Source: a virus
Reading direction: 5' to 3' (one strand)
Virus record (IMG/VR): IMGVR_UViG_3300020200_000064
Coordinates: 1 to 39,761 of that record
Length of the DNA: 39,761 nt
Part shown: one piece after another, positions 1 to 39,761 of the stretch
How positions within the stretch are numbered: the first letter of the stretch is position 1
How the letters are laid out: the number at the start of each line of letters is the position of its first letter
Position numbers and translations under genes: made by a program
The notes under the pieces: generated by a model
Databases searched by the model: none
The model's input: the letters and a program-made list of their open reading frames with translations, nothing else
What the model was told of the DNA's origin: nothing

Positions 1-26
1 GGTATTAATATAATCTATAAAGTAAA

Positions 27-518
27 CTAGTAACCTCGCAACTGGCGTTCTCGGTTCTCCTCGTTTTTAGACATATACATGTTATACATCTCTTGAGAAG
101 TCATTCCGACTGAGGCCGCCATATTCATGAAAAAATGCAAAATATCAATAATTTCGAACTTGCACTCAAGCTGATCCGCTGCAGAAAGATCTGAGAATTT
201 TTTATTAGCATATTCTGGATAGGCAGCTTTCCAACGTTTCCAAATCGCATTACCTTTACCGTCCTTAATTCCACCCAATGCGTCGGTCGCTTCATGGATC
301 TCATCAATTAATGCATGATTATTCATGTGCCAAAAGTTCATAAGATCACGAAGACTCATATTCTCAAAATCATATCCGTAAACACTCTTTTGCGTTTCCG
401 CCTGTAAGTTAAGGATGTCTCCAAGAGTATCTGTTTCCAAGCTAGAGCCCATATCTAATCTTTCACGGTAGTAGTCTTTAATCTCTAATTTCGCGCAAGA
501 GTTGTCAGTATTTGCCAT
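27..518 (-). CDS. dUTPase, dimeric (all-alpha NTP pyrophosphatase) type
   Basis: Probable dUTP pyrophosphatase (dUTP to dUMP plus PPi). It keeps uracil out of phage DNA and feeds dTMP synthesis in the cytoplasm. The 163-residue protein is all-helical in character and carries the metal-binding pattern of the dimeric dUTPase/MazG superfamily: E73-x-x-E76 in one helix and E122-x-x-D125 in a second (EIIDILHFF). The C-terminal KNEENRERQLRGY (residues 151-163) matches the KN..N..RQ..GY tail typical of dimeric dUTPases. It starts at ATG 518 and stops at TAG. The upstream leader is AT-rich with no clear Shine-Dalgarno. It diverges from the sheath gene. A MazG-like or dCTPase activity on another nucleotide is the main alternative. 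The motifs are seen directly; the substrate is inferred from the family. Confidence 0.8.
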   Translation of the reverse strand: MANTDNSCAKLEIKDYYRERLDMGSSLETDTLGDILNLQAETQKSVYGYDFENMSLRDLMNFWHMNNHALIDEIHEATDALGGIKDGKGNAIWKRWKAAYPEYANKKFSDLSAADQLECKFEIIDILHFFMNMAASVGMTSQEMYNMYMSKNEENRERQLRGY

Positions 519-587
519 AATTTAATCGATAAGTATGCTCTTTTACCTGCAAATACTAAAAAGTTTAAGTTTTGTAAGTCATCTATT

Positions 588-595
588 GATAAATA
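588..595 (+). promoter_or_regulatory. Late-promoter-like octamer GATAAATA, 7 bases before an ATG
   Basis: GATAAATA differs from the T4 late promoter octamer TATAAATA at one base. It is followed by 7 bases and the ATG of a possible 18-residue peptide. T4 late transcripts start about 6 bases after the octamer, which would leave a leader of only one or two bases. Assignment as a promoter is by motif only. Confidence 0.4.
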
Positions 596-602
596 AAGGT
601 AA

Positions 603-659
603 ATGGCAGATCGTCTAGATTACGAAATAGGTGAAATTTTGGCAGAAGCTGATAAATAA
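603..659 (+). CDS. Possible 18-residue peptide upstream of the sheath gene
   Basis: A very short reading frame, MADRLDYEIGEILAEADK, begins at ATG 603, immediately after an in-frame TAA, and ends at TAA 657-659. It is acidic and predicted helical. A GATAAATA motif lies 7 bases before the ATG and a second GATAAATA overlaps its last codons and stop, so the peptide lies exactly between two promoter-like motifs. It could be a true small protein, a leader peptide for the sheath gene, or chance. I recognise no family. Confidence 0.3.
   Translation: MADRLDYEIGEILAEADK
651..658 (+). promoter_or_regulatory. Late-promoter-like octamer GATAAATA before the tail sheath gene
   Basis: GATAAATA continues into AATAA and lies 29 bases before the sheath ATG. 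The spacing and the late (structural) nature of the gene fit a gp55-dependent late promoter. It overlaps the end of the possible 18-residue reading frame. Motif evidence only. Confidence 0.5.
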
Positions 660-687
660 ATAACTTTAAAAATAATAAGTACCCGCA

Positions 688-3600
688 ATGGCAGAAAAAT
701 TAAATCTGAATAGGTTCAAATCAAGCGGAGTCTATACTGTAGAAATTGACGAAAGCACCAATTTGAGTCTTCCTATCTCAACCGGCCGGCTAATCGTTGG
801 TTCGAGTAAGAAGGGCCCTATCAATTCAGTAGTTGCAGTTAATAATCTTAGAACAAGACTTGCTGTATACGGCGAGATTGATACAAAATTGGAAAAAAAC
901 GGTAGCTATTTTCACAGAACAATTGATATTGCTTTAAGAGAAGGCCCAGTATTTGCGCTTAACTTAATACCGGTTAACGATGAGGATAAAGCGTATTTCG
1001 GAACTTTTAATACTGAATCAGCTTCAAATAACTCAGTGTTGCTTCCAAACCTTTTTATTAGTAAAATTTCTGATTTTTACAATACGCAAAAGCTATGGTT
1101 TGCTAGCATCGATCAACTAAATAAAACAAAGAACCTTGCATTAGGCGATCTTTATGTAAACTCTAGCACAAACTATGGTGCTTTGGATAAAGACGCTAAC
1201 AAGATCTTAAGCTTTGTTAATTTAGGTAAAAAAGACGTAACGATTTGGACTAGAGTAGCTGACGTAACTGGTTACGACCTAACCGTGTCTGACTACTACA
1301 AGCTATTGGGCCAAAATGTTGAAATTCCAGAATATCTTCACGTAGACGATATTGTTTCGGATTTCTTTGTTGAGGCAATTGCAGTAGAAGGCAATTGGAC
1401 TGATTGCCTAAAATTAAGTAAGGATCCAGTGTACAGTCAATATTTTACCGAAAGCGGACTGATTATCTCCAAGATAAACGACTTTGTTTCTTTAAGAGAA
1501 GTAACCTTACTAAATAAAACAATTGGCTGCATTATCCCAGATTTCAGAGACCTAACTAATGCAAACGTGTCTATCGACAGAGTATTTAATCGGGCGTTTC
1601 CTCAGACTGGAGTATTTTGTGCACTGGATTTTGGAAAAGTAGACGTCATGGACTTAACTAAAAACGCATTTGCGTATGACGTTGAAAATATTAGGAATCA
1701 GCGGCTAGACCTAGTCGGTCATGGATTTGATGAAAATCAGTATTGGTTGGACGCGGATGCGACTATTAAAACTCCATTAGTGGACGTATTAAGTCACAGA
1801 AAAGCAGCAGACAACAACTTCCAGTTTAGAATTAATGACATTAATGCAACTTTACCGGAAGCAATTGCTGGTCAATCACATGTTATTCCAAGCTCAACTA
1901 GCTATGCGTTCACACCAAGTAGTACACAAAACATTACAGCAACTATTACTAGAGTTAATAATACAACTCTAACAATTACTGGTGCTGGAGTAGACCTTTC
2001 GGCAGACTTTGCAGTTGGTAAATACTTGCTAACTACTACAGCTGGCACTTACGTTGCAATTAGCGCAAGATCATATACTCCAGAATCTGCCCCTGGCGCA
2101 GCTAATGATGTATTGACAGTTACTCACGAAGATGGTGTTATTGCAAACGTTGGTGCTTTAGTTGATGGTCCATTCAATGTATACACTAGAAATGAAGTAT
2201 TAAACAATACTTATATTGCAGCGTACGAAGGCGGAGAGATCTGGAATGCATGGAAAAAAGGTTGTATTAAAACTGGCGACAAGAGTGGAGCTAATTACAT
2301 CAAAATTGATGGATTAATTAAGAAATCAGAAGGAATCAATTATGTTGAAGTCCTAACTTTTTCTGATGCACCATTAACTAACCGTGTAAATATTTCGACA
2401 GTAGTCCTAGGCACTGCACCGAATACTCTGTATGTTGTAAATATCACAACTAGCGGAGACAAGTTTAAGAATACGTTTGATCTTACTAATACTGCATACT
2501 TTAGCGGATCACATCAATACTTTGCACCAAATAAGATTAGCTTTACGCTACACCCAAACCTATATGGTAACGTTGCAAAAGGAGAACCAGAGAACGGTAA
2601 CTATGATTCAGCAAAGAGACTTGAAGTTGATGAATTCTTTAAGGTTGGACAATACATTAAAGCTGCAGTTTCAGCAGGCCGCCCACGTCTTTTAAAGATT
2701 ACATCAGTTGTTGCACAAAAAGTAACAGTGAATTCTTCAACTACTCTTAAGTACACCGTTACTACTGCTGCTCCAACTGCCGCAACTACTCTAGGTTTTG
2801 ACTTAACTTCAAATTTAATTAGCGTGTATAAAGGAATTAAAAACTTCTCTAAGCACGCAGCTGGTATCAACATTGGCGGATTAAAGTGGGCAGAAGCAGA
2901 TCTATTTCCTAATGGAACTGCTGCTAGACAGGATGCTATCTTAGACTTTATGTATGAATATAATATTGCATCAACCTTAGCTGATGGAGAGACTCTTGAT
3001 TATCGTTATGTAATTGATTCATATGAAGGTCAAGTTTCATCAAGTGCAAAATCTGCGCTAGTTCAATTAGCAGCAGATCACGGAAAAGCTCTAGCAATCT
3101 TGAATAACCCTTCATTTGCTCAGCTTGAAAGATCAACTGATCCGAGCTTCATTAACCCAGTTACTAAATTGGTTTCAGCTGAATACATTGCAGCAGGTGG
3201 AGATTTAACTCAAAATCCTAGCTTCCAAGCTGGATTTGCAAGTGGTGAAAAGAATGGAATTCCATTTCAATCATACGCTGCATACTTTATGCCTAACTTG
3301 ATCATTCAAGAAAATGGTAGAAATAAGTCAGTTCCGCCAGCCGCATACGTATCAAACGTATTTATGAAAAAGTATCGCAGCGGCAATACTTTCTCAATTG
3401 CAGCTGGTAAGCGCGGAGTTATTACTGACCCAGAAGTTGTAGGTATTGAATATGATTTAACTAATGAGGATAGGGACTTCTTAGAGCCAGCAGGTCACAA
3501 TTTGATCGTGCGGCGTAGAGGTTTCGGAATCATGGTATTCTCAAACAATACTGCATATCAGCGAGTTAGATCAGCTCTAAATAACATTCACGTTAGAGAA

Positions 3601-3924
3601 GCATTAGTAACTATTGAAAAAGATGTTGAACGAATCTTAATTAACTTCCTATTTGACTTTAATGACGAGATTACAAGACTACGAGTTAAGACTCTAGTTA
3701 AAAACTACTTGGAAGCAGTTAAAGATGCTAGAGGAATCGCAAGTTACGATATCGTCTTTGATGAAAGTAATAATGGACCTGAAGTTCTTGAAAATAATAC
3801 AGGAATTATCGATATTATTATCGATTTCCCAAGAGGAATTCACAAATTCATTAACCGCATTACAATCACAAGAGTTGGTGGACAACTATCTTCTCAATCG
3901 AGCGGATTTACTCCTTCTTTCTAA
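688..3924 (+). CDS. Contractile tail sheath protein, enlarged
   Basis: This subunit forms the contractile sheath around the tail tube. The N-terminus (residues about 10-95) shows the usual sheath pattern SGVYTVEID...STGRLIVGSSKKGP...YGEID. The C-terminal 190 residues carry the conserved sheath fold: VRRRGFGIMVFSNNT, then REALVTIEKDVERILINFLFDFND, then YDIVFDESNNGPEVL and a final IDFPRGIHKFINRITITR. The protein has 1078 residues, against about 660 for T4 gp18. The extra length is mainly a Thr/Ser/Asn-rich, beta-rich middle (roughly 395-700) that would face outward. It starts at ATG 688 after a GATAAATAAATAA motif and ends in TAATAA before a bidirectional hairpin. Identity as a sheath is strong. 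The role of the insertion is unknown; surface decoration or host binding is possible. Confidence 0.92.
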   Translation: MAEKLNLNRFKSSGVYTVEIDESTNLSLPISTGRLIVGSSKKGPINSVVAVNNLRTRLAVYGEIDTKLEKNGSYFHRTIDIALREGPVFALNLIPVNDEDKAYFGTFNTESASNNSVLLPNLFISKISDFYNTQKLWFASIDQLNKTKNLALGDLYVNSSTNYGALDKDANKILSFVNLGKKDVTIWTRVADVTGYDLTVSDYYKLLGQNVEIPEYLHVDDIVSDFFVEAIAVEGNWTDCLKLSKDPVYSQYFTESGLIISKINDFVSLREVTLLNKTIGCIIPDFRDLTNANVSIDRVFNRAFPQTGVFCALDFGKVDVMDLTKNAFAYDVENIRNQRLDLVGHGFDENQYWLDADATIKTPLVDVLSHRKAADNNFQFRINDINATLPEAIAGQSHVIPSSTSYAFTPSSTQNITATITRVNNTTLTITGAGVDLSADFAVGKYLLTTTAGTYVAISARSYTPESAPGAANDVLTVTHEDGVIANVGALVDGPFNVYTRNEVLNNTYIAAYEGGEIWNAWKKGCIKTGDKSGANYIKIDGLIKKSEGINYVEVLTFSDAPLTNRVNISTVVLGTAPNTLYVVNITTSGDKFKNTFDLTNTAYFSGSHQYFAPNKISFTLHPNLYGNVAKGEPENGNYDSAKRLEVDEFFKVGQYIKAAVSAGRPRLLKITSVVAQKVTVNSSTTLKYTVTTAAPTAATTLGFDLTSNLISVYKGIKNFSKHAAGINIGGLKWAEADLFPNGTAARQDAILDFMYEYNIASTLADGETLDYRYVIDSYEGQVSSSAKSALVQLAADHGKALAILNNPSFAQLERSTDPSFINPVTKLVSAEYIAAGGDLTQNPSFQAGFASGEKNGIPFQSYAAYFMPNLIIQENGRNKSVPPAAYVSNVFMKKYRSGNTFSIAAGKRGVITDPEVVGIEYDLTNEDRDFLEPAGHNLIVRRRGFGIMVFSNNTAYQRVRSALNNIHVREALVTIEKDVERILINFLFDFNDEITRLRVKTLVKNYLEAVKDARGIASYDIVFDESNNGPEVLENNTGIIDIIIDFPRGIHKFINRITITRVGGQLSSQSSGFTPSF

Positions 3925-3944
3925 TAAGAAAATTCACTTAAATC

Positions 3945-3972
3945 AAAAAAGGGCCTCAATGAGGTCCTTTTT
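3945..3972. terminator. Bidirectional intrinsic terminator between convergent genes
   Basis: AAAAAAGGGCCTC, loop AAT, then GAGGTCCTTTTTT: a nearly perfect stem with one G-T wobble, flanked by A- and T-runs, so it reads as a terminator in both directions. It lies between the 3' ends of the sheath gene (plus) and the HAD phosphatase gene (minus). Confidence 0.88.
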
Positions 3973-3985
3973 TGGCATAACCGGT

Positions 3986-4573
3986 TTAGGTCTGAGAACC
4001 GTCTCGAAGTCTTTCTAGAATTTCTTCAAGAACTTTAATAGTATCAGTAGCATCGTTATGCAAAATTCCAGTACCGCCAGCTTCTGTCCATTTATCAATT
4101 TTTGATTGAGTATCATCAATTAGAATATCATTTGCTGATTTTACAAAGAGATGCTTTTGCTGCATTAAGATAAGTCGGTTTGAACCGGTGTAATCCTCCA
4201 ACTTAGTGATAGGCTCTTCGTTTATTCGGAGATTCAATTTAACCCACTTTACCTTACCTCTAATTGAAGCTAGATTTCGACTTGGCGAGCTTATTATTGA
4301 TGGCTTATACTCTTCTAAATAATCCCAAAGTTCGCGGCCGTCTCCTTTCCAATACAATTCTGACCAATATTCATCTCCATGCTTGTCAATTAGCGGCCAA
4401 ATAGAATTTTTGCCGTTCTTTTCTTCATATTCTCCTGGAGAAAGATTGTCACTATTTTCAGGTAGCTCTATAAAGCCCCTATCAAAATCGACAAGGACTC
4501 CATCTAAATCGCAAAATATTCGAACTAACTCTATTGATTCTAAAAATAGGTTAAACGATAATGGTCTTTTCAT
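3986..4573 (-). CDS. HAD-superfamily phosphatase, 5'(3')-deoxyribonucleotidase-like
   Basis: A HAD-fold phosphohydrolase of 195 residues. Motif I is DLDGVLVD (22-29), with nucleophile D22 and acid D24. Motif II is Ser95/Ser96 in IISSPS, the motif III Lys is K140, and motif IV is ILIDDT (150-155) followed by KIDKW. The DLDGVLVDFDRG form is typical of phage and cellular 5'(3')-deoxyribonucleotidases, so dephosphorylation of deoxynucleotides is likely. A polynucleotide 3'-phosphatase role cannot be excluded. About 15 residues (MKRPLSFNLFLESIE) precede the fold and are not needed for it; they resemble a T4 capsid-targeting leader. It is the last gene of the gp32-RNase H-GroES run, 8 bases after groES. 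Confidence 0.75.
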   Translation of the reverse strand: MKRPLSFNLFLESIELVRIFCDLDGVLVDFDRGFIELPENSDNLSPGEYEEKNGKNSIWPLIDKHGDEYWSELYWKGDGRELWDYLEEYKPSIISSPSRNLASIRGKVKWVKLNLRINEEPITKLEDYTGSNRLILMQQKHLFVKSANDILIDDTQSKIDKWTEAGGTGILHNDATDTIKVLEEILERLRDGSQT

Positions 4574-4581
4574 ATAGTTAT

Positions 4582-4902
4582 TTAACTCGGCTGAGCAACT
4601 CGTAGACCATCGGCTGCCTCAGGAGAAGTGAATTTACCTAATAACTCATTTGCAATTACCATATGGTACAGTGTACCGTTATGCGTAACGTCTAGACCAG
4701 AATATCGTTGATATAATACGTGATCACCGATTTTAATTGGGCACTTTGATTCAACTAGGTGACCGATTGAAATAACTATTCCAGTATTAGGTCTTTTTCT
4801 AGCTTCAACTGGTAAAACAATACCGGTTTCGGTTACTTCTTCGACCTTATCTGGTAAAATCATTATTCTTTCAAATAGTGGTTCTAGCGCTAACTGCGTC
4901 AT
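4582..4902 (-). CDS. groES: GroES-like co-chaperonin
   Basis: A 106-residue co-chaperonin that caps the GroEL ring during protein folding. It follows the GroES pattern throughout: LEPLFERIMI at the N-terminus, a mobile loop with the GroEL-binding GIVLP (27-31), then NTGIVISIG, IKIGDHVLYQRYSG, and a C-terminal YHMVIANELLGK. It is much closer to bacterial GroES than to T4 gp31, whose function it would fill. The C-terminus has a tail of about 14 residues beyond the usual end. It starts 1 base after the RNase H stop codon, so translation is probably coupled. The matching GroEL is on the same strand at 18858-20453, well separated from it. Confidence 0.92.
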   Translation of the reverse strand: MTQLALEPLFERIMILPDKVEEVTETGIVLPVEARKRPNTGIVISIGHLVESKCPIKIGDHVLYQRYSGLDVTHNGTLYHMVIANELLGKFTSPEAADGLRVAQPS

Positions 4903-4903
4903 A

Positions 4904-6013
4904 TTAATGCTTGTAATTTTTCTTAAATTTTAGATAATCAAATCTTCTGCGCTTATCAAATTTAACTTGAGACACAATTTCAGATTTGATTTTTTCAGGA
5001 ATAACACTAGTGTGTAAACGAATTATTGTCCTATTTCGATTTAAGTTATTCTGTATTGTAAGGCGTTCGTCTGACTCACTTATTTTTAGGGAATCACATA
5101 TACTATTGACTAATAATAAGATGAACTCTTGGTCATTTGAATCAATTGCAGATTTAATGCTTTGCCAATCAAAATTCTCCTTAATTAAGTCTATTGTTTT
5201 TGTGATTTTAGATGCAGTCATTTTTGGATGAATCCTTGGAATATTGTCGGAACCGTCGCCGCCTAGAAATTTGGTTAAAATCTCTAGCGTTGGATCCACC
5301 ATAAAGTGCATAAAATCCTTTTTCGTTAGATCATGCAAGACATTAACTAATGAAGAGTTGTCAATATCCGACATCTCTAAATTAAATAGATCAATTGGTT
5401 TTGTTTCGAGTTTATCAAAATCCTCAGTCGTATAGATTTTTTTAAACTTAGTCATCATCTTTGGAGTAATTAAGATAATATTGCGCCGGCCGCTTTCTAA
5501 TAGTTGGATTAGGTCTTTATCTACTGACCAAATACAAATATCTTCTTGTATATTTTCGCAAATGTATGCGATTAGATCATCGCCTTCAGCACCAAGGACC
5601 CGATTTGAAATGATTCCATATTCTTGAGATAGTGTTTGCAAAATATCTTGCTGAAAGAAGTCAAAAAACAAATAGATTTTTTCATCATATTTTCGGTTTC
5701 CTTTATATGCAAAATCTCCTTCTCCATGACTTTCAACGTGTTGCTTAATAAACCGGCGACGCCAGCTTTTAGAATCAAAAACAAAAAAGACTGAACTAAT
5801 ATTGTCTTTAAACGGCGCAAGGATGCTTCCAAAATAATTTAAAGAAAAATTTTGAAAGACATCCTTGCTGGCCTGTTTAAGAGTGAACTTGTCATCTTCG
5901 GTTAAATCATTTACATAATATCTTTCCCCAACGCGTTTGTCGTTGAGTAGGATATTTTTAACGATACTGGTTGCAACGTTAAGAAAAGCATTTCCATCAA
6001 TGACTAAGTTCAT
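4904..6013 (-). CDS. rnh: T4 RNase H-type 5'-3' exonuclease (FEN-like)
   Basis: A 5' nuclease of the FEN/T4 RNase H family that removes RNA primers and 5' flaps from lagging-strand fragments. The 369-residue protein has the family's metal-binding acids in order: LVIDGNAF (D6), FVFDSKSWRRRF (D80), YKGNRK in the helical arch (103-108), GAEGDDLIAY (E143, D145, D146), SVDKD (D165, D167), and GGDGSDNIP (D253, D256) at the start of the helix-hairpin-helix region. T4 RNase H is about 305 residues, so this one has extra C-terminal sequence, ending in a basic tail. It lies downstream of gp32 on the same strand, as in T4, where rnh and 32 belong to one cluster. Confidence 0.9.
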   Translation of the reverse strand: MNLVIDGNAFLNVATSIVKNILLNDKRVGERYYVNDLTEDDKFTLKQASKDVFQNFSLNYFGSILAPFKDNISSVFFVFDSKSWRRRFIKQHVESHGEGDFAYKGNRKYDEKIYLFFDFFQQDILQTLSQEYGIISNRVLGAEGDDLIAYICENIQEDICIWSVDKDLIQLLESGRRNIILITPKMMTKFKKIYTTEDFDKLETKPIDLFNLEMSDIDNSSLVNVLHDLTKKDFMHFMVDPTLEILTKFLGGDGSDNIPRIHPKMTASKITKTIDLIKENFDWQSIKSAIDSNDQEFILLLVNSICDSLKISESDERLTIQNNLNRNRTIIRLHTSVIPEKIKSEIVSQVKFDKRRRFDYLKFKKNYKH

Positions 6014-6015
6014 AC

Positions 6016-6363
6016 TTATTTTTTACGTGAACGCGTTGCTTTTTTGGCAGAGCCCGCGTCAACTGAATCAGCGTTAACAACCGGTTCAGTTGTTTTGTTT
6101 TCAGTAGATGTTTCAGCTGGATTAACTGTTAATTTTCTAATTGCCTTTGCAATCAATTCAGCTTCGTCTAAATTATAGGCGCCTCGGCCTTGTGCGTGGT
6201 TAGCTGCTGCAATTAGAGTAACTACTGCATGCTCGCCAGTCAGTGTCTTCAGAAAGATCTCATAGTCTTCTCTATTTTGATAACTGATTGCTGACAGAAG
6301 AGTAACTTTTGGCAACTCTTGAGTTGGCTGTTTCTCAGATTGTGCCGGTGCTTGGTTTTCCAT
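6016..6363 (-). CDS. 115-residue protein of unknown function between gp32 and RNase H
   Basis: I do not recognise a family. The first 20 residues are Gln/Pro/Glu-rich and probably disordered. The middle (about 20-80) looks like a compact helical domain containing LLSAISYQNREDYEIFLKTL and AYNLDEAELIAKAIRKL. The tail (82-115) is low-complexity and ends in the basic KKATRSRKK. It lies 2 bases upstream of the RNase H gene and 24 bases after gp32. In T4 the same interval holds 59 (helicase loader), 33 (late transcription co-activator, 112 residues) and dsbA, so one of those roles is possible by position. No sequence motif confirms this. Start at ATG 6363. Confidence 0.75.
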   Translation of the reverse strand: MENQAPAQSEKQPTQELPKVTLLSAISYQNREDYEIFLKTLTGEHAVVTLIAAANHAQGRGAYNLDEAELIAKAIRKLTVNPAETSTENKTTEPVVNADSVDAGSAKKATRSRKK

Positions 6364-6387
6364 TTATATCGATGGTTTTTTTAATTA

Positions 6388-7437
6388 TTAAAGATCGCTA
6401 AAGAGCTCATCATCTAAATCGAGAGAAGACGCTTTTGTCGATGGAGTTGGTGTTGGAGAACTTGGTTGGCTCAGCCCAAAATCATCATCTAAGCTGATAG
6501 ATTGGGACTTTGCTGGAGCTGGTGTAAACTCTAAATCTTCTCCAAATGGAGCTTGTGTCATCTTTGATTTAACTGGAGCACTATTTGTAAAAAAAGCTTT
6601 CATTTTTTCGTCCCTTAACCCACCAACTAAATTGTCAATAATCTGTTTGTACGGAACGATTGCTTTGATAAACTCTGCAGTTTTTTCATAGTCTGCATCA
6701 TTCCACTCTTTATAATGATATTGCTCAATATTTGGAGAGTTTTGCTTTAGATACTCAGAAATAAATTGACGAACTTTTGGGTCATCTGTCACGCTAATCT
6801 CTTTACCATTAGGAGATTTTACGATTAACGGGCTAACTTCATTCATAAACTTAGATGAACTAAAGTCTCTCCATGCTTTGGTTTTTCTCTTAACGACTAG
6901 GACAAAGTCTTTGCCACCAGTTAATGAGAATGGATTAACTTTGCTTACAATTCCCAATTCTGCTTCAGGGTTAATTTCCTGTTGAATTAGGTTATCAATG
7001 GTGTAGCCATATGAATATACTTTGATTGAACCTTCTAGGGACGGAGCTTGAGGATCGCGCTTAATGTAAACGAGAGAATAGTAATTATAGTATCGGTTAA
7101 AATACTTTTGGATTTCTTTTACTACTTCAGGTTCTTCGTTTGCTAATTTGCGAAGTTCAAGATCAAGAGACCATAGAATTGATGATTTTCCAATTGTGGA
7201 TGGACAATCAACAATAAGTCTTTCATTGGTTAATGGATTTACCAACTTCGCTGCGTACTTTTTGTACTTACTCTTTGTTGGATCTCCAACCCAAGGCACA
7301 AATCGAATTACTGATTTGTAAACCCCGTTTTGGCCCTGATCTGGGCCTGGATTGTAAACGTTTTCGTCAATTTTTCTAGCTTGACTTGCTGCTTTGCCGG
7401 AGAAATCGTCCGGGTTAAGATTAAATAGGTCTTCCAT
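6388..7437 (-). CDS. 32: gp32-like single-stranded DNA-binding protein
   Basis: It coats single-stranded DNA at the replication fork and in recombination. The order of T4 gp32 elements is preserved over 349 residues: NGVYKSVIRFVPW (about 37-49), DCPSTIGK (77-84) where T4 has its zinc-site start, KRDPQAPSLEGSIKVYSYG aligning with the T4 KDPAAPENEGKVFKYRFG strand, then NPFSLTGGKDFVLVVKRK and FSSSKFMNE. The C-terminus is an acidic tail (SLDLDDELFSDL) as in T4, where it recruits other replication proteins. A second acidic patch (SLDDDFGL) precedes it. Only one Cys (C78) of the T4 zinc site is present. It heads the run gp32, 115-residue protein, RNase H, GroES, phosphatase, and follows a terminator. 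Confidence 0.92.
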   Translation of the reverse strand: MEDLFNLNPDDFSGKAASQARKIDENVYNPGPDQGQNGVYKSVIRFVPWVGDPTKSKYKKYAAKLVNPLTNERLIVDCPSTIGKSSILWSLDLELRKLANEEPEVVKEIQKYFNRYYNYYSLVYIKRDPQAPSLEGSIKVYSYGYTIDNLIQQEINPEAELGIVSKVNPFSLTGGKDFVLVVKRKTKAWRDFSSSKFMNEVSPLIVKSPNGKEISVTDDPKVRQFISEYLKQNSPNIEQYHYKEWNDADYEKTAEFIKAIVPYKQIIDNLVGGLRDEKMKAFFTNSAPVKSKMTQAPFGEDLEFTPAPAKSQSISLDDDFGLSQPSSPTPTPSTKASSLDLDDELFSDL

Positions 7438-7493
7438 TGTTCTTAAAGATTTAATTTATAGAATTGTACTACTTATATGCTAAATGGTTTTAA

Positions 7494-7524
7494 ACAAAAA
7501 GAGGCGAGTTAATTAAAACTCACC
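7494..7524 (-). terminator. Intrinsic terminator after the H1-like gene
   Basis: On the minus strand GGTGAGTT, loop TTAATT, AACTCGCC forms an 8-position stem with one mismatch, followed by TCTTTTTG. It separates the H1-like gene from gp32. Confidence 0.7.
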
Positions 7525-7548
7525 CCTATGTTAACTTTATGAAAGAGT

Positions 7549-7737
7549 TTATTTTGTCGCGGTTGCTCTAGCTTCTTGAATATGCTTGCGACCCTCTTGG
7601 CTAAGAGTTTTAATATCTTGTAGCACCTTTCTAGCTCTAGTTCCAGCTGACTTATTTCCTTTTTCGTAAAATTTAACAGTTTCTTCTTCTAGAGAAGCAA
7701 CTGCCGCTTTCAAGCTTGATAACCATTCAGGAGTCAT
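7549..7737 (-). CDS. Histone H1-like (Hc1-type) DNA-binding protein
   Basis: A 62-residue basic protein matching the short histone H1/Hc1-like family common in Bacteroidota: a helical N-terminus, then VKFYEKGNKSAGTRARKVLQDIKTLSQEGRKHIQEAR (21-57), whose KFYEKGNK.AGTR.RK..QD.K.L.QE.R core is characteristic. Such proteins bind DNA without strong sequence preference and compact it. In a phage it could help condense phage DNA, displace host nucleoid proteins, or alter host transcription. It starts at ATG 7737 and has its own downstream terminator. Family identity is fairly secure; the role is inferred. It is one of the main pointers to a Bacteroidota host. Confidence 0.85.
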   Translation of the reverse strand: MTPEWLSSLKAAVASLEEETVKFYEKGNKSAGTRARKVLQDIKTLSQEGRKHIQEARATATK

Positions 7738-7807
7738 ACTTTATAGATTTTTTAAATATTATACCAAAGGTCTAAATAAAGTTTTACCTGGTGTGCTAGA
7801 ATTGCAC

Positions 7808-8572
7808 TTAGTCACGGCTTTTCTTTATGCTAGTCGCAAGTTCAATAAGTCTAGTCATTGCACGTGACTGCTGAGACTTAACCCAGTGTGCAACTTTCTT
7901 AGTTATGCACCATTTAATTACGCTATTTACCGTATTGCCAGGCGAGTCCATTGAAGTTAGGTCTTCTTGGTCAAAATACCACCGCTTACTTTCTTTATAA
8001 TCAAAGCCAAAAATTGAGTTGTTTTTCCCTGAGTACTCAACAAAGATGTTAATTTCATAGTCGTCAGGGACCTCCTGTAGACCCAGTGTGATTAGCCTTT
8101 CAGTATCTTCTGGAATTCCATGAAATACTATGTCAATATACACCTCAGTGTCTAGTGTGTGGTCGACTCCAAGATCATCAAGTTCTTCAGAGTATTCAGA
8201 ATCTGTGTACTCTAATTCAATTCCATCCAGATATGGATTAATTGTGTTAAGCGTGCCTAATTTAAAAAAGTCAGAATGCCATTTAACAATATCATCGCTC
8301 AACTTTTTTAACCAATCTGGTGAAACTGCTTCCATAATTGGCTGGTACGTATGGCCAATATATTTGACAACATCGCGCCCTATGCTTTCACAAGCAGCTG
8401 ACCTTGACGTATATGTATTTAATATAATTTGCTCACCAGTTTGATAAAATAACCCAGTCCGCCAGCCGCCACGACTCTCTTCGATAAACGAAATTTTTCC
8501 AAGAACATATAATTGAGATAGTTTGGGTTGATTATTGTATTGGTATTCAGAATATCGATTAATTGTTATCAT
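7808..8572 (-). CDS. 254-residue protein of unknown function
   Basis: Not recognised. It begins MITINRYSEYQYN. Visible features are a short beta-rich N-terminal region with paired Gly (SRGGWRTGLFY, about 34-44), an acidic stretch (ELEYTDSEYSEELDDLGVD, about 119-137), a beta-rich region ending in FGFDYKESKRWYFD (about 188-201), and a basic helical C-terminus (KWCITKKVAHWVKSQQSRAM). No signal peptide or membrane segment is seen. Its first 14 bases overlap the 3' end of the 158-residue gene upstream, which implies coupled translation. It may be an accessory or internal virion protein like its neighbours, but this is only a guess from position. Confidence 0.7.
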   Translation of the reverse strand: MITINRYSEYQYNNQPKLSQLYVLGKISFIEESRGGWRTGLFYQTGEQIILNTYTSRSAACESIGRDVVKYIGHTYQPIMEAVSPDWLKKLSDDIVKWHSDFFKLGTLNTINPYLDGIELEYTDSEYSEELDDLGVDHTLDTEVYIDIVFHGIPEDTERLITLGLQEVPDDYEINIFVEYSGKNNSIFGFDYKESKRWYFDQEDLTSMDSPGNTVNSVIKWCITKKVAHWVKSQQSRAMTRLIELATSIKKSRD

Positions 8573-9035
8573 CCTTTAACTCGTCAGATTTTGGCTTTAA
8601 AAATGTGACGTTGAGGTCTGATGTATATGGCGTGCCTGCCTCGTCGTATTCGACCTCAACTTCGGCAAGTTCTTTGTAATTTAGAGTCTTATCTCGAAGA
8701 CCTTGCTTTAATTTGAAAAAGTCTTCCTTGGACAATTCTTCTTTGCCTGAGAGACCATCTTTAAATGAATTAGCTTTATCAACTAAACTAAGATCAGTTA
8801 GCCATTTGTCTAGGTCGGCTGGTTTTATCTCATAATGCTTATACTTCTTTACTCCACCGCCGGTTGGATATTCAGCTGACCAATCTTTATCTGCTGTGAT
8901 AAAAAGTATTTTATACGACTGACTAGCATCTGCTGGTTGAGCGGTCGGCTCAGCACCTGTGGCCATTGTAACATCTGGAAGTGGCAATTCTTCTTCAAAA
9001 ACTGCCGAAAATTGTTTAAATTTTAAGATTTTCAT
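8559..9035 (-). CDS. 158-residue protein of unknown function with a leader-like N-terminus
   Basis: Not recognised. It begins MKILKFKQFSAVFEEELP, a basic-aromatic N-terminal peptide followed by acidic residues and a Pro/Ala/Thr-rich linker (about 18-38), then a folded region with SYKILFITADKDWSAEYP and a lysine-rich helical part (KEELSKEDFFKLKQGL). The N-terminal pattern resembles that of two nearby proteins (phosphatase at 3986-4573, unknown at 9253-9750) and the capsid-targeting leaders of T4 internal proteins. Its start is 22 bases after an AATAAATA motif that overlaps the end of the 46-residue ORF. The 3' end overlaps the next gene by 14 bases. Confidence 0.7.
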   Translation of the reverse strand: MKILKFKQFSAVFEEELPLPDVTMATGAEPTAQPADASQSYKILFITADKDWSAEYPTGGGVKKYKHYEIKPADLDKWLTDLSLVDKANSFKDGLSGKEELSKEDFFKLKQGLRDKTLNYKELAEVEVEYDEAGTPYTSDLNVTFLKPKSDELKDDNN

Positions 9036-9056
9036 CCTATAGTGCTTTTTCTAGGA

Positions 9057-9197
9057 TTATTTATTTAGTCGAATTGGTAGCAGTTTTGGCGCAACATAGG
9101 TTGCATCTTGTGCCACTCTACTAAAATTATTGAGATTATTGATTGAGTCCTGGCTATTGGGTTTAAAGGTTGCTGCCATCTTTTTGTTAATAGCCAT
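9057..9197 (-). CDS. Small 46-residue protein, unknown
   Basis: An uninterrupted frame from ATG 9197 to TAA 9057-9059. It begins MAINKKMAATFKPNSQ, has an Asn-rich middle (SINNLNNFSRVAQD), and ends in APKLLPIRLNK. It is basic, with no membrane segment. Three things support it as a gene: it fills an otherwise empty gap between two same-strand genes; a GATAAAATA motif sits 7 bases before the ATG; and a strong terminator lies just upstream of that motif, so it begins a new transcription unit. I recognise no family. Confidence 0.55.
   Translation of the reverse strand: MAINKKMAATFKPNSQDSINNLNNFSRVAQDATYVAPKLLPIRLNK
9058..9065 (-). promoter_or_regulatory. Late-promoter-like AATAAATA before the 158-residue gene
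   Basis: Within CTAAATAAATAATCC, AATAAATA differs from the T4 late octamer at one base and lies 22 bases before the ATG at 9035. It overlaps the last codons of the 46-residue ORF, so AT-rich coding sequence could explain it. Confidence 0.3.
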
Positions 9198-9204
9198 CGT
9201 CTTA

Positions 9205-9213
9205 TATTTTATC
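9205..9213 (-). promoter_or_regulatory. Promoter-like GATAAAATA, 7 bases before the 46-residue ORF
   Basis: GATAAAATA followed by TAAGACG and ATG 9197. It has the same geometry as the motifs at 588, 9757 and 13403. It lies immediately downstream (in minus direction) of the terminator at 9219-9249, where a new promoter would be expected. Confidence 0.45.
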
Positions 9214-9218
9214 ATATA

Positions 9219-9249
9219 AAAAACCTCATCTTTATTTAGTGAGGTTTTT
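9219..9249 (-). terminator. Intrinsic terminator after the 165-residue gene
   Basis: AAAAACCTCA and TGAGGTTTTT form a perfect 10-bp stem around an 11-base loop. The minus strand ends in a T-run. It starts 4 bases beyond the stop of the 165-residue gene. Confidence 0.88.
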
Positions 9250-9252
9250 AGA

Positions 9253-9750
9253 TTATTGTTCTACTTTAATAATTTCAAAGTATTCACGGTGATCTTTCAT
9301 GCCTACTTCAAATCCATTTTCAAATTTACAATAATAACCGCCTATCCAGATTAAGCCTTCTTTTCGATAATCCTCACTTGCTGCAAATCTTCTATCGGTA
9401 CTTAATAACTCTTTATCTCTTTGAGTAAGATCTCTAAGAACATCAGGTGTTCCAAATACTCTTGAAGTTTGAACATAAATTTCTTTATTTTCAGGATTAT
9501 AAGATAACCAATGGTCATCTTGTTTACTTAAGTCAAATGGTGTTGTAGCAACTTTAACAAGATTAAATCTATCCCCATTGCGTGTTAAGGTAAATTCACT
9601 ACCAGTTAAGAAAGCTGGCTTTCCGTCTGAGTTTTTAATTTCTTTGAGACAGCCTTCAAACTTATCTGTTGGTTTTACCGTTATAGAAAACGGAGCGACT
9701 GGCTCATTTTCATTAGTAAAGGCTTCAAATGATTCAATTACGTATTTCAT
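9253..9750 (-). CDS. 165-residue protein of unknown function with a capsid-targeting-like leader
   Basis: Not recognised. It begins MKYVIESFEAFTNENEP, which resembles the N-terminal leader of T4 internal proteins (MKTYQEF followed by a Glu cleavage site). The rest is a mixed alpha/beta domain with several aromatic residues: KFEGCLKEIKNSDGKPAFL (about 30-48), HWLSYNPENKEIYVQTSRV (about 80-98), and EGLIWIGGYYCKFENGFEVG (about 131-150) near the C-terminus. It forms its own transcription unit: GATAAATA is 6 bases before the ATG, the nrdA terminator is upstream and a perfect hairpin terminator follows. A co-packaged internal virion protein is possible but unproven. Confidence 0.75.
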   Translation of the reverse strand: MKYVIESFEAFTNENEPVAPFSITVKPTDKFEGCLKEIKNSDGKPAFLTGSEFTLTRNGDRFNLVKVATTPFDLSKQDDHWLSYNPENKEIYVQTSRVFGTPDVLRDLTQRDKELLSTDRRFAASEDYRKEGLIWIGGYYCKFENGFEVGMKDHREYFEIIKVEQ

Positions 9751-9756
9751 ATAGAG

Positions 9757-9764
9757 TATTTATC
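9757..9764 (-). promoter_or_regulatory. GATAAATA, 6 bases before the 165-residue gene
   Basis: GATAAATA, then CTCTAT, then ATG 9750. It lies just after the nrdA terminator, so it is well placed to start a new transcript. By analogy with T4 late promoters, transcription would begin at about the base before the ATG, giving a nearly leaderless mRNA. Confidence 0.5.
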
Positions 9765-9782
9765 TAAGTACTTGTGCTGCAT

Positions 9783-9807
9783 AAAAAAAGGGACCAAATA
9801 GTCCCTT
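9783..9807 (-). terminator. Intrinsic terminator after nrdA
   Basis: On the minus strand AAGGGAC, loop TATTTG, GTCCCTT followed by a run of T. A compact stem directly downstream of the nrdA stop codon. Confidence 0.88.
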
Positions 9808-9830
9808 CATTTATCTAAATAGTATTGATC

Positions 9831-12248
9831 TTATGATCCACATGCAATACAATCTTTTGGATTGTCAAGCGAACATGTGATATTTTCAGGAGGTTCATCG
9901 CTTTGTATTAATTGAACTGACTCTGATGCTTTAAGTTTTGAAATATCTACTCCTAGTGATTGAATTGCATCATTAGCTGATTCAGTTCGTAAGTAATACA
10001 TACCAGTTTTTAAACCTGCTCGCCAAGAGTAAAAGTGTGCAGATGTTAATTTTGCAGTATTGACGTCTCTAATGAATAAATTTAATGACTGGGATTGACA
10101 GATAAATTTACCACGAGCAGCTGACATGTCAATGATATCCTTTTGCTTAACTTCCCAAACTGTTTTATAGACTTCTCTAAGTTCCTGTGGAATTTCAGCT
10201 ATATTTTGAATAGATCCATTTCCTTTAATGATTTGCATTCTCATTTGATCTGACCATAAGTCTAGCAAGATAAGATCGTTGATTAAGTGCTTATTTACTA
10301 GAATAAATTCTCCAGATAGAGTTCTACGCGTATAGATGTTTGAAGTAAATGGTTCAAATGCCTCAGTATTACCCATAATTTGAGCAGTAGACGCGGTCGG
10401 CATTGGCGCAAGTAATAAAGAATTTCTAGCACCATGCTTTATTACTGTTTTTCTTAATTTGGCCCAATCCCAACGACCCGATAACTGATTGTCTGCAAAG
10501 CCCCATAAGTTAAATTGAAATTCTCCTGCACTCAATGGAGAGCCGCTAAACGAAGAATATGCGCCTTCTTTCTTAGCTAGGTCTACTGAAGCCGTCATTG
10601 CTGCAAAATAGATTGTTTCAAAAACATCAGCATTTAGCTGTTGAGCCTCTTGGCTAGTAAACGGCAATCCCATTATTGCAAATAGATCAGCTAATCCTTG
10701 AATACCAATGCCTATCGGTCGATGTTTCATGTTTGATGCTCGAGTCTCTTCAGTAGGATAGAAGTTGACATCGATCACCTGATTAAGATTTAGTGTTGTT
10801 TGATATGCAACATCATATAGTGATTGGAAATCATATTCGGCTGTCTGTTTTTTTAATTTACCGATTTTCTTACCTAGAGTAACAAATTGATTTACTGGAA
10901 TTGAAGCAAGATTACATACAGCTTGTTCATCTTTAGACGTGTATTCTAAAATTTCTGTGCACAGGTTTGAAGACTTAATTGTGCCTATATTTTTTTGATT
11001 TGATTTCTTATTTGCTGCATCCTTATATAGAATATATGGCGTACCGGTTTCTATTTGAGATTCCAATACTTTTTGCCAAATTTGACGAGCCTTAAGCGTT
11101 TGCCGACCATTTCCTTCTGCCTCAAGTCTCGTGTAATTTTTTTCAAATTCTTCGCCATACATTTCCCATAGCGGAACATCTATCTCGGATGGACAGAACA
11201 GCGTCCAATTTCCATCTTCCTCTACTCTTTGCATGAATAGATCTGGTGTCCATAGTGCCAAAAATAAGTCTCGCGTTCTGCGCTCTTCTTTACCGTGGTT
11301 TTTGCGAAGATCTAACCAATCTTCAATGTCTGCGTGCCATGGCTCAAGGTATATTGCAAACGAGCCCTTTCTTTTTCCGCCGCCTTGATCGACATAACGC
11401 GCAGTCTCATTAAATACTCTTAGCATTGGTACAATTCCATTCGACGTTCCGTTTGTGCCTCTAATATATGAACCGGTTGCGCGAACATTATGAATGGCTA
11501 AGCCTACGCCGCCTGCATTCTGAGAAATTGCAGCAACATCACTTAATGTTTTATAGATGCCCTTAATTGAATCGTCATCCATCGTTAATAAGAAACAGCT
11601 TGACAGTTGAGGGCGTTTGGTGCCTGCATTAAATAAGGTCGGCGTAGCATGCGTCATCTTATGAGTCGAAAGAAGCTCATACGTCTTTAATACATTTTGA
11701 ATATTGCTTCCCCAGATGCCGACCGCTACTCTCATATAAAGATGCTGTGGAGTTTCTGCTACTTGCCCGTATGTCTTTAATAAGTAACTTCTCTCTAGTG
11801 TTTTAAATCCAAAATAGTCAAAATTTAGGTCACGATCATGAATGATGGCCTCATTTAGAGTATTTTTGTTCTTCATTACGACTCCATATGTCTCGTCCGA
11901 AATTAATCCGGCTGGCTTTTTCGTTTTAGGATCAATATACGTATATAGATGCTCAACCGTATCACTGAATGATTTCTGGGTAATCTTATGCAGTCTAGTG
12001 ATAGCTATTCTTGCCCCCAAAATTGAATAATCTGGGTGAACGTATGTTAATGCTGCAGCCGTTTCAGCAGCAAGCGTATCTAATTCATTTGAACTAATCC
12101 CATCATAGATTCCTGCAACGACTTTTGTTGCAACTTCCATCGAATCAACAAAATCCGTATCCAAACTGTATGTTTGTTTTTTGATTCGGTTTGTGATCTT
12201 ATCTAATCGTAACGTTTCTAAGCGGCCGTCTCTCTTTAATACTTTCAT
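9831..12248 (-). CDS. nrdA: Ribonucleotide reductase class Ia, large (alpha) subunit
   Basis: It reduces ribonucleoside diphosphates to deoxyribonucleoside diphosphates with NrdB and supplies dNTPs for phage replication. The 805-residue protein is full length. It has an N-terminal ATP-cone (MKVLKRDGRLETLRLDKITNRI), the first redox Cys C218 in QLSSCF, the catalytic triad N428-C430-E432 in SSNLCTEILEY, the second redox Cys C445 in AVCNLASIPVNQF, the MPTASTAQIMGN phosphate-binding loop, and a C-terminal shuttle pair C800/C803 in the terminal DCIACGS. An intact ATP-cone predicts dATP inhibition. It lies 24 bases after nrdB in one unit and ends at a terminator. Start ATG 12248, preceded by an A-run. 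Confidence 0.97.
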   Translation of the reverse strand: MKVLKRDGRLETLRLDKITNRIKKQTYSLDTDFVDSMEVATKVVAGIYDGISSNELDTLAAETAAALTYVHPDYSILGARIAITRLHKITQKSFSDTVEHLYTYIDPKTKKPAGLISDETYGVVMKNKNTLNEAIIHDRDLNFDYFGFKTLERSYLLKTYGQVAETPQHLYMRVAVGIWGSNIQNVLKTYELLSTHKMTHATPTLFNAGTKRPQLSSCFLLTMDDDSIKGIYKTLSDVAAISQNAGGVGLAIHNVRATGSYIRGTNGTSNGIVPMLRVFNETARYVDQGGGKRKGSFAIYLEPWHADIEDWLDLRKNHGKEERRTRDLFLALWTPDLFMQRVEEDGNWTLFCPSEIDVPLWEMYGEEFEKNYTRLEAEGNGRQTLKARQIWQKVLESQIETGTPYILYKDAANKKSNQKNIGTIKSSNLCTEILEYTSKDEQAVCNLASIPVNQFVTLGKKIGKLKKQTAEYDFQSLYDVAYQTTLNLNQVIDVNFYPTEETRASNMKHRPIGIGIQGLADLFAIMGLPFTSQEAQQLNADVFETIYFAAMTASVDLAKKEGAYSSFSGSPLSAGEFQFNLWGFADNQLSGRWDWAKLRKTVIKHGARNSLLLAPMPTASTAQIMGNTEAFEPFTSNIYTRRTLSGEFILVNKHLINDLILLDLWSDQMRMQIIKGNGSIQNIAEIPQELREVYKTVWEVKQKDIIDMSAARGKFICQSQSLNLFIRDVNTAKLTSAHFYSWRAGLKTGMYYLRTESANDAIQSLGVDISKLKASESVQLIQSDEPPENITCSLDNPKDCIACGS

Positions 12249-12272
12249 TTTTTTTCTCTACTAGTTTTTAGG

Positions 12273-13235
12273 TTAAAAATCCGCATCAGTTGAAAATACT
12301 GAGTCATTACCAGTTTTGACACCGGCTTTTTGATATTCACCAACTCTTTTTTCAAAGAAATTCGTTTTGCCTTTAAGTGCAATATTAACCATAAAATCAA
12401 ATGGATTTGCTGAGTTAAAGACTTTTTGGCAACCTAGGTCAACTAATAGTCGATCCGCAACGAATTCTAAATATTGTTTCATTAACTCTGCGTTCATACC
12501 AATCAATCTAACTGGTAGTGATTCAGTAATAAATTCCTTTTCGATTTCAAGAGCAGATAAGATAATCTCTTTAATTCTATCTTTTGGAACTGGATTAATT
12601 AAGTGGTTATTATGAAGGTGTACTGCAAAATCACAGTGGGAACCTTCATCTCTAGAAATAAGTTCATTTGAAAAACTTAAACCTGGCATTAGCCCTCGCT
12701 TTTTAAGCCAAAAAATAGAACAAAATGAACCGGAAAAAAAGATTCCCTCAACCGCAGCAAAAGCAATCAATCTTTCTTGAAATGGCGATTGCTTGATCCA
12801 TCGCAGCGCCCAATCGGCTTTCTTTTTAACTGCGTCAATTGTGTCGATTGCATTGAATAGTGTTGCTTTTTCTTCTGGATCAGCAATATATGTGTCTATA
12901 AGTAGAGAATATGTTTCTGAGTGAATGTTTTCCATCATGATTTGGAAACCGTAATAGAATTTAGCTTCTGGGTATTGAACTTCTCTAACAAAATTTTCTG
13001 CCAGGTTTTCATTAACAATACCATCAGACGCGGCAAAGAACGCTAGTATGTTTTTAATAAAGAACCGCTCGTCGTCTGTTAATTTTGTGCGCCAATCTAC
13101 CAAATCGGCAGATAGATCAATTTCTTCAGCTGTCCAAAAGGAAGCTTCTGCTTTTTTATAAAAATCCCACAAGTCGTGGTGCTGGATCGGAAAGATGACG
13201 AATCTGTTTGGATTCTCTACTAAAATAGGCTCCAT
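12273..13235 (-). CDS. nrdB: Ribonucleotide reductase class Ia, small (beta) subunit
   Basis: It holds the di-iron centre and tyrosyl radical that activate NrdA. The 320-residue protein has all the expected ligands: D71 in [12 protein letters not shown]102 and H105 in MMENIHSE, radical Tyr Y109 in [10 protein letters not shown], a further Glu in [11 protein letters not shown], and Glu/His in [10 protein letters not shown]. The C-terminus STDADF matches the peptide that docks into the large subunit. The sequence SDGIVNENL and [10 protein letters not shown] is strikingly like eukaryotic R2 rather than E. coli NrdB; this branch also occurs in Bacteroidota. It is upstream of nrdA and downstream of a 47-residue ORF. 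Start ATG 13235 follows an A/T-rich run without a Shine-Dalgarno. Confidence 0.97.
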
Positions 13236-13252
13236 TATAATAATTTTTTTTT

Positions 13253-13396
13253 TTAATAAGTCGATTTGTCGTGAGATGATACGGCTAGAGATTGACCAGG
13301 TCGAAGACTACTTTTGGGTATGGGGTTCAATAATTGAATAGCTGAACCGGCCTTGGGTTGATTGCTAGATTGAATATAATTACTCTGCCATCGCAT
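13253..13396 (-). CDS. Small 47-residue protein upstream of nrdB, unknown
   Basis: An open frame from ATG 13396 to TAA 13253-13255. It begins [18 protein letters not shown] and ends in [16 protein letters not shown]. It is Ser/Pro/Gln-rich, basic, without a membrane segment. It lies in the 196-base gap between the S1-domain gene and nrdB, on the same strand, and GATAAATA sits exactly 6 bases before its ATG, as for the 165-residue gene. It could be a real small protein or a leader that sets nrdB expression. A three-residue frame (MAE, stop) overlaps its start. I recognise no family. Confidence 0.45.
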
Positions 13397-13402
13397 CTAA
13401 AT

Positions 13403-13410
13403 TATTTATC
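13403..13410 (-). promoter_or_regulatory. GATAAATA, 6 bases before the 47-residue ORF
   Basis: GATAAATA, then ATTTAG, then ATG 13396. It lies between the S1-domain gene and nrdB and could be a promoter for the nrdB-nrdA unit. Same geometry as at 9757-9764. Confidence 0.5.
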
Positions 13411-13431
13411 TAAGTACCACAATTGGTGTGT

Positions 13432-14628
13432 CTAGTCTTGTAAAAAATCAAACTTAATATTGTTACGGATTGCGTCTACCTTATTGATTCTCAACAATCC
13501 AGAGTTTGGAATTTTTGTGCGACCCTTTAGATGAAGTACATCTATCTTAAAGGTATCATCCACGTTTGAAATAAAGACTGTTATTGAAAACTCGTTCTTA
13601 TTAAATTTAAATTTGTGCTCCTTTCCTTCAGCTTGTAATTTTAGAGATTGCCACGTCACTTTTTCTGGATTAATTAAATCTGGAGAAGTAGTTAAGATTA
13701 TTCGAGGCTCTCCCTTCTTCATAATAATGTCTTTAATGTAGAACTCGATTTGCATACCTGACTTATAATCAGCACAAGCCTTTTGATAGTTTGCAAATTC
13801 AGTCTTATGTAAAAGACCTGTGAAATAATTTTGGAATTCGATAAACATTCCAAATTCATATGGATTATTAGTTAATTCGCCGATATATTTTTCGCCAAAT
13901 GAAAGTTCGTGAATTCTTTCAGGTAAAGTATGTTTAATGTACTTTTTATAAGACACAATAAATAGATCATTTGTTACATCGTAATTTTCAATCATTACTG
14001 GAATATCTTTATTCAAATAATCATTGAAATCTCTAATTACGTTAGCTGCCGCATGCGAACCTGGTAAGAAACATTTTACGCCGCTTTTGTAAGTACATAG
14101 ATACCCGCCTTTCACTAGGGAATTGACTTTAATATAGAACCATTGATCTGTTTTTTGGAATTCTTCTAGCTCCTCTCTGTGTGAGATGGCCGCACAACGA
14201 CGCTCAGATGCTAGGAACTCGCCATTCTCGTTTTTATAAACAACTACTTTAAATTCGCAATCAGCTTCACCGTGAATTAAAAAAGCTGGCTCTTGAGAAA
14301 ATTCTCTAAATGGTATGTATAGACTCGTTAGCGTGATCTCGTCTTGTGCAATAATCTGTTTTGCTTCAAAGTCGACTTGTCTAGCAACAACTTTACAGAT
14401 CTGGCCGATAGTTAGGTCTTTTGATGAAACTGGCAAATTTCTATCTGAATAATTTGCGTAAATATTGTATAGCTCCTGAGCGTACGGTTCTTTGCACAAG
14501 ATCTTAACGCCTGCTAGTTTATCAGCGGCTGTCATTACAACTGATGTATTATACTTAGTTAGTGGAGTATTTAGTAGAATCTCCGCGGCCTGATCGGCAT
14601 CTAATGCGAATCTAATTGAGTTGCTCAT
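13432..14628 (-). CDS. S1-domain RNA-binding protein (ribosomal protein S1-like)
   Basis: A 398-residue protein with what look like three S1 (OB-fold) RNA-binding repeats. The first, at about 72-145, starts LTIGQICKVVARQVD and ends ENGEFLASERRC. The second, at 163-228, contains WFYIKVNSLVKGGYLCTYKSG and CFLPGSHAA, the S1 hallmark GG...FLP.S. The third, at 244-314, has GEKYIGELTN, YEFGMFIEFQ, GLLHKTEF and a final PRIILTTS. S1 proteins bring mRNA to the 30S subunit. In Bacteroidota, where Shine-Dalgarno pairing is weak, a phage S1-like protein could favour phage mRNAs; this role is inferred. No catalytic domain is seen, so an RNase such as PNPase or RNase E is unlikely. A 19-bp dyad lies just upstream of ATG 14628. 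Confidence 0.78.
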   Translation of the reverse strand: MSNSIRFALDADQAAEILLNTPLTKYNTSVVMTAADKLAGVKILCKEPYAQELYNIYANYSDRNLPVSSKDLTIGQICKVVARQVDFEAKQIIAQDEITLTSLYIPFREFSQEPAFLIHGEADCEFKVVVYKNENGEFLASERRCAAISHREELEEFQKTDQWFYIKVNSLVKGGYLCTYKSGVKCFLPGSHAAANVIRDFNDYLNKDIPVMIENYDVTNDLFIVSYKKYIKHTLPERIHELSFGEKYIGELTNNPYEFGMFIEFQNYFTGLLHKTEFANYQKACADYKSGMQIEFYIKDIIMKKGEPRIILTTSPDLINPEKVTWQSLKLQAEGKEHKFKFNKNEFSITVFISNVDDTFKIDVLHLKGRTKIPNSGLLRINKVDAIRNNIKFDFLQD

Positions 14629-14637
14629 ATGTTTCTA

Positions 14638-14656
14638 GATATAATAGAATTATATC
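14638..14656. promoter_or_regulatory. Perfect dyad upstream of the S1-like gene
   Basis: GATATAAT, spacer of three bases, ATTATATC: a perfect 8+8 inverted repeat in the 49-base gap between the 1362-residue gene and the S1-like gene. On the minus strand it contains a TATAAT (-10-like) sequence 10 bases before the ATG. It may be an operator, a promoter, or an RNA hairpin for autogenous control. Function not shown. Confidence 0.35.
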
Positions 14657-14677
14657 AAAAACTCTTCTAAGGTTTCA

Positions 14678-17600
14678 TTAAATTCTTGGTGGAGGAACAA
14701 ATAAACTAGGTAAACTGCTAACTCCATACATACCTGGCAATTTAGTATAAAAAATCAATGTGCCTAATGACATGATTGTTGATTTATGTAAAATTTCATC
14801 CAAGAAAATTGCAAATAGTGGATTCTTTCTAGTAAGTCTTTCCCAAGGCGGCAGATCATCTTGATTAAAAATAGGATGAGCTAATCTTGCTAATTGAACG
14901 CCTGGCGCGCCAGTTGCGCAAAGGACAGCTGTTCCTAAATATGCAATCTCTTTTAAATATTTTTCCAAATTTTCAAGAATTGGTAGAGCAACTGCTAAAA
15001 TGACTGGGTAAACGTCTAAATTAATCAGATTGACCTTTAGGCCTTTGCCTAAGGCATCCTTTATTTTTATCTTGATTAGCTTGATTATTGCAGTTAGCGG
15101 GTTAGAAACGTCTAAAATACTTAGCGATTCCCAAGAACCACTAGGCATTAGACTTAGAATTGGCCTAACGATTGCCTCGATCGGTCCAAGAATTGAGTCT
15201 AGAGCAGATAGGATTAATTTCTTTAAGAAAGATATTATGTCAGGTGAAGAAAGTAGAGCAAAGTATTTTAAAATATCTAATGGCAGATCTGGAAAAACTG
15301 GCAGCTTTATCTTTTTACCATTTGGCAAGGTTATCTCAACCTGATTAGATTTAATTTTTTTAAGTTTAACGATGCCAAACTCTCCACAGTCAATTTGATT
15401 AATTACATCGTCTGCTGATAATTCAGAATTTATACCTGACCCGTTCTTTTTATTGAATAGATCTGCTAGCATTTTAAAGATTGCAGTAATTAGTGCAGCT
15501 AGTGCAAGCTTTAGCAATGGCTTAATTATTGCATCTATTGGGATCTTAATTTGAATAGGTAAAATTGGTCTAGCTGGGTTGGGCGCCTCCGGTAAAGAAA
15601 TTGCGGATAGAATCGGTACTATTAATGAAGAGACTAACGCGATCGGATTGACTAATTCTGGGATATTAATATCTGGAATCATTGAAATAATTGAATCAAA
15701 TCCGCTTTTAATAACATCAGCGCTAACCTGTTTAACTCCACCAAATAGACTAGCCAAATCGTCTTTTGATAAGCCTTCGATTAAGGCAGCAGATAGACTC
15801 GTAAAAACTGACAATATTGCGAGTACCTCTGGTGGAACTCCCTTAAATAGAGATTCCGCTGGTATTTCACAGCACGGTTTAGTTGGATCAAAAACTGAAA
15901 TCTTTGGCGGAGAGGCTAGTGCAATTGAAGTAAACGATAGGCTCTTTACAATTAACTCTTGAAATCTATCATCGCCCTTTGACATTTCTTCTGCTTGGGC
16001 TTTTGATTTTGCTTCACTGGTGTCTATGCTCTGTTTTTTACCTTTTATATAATCGACACACGATGCAGACATTTCCGTTAATGCTTTCTTTAATTTTGAA
16101 ACGTCTTCATCTTTTTCTAGATCATAACTTGCTTGATCGGTGAACTTTTTTGGATCAAGTTTTTTTGCAATTCGTTTAATCTTCTTAACTAGATTAGTAT
16201 CGCTTTGATTTGAAAATTTACCTTTGCTAGCAAGTTCAAGCAGATCAATGATACTTGTAATTGCCGCTGGTAATTTAGGATTTAGTTTAGAAGGATCATC
16301 TGGATATGTGATTGTGCCTAGGTTAATTGAATCGATTATTGAATTAACTTCAGCAATCATCGTATCAATTTTTTCTTGCAAAAAGGCTGGATCGATTGCC
16401 CTAGACGCAGTTTTTAATTTTCTTCGGCGCTCAGAATTTGGTTCGAGCTTGGCTTTAGCTAAAGCAGAATCGCGAGACTCTTTTGTTTTATCTTTAACTT
16501 TTTGTAAATTCTCAGTTGCAATATCGCCAAGCGAGTCTAACTGCTTTGTTATGCCTGTTCGAATTTTAAAAACAAGCCGGTCAAAATCCTGAAGCGGCGT
16601 AGTCTCAGCTGTCTCTAGCGCAAATTCATTTTCGCTTTTTAGATCATTAATTAAATTAGCAATGGTCAATTCGCCTACATCACCAGGTGCAGGCATCCCA
16701 TTGGGTAATTTTACTTCAATAGGTTTGCCCTGTGCAATATCAATTGCTATTTTTGCAAGGCGTACACCCTTTGACGCACTTGCTGAAAGTTTTAGAGGTA
16801 TGCTAAATGCTCCTTTGATTGGTAAGCCAGAATACGGACCAGAAAGACCGAGTGGATTTTGCGAAGTTGGGCTTGAATCAAACTCGAAGCCAATATTAAT
16901 TTGATTTAGCAGAATTAAAAAGGGTAGATTCGGGGCCAGGATCATGTACTTATTCCCATCCGGAGCAATATAAAAGATGTAAATTGATGGGATTGGAATT
17001 GGAATTGGTGATGGAAAAGTTATTGGTACGCTAATCATAGGTACAATGATTCCAAGAGGTGATGAAATAACAGATAGCACCTTCCATCTTTGTGGCAGGG
17101 TTAAGATTATTGGTCCTGGAAAAGCTGGAATAACACCGTTCACTGGATAATATCTAAATAATGGAGATTTGATATCTGGAATTGGTAAGATCCCAAATTT
17201 AGTCATTTCTTCAGCAAAATACTTCCAATAACAAAAGGTGGTTGGATCAGGCAAGCTCGCATTAGTCCCGTTCAGTGTTTTTATGCCAAACGGATCAGTT
17301 CCTTTTTTCTTTAAGGCTTCAGCTTCACAATTATTTTTAACTTGAGCGGTCTTAAAGCATGGGATTGCTGCAATTTTGGCAGCAATTTTATCTGGATCAA
17401 CAGAATACTCCTTTATTAATTGGTCAAGGCTTCCAATTTCTGATTGTAATTCAACCTTTTTTTGTTTAACTTTTTCAGCAGAATTCTTAAACACTAGCAA
17501 AGCATTCGAGAGAGCTGAATTAGTTGGTTGATATGTAATATTATTATAGGTAGTTTGCTGACTAATGCTTTCGTCTAACCGATTTAGCCGAATAACGGTA

Positions 17601-18766
17601 GAGGCTTCTCTTCGAGCAAGCTCCTTTATTTTAACAATTTGTGCAGCAATTGTGGCTGGATAATTTACGGTTTTTTCAGCTTCAATTCGCTCAGGTAATT
17701 CAGTTTTTATGTTATCATAAAATGCTTCATACTTTGCAAGATCTTTAATAAAAAAGGTGAGATTGTCTTCTTTAATTGTTTTTGGCGCATCTGGATTCTT
17801 TTTTAAAGTATCATCAACTTGATCTGGGCTGGTAGTGAGGCCTCTTTCGTCTAGTGTAAATAGGCTTTGAATTGGGGTTCTAAGTATCCGATATAGTCCA
17901 CGGTATGAATCTGCGCCCTCGTATAGAAAACAGTCGGCTTCATTACTCTTATTCTGATCCTTTTCGGTTTTTATTTCGCCGGTCTGCACATTGATCAGTG
18001 ATGTAATATTAGTAAGTTTGACAAAGGAGCCGACATCATCGAGAACATTTACGTTTTTAAAGTATTGACTTTTTCGAATTGGAATATTATAAACTGTTTG
18101 TTCGTAGTGTATTTCGCCAAGAGCCAGTTCAAAAAACTTGAGTTCAAATGCATAGGTTTTATCTATGTAAACTGGATATATTTTACCGCTTATTTTTTGA
18201 AAAACTCCTCTTAATAATGGAATAAACAGATCATTTTTATTACCGCTGCCTGAGATTGGTTCGATATTTTTTAATTTTTGAGAAACTTGAGTCGCTGCTT
18301 CCTTTTCAAGCTCTTTCTTTTTGGCAGTTAACGCAGAAATTGTGGCAAGAGTAGGTCTAGTCTTTTTACGTTCTTCATCCAATTTAGAAATAACTGACAT
18401 TTTTTCAGCATTAATTGGATTGGTCGCTTGCGAAACTTGTAGAAAGAAGTTAAGTCGCTCATCAAAATAGGTCTCAACAAGGCTTAAGTTATCTAAATAT
18501 TCAATTAGTCTAGCTCTAACTTTAGAAACTTCACTTACTTTTTTAACATTTGTTTGTTCAGATTCTACTATTTTTTGAGCTTCTTTAAGAGCGGCTGGTA
18601 AACAACTCTCTTTAAAAGTGGGTTCAGCTGGCGGCGGCGTAGATTTTGGCTTTATTGCTGGCGGTAGGCAAGCGCGAACTTTTGCTAAATCCTCATCTGA
18701 AAACGTAGCTGGCGAAATTTCGCCACATTTAATCTTTAAAATTAAGTCTCTAAAATCTTGAGCCAC
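14678..18766 (-). CDS. Giant 1362-residue protein of unknown function, probably virion-associated
   Basis: Not recognised. The N-terminal 460 residues are charged, with long helical or coiled-coil stretches (for example around 60-170 and 370-460) and a PKSTPPPAEP linker at about 40. A Pro/Ile-rich hydrophobic stretch (SVPITFPSPIPIPIPSIYIF) lies near 580-600. A second charged helical region (about 700-960) is followed by a C-terminal part with many amphipathic or hydrophobic helices separated by prolines (PEAPNPARPILPIQIKIPID, then IIKPLLKLALAALITAIFKM near 1075-1100). No signal peptide is seen. It starts at GTG 18766, 13 bases after a GATAAAATA motif and just past the groEL terminator. Size and composition suggest a virion, tape-measure-like or membrane-interacting protein. 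It lies among minus-strand metabolism genes, away from the tail cluster. Confidence 0.85.
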   Translation of the reverse strand: MAQDFRDLILKIKCGEISPATFSDEDLAKVRACLPPAIKPKSTPPPAEPTFKESCLPAALKEAQKIVESEQTNVKKVSEVSKVRARLIEYLDNLSLVETYFDERLNFFLQVSQATNPINAEKMSVISKLDEERKKTRPTLATISALTAKKKELEKEAATQVSQKLKNIEPISGSGNKNDLFIPLLRGVFQKISGKIYPVYIDKTYAFELKFFELALGEIHYEQTVYNIPIRKSQYFKNVNVLDDVGSFVKLTNITSLINVQTGEIKTEKDQNKSNEADCFLYEGADSYRGLYRILRTPIQSLFTLDERGLTTSPDQVDDTLKKNPDAPKTIKEDNLTFFIKDLAKYEAFYDNIKTELPERIEAEKTVNYPATIAAQIVKIKELARREASTVIRLNRLDESISQQTTYNNITYQPTNSALSNALLVFKNSAEKVKQKKVELQSEIGSLDQLIKEYSVDPDKIAAKIAAIPCFKTAQVKNNCEAEALKKKGTDPFGIKTLNGTNASLPDPTTFCYWKYFAEEMTKFGILPIPDIKSPLFRYYPVNGVIPAFPGPIILTLPQRWKVLSVISSPLGIIVPMISVPITFPSPIPIPIPSIYIFYIAPDGNKYMILAPNLPFLILLNQINIGFEFDSSPTSQNPLGLSGPYSGLPIKGAFSIPLKLSASASKGVRLAKIAIDIAQGKPIEVKLPNGMPAPGDVGELTIANLINDLKSENEFALETAETTPLQDFDRLVFKIRTGITKQLDSLGDIATENLQKVKDKTKESRDSALAKAKLEPNSERRRKLKTASRAIDPAFLQEKIDTMIAEVNSIIDSINLGTITYPDDPSKLNPKLPAAITSIIDLLELASKGKFSNQSDTNLVKKIKRIAKKLDPKKFTDQASYDLEKDEDVSKLKKALTEMSASCVDYIKGKKQSIDTSEAKSKAQAEEMSKGDDRFQELIVKSLSFTSIALASPPKISVFDPTKPCCEIPAESLFKGVPPEVLAILSVFTSLSAALIEGLSKDDLASLFGGVKQVSADVIKSGFDSIISMIPDINIPELVNPIALVSSLIVPILSAISLPEAPNPARPILPIQIKIPIDAIIKPLLKLALAALITAIFKMLADLFNKKNGSGINSELSADDVINQIDCGEFGIVKLKKIKSNQVEITLPNGKKIKLPVFPDLPLDILKYFALLSSPDIISFLKKLILSALDSILGPIEAIVRPILSLMPSGSWESLSILDVSNPLTAIIKLIKIKIKDALGKGLKVNLINLDVYPVILAVALPILENLEKYLKEIAYLGTAVLCATGAPGVQLARLAHPIFNQDDLPPWERLTRKNPLFAIFLDEILHKSTIMSLGTLIFYTKLPGMYGVSSLPSLFVPPPRI

Positions 18767-18779
18767 GAAATCTGATCTT

Positions 18780-18788
18780 TATTTTATC
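18780..18788 (-). promoter_or_regulatory. Promoter-like GATAAAATA before the 1362-residue gene
   Basis: GATAGATAAAATAAAG on the minus strand, 13 bases before GTG 18766 and just downstream of the groEL terminator. Same core as the motif at 9205-9213. Confidence 0.4.
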
Positions 18789-18799
18789 TATCAGCCCGC

Positions 18800-18837
18800 T
18801 AAAAATGAAGACCGCCCAGATTTTAACCTGAGCGGTC
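18800..18837 (-). terminator. Intrinsic terminator after groEL
   Basis: On the minus strand GACCGCTCAG, loop GTTAAAAT, CTGGGCGGTC: a 10-position GC-rich stem with one G-T pair, followed by TTCATTTTTAG. It separates groEL from the 1362-residue gene. Confidence 0.8.
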
Positions 18838-18857
18838 GCCAACACGATTGCCTATGA

Positions 18858-20453
18858 TTAACCTTGATTTTGGTCAGCAGGCGGCTGCACCATTAGACAA
18901 TCTGTTGTGATCAACAAGGAGGCAATAGATACGGCATTCTCTAATGCGCATCTAGTAACTTTGACAGGGTCAATAATTCCTGCCTCAATCATGTTGACGT
19001 ATTCTTCAGTTTTTGCGTTAAACCCTATTCCGCTAGCATCCGCTATCTCAATATTATTCCAAATAACTTCAGAATTTAGGCCAGCATTCTGAATAATTAT
19101 TGAAAACGGCTGCTTACACGCAGAAACTAGAACATCTTTACCTAATTGTTGGTCCTTGTTTTCAAGAGTTAAGGTTGCATCAACTTGTCGAGAAGCTTCA
19201 TAAAGTGCAAGACCTCCGCCTGGGATAATTCCCTCTAAAACTGCCGCTCTAGTTGCGCCAAGGGCATCATCGATTCGATCAGCTTTTTCTTTTGCTTCGA
19301 TTTCACTAACTGCTCCAATCTTGATAATTGCAACGCCGCCTTGTAGCTTTGATAATCTCTCTTTTAGCATGATTTTAGCAGACTCGTTTGTTGATGATTC
19401 AATTTGACCCTTAATTTCAGCAATTAACTCTTCGATTTTAGAAGAATCGCCAGCTCCGCCAACAATAGTTGTAGAGTCAGCACTAACCGTCACGCGGTCA
19501 CAGCTACCTAATACTTGCGTGGCAATGGTTTCTTTTAGGATCATGCCCTCTTTTTCTGATACGGTTTTTGCGCCGGTAACTGTTGCTATATCATCTAGTC
19601 TAAGCTTGCGCTGGTCTCCAAAACCTGGAGCCTTTACTGCAGCGGCTTTGATTGTTCCACGCAAACGGTTAACAATTAAAGTATTTAGTGCTTCGCCATC
19701 AACTCCATCGCTAATAATAAGCAAAGGCCGATTTGATTTATTTGAAAATTCTAGGTACTGTATAATATCGGTCATTGATGAAATCTTACCATCATAGAGC
19801 AAGATTAGTGGCATTTCAAACTCAACTAAATTCTTTTCATTATTATTGACTAAGTATGGGGAAAGGTATCCGTTATTAAATTGCATACCTTCAACAATTT
19901 CAACAAAGGTTTCAGCTGTGCGGCTTTCAGCAACAGTAATAATTCCGTCAAGCCCAACTGCTTCCATCGCGTCTGTAATGATTTGCCCAATTTCCTCGTC
20001 GTTATTTGCGGAAATTGTTGCGACCTGTTTTACTTTTTCTAGGCTTTCGATTTTTTGGCTCTTGGCAATAATCGATTCAATGACTGCCTTTGCTGCTTTT
20101 TCAATACCTTTCTTAAGTTCCATTGGATGAGCTCCTTGCGAAACCATGCGATTTCCCTCTGTAAAAATTGCCTGTGAGAGAACCGTTGCGGTTGTAGTAC
20201 CGTCACCAGCTTCGATTGAAACCTTTTGTGCAACCTGCTTAATTAGTTGAGCTCCAACGTTTTCAAGATAATCAGCTAAATCTACTTCACGAGCAACAGT
20301 TACCCCGTCTTTGGTGATTGCCACTCCATTATCTCTAGCGATGATTACATTTCTACCCCTTGGGCCTAGCGTTATCTTAACTGCTTCTGCTAATTTGTTA
20401 ATTCCTTCTGCAAGCTTTTGTCTAGCATTAGCTCTAAAATGCATATCTTTCAA
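18858..20453 (-). CDS. groEL: GroEL-type chaperonin (60 kDa)
   Basis: A full-length group I chaperonin subunit of 531 residues that folds proteins in an ATP-driven cage with GroES. Visible hallmarks are KITLGPRGRNVII near the N-terminus, the ATP-site GDGTTTATVL, GAHPMELKKGIEKA, the apical-domain VEGMQFNNGYLSPYLVNN, KAPGFGDQRK, LSKLQGGVAIIKIGA, DDALGATRAAVLEG with the catalytic Asp, and PGGGLALYEAS. The Gly/Met-rich tail usual in bacterial GroEL is missing; it ends ADQNQG. The start is TTG 20453, giving MKDMHFRANAR, because KD..F..NAR aligns with E. coli KDVKFGNDAR. ATG 20444 is the alternative. A phage with both GroEL and GroES is unusual; large virion proteins are likely clients (inferred). 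Confidence 0.97.
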   Translation of the reverse strand: MKDMHFRANARQKLAEGINKLAEAVKITLGPRGRNVIIARDNGVAITKDGVTVAREVDLADYLENVGAQLIKQVAQKVSIEAGDGTTTATVLSQAIFTEGNRMVSQGAHPMELKKGIEKAAKAVIESIIAKSQKIESLEKVKQVATISANNDEEIGQIITDAMEAVGLDGIITVAESRTAETFVEIVEGMQFNNGYLSPYLVNNNEKNLVEFEMPLILLYDGKISSMTDIIQYLEFSNKSNRPLLIISDGVDGEALNTLIVNRLRGTIKAAAVKAPGFGDQRKLRLDDIATVTGAKTVSEKEGMILKETIATQVLGSCDRVTVSADSTTIVGGAGDSSKIEELIAEIKGQIESSTNESAKIMLKERLSKLQGGVAIIKIGAVSEIEAKEKADRIDDALGATRAAVLEGIIPGGGLALYEASRQVDATLTLENKDQQLGKDVLVSACKQPFSIIIQNAGLNSEVIWNNIEIADASGIGFNAKTEEYVNMIEAGIIDPVKVTRCALENAVSIASLLITTDCLMVQPPADQNQG

Positions 20454-20469
20454 ACGTATTTGATCTTTT

Positions 20470-21216
20470 TTACTTAACTATTATATTCGCTGGGTCAATT
20501 AAGTTTTGCCCGCTAAGTCTTAAAAGAATCTGCGCCAGTGCAGTTACGTCCTTTTGACAATATTCAGCGATTCTAGAGATTTCGCCATTCCAATATGTTT
20601 CATGCACTTTTTCTCCGCTAATATCATCCTTAGGCGAATCAATACCCAAAACCGCGGTTAATAGATCGAGCGAGGTGAAACCTTCTTGCCAAGCGCCAAA
20701 ACTCCACAGTTCAGTCGTATCAACAAACGGTAGTTCCCAGGGTTTCTTATCCCAAACTTGAAGAGCTAGTGGCAAGTCAAGCGAATTTATCATTGCGCGT
20801 TTGCAAAGAAACGGAATATCAAATCTTTTAATGTTGTGGCCAGCCAGCTTGACTCCAGCCTTTGCCATTTTATCAATTAGAGTAAAGGCCTGCTTTAAAA
20901 TTAGCAGTTCATCTTCGCCTGAATAGGTTACAATTTGAAAGACCGGTTGTTGGCCTTCATCAAATTTCATTTTGCCAAATGAGATGCAGACAACTCGACC
21001 AAACTCTGCTTGTAGAGCAGATTTTGCTGAAAAAAGGTCGGAATCACTTTTTTCTAAATTATCAGGATACCTTTCGCTCAAATGGTTTCTGAGGTACTCT
21101 GCTCTTTTTTGCCATTGTTCTGACAGCCTTTGTGGTAAATCAGTTAGTGACGCTTGCTGGCCAGCCGTCTCTATATCAAAAATGACTAATTTTTCTAATT
21201 GATTAGGCGTGAACAT
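20470..21216 (-). CDS. PolB-like 3'-5' exonuclease (DnaQ/RNase H fold)
   Basis: A stand-alone DEDDy-type 3'-5' exonuclease of 248 residues. Exo I is VIFDIET (D14, E16), Exo II is GHNIKRFDIPFL (D133), and Exo III is YCQKDVTAL (Y219, D223), so the four acids and the Tyr are all present. This form belongs to the predicted 3'-5' exonuclease family related to the PolB proofreading domain, common in Bacteroidota genomes. Likely jobs are proofreading in trans, trimming recombination intermediates, or degrading host DNA. The sequence does not distinguish among them. It is the first gene of the minus-strand block, upstream of groEL, and starts at ATG 21216 beside the large divergent intergenic region. 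Confidence 0.88.
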   Translation of the reverse strand: MFTPNQLEKLVIFDIETAGQQASLTDLPQRLSEQWQKRAEYLRNHLSERYPDNLEKSDSDLFSAKSALQAEFGRVVCISFGKMKFDEGQQPVFQIVTYSGEDELLILKQAFTLIDKMAKAGVKLAGHNIKRFDIPFLCKRAMINSLDLPLALQVWDKKPWELPFVDTTELWSFGAWQEGFTSLDLLTAVLGIDSPKDDISGEKVHETYWNGEISRIAEYCQKDVTALAQILLRLSGQNLIDPANIIVK

Positions 21217-21584
21217 ATTAGTATTGTTTTAAAATAGTTATTGAAAGAGTTAATTTGAATAATCTTATGCTTAGAGTTAAGGTTTCCCCCTTTCTACTTT
21301 CAGGCTTTCCACAAGTATCACACAAAAGATATTGTAATTACTTAATAGTTGGATTCTATCCATTCTTGTTAATTATACCAATTTTTGCTAGCGAAGTATA
21401 CTTAAGTAGTCTAATTAAGAAGAGTCAGCATATTTCTTTATTAATAATATAAGGTCTTAAAGTAGACTTAAGTATCTCTTATCTACACCCACCCAACACC
21501 CTTATCTTACACACACCTTGGAAGAAGTTTTGAAACTTATTTACATTTTTTAATAAAATATTCTGAAAATGACGCCCATGATAG
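21217..21584. other. Divergent intergenic region, candidate control region or origin
   Basis: The only gene-free stretch over 300 bases. It separates the leftward metabolism block from the rightward block. It contains a palindrome-bearing inverted repeat (ATACTTAAGT at 21398-21407 and ACTTAAGTAT at 21466-21475), a G-free tract at 21473-21519, and an AT-rich run (about 21535-21570) just before the RuvC-like gene. A 65-codon frame at 21255-21452 begins with TTG and has unlikely composition, so I leave it out. Divergent early promoters are expected here; I cannot pick them out with confidence. Confidence 0.5.
21398..21475. repeat. Inverted repeat with ACTTAAGT cores
   Basis: ATACTTAAGT (21398-21407) and its reverse complement ACTTAAGTAT (21466-21475), 58 bases apart. 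Each contains the 8-base palindrome ACTTAAGT. Possibly paired binding sites for a dimeric regulator. Confidence 0.4.
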
Positions 21585-22256
21585 TTGTTAGTGATCGGTT
21601 TAGACTTCTCTGTTAATTATCCAGCCTTTTGTATCGCAAGTGACTGGCAAAGTTTTGAGTGGTTAGTTGCAATTAATACCAACATTCCTAAAACCTATCA
21701 AAAACAGCTCGAGGATCTGCAGAGTGAATTTTCATCAATTCAAATTATTCAGCTGGAGGCTAGGCCTAAAAAAACTGACAGGTATTCAACTAACGAAAGA
21801 AATAAGCTAATCAACTATTCTTTAATGATCGATGCTCTCATTCGTGCTCTTCAGCCAAAGGTGCTTGGAAAAAGTATTATCGTTTCAATAGAAGGTATAG
21901 CATATGGCGCACAAGGCAATGCTCTAGTTGATATTGCCCTCGCAACTGGCATGGTTAGAAAGGCAATCTTAGATAAATTGTTGAATGGCGAAGCAAATCG
22001 CCTCTACATTTTTTCCCCTAGCGAATTAAAAAATACAATTGGCGCAAAGGGCAATGCCAATAAATTTGAAATTTTTCAGCAGTTTAAAGCTAATCCAAAA
22101 ATAGAAGCGGCTAAGCAAAGTGATCTTTATAAACTAATAAATAAGTATGAAGATTTTGTAACAAAAGGACAGGAAATCCGATCGCCCTTTTCAGACATGG
22201 TTGATTCTTATTTAGCTGCTTTAAAAATATACGAGATCCTAAAAGAACCTAATTAA
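21585..22256 (+). CDS. RuvC-like Holliday junction resolvase
   Basis: A 223-residue protein of the RuvC/RNase H-fold resolvase type that would cut branched DNA before packaging, the job of endonuclease VII in T4. The acidic pattern is complete: D7 in VIGLDFSVNYPAFCI, E103 in VSIEGIAYGAQGNALVDIALATG, K155 in ELKNTIGAKGNANK, and D204/D207 in PFSDMVDSYLAAL. An in-frame TAG ends one base before the first possible start, so translation must begin at TTG 21585 or GTG 21591. TTG is chosen because it keeps the full first beta strand. A 15-codon ATG frame at 21569 overlaps the start in another frame. The gp55-like gene follows after 2 bases. Another RNase H-fold nuclease is the alternative. Confidence 0.77.
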   Translation: MLVIGLDFSVNYPAFCIASDWQSFEWLVAINTNIPKTYQKQLEDLQSEFSSIQIIQLEARPKKTDRYSTNERNKLINYSLMIDALIRALQPKVLGKSIIVSIEGIAYGAQGNALVDIALATGMVRKAILDKLLNGEANRLYIFSPSELKNTIGAKGNANKFEIFQQFKANPKIEAAKQSDLYKLINKYEDFVTKGQEIRSPFSDMVDSYLAALKIYEILKEPN

Positions 22257-22258
22257 CT

Positions 22259-22678
22259 GTGTCCAAAGCAAAAACCAGCAAGTACTACATTAATAATAAA
22301 GAGTTCACAAATGAGATCGTTCGATGTAAACACGGTCTTATAAACGAAGAGACAGGATATCAGCACACAGCCGGCGAACTTTCGCCTAGAGCAATCGAAT
22401 ACTTTATTATTCTTGCAAATAGAGCAATCCTTAAACTCAAATTTTCAAACCCGTTAGACAAAGAGGACTGTATTCAGTCCGCCCTCTTAGACCTTTTACG
22501 ATATTGGCGTAACTTTAACGAAGAAAAGTCAAATAACGCATTTGCCTACTTTACACAAATTGCAAAAAATGGATACGCTAAAGAATACAAAAAGATTTAC
22601 AAGCACATCGGTAAGGGTGAAAAAATTGAATTTATATCGCTAAGTCAATCGCCTGACAGCGAGATCTATACAATTTGA
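22259..22678 (+). CDS. 55: gp55-like late transcription sigma factor
   Basis: A short sigma factor that would direct host RNA polymerase to phage late promoters. The 139-residue protein resembles T4 gp55 and sigma region 2: LSPRAIEYFIILANRAI, then DKEDCIQSALLDLLRYW (68-84), then the diagnostic FNEEKSNNAFAYFTQIAKNGYAKEYKK (86-112), where T4 has FD.EKS.NPFAYFTQI. It is shorter than T4 gp55 (185 residues) and I do not see a clear C-terminal sliding-clamp-binding motif. It starts at GTG 22259, 2 bases after the RuvC-like stop, so the two are probably co-translated. It lies directly upstream of the tail gene run, some of which carry TATAAATA-like motifs that it would recognise. Confidence 0.85.
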   Translation: MSKAKTSKYYINNKEFTNEIVRCKHGLINEETGYQHTAGELSPRAIEYFIILANRAILKLKFSNPLDKEDCIQSALLDLLRYWRNFNEEKSNNAFAYFTQIAKNGYAKEYKKIYKHIGKGEKIEFISLSQSPDSEIYTI

Positions 22679-22695
22679 GCCCAACTCATTGAGCT

Positions 22696-22703
22696 AATAA
22701 ATA
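22696..22703 (+). promoter_or_regulatory. Late-promoter-like AATAAATA before the 1101-residue baseplate gene
   Basis: GAGCTAATAAATAAACC in the 48-base gap after the sigma factor gene. AATAAATA is one base from the T4 late octamer and 23 bases before ATG 22727. Confidence 0.4.
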
Positions 22704-22726
22704 AACCCAAACCACTTGGCTCGTAA

Positions 22727-25700
22727 ATGAACATTAATAACCTTAAATTTTTTGACAAAAATGGCGAAGCTTATAACTTGGAGTTAGTAACTTCGGGTTC
22801 TTCGAAATATTGGTACGGCTCGGACTATTTTTTACCGGTTTCAACTGCCCTATATGATGTATCAAACCTCTTTGTTTTGGAAGAAACAAACGGTTCATAC
22901 CATTTTCCAAATCTAGGAACAAATGGCAAATTTATTGCTCGTTGGAAATTGCAAAAGGACTCGACAAACTTTTTTCTATTCTCAGTCACTGCCCCAACCT
23001 CAACTGATGATAAGTCATACTTAAATAAACTAACTGAACTTAAAATTAGCGAAAGCGATTTTGGTGCAGGCTACAATTTTACAACATTAAAGTATCCGCT
23101 ACAGATAAATGTGGCATTTACTCCAGACATCGAGAGAGCATACAATCGCATCCTTGAATTATTATGGTATAATGGCTCAACTACAACAAAAGTTGCAGAA
23201 ATTGGCTTTTATGGAGAGGGAGAAGACGAAGATGAAAGATTTCAAGTGTGGTTAAGCAACTTTGGTATCAAATTTAATAGAGAAGACGCTGAAATCTTAA
23301 AAAATTACGATTTGAAGGAAGATTTACCTAACTGGCAAGAAGTAAATCAGGCTAGAAAAGAAATCCTAGTCAGTCGTGATCAAATTTATCCATATGTCGG
23401 TACATATAAGGGATTAATTAACCTTGTTAATATTCTAGGCTACCGAGACGTGCTAAAAGTCAAAGAATATTGGCAAAACGTTGAAAAATCATCACCATAT
23501 TATCAAAAATTCGCGCAAGTTGACATTACTGATATGCTGGATGATGGAATTATTCAAAATTTAGACTTGGTTAATCGAAATGCTCAAATAAAAAAGAGCG
23601 AGCGATTCGTTAAGACCGAATTCTTAGCGTTAGTTTACCAGTTTTCTCAACCGAGTGGTGAATATGACGACGACGGCCTACCAGAAGTTGAATTTACAAC
23701 TGAATTTACAGTAAATGAGATATTCTATAAGCTGAATAAGATGTCTAAAAAGCTTAAGAATGAGATTTTACCAATAAACGTCGTAATCAAGGATATTATT
23801 GGTGAATTTATCTACTTTGAAAAATTTAATTTGAGATATTGGACTGATCGAACTGATATTATTGAGACCGAAGTTAACGAGAAGTTCATAGCTGAGATTT
23901 TACAGCCAAACACTAAGACACAAGAGCTTATTATTCGAGACATAAAGGCACTTTTTCCAAAAGAAAACCACATAGCCGCCTTTCCATTTGTAACTTTTAA
24001 TATTTCACAAATCTACCCGTATCAGAATAATCAACATTATGATACAACACAAGCTCCAGTATTTGGGCAAGCAATCGAGAATTACTATATTAATGAAAAG
24101 ACCTATGAATTTAAGTACCATGGTCAACCGAATCCCTTTAAGCAAGGAGATGATGCACACGGGCAGATCGGTTGCCCAATTGTACTTCATGCAAATATTC
24201 AAGAATTAACTCTATCTGAGTTAGACGGCTCAACGTTTGACGAATTTAGAATTTCAAAAGCATTTGTTAGAGTTGCAACAACAACGAATATCGTTTTAAG
24301 CGGGTTGCAGAAAATTGATGGAGTTCAGGTAAACCTTGGCGACCGAGTCCTAGTTAAGGAACAAACAAATCCTATCCAAAATGGCATTTGGCTTGCTAGC
24401 GATTCTGCTTGGCTAAGGACTACTGAGTTTATCACTTATGTAAACTCGCTAGGCGTAATTGCTTTTGTAGATGAAGGCGATACTCTAACTGGGACAAGGT
24501 GGTATGCCGTGGATAACTTACTAGAGCAGGCAAACGTTATCCCAATCTTATTTGGTCCATATACTGCAGAAACCGTAAAGTCAATGAAGTCTCACCATAC
24601 GCTAGGTACTCTAAAATACCGAGACTCTTTTGAAACTGAGTGGATCATTGATGGTCCAAATAATTATCATTTTCAAGTTAGAGGTAAGACAACTGACTAT
24701 GCAAAATGGCCGCATATTTTACCATATGTTGGCAACTATGTAGTTGAGCTTAGAATGTATGATCTTAGCGCTGGTGTGTCAGTCGACTATTTACGATTAA
24801 AAGTAGAAGCCGAAGAGCCAAATATTACAGTTTTCACCAGAATTGAAGATAAGTTCAATTACCAATTTAGAAACTTGGACAATGTCATGATTCAAGATTT
24901 TGGAGCAAGTTCAATTTATAATGCAGCGGTAAACGTGATTGACCCAGATCCAGGATCAATTTTGCTAGATGCCAATCACTTTAGCCTATTTACATATTTA
25001 AATAATTTCGGATTAGGTAGTAGCGTATCTAGAATTGAAATTTATAATGGCACCAATTATGAACCGTTAGAAACGTCTACGCTAAAACCAGCTAAACAGT
25101 GGGGGTTAGGTCTAAACAGCGGACGCTTAACATTAGGTGATTTATCAAATGTCAGGTTAGGTTCAATGTATCACACTAGGATTGGGCGCGCAGTCTACCC
25201 AACCGATTATCTAAATGGATTTTCAATCGAGCCAACAGGCTTAATTAGTATGAAGTATGGAAACTTTCCAGAAATAACAATTCCTCCGCCATATTCATCA
25301 AATATAACACAGTTTGTAAACTACATGAATCAAGTTCCATTTCCAGGCTGGTCAAATTATACATATAAGATACTAGATAATCAGGTTAAGGCTGATGCCA
25401 AGTTTATTGATAGAAAAAATCATGCAATACTAACCTTTACTTTTCCAAATTCACTAACGGTTAAAAAGTACACATTTAGCTTTCCAACTAAAGTATATTC
25501 AGATTCAGTTATTGACTGGCTAGAAACTCAGTTTCCACTCGCGGACCGAGATTTATTATTTTTAAATGTACCGTTCGATGATCTTATTAAAGGGCTTGGC
25601 GGTACCACACAATATTGGATTGACCAAGGATTTATCAATTACTCAACTACCCAACAAACAGGTTATTTGCCTTCATATTATGACCAAAACGCATTTGACT

Positions 25701-26032
25701 TTGTTGGTTTAAAAGTATCAGACGATACAGTCATAGTTCCATTACAGAGCCCAGTTTTTGTAGTACTAAATAACATAGACTCAAAAACTGAAACTATTTG
25801 GTCATTAACCAAAAACGGCTCGGAAATTGCAAAAATTAAGGCTACCTCATATTTTACTTGGAGATTTAGCGAACCCGGCAAATACTATCTGACGGCAAGG
25901 TCAACTGACTCTTTTGGAAATGAATTTTCAACAGCCAACCCACTAATGTTTGTAAATGTCTTAACAAAGGCAGACTACGTCCAATATATCGAAAATGAAC
26001 TAAACCGGAGAAAACTTGATCTACTGAGATGA
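22727..26032 (+). CDS. Large baseplate protein, possibly gp7/P2 gpI-like, with a fibre-type insert
   Basis: An 1101-residue structural protein. At about 220-250 it reads SRDQIYPYVGTYKGLINLVNILGYRDVLKVKEYW, resembling the Y.GT..gL...l..lG motif of P2 gpI-type baseplate proteins, the counterpart of T4 gp7 (1032 residues). That suggests a wedge component. At about 510-600 is a module common in phage fibres: AFVRVATTTNIVLSGLQKIDGVQVNLGDRVLVKEQTNPIQNGIW. The rest is beta-rich, with an Ig-like stretch near the C-terminus (SPVFVVLNNIDSKTETIWSLTKNGSEI...GKYYLTARSTDSFG). No signal peptide. It starts the tail gene run after gp55. Structural role is likely; the gp7 equivalence is a hypothesis from a short motif and size. 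Confidence 0.8.
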   Translation: MNINNLKFFDKNGEAYNLELVTSGSSKYWYGSDYFLPVSTALYDVSNLFVLEETNGSYHFPNLGTNGKFIARWKLQKDSTNFFLFSVTAPTSTDDKSYLNKLTELKISESDFGAGYNFTTLKYPLQINVAFTPDIERAYNRILELLWYNGSTTTKVAEIGFYGEGEDEDERFQVWLSNFGIKFNREDAEILKNYDLKEDLPNWQEVNQARKEILVSRDQIYPYVGTYKGLINLVNILGYRDVLKVKEYWQNVEKSSPYYQKFAQVDITDMLDDGIIQNLDLVNRNAQIKKSERFVKTEFLALVYQFSQPSGEYDDDGLPEVEFTTEFTVNEIFYKLNKMSKKLKNEILPINVVIKDIIGEFIYFEKFNLRYWTDRTDIIETEVNEKFIAEILQPNTKTQELIIRDIKALFPKENHIAAFPFVTFNISQIYPYQNNQHYDTTQAPVFGQAIENYYINEKTYEFKYHGQPNPFKQGDDAHGQIGCPIVLHANIQELTLSELDGSTFDEFRISKAFVRVATTTNIVLSGLQKIDGVQVNLGDRVLVKEQTNPIQNGIWLASDSAWLRTTEFITYVNSLGVIAFVDEGDTLTGTRWYAVDNLLEQANVIPILFGPYTAETVKSMKSHHTLGTLKYRDSFETEWIIDGPNNYHFQVRGKTTDYAKWPHILPYVGNYVVELRMYDLSAGVSVDYLRLKVEAEEPNITVFTRIEDKFNYQFRNLDNVMIQDFGASSIYNAAVNVIDPDPGSILLDANHFSLFTYLNNFGLGSSVSRIEIYNGTNYEPLETSTLKPAKQWGLGLNSGRLTLGDLSNVRLGSMYHTRIGRAVYPTDYLNGFSIEPTGLISMKYGNFPEITIPPPYSSNITQFVNYMNQVPFPGWSNYTYKILDNQVKADAKFIDRKNHAILTFTFPNSLTVKKYTFSFPTKVYSDSVIDWLETQFPLADRDLLFLNVPFDDLIKGLGGTTQYWIDQGFINYSTTQQTGYLPSYYDQNAFDFVGLKVSDDTVIVPLQSPVFVVLNNIDSKTETIWSLTKNGSEIAKIKATSYFTWRFSEPGKYYLTARSTDSFGNEFSTANPLMFVNVLTKADYVQYIENELNRRKLDLLR

Positions 26033-26045
26033 TCAGTCTGCTCCT

Positions 26046-26062
26046 GATAAATAATATAAATA
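26046..26062 (+). promoter_or_regulatory. Late promoter: GATAAATA plus an exact TATAAATA
   Basis: GATAAATA (26046-26053) is followed by an exact copy of the T4 late octamer TATAAATA (26055-26062), in the 45-base gap before the 328-residue tail gene. The octamer ends 15 bases before ATG 26078; a leader of about 9 bases is expected. Confidence 0.65.
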
Positions 26063-26077
26063 AAAAGGTGTAAACAA

Positions 26078-27064
26078 ATGGCATTCACACAACTAAATCT
26101 ACAAACGCAACAACTGCTTGAAAGCACGTTCATTTCGGACATGCGAATCATCATTAATGCGAACACAACCCTCCTAAAAAATACAGTGCAGGACGCATTT
26201 AACTCGATTGAAATCGATACGGTCAATAAGAAGATCGGTGTAGATAATCCGTTAGAAAGCATCTACACTAAGGCTCTACGCTTAGGTAATGAATTATTAT
26301 TCACAGACGGGTCAACTCAAATTGGATCACTAACTAAGTCTGAAGGTAAGTCAATTTTAGAAGTTGACCGCATTGCTATTAAAGCAGGCGGCCAACTTAC
26401 TGCAATGGGAATTGCTAGTAAAATTGGAGTTACTCGACTAGGAGTCGGCATTACAGATATTGCTAACCTAAGTGTTGATGGTTTAACTATTGCTGCAAGC
26501 TCAGCATTATATGCACAAGGACTTTCACAATTTAGCAATTCAATCGCGCACAGTTCAGAAAAAGTAACCTCTTACCTGGTTGCAGTTTCTGGAAGTCCAA
26601 GCGTATACGAATGCGACATTACACTGAATGCCACTTCAAAACAAAATATCTTCCTTGCGCTAGTTTATCCAATTACCGCAACTGTTGCAAACAATTTGTC
26701 AAGCCCAATTGTAGTGGTTAACGTTTACACAAACGCAACAATTCCTCCGTTTAAAGGTCAAGAATTTACCTTTATGGTTGACTCAGTTAAGGGTAGTGAC
26801 AACGTAGAAGTTGCCGCTACTTGGCAAGATGCTGCGGAGGTTAGAGTAATCGGAGGATACGATAGTAATAAAAATAGAACGCTTATTAATCAACAAGCAA
26901 CTGCAGCGTCTTCACCAACTTCAATCGTAGGACCATATTTAAAATTCACTGGCCCAGCTGCAAACTATGCAGGTACCGGTAAAGTAACAGTTATTAACAC
27001 AACAGTCCCAATGAGACTAGTTACAACCGGAGCAACTGGTTTAGCTACTGTCGCTCAATCATAA
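26078..27064 (+). CDS. 328-residue tail/baseplate structural protein, unknown
   Basis: No family recognised. The N-terminal 60 residues are Gln/Asn-rich and helical (NLQTQQLLESTFISDMRIII). The body (about 90-180) has short repeating beta strands rich in Gly, Ser, Thr and Ile (GGQLTAMGIASKIGVTRLGVGITDI, then LSVDGLTIAASSALYAQGLSQFSNS), the look of a trimeric beta-helix or fibre shaft. The C-terminal half has aliphatic/Thr strands and ends TTGATGLATVAQS. It has an exact late-promoter octamer upstream and ends 18 bases before the next tail gene. A short fibre, baseplate spike or fibre-attachment protein would fit. Structural assignment rests on composition and position only. Confidence 0.8.
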   Translation: MAFTQLNLQTQQLLESTFISDMRIIINANTTLLKNTVQDAFNSIEIDTVNKKIGVDNPLESIYTKALRLGNELLFTDGSTQIGSLTKSEGKSILEVDRIAIKAGGQLTAMGIASKIGVTRLGVGITDIANLSVDGLTIAASSALYAQGLSQFSNSIAHSSEKVTSYLVAVSGSPSVYECDITLNATSKQNIFLALVYPITATVANNLSSPIVVVNVYTNATIPPFKGQEFTFMVDSVKGSDNVEVAATWQDAAEVRVIGGYDSNKNRTLINQQATAASSPTSIVGPYLKFTGPAANYAGTGKVTVINTTVPMRLVTTGATGLATVAQS

Positions 27065-27082
27065 TAAACAATAGAAACCCGC

Positions 27083-29272
27083 ATGGCAGTAACACCGTTA
27101 ATAAAACCAATCCAAACCAAAAAAGGCATATTCTATACCTTTCAAAGTGCGCTTGAAGACCTAAACCTAACTTTTAATAACAATGGGGCAAATAAGTTTA
27201 GGTTTTCTAAATTTGTGTTGCTGCGTATTCCAGAAATAGGCGATCCAAATACTCAAAAGCTACTGGACAATAAGATTCAGTTTGATGCGTTAGGCGAGAC
27301 TCCAATAACTTCAGGTTTGTCAACTGATCAAAATTTGAATTTGGCAAATTCATTTCAAAACTATGCTCTTAACCTAGAGGCTCTACTAATTTCTTCTCCA
27401 ACCTATAACCGAGAGACTAAATTAAATGTATCAGAAAGAGTTTTTTGGAAATGGCTAAAAGAAACTGGCGCAATTCGTTGGAGAACAGCTAGACAGACTA
27501 CTCAACTTGGCCAAGTTGAAGTTTCTGCAAACGTGTCAGCCGGCCAATCTAGATTTGCAGAAGATTTTTATGATCAAAGCGCAAGTCCATACAATAGAGT
27601 AGCAGTTTATGTCGGCGATATTGATGTAGTTAACTCCGTTAAAAATCCAGAAAATTCATATTCTGAACTATACATTCATGTTCCGACAAACGTAGGGTCA
27701 ACGCCAACCGTTCTGTTTAAATCACAGGCCGATGTAAACTATGGGCCGAGCATGCTTGTGGTCAATAACCCAGATGATCCATTGAATGAAGAATACTTAA
27801 AGGGTAGAAACTACTATGATGATCATCCAAGTCCCGGAATGTCGTTATTTGCTTATTATGACCTAGATTCAAATACAATTTCACAATATGCATCAACTAA
27901 GGTAGAAATGAATAATATTTTACCTTCTGACCCATCTACCGCTTCACTGGGATATCCACCGTCTCTGTCAAGCTTTTGGTGGGGTTCTAATTCTATAACA
28001 AATGCCTATTTTACTGAACCGACTGCTAACTATAATAGAGCATACGTGCAAAGAATCAAAAAGGTATCTGGAAACTCAACCGTCGAATATTTAAGATCAA
28101 CGCTAGATGGAGTAACTCTTGATTTTGATTTGAGCAATTATTCAATTGCATACGATAATCCACAAATCAAAGTTTTTTCACAGTTAAATGATTATGTTGA
28201 TAACCGCAATTTTGAATTTAACGCGATCTTAGTTTACTATGATGTATATGACGATAGCGGCGCAACAACTACTTCTGAAACCAACTTGTACGGCGTTTAC
28301 TTTTTAAACAAAGTTGAAAGCAGCGGTCTTGAATATGCGATACCTTTTATTCAAAAGGATAAACCTGATGTTATTGCAAAGACCAACGGTAATTCGTTTG
28401 CTTTTAAACTAAATGTCAAATTTGATACATCTATTGAGGATACTGCTGTTGAAAAATCTGTCAACGATTTTAACACATTCTCATTAGACTTATTTACGGA
28501 TGTAATGACAAAATTTAAAAATTTACAAACGTTATTTAATGATAAATTACTTGAACTCGAGAATTTAAGACGTGACGTACAATCCGCAAAGGATACTTTA
28601 TCTAATTCAAATACTCTACAGAAATTAGACTTGCGACTTAAAGCTGTTGAAAATTCGCTATCTGCTAGTCAGGCGGCTTTTCAAAATTCAACTGCTCTAT
28701 TAAATATGATCGAGACTGCTTCTAAAAAAATAGACGATTTAGTCGCAGGCCGAAGCTCTATTAATGTAAGTTATAACCTTGATGTATTGCGACCAGGGTC
28801 AGGAATCATTATTGATCGACGAATTCCCAATGAGATTACAATTGCCTCAGACGTTACTCCGTATTCTTTAATTGAAGACATAAATTTAAGTCCATCAACC
28901 ACTCCGCAAGGTACAAAAACGTTGCCATTGGGCGTATACAACACATATTACCAGCATTCAAATAATGGAGCAAGCACAACGCTTACCGGTAATGTTGTGA
29001 TTAAAATTGATGACACAGTCGTTGATTGGAGAAAAGGTCAAAAATTTGATTTGGTAATCGACAATCAAATCGAAATGGCCGGGCACACAATTACAATAAA
29101 GACTGACTCTAAAAATAAATTGGGAAATTCAGCAGCATACGGCAAAACAATTGCGGTACTGACAGCAAGTGATTTTCCAACAACAAATGGACGAATTGGT
29201 CGACCTATAATCTCTATTATTTGTAAAAACGATATAACTCTTGAATTTAAGGTTGATAAAATAACAAGATAA
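27083..29272 (+). CDS. 729-residue baseplate/tail structural protein with a coiled coil, unknown
   Basis: Not recognised. An N-terminal region (1-150) includes SERVFWKWLKETGAIRWRTA, then a long beta-rich middle (about 150-460) with many Tyr, Asn and Asp. Residues about 475-575 form a clear coiled coil (KNLQTLFNDKLLELENL, RRDVQSAKDTLSNS, KLDLRLKAVENSLSASQAAF). The C-terminal 150 residues are beta-rich (RPGSGIIIDRRIPNEITIA, then DLVIDNQIEMAGHTITIK). The coiled coil suggests a trimer with a stalk. It starts at ATG 27083 and lies 5 bases before the next gene. By position and architecture it is part of the baseplate or a fibre network; no T4 counterpart is assigned. Confidence 0.8.
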   Translation: MAVTPLIKPIQTKKGIFYTFQSALEDLNLTFNNNGANKFRFSKFVLLRIPEIGDPNTQKLLDNKIQFDALGETPITSGLSTDQNLNLANSFQNYALNLEALLISSPTYNRETKLNVSERVFWKWLKETGAIRWRTARQTTQLGQVEVSANVSAGQSRFAEDFYDQSASPYNRVAVYVGDIDVVNSVKNPENSYSELYIHVPTNVGSTPTVLFKSQADVNYGPSMLVVNNPDDPLNEEYLKGRNYYDDHPSPGMSLFAYYDLDSNTISQYASTKVEMNNILPSDPSTASLGYPPSLSSFWWGSNSITNAYFTEPTANYNRAYVQRIKKVSGNSTVEYLRSTLDGVTLDFDLSNYSIAYDNPQIKVFSQLNDYVDNRNFEFNAILVYYDVYDDSGATTTSETNLYGVYFLNKVESSGLEYAIPFIQKDKPDVIAKTNGNSFAFKLNVKFDTSIEDTAVEKSVNDFNTFSLDLFTDVMTKFKNLQTLFNDKLLELENLRRDVQSAKDTLSNSNTLQKLDLRLKAVENSLSASQAAFQNSTALLNMIETASKKIDDLVAGRSSINVSYNLDVLRPGSGIIIDRRIPNEITIASDVTPYSLIEDINLSPSTTPQGTKTLPLGVYNTYYQHSNNGASTTLTGNVVIKIDDTVVDWRKGQKFDLVIDNQIEMAGHTITIKTDSKNKLGNSAAYGKTIAVLTASDFPTTNGRIGRPIISIICKNDITLEFKVDKITR

Positions 29273-29277
29273 ACTAA

Positions 29278-32200
29278 ATGTCCGATAAACACACACTAAG
29301 CGCGTTACTAGCTGAACTTGGAGTAGACATTTCTAATATGCAAGAGTTTCTAAATAAGCTTTCGCAAATTTTGTCAACTAATTCAGATACGGTTACTATT
29401 AACCAAACTCTGCAAAATGGAACTTCAGTATCTCACTTAGTGCCGTCATTTGGTTATCTAAGCGGTAAGATCGATAATATTGAATCTAAGTTTAACTCTT
29501 TGCTTTCAGCAAACAGCAATGAACTTGGGGTTAGAGACGAGAATGGCGTCCTAAAGAAGTTCGAATTAAAAGATGTTTCAAAAATAATTGCAGACCTAAA
29601 CCAAGTATCTACAATTTCACTAGCGGCACCAAGCCAATTCGGATATAAAGCAAACTGGTTTTTTGAGTCTTTTCTAAATCCGCTAATCCATGTTAGATCA
29701 GATGTTAGCGCTCTTTTAGCAAATGATGTTGATAAGTTTGAAGTAAAGCGAATAATCTTAACTACTAATTCAACCGCAGCTACCACCCTATTTGATCAAA
29801 CATATAAAGGCCAAACCAACATTTCAGAAAATCAATACCTTACTGACCTTGTTTCTAGAGGATTTACTTATTTTGAAGATATTAATGTGATTGATTTGCC
29901 GCCAGCTGTAAACTCTGTTCGTGGTTCATTTGATGTTATTAAAATTCTTGAAGATACTCAAACTGAACTTATTGCTGGCGACACATTAAGCAGATCAGTT
30001 AGAAAGTATAAATTAAATACTATCCGGTATATTCAAACAATCGGACCAACTACTGTTGAAAAGACCCTAGAACCTGGCGATATTTTGATAACTAAAGATG
30101 GGTCCGAATATCAAGTAGATTCAATTGATAAAAAGCTAACAACCATCATCTTAATTCGAATTTTCGGAGAAGGTGCAGTAGCACAGGGCGCAAATGTACT
30201 AAATCTAAAACCTGTTCTCGTGGTAATTCCAGAACTACAGATAAACGTCGGCTATAATGAAAGAGAAGTAATATTTGTTAAACCGATCAGTACCAGATTG
30301 GGGGTTACGACCGATGAATATTCTAGAGGCTTTGGGCTATACACTAATGAATTAACGATTTCATTGAATAATGGCGTAACTATGCCACTATCTGAATTCT
30401 ACGTAAAATTCGTGTCAGACTTTGGTCTGCTCTTCTTAAACTATGCAAAAGAAAAGAAGATGCCAAATTCATTGGGTGCAGTACCTAACGTTCCATCGCT
30501 AGCCTCTTCAAACTTTAAAGTTATTCAGATTGACCAGCATATTAAAAACGCGGACAATACTGACCAAATTAAGCAAAAGATTTCAGAAAAGGAACAGATG
30601 TCTTCTCAAATTAAAGAAATTGATCAGCAGATTTCTAGAGTTAAGGCCAACTTAAATACAACGGCTTCACTAAATGAGAGCCAAAGACTTTCATTACAAA
30701 AAGAGCTACAGTCACTTATCAATAATCGGGCTTCCGCTACAACTAATATATCTTCCGTTGTTAAAGAAATTACAACATCAATTAAAACAACTCCGCAATT
30801 TATCGCTGACGCCAAATATAGAGTTAGAGGTTTTTGGGAAATTCCATCTCCTAAAATTACTGAGCATGGAACACAAGAGGTTGTGCAGTTTAAAGTATCG
30901 TATCGTTACTTGAGTAAAACTGGCACATCACAAACAGCGGACGCTTTAGAATTTGTAGACTCAACTGGCTCTAAAAAGACCGGTTACTTTTCTCCATACA
31001 CCGAGATTGCGACCAAAGCTAGAACCAAAGTCCTAAATGAACTAACCGGGTTCTACGATTGGGTTGAAGAAAATGTTGCTGATGCAAACGCAGTAAATTC
31101 AAACCAATTAGATATCCCTATCAGAAAAGGAGAAAGCGTAGAAATTAAAATTAAAGCTATTTCCGAAGCCGGCTGGCCAGATAATCCAGTTGAATCAGAA
31201 TGGTCCGAGCCGGTCTTAGTTGAGTTTCCGCAAAATATTGAATCAGGTGAAGAAGCTACAATCCTTGCGCAACAAGTCTTTGCTGAAGAAACTCGAATTA
31301 CTTTTCAGGATGAGCTCAACGCAAAGGGCCTAGACCTTCATTTAGGTTCAGCCTTTACCACCAGAGACAAATATTTTGCACATAAAGCAGAAGATATTGC
31401 AAGTGGTTTTTTTGGAACAGACGGATCAATTATTGACCTATACGTAAAGTTAAAAACGCTAACCGATGAATTATCATCACTAAAAGCGTCAATAACTACG
31501 GTTATCGGTGACCTCGTTGTTAAAATTATTGAGCCAAATGCAAATCAGATAACCGTGGCTAATGGCCAAACAATTAATCTATTCAGTGGATACTACCGAG
31601 AATTAATTAAGAATACATCTGGCCAAACTACAACATACGACCACGGCAAGATACTTTCAACTACATATACTCTGCAATTGTCAAATGCTTCACAAACTGC
31701 GCTTGAACTAATTTCATACTTAACTGGTGGAATTGGAGAAGCGGCACATGCTTCAAATCCATCATCAACAACTGATGCTAATTATAATTCGCATTTACGT
31801 TATGATAAACCGCCGATTATGATCGATAATGCAGTTGAAGGAGAAATAGCTGGATTTTCGCAAATTGAAGGTTATCAAAGTGCACAAGTTAGGAGCCAGT
31901 ATATTTATGCCAGATATAAAAATATCTCAATAAAGAACGCTCTGTATGCAGGTGAATCACAAACCGCTGGCACAACATCATATCCTATACCAAATGGAGA
32001 TCCTCAATATAATTACCAAGGTACTACTGTAAATAGCGCAGAAATTCCATATAGAGAAGGTCATTACTTGCCGTTTGAACCAACGTACTCGGGCTCCAAT
32101 TCGCAATTTAGTCAAAATGCAAATGTTTGGAACGGAACGGTTAATACCACCGGTTCAAGTCCGGCAGCTGGCGGCAATGGTCGTTTATCCGAATTCTGTA

Positions 32201-32877
32201 TTCATAAAGACCACCCAGATGCATTAATTGCATGGACAGTAGCATCACAAAGACCAGCATATACTGCTGCTGAGGTAACTGCAGATGTTCAAAAGAGACT
32301 ACGCTTTAGCCATGCTGTTCATTTTGAGACAAGCGTTGAAGAATCAACTAATAAATTTGGTGCAAAATATTGGCAGCAAGCCGAAAGAGTAACCCCAGCA
32401 ATGGCAACTCTATCCGGTGGTGCCATTCCCGCTGCAAATACTAGAGAAAGACAATACCCTATAAAATTAGGATTTGGTGCTGGTGACGAGTATTTAATTG
32501 GTAAATATACGTGCGGTTCATATCTGTATATGGCACCAGCATCATATGAAAATATCTCCACAACGAGCTTAAACCCAACTGGAGCAAAGCGTCGTCTGGA
32601 ATATGGCGAAACTAAAGCAATCAATATCCCAATTGTATATCAATTTAGATGTAGCGATAAGATAGGAAGGATTGGTGGATTTAGAGTTGGATCAACCTTA
32701 AAAAATATTAAATACTCAAAAACTATGGGCATTGACGTTTATTTAAAGGATGACATATTTTCTTTTGATTTAACCGTGTCTTGTCAATACGCTAAAGAAA
32801 CTACCGTAATTGCAAGCGCAGTCATAAGCGGACAGCAAGGTCACCCAAACCCTGGAGGCGGTGGAGTCAACTCTTGA
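29278..32877 (+). CDS. 1199-residue tail structural protein with coiled coil and Fn3-like domain
   Basis: Not recognised as a whole. It has an N-terminal helical segment (LLAELGVDISNMQEFLNKLSQ), a beta-rich region to about 415, then a coiled coil at about 420-495 (KQKISEKEQMSSQIKEIDQQ, then LNESQRLSLQKELQSL). A fibronectin type III-like domain follows (about 510-645: YRVRGFWEIPSPKI, VVQFKVSYRYLS, GESVEIKIKAISEAGWPDN, ESEWSEPVLVEFP). The C-terminal third is beta-rich and ends in a flexible PNPGGGGVNS. Fn3 domains occur in phage tail tips and fibres and often bind carbohydrates or other proteins. Start ATG 29278, 5 bases after the previous stop. Likely a host-contact or baseplate-fibre protein (inferred). 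Confidence 0.8.
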   Translation: MSDKHTLSALLAELGVDISNMQEFLNKLSQILSTNSDTVTINQTLQNGTSVSHLVPSFGYLSGKIDNIESKFNSLLSANSNELGVRDENGVLKKFELKDVSKIIADLNQVSTISLAAPSQFGYKANWFFESFLNPLIHVRSDVSALLANDVDKFEVKRIILTTNSTAATTLFDQTYKGQTNISENQYLTDLVSRGFTYFEDINVIDLPPAVNSVRGSFDVIKILEDTQTELIAGDTLSRSVRKYKLNTIRYIQTIGPTTVEKTLEPGDILITKDGSEYQVDSIDKKLTTIILIRIFGEGAVAQGANVLNLKPVLVVIPELQINVGYNEREVIFVKPISTRLGVTTDEYSRGFGLYTNELTISLNNGVTMPLSEFYVKFVSDFGLLFLNYAKEKKMPNSLGAVPNVPSLASSNFKVIQIDQHIKNADNTDQIKQKISEKEQMSSQIKEIDQQISRVKANLNTTASLNESQRLSLQKELQSLINNRASATTNISSVVKEITTSIKTTPQFIADAKYRVRGFWEIPSPKITEHGTQEVVQFKVSYRYLSKTGTSQTADALEFVDSTGSKKTGYFSPYTEIATKARTKVLNELTGFYDWVEENVADANAVNSNQLDIPIRKGESVEIKIKAISEAGWPDNPVESEWSEPVLVEFPQNIESGEEATILAQQVFAEETRITFQDELNAKGLDLHLGSAFTTRDKYFAHKAEDIASGFFGTDGSIIDLYVKLKTLTDELSSLKASITTVIGDLVVKIIEPNANQITVANGQTINLFSGYYRELIKNTSGQTTTYDHGKILSTTYTLQLSNASQTALELISYLTGGIGEAAHASNPSSTTDANYNSHLRYDKPPIMIDNAVEGEIAGFSQIEGYQSAQVRSQYIYARYKNISIKNALYAGESQTAGTTSYPIPNGDPQYNYQGTTVNSAEIPYREGHYLPFEPTYSGSNSQFSQNANVWNGTVNTTGSSPAAGGNGRLSEFCIHKDHPDALIAWTVASQRPAYTAAEVTADVQKRLRFSHAVHFETSVEESTNKFGAKYWQQAERVTPAMATLSGGAIPAANTRERQYPIKLGFGAGDEYLIGKYTCGSYLYMAPASYENISTTSLNPTGAKRRLEYGETKAINIPIVYQFRCSDKIGRIGGFRVGSTLKNIKYSKTMGIDVYLKDDIFSFDLTVSCQYAKETTVIASAVISGQQGHPNPGGGGVNS

Positions 32878-32906
32878 TTTACTAAACTACAAAAAAATAA
32901 AGATTG

Positions 32907-35900
32907 GTGAGCCTATCATATATTAAATTAGTTGGCCGAGATGCAAGCTTTCAATTATTACGAACCAATCCAAAACTAACTTCAAATATAAAATTAGTAG
33001 TTGATGGTTCTGATAATCTATATTTGAATGCAATTCCAGCCGATACTGAGCTTGCAAAAGATCAATATCAAAAGTATGCGATAGACATTACTAAGAGTCA
33101 CGAATTTAATGTCTTTAATTTTTATAATAAAGGAAAAACTCCTAGTAAAATTGCTTTTAAACTAGGCTCGGCTATTACACAAACAGTAACGGCTAGAGAC
33201 CTAAAGAATCAATTTGATTTTGATTTTTATACAAGTGGCGCAAAATACTTAAAGTCAAAACAGTATAATGAGAAATTTTCGTACTTTGCACCGCTATACT
33301 TAAATCGAATTATTCCAGATACCTTTGTAATTTTTAAAGTTAAGGGCCCAAGTAATGATTCAGCAGGCAAGCAAGTTGACGACCAATTAAGTCAAGAAAT
33401 AATTAGATTCTCAAGCCAAGGTACGCAATCTGCAAGTAATGAATATTCACAAAACCCAAGCGACTTACCTCTACGAAGAGAGTTCTTTAAGAAGTTCCAA
33501 TTAGTAAAAGCCTTTGACTTAAAACCTGAAACAAAGATCGGGCAATACTTAGAGAGAATCATTGAAAATCCAATGTTTCCCACTTCTCCTCTTGCTGTAA
33601 ACTTTAATCCAAAAGGGTTCTCATATTATAGAGGACTTTCAATTAAAACTGGTACTTATGTCGAGCTACCTGTTGATACAAATAGCGTACTAACTAGAGG
33701 TTTGCCGCTTTTAAAGAAAGAGCAGTTTATCAATAACGGCTTTCAAGATAATAGCATTCTGCATCCAAACATATTAAACCTAGAGTTTATATTCGATGAC
33801 GATACGGCAGAAGATTTTGAGTTCAACCGATATTTTGGAGTGTACTGTAATCGAATTGACTTAGCTGAATTTGAATTAGACCTTGATGCAGTATTTGATA
33901 ATCCAACCGATAACGACCAAGCGTTAACCGTTAAGTATACAAATGATGAGGACATTTTACTGCCAGTTACTAATTCAACTGGAGTTAAAGTTCGAGCAAA
34001 AAATGTATCGGCTAATGTAACTGATCTTAAAAACTCAATGGTAACAGACGATAACTTGTTTTTTACCTATGTTGAAACAAAATCAGGTATTCACCTAGTA
34101 AAAACATATAGTTGGAATCAACAGAACGAGTTTGCTGATTTTAGAATAGCGGACTCACGAGTTGATTTGGGAACATTCTTTGGCCCAGGTGCACTCTTTT
34201 CGCAAGAGCCAGCCATTTCTTCAAAATTGCCAAGTAGATCAACGCTTGCCGTTAAAGTATTAAGTACGCCGACCAACGCCTCATCATTTAAAGTATATCA
34301 TACAAACGGTACACATACTGATACTGTTGGTAAACACGATCCATTTACTTTTATCCTGTCTAGTAATGCAACAACTGGCAGTTTTGCATTTAATGGGCCA
34401 GGTAAATGGTCAGTCCAATATTTGGCAAACGGGCAAACGGTCATTTACATATCAGCCGACGGCGATAAACAAGATATTGCTACCGCAATCGCTGGAGCAA
34501 TTAATGATTTACAGCAATCTGATATTCAAGCGGCGGCGGTTGACGAATTTGCGTTCGTTCAAATAAAAGCATTTGGAGAATCTGTAGGCCAGCTCAAAGC
34601 GCAATCAAGTAATTCAGCGTTAAAGCTTATTGGCTCCCCGATAAACGGCTTGATTTATGCAGATGGCGGCACGTTAAATCCATACCCAGTTATAGATAAC
34701 AATCAGGTCAATGAAGACTCTTTACCGCTAATTAAAATCAACGAAAATAAAGAGCAGCTAATTGTTAAAACCAAAACAAATTGGTCAAGACTTTCTAGAA
34801 TCACTAGGTCGACCTCATTGATTTCACCGGTGCAGGCAGATGAGACACTAGCTCAAGGAAAGACTGATTTTTTGAGTAAAGCAACAATCCTATTAAAGGA
34901 TAATGAAGTTCCATATATTGCACACGGAAATATTGAAATTAGAAAGATTGCAAAAAATAAAGTCGGAATATTGTCGATATTTGATATAAAAGATTTCGAT
35001 TTTGGTATTACTAAAACTGATTATGCTAGATTCGATAAGATTGACCTGTTTAAGGATTTTTATGAACCAGCAAATGTGCCATCGCTTGACTTTAGAAAGT
35101 ATGTATATCGAGTGATCGGTAATGGTAAAATTGTTATAAATGAAATTATCTATAATTCCGGGCAATACGTTTGGCAAGATAAAAATGGACTACAGTCATA
35201 CCAATTAATTGAAGGAGATTGCGCAATAATCAAAACGTCTATATCGACAAACGCGTTTAATTCAATAGGAGCAGTTGATTCTGAGAATCAAAATGAAGCA
35301 GATCCGCTAGACCATCTAGACGTATCAACCGTTTCAGTCGATGACGATGAACTTAAGGCCTATACTGGCCAATTTTCGATACGTACTCCATTTGCAACAG
35401 AGCTAGACCAGTTAGATACTGCATACACTGAACTATCAGAATATCGAAATCGATATTTAACAGGAGCAGTTGATTCTGAGTATCTGGTATACAAAGAAGA
35501 ACAGAGCACAGAATTTGCGATAGACAATAAAATCACGCCATATATTGCAAAATGGGCATTAAAGGAGGCAATAGACAGTCGATCTAATCCATATAGACTA
35601 AACGCTGATTTAATATTCGGAAAAGATAATTTTGGACCTTCCCATACTGAAGTATTGCCAATTTCCGAAAAATTGACGCATGAGTGGTTTTATATTGTAT
35701 CGGATTTTGGATTTAACCGGGTTCCAGAAACAATGTATCAGAATCACAGTTATTTTGAAAAAGCGTTTAATCTTTCAAGATTTGTAACTGAGGCTGGATA
35801 TTTTGATGAATACTTTAATTATGTGCCGACCGTTAAAGAAAAGCAGATTGATAGAGTGCAGTTGCGGTACTCAGATCTATTTAAGGATCCATACACTAAT

Positions 35901-37982
35901 CAATATGAAACAGTGTTTAAAGGTGTTAAATACCGATTTTTTGAATTGGATCAAGCACTTCTTGCCCAAAATAATTCAACCAACTCTTCACTAAAAACAA
36001 ATACCGACCGGTTTAAAGACTATAGATTTAGCGCGTTATTAATACCAATTGAAGATCCATTTGCCGAGCCACAAACTCCAGCAAGATTTGAAATTGTTGA
36101 GAACACCGAGGCGAAAGCAATCGTTGTATTAATCTATGTAGCATTAGCCTCTGCCAAATCTCTAAATCCTGACGTTAGCTTGCGTAATGAGGACCATAAA
36201 CCTAAAGTATTTAATCAATCTGAGCTCCTATCGATTACTCCAACTGGAAATATTTCATTCACTAAACTGTATGGAGACTATCGAGTGCAATACAATGACG
36301 ACGGCGTCTCAAATATAACCCATTCTTTTCTCTATTATGCAAAGAATAAGAAATATAATTCTGGTCAAAATTCATATTCAACTACTCGACTTGCAAAAAA
36401 CGTTGACTTATCGGTTACCGGATTTCAATTTGATGCTGCCTCAAATACAAGTTCATCAGTCGGATTAACTATTCCTATCGGATTAGGATATGATACGCCA
36501 ATTGAGTCCCAAATATCAATTTTGCCAGGTCAATATTCGCCATTGGTAATGTTTAAGCCATTAGGCCAAAACTTTGAATCGCAGATCATATTCATTTCAA
36601 ATAGTGGAACTGACTCAGTATCGGTTGCGACTAATCCAATATTGTCAGTTTCACAAGACGTTGTGCAATATACAGATTCAGAGATGTATGCAATTGAGGT
36701 TTCAAAAAACACGGACACAGGTGCTCTCATTCAAACCGCATCACCATTACCAACAGGTTCGCAAGATCAATGGAGATCCTTGTATTACACATATCAAATT
36801 AATGGTGGTGAAAATTACTATGAAAAACTCTTCCAATATTTTTCATTTGCTAATTTTAAGTTCTTATTAGATTCTAAAGAATCTGTAATTACTTGGAAGT
36901 CATTTACTGGTGGAAACTTGGCAACAACTCAGCAATTTACAATTAGAGCGGTTGATCCGAACCCAATTCAAATATCAACGGCCCTAGTTAATCTTGAGCA
37001 AAAAGTGACCTCAAATAGCCGATCAGTAACTGGCGGTTATGCATATGATGAGACTGCAATTGTGCCATTTGAGATACATCGATATTCTGGCGAGTATGAT
37101 GTTGTATTTAAACCAGTTTCTGCGTTCTATCAAGATCTACAAGTCAATAACTTTACAATAAGCGGTGCAAACTGTGCACTTCACATTAGCGTACCAAATT
37201 TCTTTATGGTTCCAGAATTCTATCACGTAAAGTATTCAAAGTCACAATTATTAGATCTAGAAAATAGCAAGGAATATTCGCCAGTCTATCCATCAATTAG
37301 TGAAACGCCCATTGGCGTTGCTCCATATAATATTTTAAGTAGTAGCTGGGATAGAGATTATCATTTTGAATATATTGATAAATCAACATATTCTAAGATA
37401 TTTGGAACCAGAAGAATTACTGAAGACTATGCATTTGTTTCTAAGCTTATAAATGTACCGGAAACCCTACACCTTGATGAATTTTATATTTCACAAGTAA
37501 ATCAGGCACAGTTTAGATCGCCAGCCTTTTCAAATATGGTCGAGTATGCAGATTATGCAAAAAATATTCGATTTAAAATTGACTTCGCTAGAGCTGTTGC
37601 AGTTGGCTTTAAAAATAAAGGTCTGTATGCTGAATTTGCAAAGTTCTTCTCAGATCAAAATGGTGCAACCATTACTTCATCAATTCCATTGCTTGGTGAA
37701 TTAACGCTAGAGCAATACACTGAGGAATACGCTAAGGCCAATTTGCAAGCCTTGTATAAAGTAGACGAAGTTGAAATTTGGCAAAAGTTTGATAAAACTG
37801 TCCCAAATGGAACAGTTGTACTTGTTTCTAAGACGCTTGATCAATTCATTAACGAAGGATATACTCAAACCAAAAATGTTCGAATAAATAATCAAAATCC
37901 AACAATATTGGAAGGATTAATCGACAAACCAATTAATTCTGGACTGTATGTCGGATTTAGGATAAAAATCAAATTCATCTAA
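32907..37982 (+). CDS. Giant tail/baseplate structural protein, about 1691 residues, unknown
   Basis: The largest protein in the window and not recognised. It opens with SLSYIKLVGRDASFQLLRTNPKL followed by NIKLVVDGSDNLYLNAIP, then long alternating beta-rich segments with many Phe, Tyr, Asp and Asn and no signal peptide or membrane span. Two copies of a GAVDSE hexapeptide, encoded by an identical 19-base repeat, lie 65 codons apart (35267-35285 and 35462-35480). I place the start at GTG 32907; TTG 32904 just before it is also in frame. It follows the 1199-residue gene after 29 bases, and its stop overlaps the next start (TAATG). It is probably a baseplate or fibre-network protein by position and composition. 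Confidence 0.82.
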   Translation: MSLSYIKLVGRDASFQLLRTNPKLTSNIKLVVDGSDNLYLNAIPADTELAKDQYQKYAIDITKSHEFNVFNFYNKGKTPSKIAFKLGSAITQTVTARDLKNQFDFDFYTSGAKYLKSKQYNEKFSYFAPLYLNRIIPDTFVIFKVKGPSNDSAGKQVDDQLSQEIIRFSSQGTQSASNEYSQNPSDLPLRREFFKKFQLVKAFDLKPETKIGQYLERIIENPMFPTSPLAVNFNPKGFSYYRGLSIKTGTYVELPVDTNSVLTRGLPLLKKEQFINNGFQDNSILHPNILNLEFIFDDDTAEDFEFNRYFGVYCNRIDLAEFELDLDAVFDNPTDNDQALTVKYTNDEDILLPVTNSTGVKVRAKNVSANVTDLKNSMVTDDNLFFTYVETKSGIHLVKTYSWNQQNEFADFRIADSRVDLGTFFGPGALFSQEPAISSKLPSRSTLAVKVLSTPTNASSFKVYHTNGTHTDTVGKHDPFTFILSSNATTGSFAFNGPGKWSVQYLANGQTVIYISADGDKQDIATAIAGAINDLQQSDIQAAAVDEFAFVQIKAFGESVGQLKAQSSNSALKLIGSPINGLIYADGGTLNPYPVIDNNQVNEDSLPLIKINENKEQLIVKTKTNWSRLSRITRSTSLISPVQADETLAQGKTDFLSKATILLKDNEVPYIAHGNIEIRKIAKNKVGILSIFDIKDFDFGITKTDYARFDKIDLFKDFYEPANVPSLDFRKYVYRVIGNGKIVINEIIYNSGQYVWQDKNGLQSYQLIEGDCAIIKTSISTNAFNSIGAVDSENQNEADPLDHLDVSTVSVDDDELKAYTGQFSIRTPFATELDQLDTAYTELSEYRNRYLTGAVDSEYLVYKEEQSTEFAIDNKITPYIAKWALKEAIDSRSNPYRLNADLIFGKDNFGPSHTEVLPISEKLTHEWFYIVSDFGFNRVPETMYQNHSYFEKAFNLSRFVTEAGYFDEYFNYVPTVKEKQIDRVQLRYSDLFKDPYTNQYETVFKGVKYRFFELDQALLAQNNSTNSSLKTNTDRFKDYRFSALLIPIEDPFAEPQTPARFEIVENTEAKAIVVLIYVALASAKSLNPDVSLRNEDHKPKVFNQSELLSITPTGNISFTKLYGDYRVQYNDDGVSNITHSFLYYAKNKKYNSGQNSYSTTRLAKNVDLSVTGFQFDAASNTSSSVGLTIPIGLGYDTPIESQISILPGQYSPLVMFKPLGQNFESQIIFISNSGTDSVSVATNPILSVSQDVVQYTDSEMYAIEVSKNTDTGALIQTASPLPTGSQDQWRSLYYTYQINGGENYYEKLFQYFSFANFKFLLDSKESVITWKSFTGGNLATTQQFTIRAVDPNPIQISTALVNLEQKVTSNSRSVTGGYAYDETAIVPFEIHRYSGEYDVVFKPVSAFYQDLQVNNFTISGANCALHISVPNFFMVPEFYHVKYSKSQLLDLENSKEYSPVYPSISETPIGVAPYNILSSSWDRDYHFEYIDKSTYSKIFGTRRITEDYAFVSKLINVPETLHLDEFYISQVNQAQFRSPAFSNMVEYADYAKNIRFKIDFARAVAVGFKNKGLYAEFAKFFSDQNGATITSSIPLLGELTLEQYTEEYAKANLQALYKVDEVEIWQKFDKTVPNGTVVLVSKTLDQFINEGYTQTKNVRINNQNPTILEGLIDKPINSGLYVGFRIKIKFI
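35267..35480 (+). repeat. 19-base direct repeat inside the giant tail gene
   Basis: AGGAGCAGTTGATTCTGAG occurs at 35267-35285 and 35462-35480, in the same reading frame and 195 bases apart. Both copies encode GAVDSE. The flanking sequences differ. Confidence 0.7.
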
Positions 37983-39761
37983 TGTCAGTATCTGTTAATT
38001 TACAGGAAGTTTTCTCATCCGATAGTCAATCAAATTTGACCCAAAAGATCAACTTCAATTTTAATCAGCTCCTGACCTTGGGATTGGGCGAGCGAGGCCC
38101 AATTGGATTAGTCGGCCCACAGGGTCCAATTGGCCCAGTTGGCCTTGGAGGCCCAACTGGAGCTAGGGGCGCAAAGGTCTATGCAGTTCAAACCTTAGAT
38201 AGTCCAATAGTTACTCCAGCAATTGCTCCAAATTCAGCAGATGGAGATATTTTTATTAATACTAAAGAATTATATGTAAAAGGAGTAACCGTTAGCGGAA
38301 CTTGGGGAGAAGTTATAGATTTTCAATCATTAATTACCTCTCAATCTTTACAAGATACATTTAAAGTATTTCAATTAGGCGTTGGCGCTGGCTATTCAAC
38401 TTCAAAACATGCAAAGTTTTTAAGAACAAATGGAATCGACTCAGTAAATAGTGGACTTGCAGAATCTCACCCAATGTATCCCAGCGGACAAGCTACAAAT
38501 ACACAACTAATCTTATCAAATTTTGATGAATTAAAAACTTGGAGAATCCAAGCAGGTAGTCTAGTTGCTAATACGCCTGAGTCAGACGGTGTTTTTGAAT
38601 ACAATTCACTTGCAAAGATTTATGCATTCTTACCGTCAAGTCTTTCAAGCTGGAGACATCAATTAGAGATCGGTTCAGTCGATGATGTTGAAGTGACGGT
38701 CGGCACATCAACTCAGCAATACGTATTAACTCCGTCTGAGCAGAATTTAAAGATTCGTAAATATAGAGTAGAAGAAGCAACAGTCTCATCCGGCTTATTC
38801 GGCGGCTTGTACAATAGAGCGGAGTTTGACCTATCTGGTCCAACCACCAGCAACAATTCATTAAATGGAGAAATATTGTTCTCCGTCAACACGCGATCAA
38901 ATAATACCAACACCGGTATTCAAATGGGCTTAACTACTGCCCAAATCTTAGCAGACAGATTACCACTGCAAACACTAGCAACAGACGGCTTAATTATGTC
39001 AAAGGCTGGTACGCATCACTTTGCACTAGGTTTTGATAATACAACGGCATCTAAGATTAACTTAAAGACCTCTAGTAATTTAACTTCGCTTGCCTTAAAT
39101 CATGCGTCATTTAATTTTGCAAATGGCCAGTTAGCAATTACTCTAGATGATCCAGCTAAGGAAATTAGCTTGGGTACTGCAGTTAAGGTTAAAAATGATA
39201 GACTTTCTCAAGGTTTACCATTTCCAACGACAATGGTTCCAAGTTTAGACCCAAACACATTGGACGATTACGAGGAAGGAACTTGGGAGCCGACTGTTGA
39301 TTTTACCCAGCAACTGGTCTATGGCGTGGACAATGACGGTGGCGGAAATTGGAATACCGAAGCTGGAGTTGGTCGATATATTAAAATAGGTAAAGCGATC
39401 TATCTATACTTTTCAATTAACGTTAGATTCATCCTAGACCAAAACGTATCCATTTCATCCTCTGGTTTAAACCTTGGAATCCCCAACAGTGATGCATTTG
39501 CCACTGCTGGTTCAGAATACTATGGCCTTAGAATTGGTGGAATACCATTTGGTAGAACCGACCACGCTGGCGATTTTGTAATTAACATCAGTGCAGCTGC
39601 AGGAGTTAATGGCCTAAGAAAGGAAATGATTGCATATACCCCGCTCTTTGATTCTACTTCTCTGGTGCAAGTAGCGCCTATTGTCCCTGGCACTTCATTT
39701 GGCAAATACGTTTGCGTTTCAGCACAAGGCAGTTCTTTTGCGCCGCGAATCGAGTTAAAGG
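37982..39761 (+). CDS. Collagen-repeat tail fibre protein, partial (runs off window)
   Basis: An open frame begins at ATG 37982, overlapping the previous stop (TAATG), and has no stop before the window ends, giving at least 593 residues. The N-terminus (1-35, with LTQKINFNFNQLLTLG) is followed by ten Gly-X-Y triplets at 36-65 (GERGPIGLVGPQGPIGPVG and on), a short collagen-like triple helix. The remainder is beta-rich fibre sequence rich in Ser, Thr, Asn and Gly. Near 430-480 it has YEEGTWEPTVDF followed by GVGRYIKIGKAIYLYFSINV, the GTW.P...G.Y.kiG pattern found in many phage fibre receptor-binding ends. A host-recognition fibre is likely. The C-terminus and any chaperone or tip domain lie outside the window. 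Confidence 0.85.
   Translation, partial: MSVSVNLQEVFSSDSQSNLTQKINFNFNQLLTLGLGERGPIGLVGPQGPIGPVGLGGPTGARGAKVYAVQTLDSPIVTPAIAPNSADGDIFINTKELYVKGVTVSGTWGEVIDFQSLITSQSLQDTFKVFQLGVGAGYSTSKHAKFLRTNGIDSVNSGLAESHPMYPSGQATNTQLILSNFDELKTWRIQAGSLVANTPESDGVFEYNSLAKIYAFLPSSLSSWRHQLEIGSVDDVEVTVGTSTQQYVLTPSEQNLKIRKYRVEEATVSSGLFGGLYNRAEFDLSGPTTSNNSLNGEILFSVNTRSNNTNTGIQMGLTTAQILADRLPLQTLATDGLIMSKAGTHHFALGFDNTTASKINLKTSSNLTSLALNHASFNFANGQLAITLDDPAKEISLGTAVKVKNDRLSQGLPFPTTMVPSLDPNTLDDYEEGTWEPTVDFTQQLVYGVDNDGGGNWNTEAGVGRYIKIGKAIYLYFSINVRFILDQNVSISSSGLNLGIPNSDAFATAGSEYYGLRIGGIPFGRTDHAGDFVINISAAAGVNGLRKEMIAYTPLFDSTSLVQVAPIVPGTSFGKYVCVSAQGSSFAPRIELK

Follow-up and report, generated by a model that had tools for sequence, protein, structure and literature searches.

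The moraphages are Bacteroidota-associated aquatic jumbo phages with a T4-like virion gene set and predicted Bacteroidota hosts, and no recognizable tape-measure protein has been reported for them (PMC12619734). The late promoters of phage T4 read TATAAAT (PMC3037559). The window, by which we mean the whole stretch of 39,761 nucleotides analyzed here, is a 39.8-kb viral fragment from a T4-like contractile-tailed phage. Its tail sheath matches PHROG 34521 (E = 4e-82), and the best GenBank matches of the sheath are from huge metagenomic phages, Flavobacterium phage MaF61, and Prevotella Lak phages. GroEL/GroES, ribonucleotide reductase, SSB, and a sigma-70 region 2 protein are also encoded, some of these names being read from the sequence. 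Among neighbors that look early or middle lies a large orphan gene that, judged from its upstream region, looks late.

The open reading frame of the orphan gene was confirmed at exactly 14678..18766 on the minus strand and encodes 1362 amino acids, and the plus strand over the same interval is full of stops. That the gene is real is supported by homologs of 821-1718 aa that are intact in contigs from many metagenomes, with the gene order kept. The first-pass annotation had described a very large orphan of 1362 residues, and it does exceed its neighbors in size and has no database annotation. The gene and its surroundings are:

14678..18766, minus strand: orphan gene, GTG start at 18766 and stop at 14678; the starts of homologs coincide in the alignment
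13432..14628, minus strand: S1-domain protein gene, 398 aa
18778..18792, minus strand: late-promoter-like element GATAGATAAAATAAA, conserved in relatives, with the start codon about 25 nt downstream
18810..18837, minus strand: groEL terminator hairpin, 12 pairs then TTCATTTTTA (z = -2.97)
18858..20453, minus strand: groEL, without a late element
22259..22678, plus strand: sigma-70 region 2 protein gene, 139 aa, product 80-89% identical in close relatives

The position of the gene is conserved in related Bacteroidota-associated phages: of 58 loci, 54 have groEL as the next gene upstream and 55 have the S1 gene as the next one downstream. Close members and, with insertions, most distant ones have a wider order in common: exo - GroEL - gene - S1 - (nrd) - p158 - SSB - p115 - exonuclease - GroES - p195 - sheath (opposite strand). 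The neighbors in this run are of early or middle type: exonuclease, groEL, the S1 protein, ribonucleotide reductase, SSB, a further exonuclease, and groES. GroEL is not adjacent in L092 and G018, where the orphan gene is followed by S1, and the S1 gene lies a few ORFs on in L091 and G011. The divergent locus L070 has the order orphan gene, 299-aa protein with a weak CHAP match, terminase large subunit, sheath. In G018 one strand carries the orphan gene, the S1 gene, and a hub module (gp48/54-like, gp27-like, and gp5-like), all inside 24 kb; about 40 kb separate the gene from the hub module in G001, a relative of 270 kb, and most genomes likewise place it far away.

The IMG/VR database was scanned with the C-terminus of the protein (30 loci), with a profile of 14 close members (41 loci), and with a profile led by distant members (68 loci, overlapping the earlier sets). 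The resulting, previously unannotated family comprises more than 50 homologous contigs at 20-57% identity; identity to the window's protein is 34-56% for close relatives and about 20-27% for distant ones, and one contig is from a Bacteroidetes MAG. The protein has diverged faster than GroEL, with approximately 33-38% identity where GroEL has 62-68%. Homologs shared by G001, G020, and the distant G018 mark a core gene, and the orphan gene is real and belongs to the core of a group of large, T4-like, Bacteroidota-associated viruses. The sole deposited homolog seen is A0A6J5SX71 (BFVD/UniProt, uncultured Caudovirales phage, 1453 aa, "uncharacterized"), 37% identical over about 1250 columns, to which no function is assigned either.

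Several family members and isolated domains gave nothing above noise by tblastn against 50,697 GenBank phage records (INPHARED), or against Pfam, PHROGs, and PDB sequences. The family profile matched none of 11 known phages, among them T4, P-SSM2, HTVC008M, RM378, Lak-B2, and huge phages; a comparable A3 profile recovered 17 of 17 records known to carry the gene. ORF71 of Flavobacterium phage MaF61 (931 aa, before the sheath) was considered as a relative and rejected: it has none of the family motifs, and the whole MaF61 record lacks a profile match.

Charged helical stretches alternate in the protein with hydrophobic segments broken by proline (7.5% Pro), and the Kyte-Doolittle profile reaches maxima of 1.6-2.1 at residues 562-584, 977-1000, 1035-1061, 1075-1105, and 1243-1265, as expected from the earlier description of charged and hydrophobic proline-broken helices. 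None of these segments is an unambiguous transmembrane helix, as nearly all hold Pro and all hold charges. An AlphaFold2 model (m1930202b30a7, residues 163-1362, 43 rows) had a pLDDT of 69 and a pTM of 0.51. The features of the protein are:

18602..18727, minus strand: N-terminal segment with invariant C14 and C33, and C55, from the alignment of homologs
17405..17740, minus strand: predicted long helical hairpin, residues 343-454 (helices 181-232 and 255-292 in the numbering of the model)
16889..17359, minus strand: most conserved central region, residues 470-626, from the alignment and the AlphaFold2 model
16985..17008, minus strand: PIPIPIPS, residues 587-594, whose repeat pattern is not conserved
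15452..15838, minus strand: hydrophobic Pro-broken helical region, residues 977-1105, from hydropathy, with helices in the AlphaFold2 model
14762..14875, minus strand: C-terminal signature P-x-x-NQDDLPPWERLT-KNPLFAIFLDE, residues 1298-1335, the strongest conservation in the family

At the N-terminus, many distant members have a Cys four columns after the C55 position instead. The central region contains C470, G489-D491-P492, P506, C512-Y-W, LLPxP, FRYxP, and IPLPxxW, and residues ~560-610 are predicted to be beta-rich. The family-wide C-terminal pattern is DDLPPWERL..N.LF..FLDE. The PIPIPIPS stretch, which the first-pass annotation had singled out as repetitive, is present but was rejected as a functional repeat, since relatives show VGIPLPS there or lack the stretch altogether. 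The model includes the hairpin, the beta-rich part, helical bundles, a small beta domain at ~1124-1156, and C-terminal helices; that of the 821-aa member L070 has a pLDDT of 51. With both models, Foldseek found no PDB match and a single significant structural-library match, the uncharacterized homolog A0A6J5SX71. The structural check thus returned the hairpin and helices but no known fold, and models of moderate or poor quality do not decide the function.

A promoter-like motif of the gene's own had been noted after the groEL terminator, and this is borne out by the stem at 18837-18810 and by GATAGATAAAATAAA at 18792-18778, which is kept in relatives, where the hairpin and T-rich stretch upstream of the orphan gene are visible too. 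The variant ATAGATAAA stands upstream of the orphan gene in all close loci (16/16). This one-base variant was accepted after inspection, once it had been seen at that position, so that the independent test comes from the exact motif at distant loci, where ATAAATAA precedes the gene in 16 of 23, including G018. Exact or as the one-base variant, the late-type element is present in 32 of 39 loci, although these loci are related and the counts are therefore not independent events. Among the seven distant loci without the exact element, L091 has AATATATAAG and L117, L119, L123, and L126 have GTTAAATAAA.

The element is largely confined to the orphan gene within its neighborhood, being found upstream of groEL in 0/37 loci, exo in 0/35, the S1 gene in 1/39, NrdB in 1/22, and SSB in 0/32. 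It precedes bp1101, a virion gene of the late (baseplate) cluster, in 8 of 8. In G001, ATAAATAA occurs 78 times, and 59 of these are followed by an ORF start no more than 60 nt downstream, against 2.7 expected; the genes concerned include the sheath, a gp6-type wedge, a 666-aa hub/tube-cap-like protein, and a baseplate-cluster protein homologous to the window ORF 22727-26032. A raw count of the motif in the window alone does not exceed chance, and the promoter evidence is therefore positional and comparative.

The T4-type late promoter has a TATAAAT core and is served by the gp55 sigma factor; ATAAATAA and ATAGATAAA are similar to it and stand 14-32 nt before the start in most loci. An TATAAATA-like element is present shortly upstream of the orphan start, as a T4-type late gene would need. 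The likeness to the T4 late system extends to the sigma-70 region 2 gene, which is conserved in the group and whose product is a candidate gp55-type late sigma factor that may read the element. The consensus, derived by position only, suggests late transcription of the orphan gene.

The reading we prefer, with a probability of roughly 0.5, is that the orphan gene encodes a late-expressed, probably virion-associated protein of the tail interior or hub, broadly of tape-measure or ejection type. Because the gene is apparently switched on together with the virion-building genes, its product is probably part of the virus tail. The virion role suggested in the first-pass annotation takes the form of a probable part in virion morphogenesis (tail or ejection), to which the late-class element and the L070 and G018 contexts point; a virion location, a tail location, and a membrane role are inferred. 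The core distribution, the divergence faster than that of GroEL, the lack of a recognized tape measure in G001, and, by analogy only, the gene order of jumbo phage LR756500 also count in favor of this reading. The gene would be transcribed late from its own element inside an early/middle gene run, and the product would be incorporated into the virion, in the tail interior or hub. The C-terminal signature and the central Cys/Trp/Pro-rich domain might, speculatively, bind a structural partner, and the long helical hairpins and hydrophobic Pro-broken helices could, equally speculatively, occupy the lumen of the tail or act on the membrane of the host as the DNA enters. Against a virion location, a late gene can also encode a non-virion assembly factor; the distance from the hub module in most genomes and the seven distant loci without the exact element weigh against the reading as well.

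A narrower form of the tail-interior reading, possible but tentative, is that the protein is specifically the missing tape measure, several copies of which would occupy the lumen of the tail tube, determine how long the tail is, and be the first to exit at injection. The late-type element, the core distribution, and a long, largely helical protein with hydrophobic segments agree with this, as do a C-terminus that is the best conserved part and a length that varies from 1181 to 1718 aa in all members save the short L070 (821 aa). No other tape measure is recognized in the group, and the moraphages have the same gap (PMC12619734). All 270,136 bases of G001 were read; the orphan gene also occurs, at different positions, in three further records almost as long. 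The G001 terminase, portal, sheath, gp6, gp27-like, and gp5-like proteins were recognized by PHROG or by comparison with LR756500, and putative capsid, protease, and gp48/54-like proteins were identified by reading of the sequences. PHROGs recognized no tape-measure protein among those large ORFs of G001 that were scanned, and such recognition is weak in divergent phages. Apart from a collagen-like fiber and a 2277-aa baseplate-cluster protein, the orphan protein is the longest ORF of G001. A 756-aa hydrophobic late protein of G001 was rejected as an alternative tape measure, being detected in only two of nine relatives searched.

Several observations stand against the tape-measure assignment. 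Most genomes place the gene away from the tail tube or hub genes. The helical hairpin and hydrophobic segments fit a long, mainly helical, hydrophobic protein, but the conserved cysteines, predicted beta domains, and high Pro content are unusual for a tape measure. The 821-aa L070 protein would mean a much shorter tail, and there are alternative core late candidates, for example a family of 512/555/755 aa at G001 10928-12466. Comparison with known tape-measure families, one way of checking the first-pass proposal, gave no PHROG or Pfam match above noise and no similarity to T4 gp29 (hhalign probability 0.3%); the gp29 family (PHROG 1283) was not found in G001, G018, or G020, and only T4 matched among seven phage records. 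It is also possible, though just as tentative, that the protein is the tape-measure or ejection protein of the whole T4-like jumbo-phage clade, encoded away from the other tail genes and next to groEL, in a family (Cys-bearing head, beta-rich CYW...LLPxP...RYWP core, and DDLPPWERL tail) unrelated to known tape measures.

A non-virion late assembly factor, such as a chaperone, scaffold, or connector of tail or head morphogenesis that is absent from the finished particle, would fit the late element and core distribution equally well and would suit the adjoining groEL (54/58 loci). We consider it unlikely, as the protein is very large for an assembly chaperone and its hydrophobic segments would have no obvious role there. 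Rather improbable is an ejection protein packaged in the head, which would pass into the cell along with the DNA and form a channel in the membrane. The late element, hydrophobic Pro-broken helices, and large size are compatible with it, and many proteins of the group have capsid-targeting-like N-termini, but the orphan protein's own N-terminus lacks an F-x-x-F-L-x-E peptide followed by A/G and has a generic amphipathic stretch and then a Cys motif. A capsid-targeting peptide cut at [LI]xE before A/G was not found; close relatives begin xFKxLIxxIKCG and contain only scattered [LIV]xE[AG] sites.

The same adjacency to groEL in 54 of 58 loci could be accounted for if the protein were a client needing the phage's own GroEL, as the first-pass annotation had suggested, and chaperonins can be responsible for correct viral particle assembly (PMC5332604). 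We give this little credence: the terminator and promoter element separate groEL from the orphan gene, and the gene is retained in G018 (246 kb) and G011 (374 kb), neither of which gives a GroEL match in a search that finds GroEL in five relatives, and this disfavors obligate dependence on a phage GroEL, although these contigs may be incomplete and host GroEL could serve in both. An early host-takeover or membrane-active factor, also proposed earlier, would match the early/middle-type neighbors but is very unlikely, since the promoter class conserved over the family is late rather than early.

The family belongs to the core of large, uncultivated T4-like phages and is left blank by standard annotation; the conserved late-type element inside an early/middle run provides a functional class without homology. 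The argument for a late part in virion morphogenesis is a good one, and the family is a candidate, as yet unproven, for a missing tail component. Jumbo phage LR756500 has a 424-aa hydrophobic Pro-broken orphan before an S1 gene and directly behind the gp5-like hub gene; it has no detectable homology to the orphan family, so its status as a homolog is unproven and the likeness is one of analogy only. T4 gp29, the baseplate hub subunit and tail length tape measure, differs from the orphan protein in its 590-aa length, its place in the 27-28-29-48 cluster, and its sequence; the proposed analogy concerns only a late, long protein with a role in the tail lumen. The moraphages, which we treat as another Bacteroidota jumbo-phage lineage and in whose description the text does not mention GroEL, share the tape-measure gap with the group studied here. 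That gap is an open point (PMC12619734), and the orphan family is a concrete candidate for filling such a gap in its own group.

Relatives of the S1-domain protein encoded beside the orphan gene (window 13432-14628) also occur in huge phages, Lak phages among them, and in these the orphan gene was not detectable. In the 462-kb jumbo phage LR756500, a hydrophobic 424-aa orphan (locus L159, 7445-8719) has the gp5-like hub gene on one side and the S1 gene on the other; no relatives of it were found except for one identical contig copy. The ribonucleotide reductase (nrd) slot, located between the S1 gene and the conserved gene p158, has swapped content among relatives with constant flanking genes. 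It is occupied by class I NrdAB, a single NrdA-like protein of 858-1177 aa, or a protein of 618 aa that shows no similarity to NrdA (loci L013, L005, L054, L060, L101, L107, and others).

The L104 orphan gene is broken in frame at about position 13114 into 1171 and 200 aa in a single contig, and the very similar L103 counterpart reads through as 1372 aa. Either a sequencing error or recent inactivation would account for the interruption.

The large relative G001 (loci L077-L090) encodes a 3733-aa, 29% Gly collagen-like tail-fibre protein (genome position 41961-53162), adjoined by an 870-aa protein of similar type. A late-type G001 protein of 756 aa (6042-8312), with hydrophobic stretches, contains LNE/G and VNE/G sites that could be prohead-protease cuts, and the protein is a candidate head-packaged ejection protein.

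Many small proteins of the group start with a capsid-targeting-like peptide, F-x-x-F-[LIV]-x-E, for example, MKILKFKQFSAVFEE, MKYVIESFEAFTNE, and MKRPLSFNLFLESIE, and MKIKAFSEFLAES in a NUDIX-like protein. Those with such N-termini are encoded at:

Window 8559-9035, small protein
Window 9253-9750, small protein
Window 3986-4573, small protein
G001 and G018 (large relatives) loci, small proteins

These N-termini suggest that the small proteins may be enzymes packaged in the head and then ejected, a role proposed because the N-termini resemble the capsid-targeting peptide of T4.
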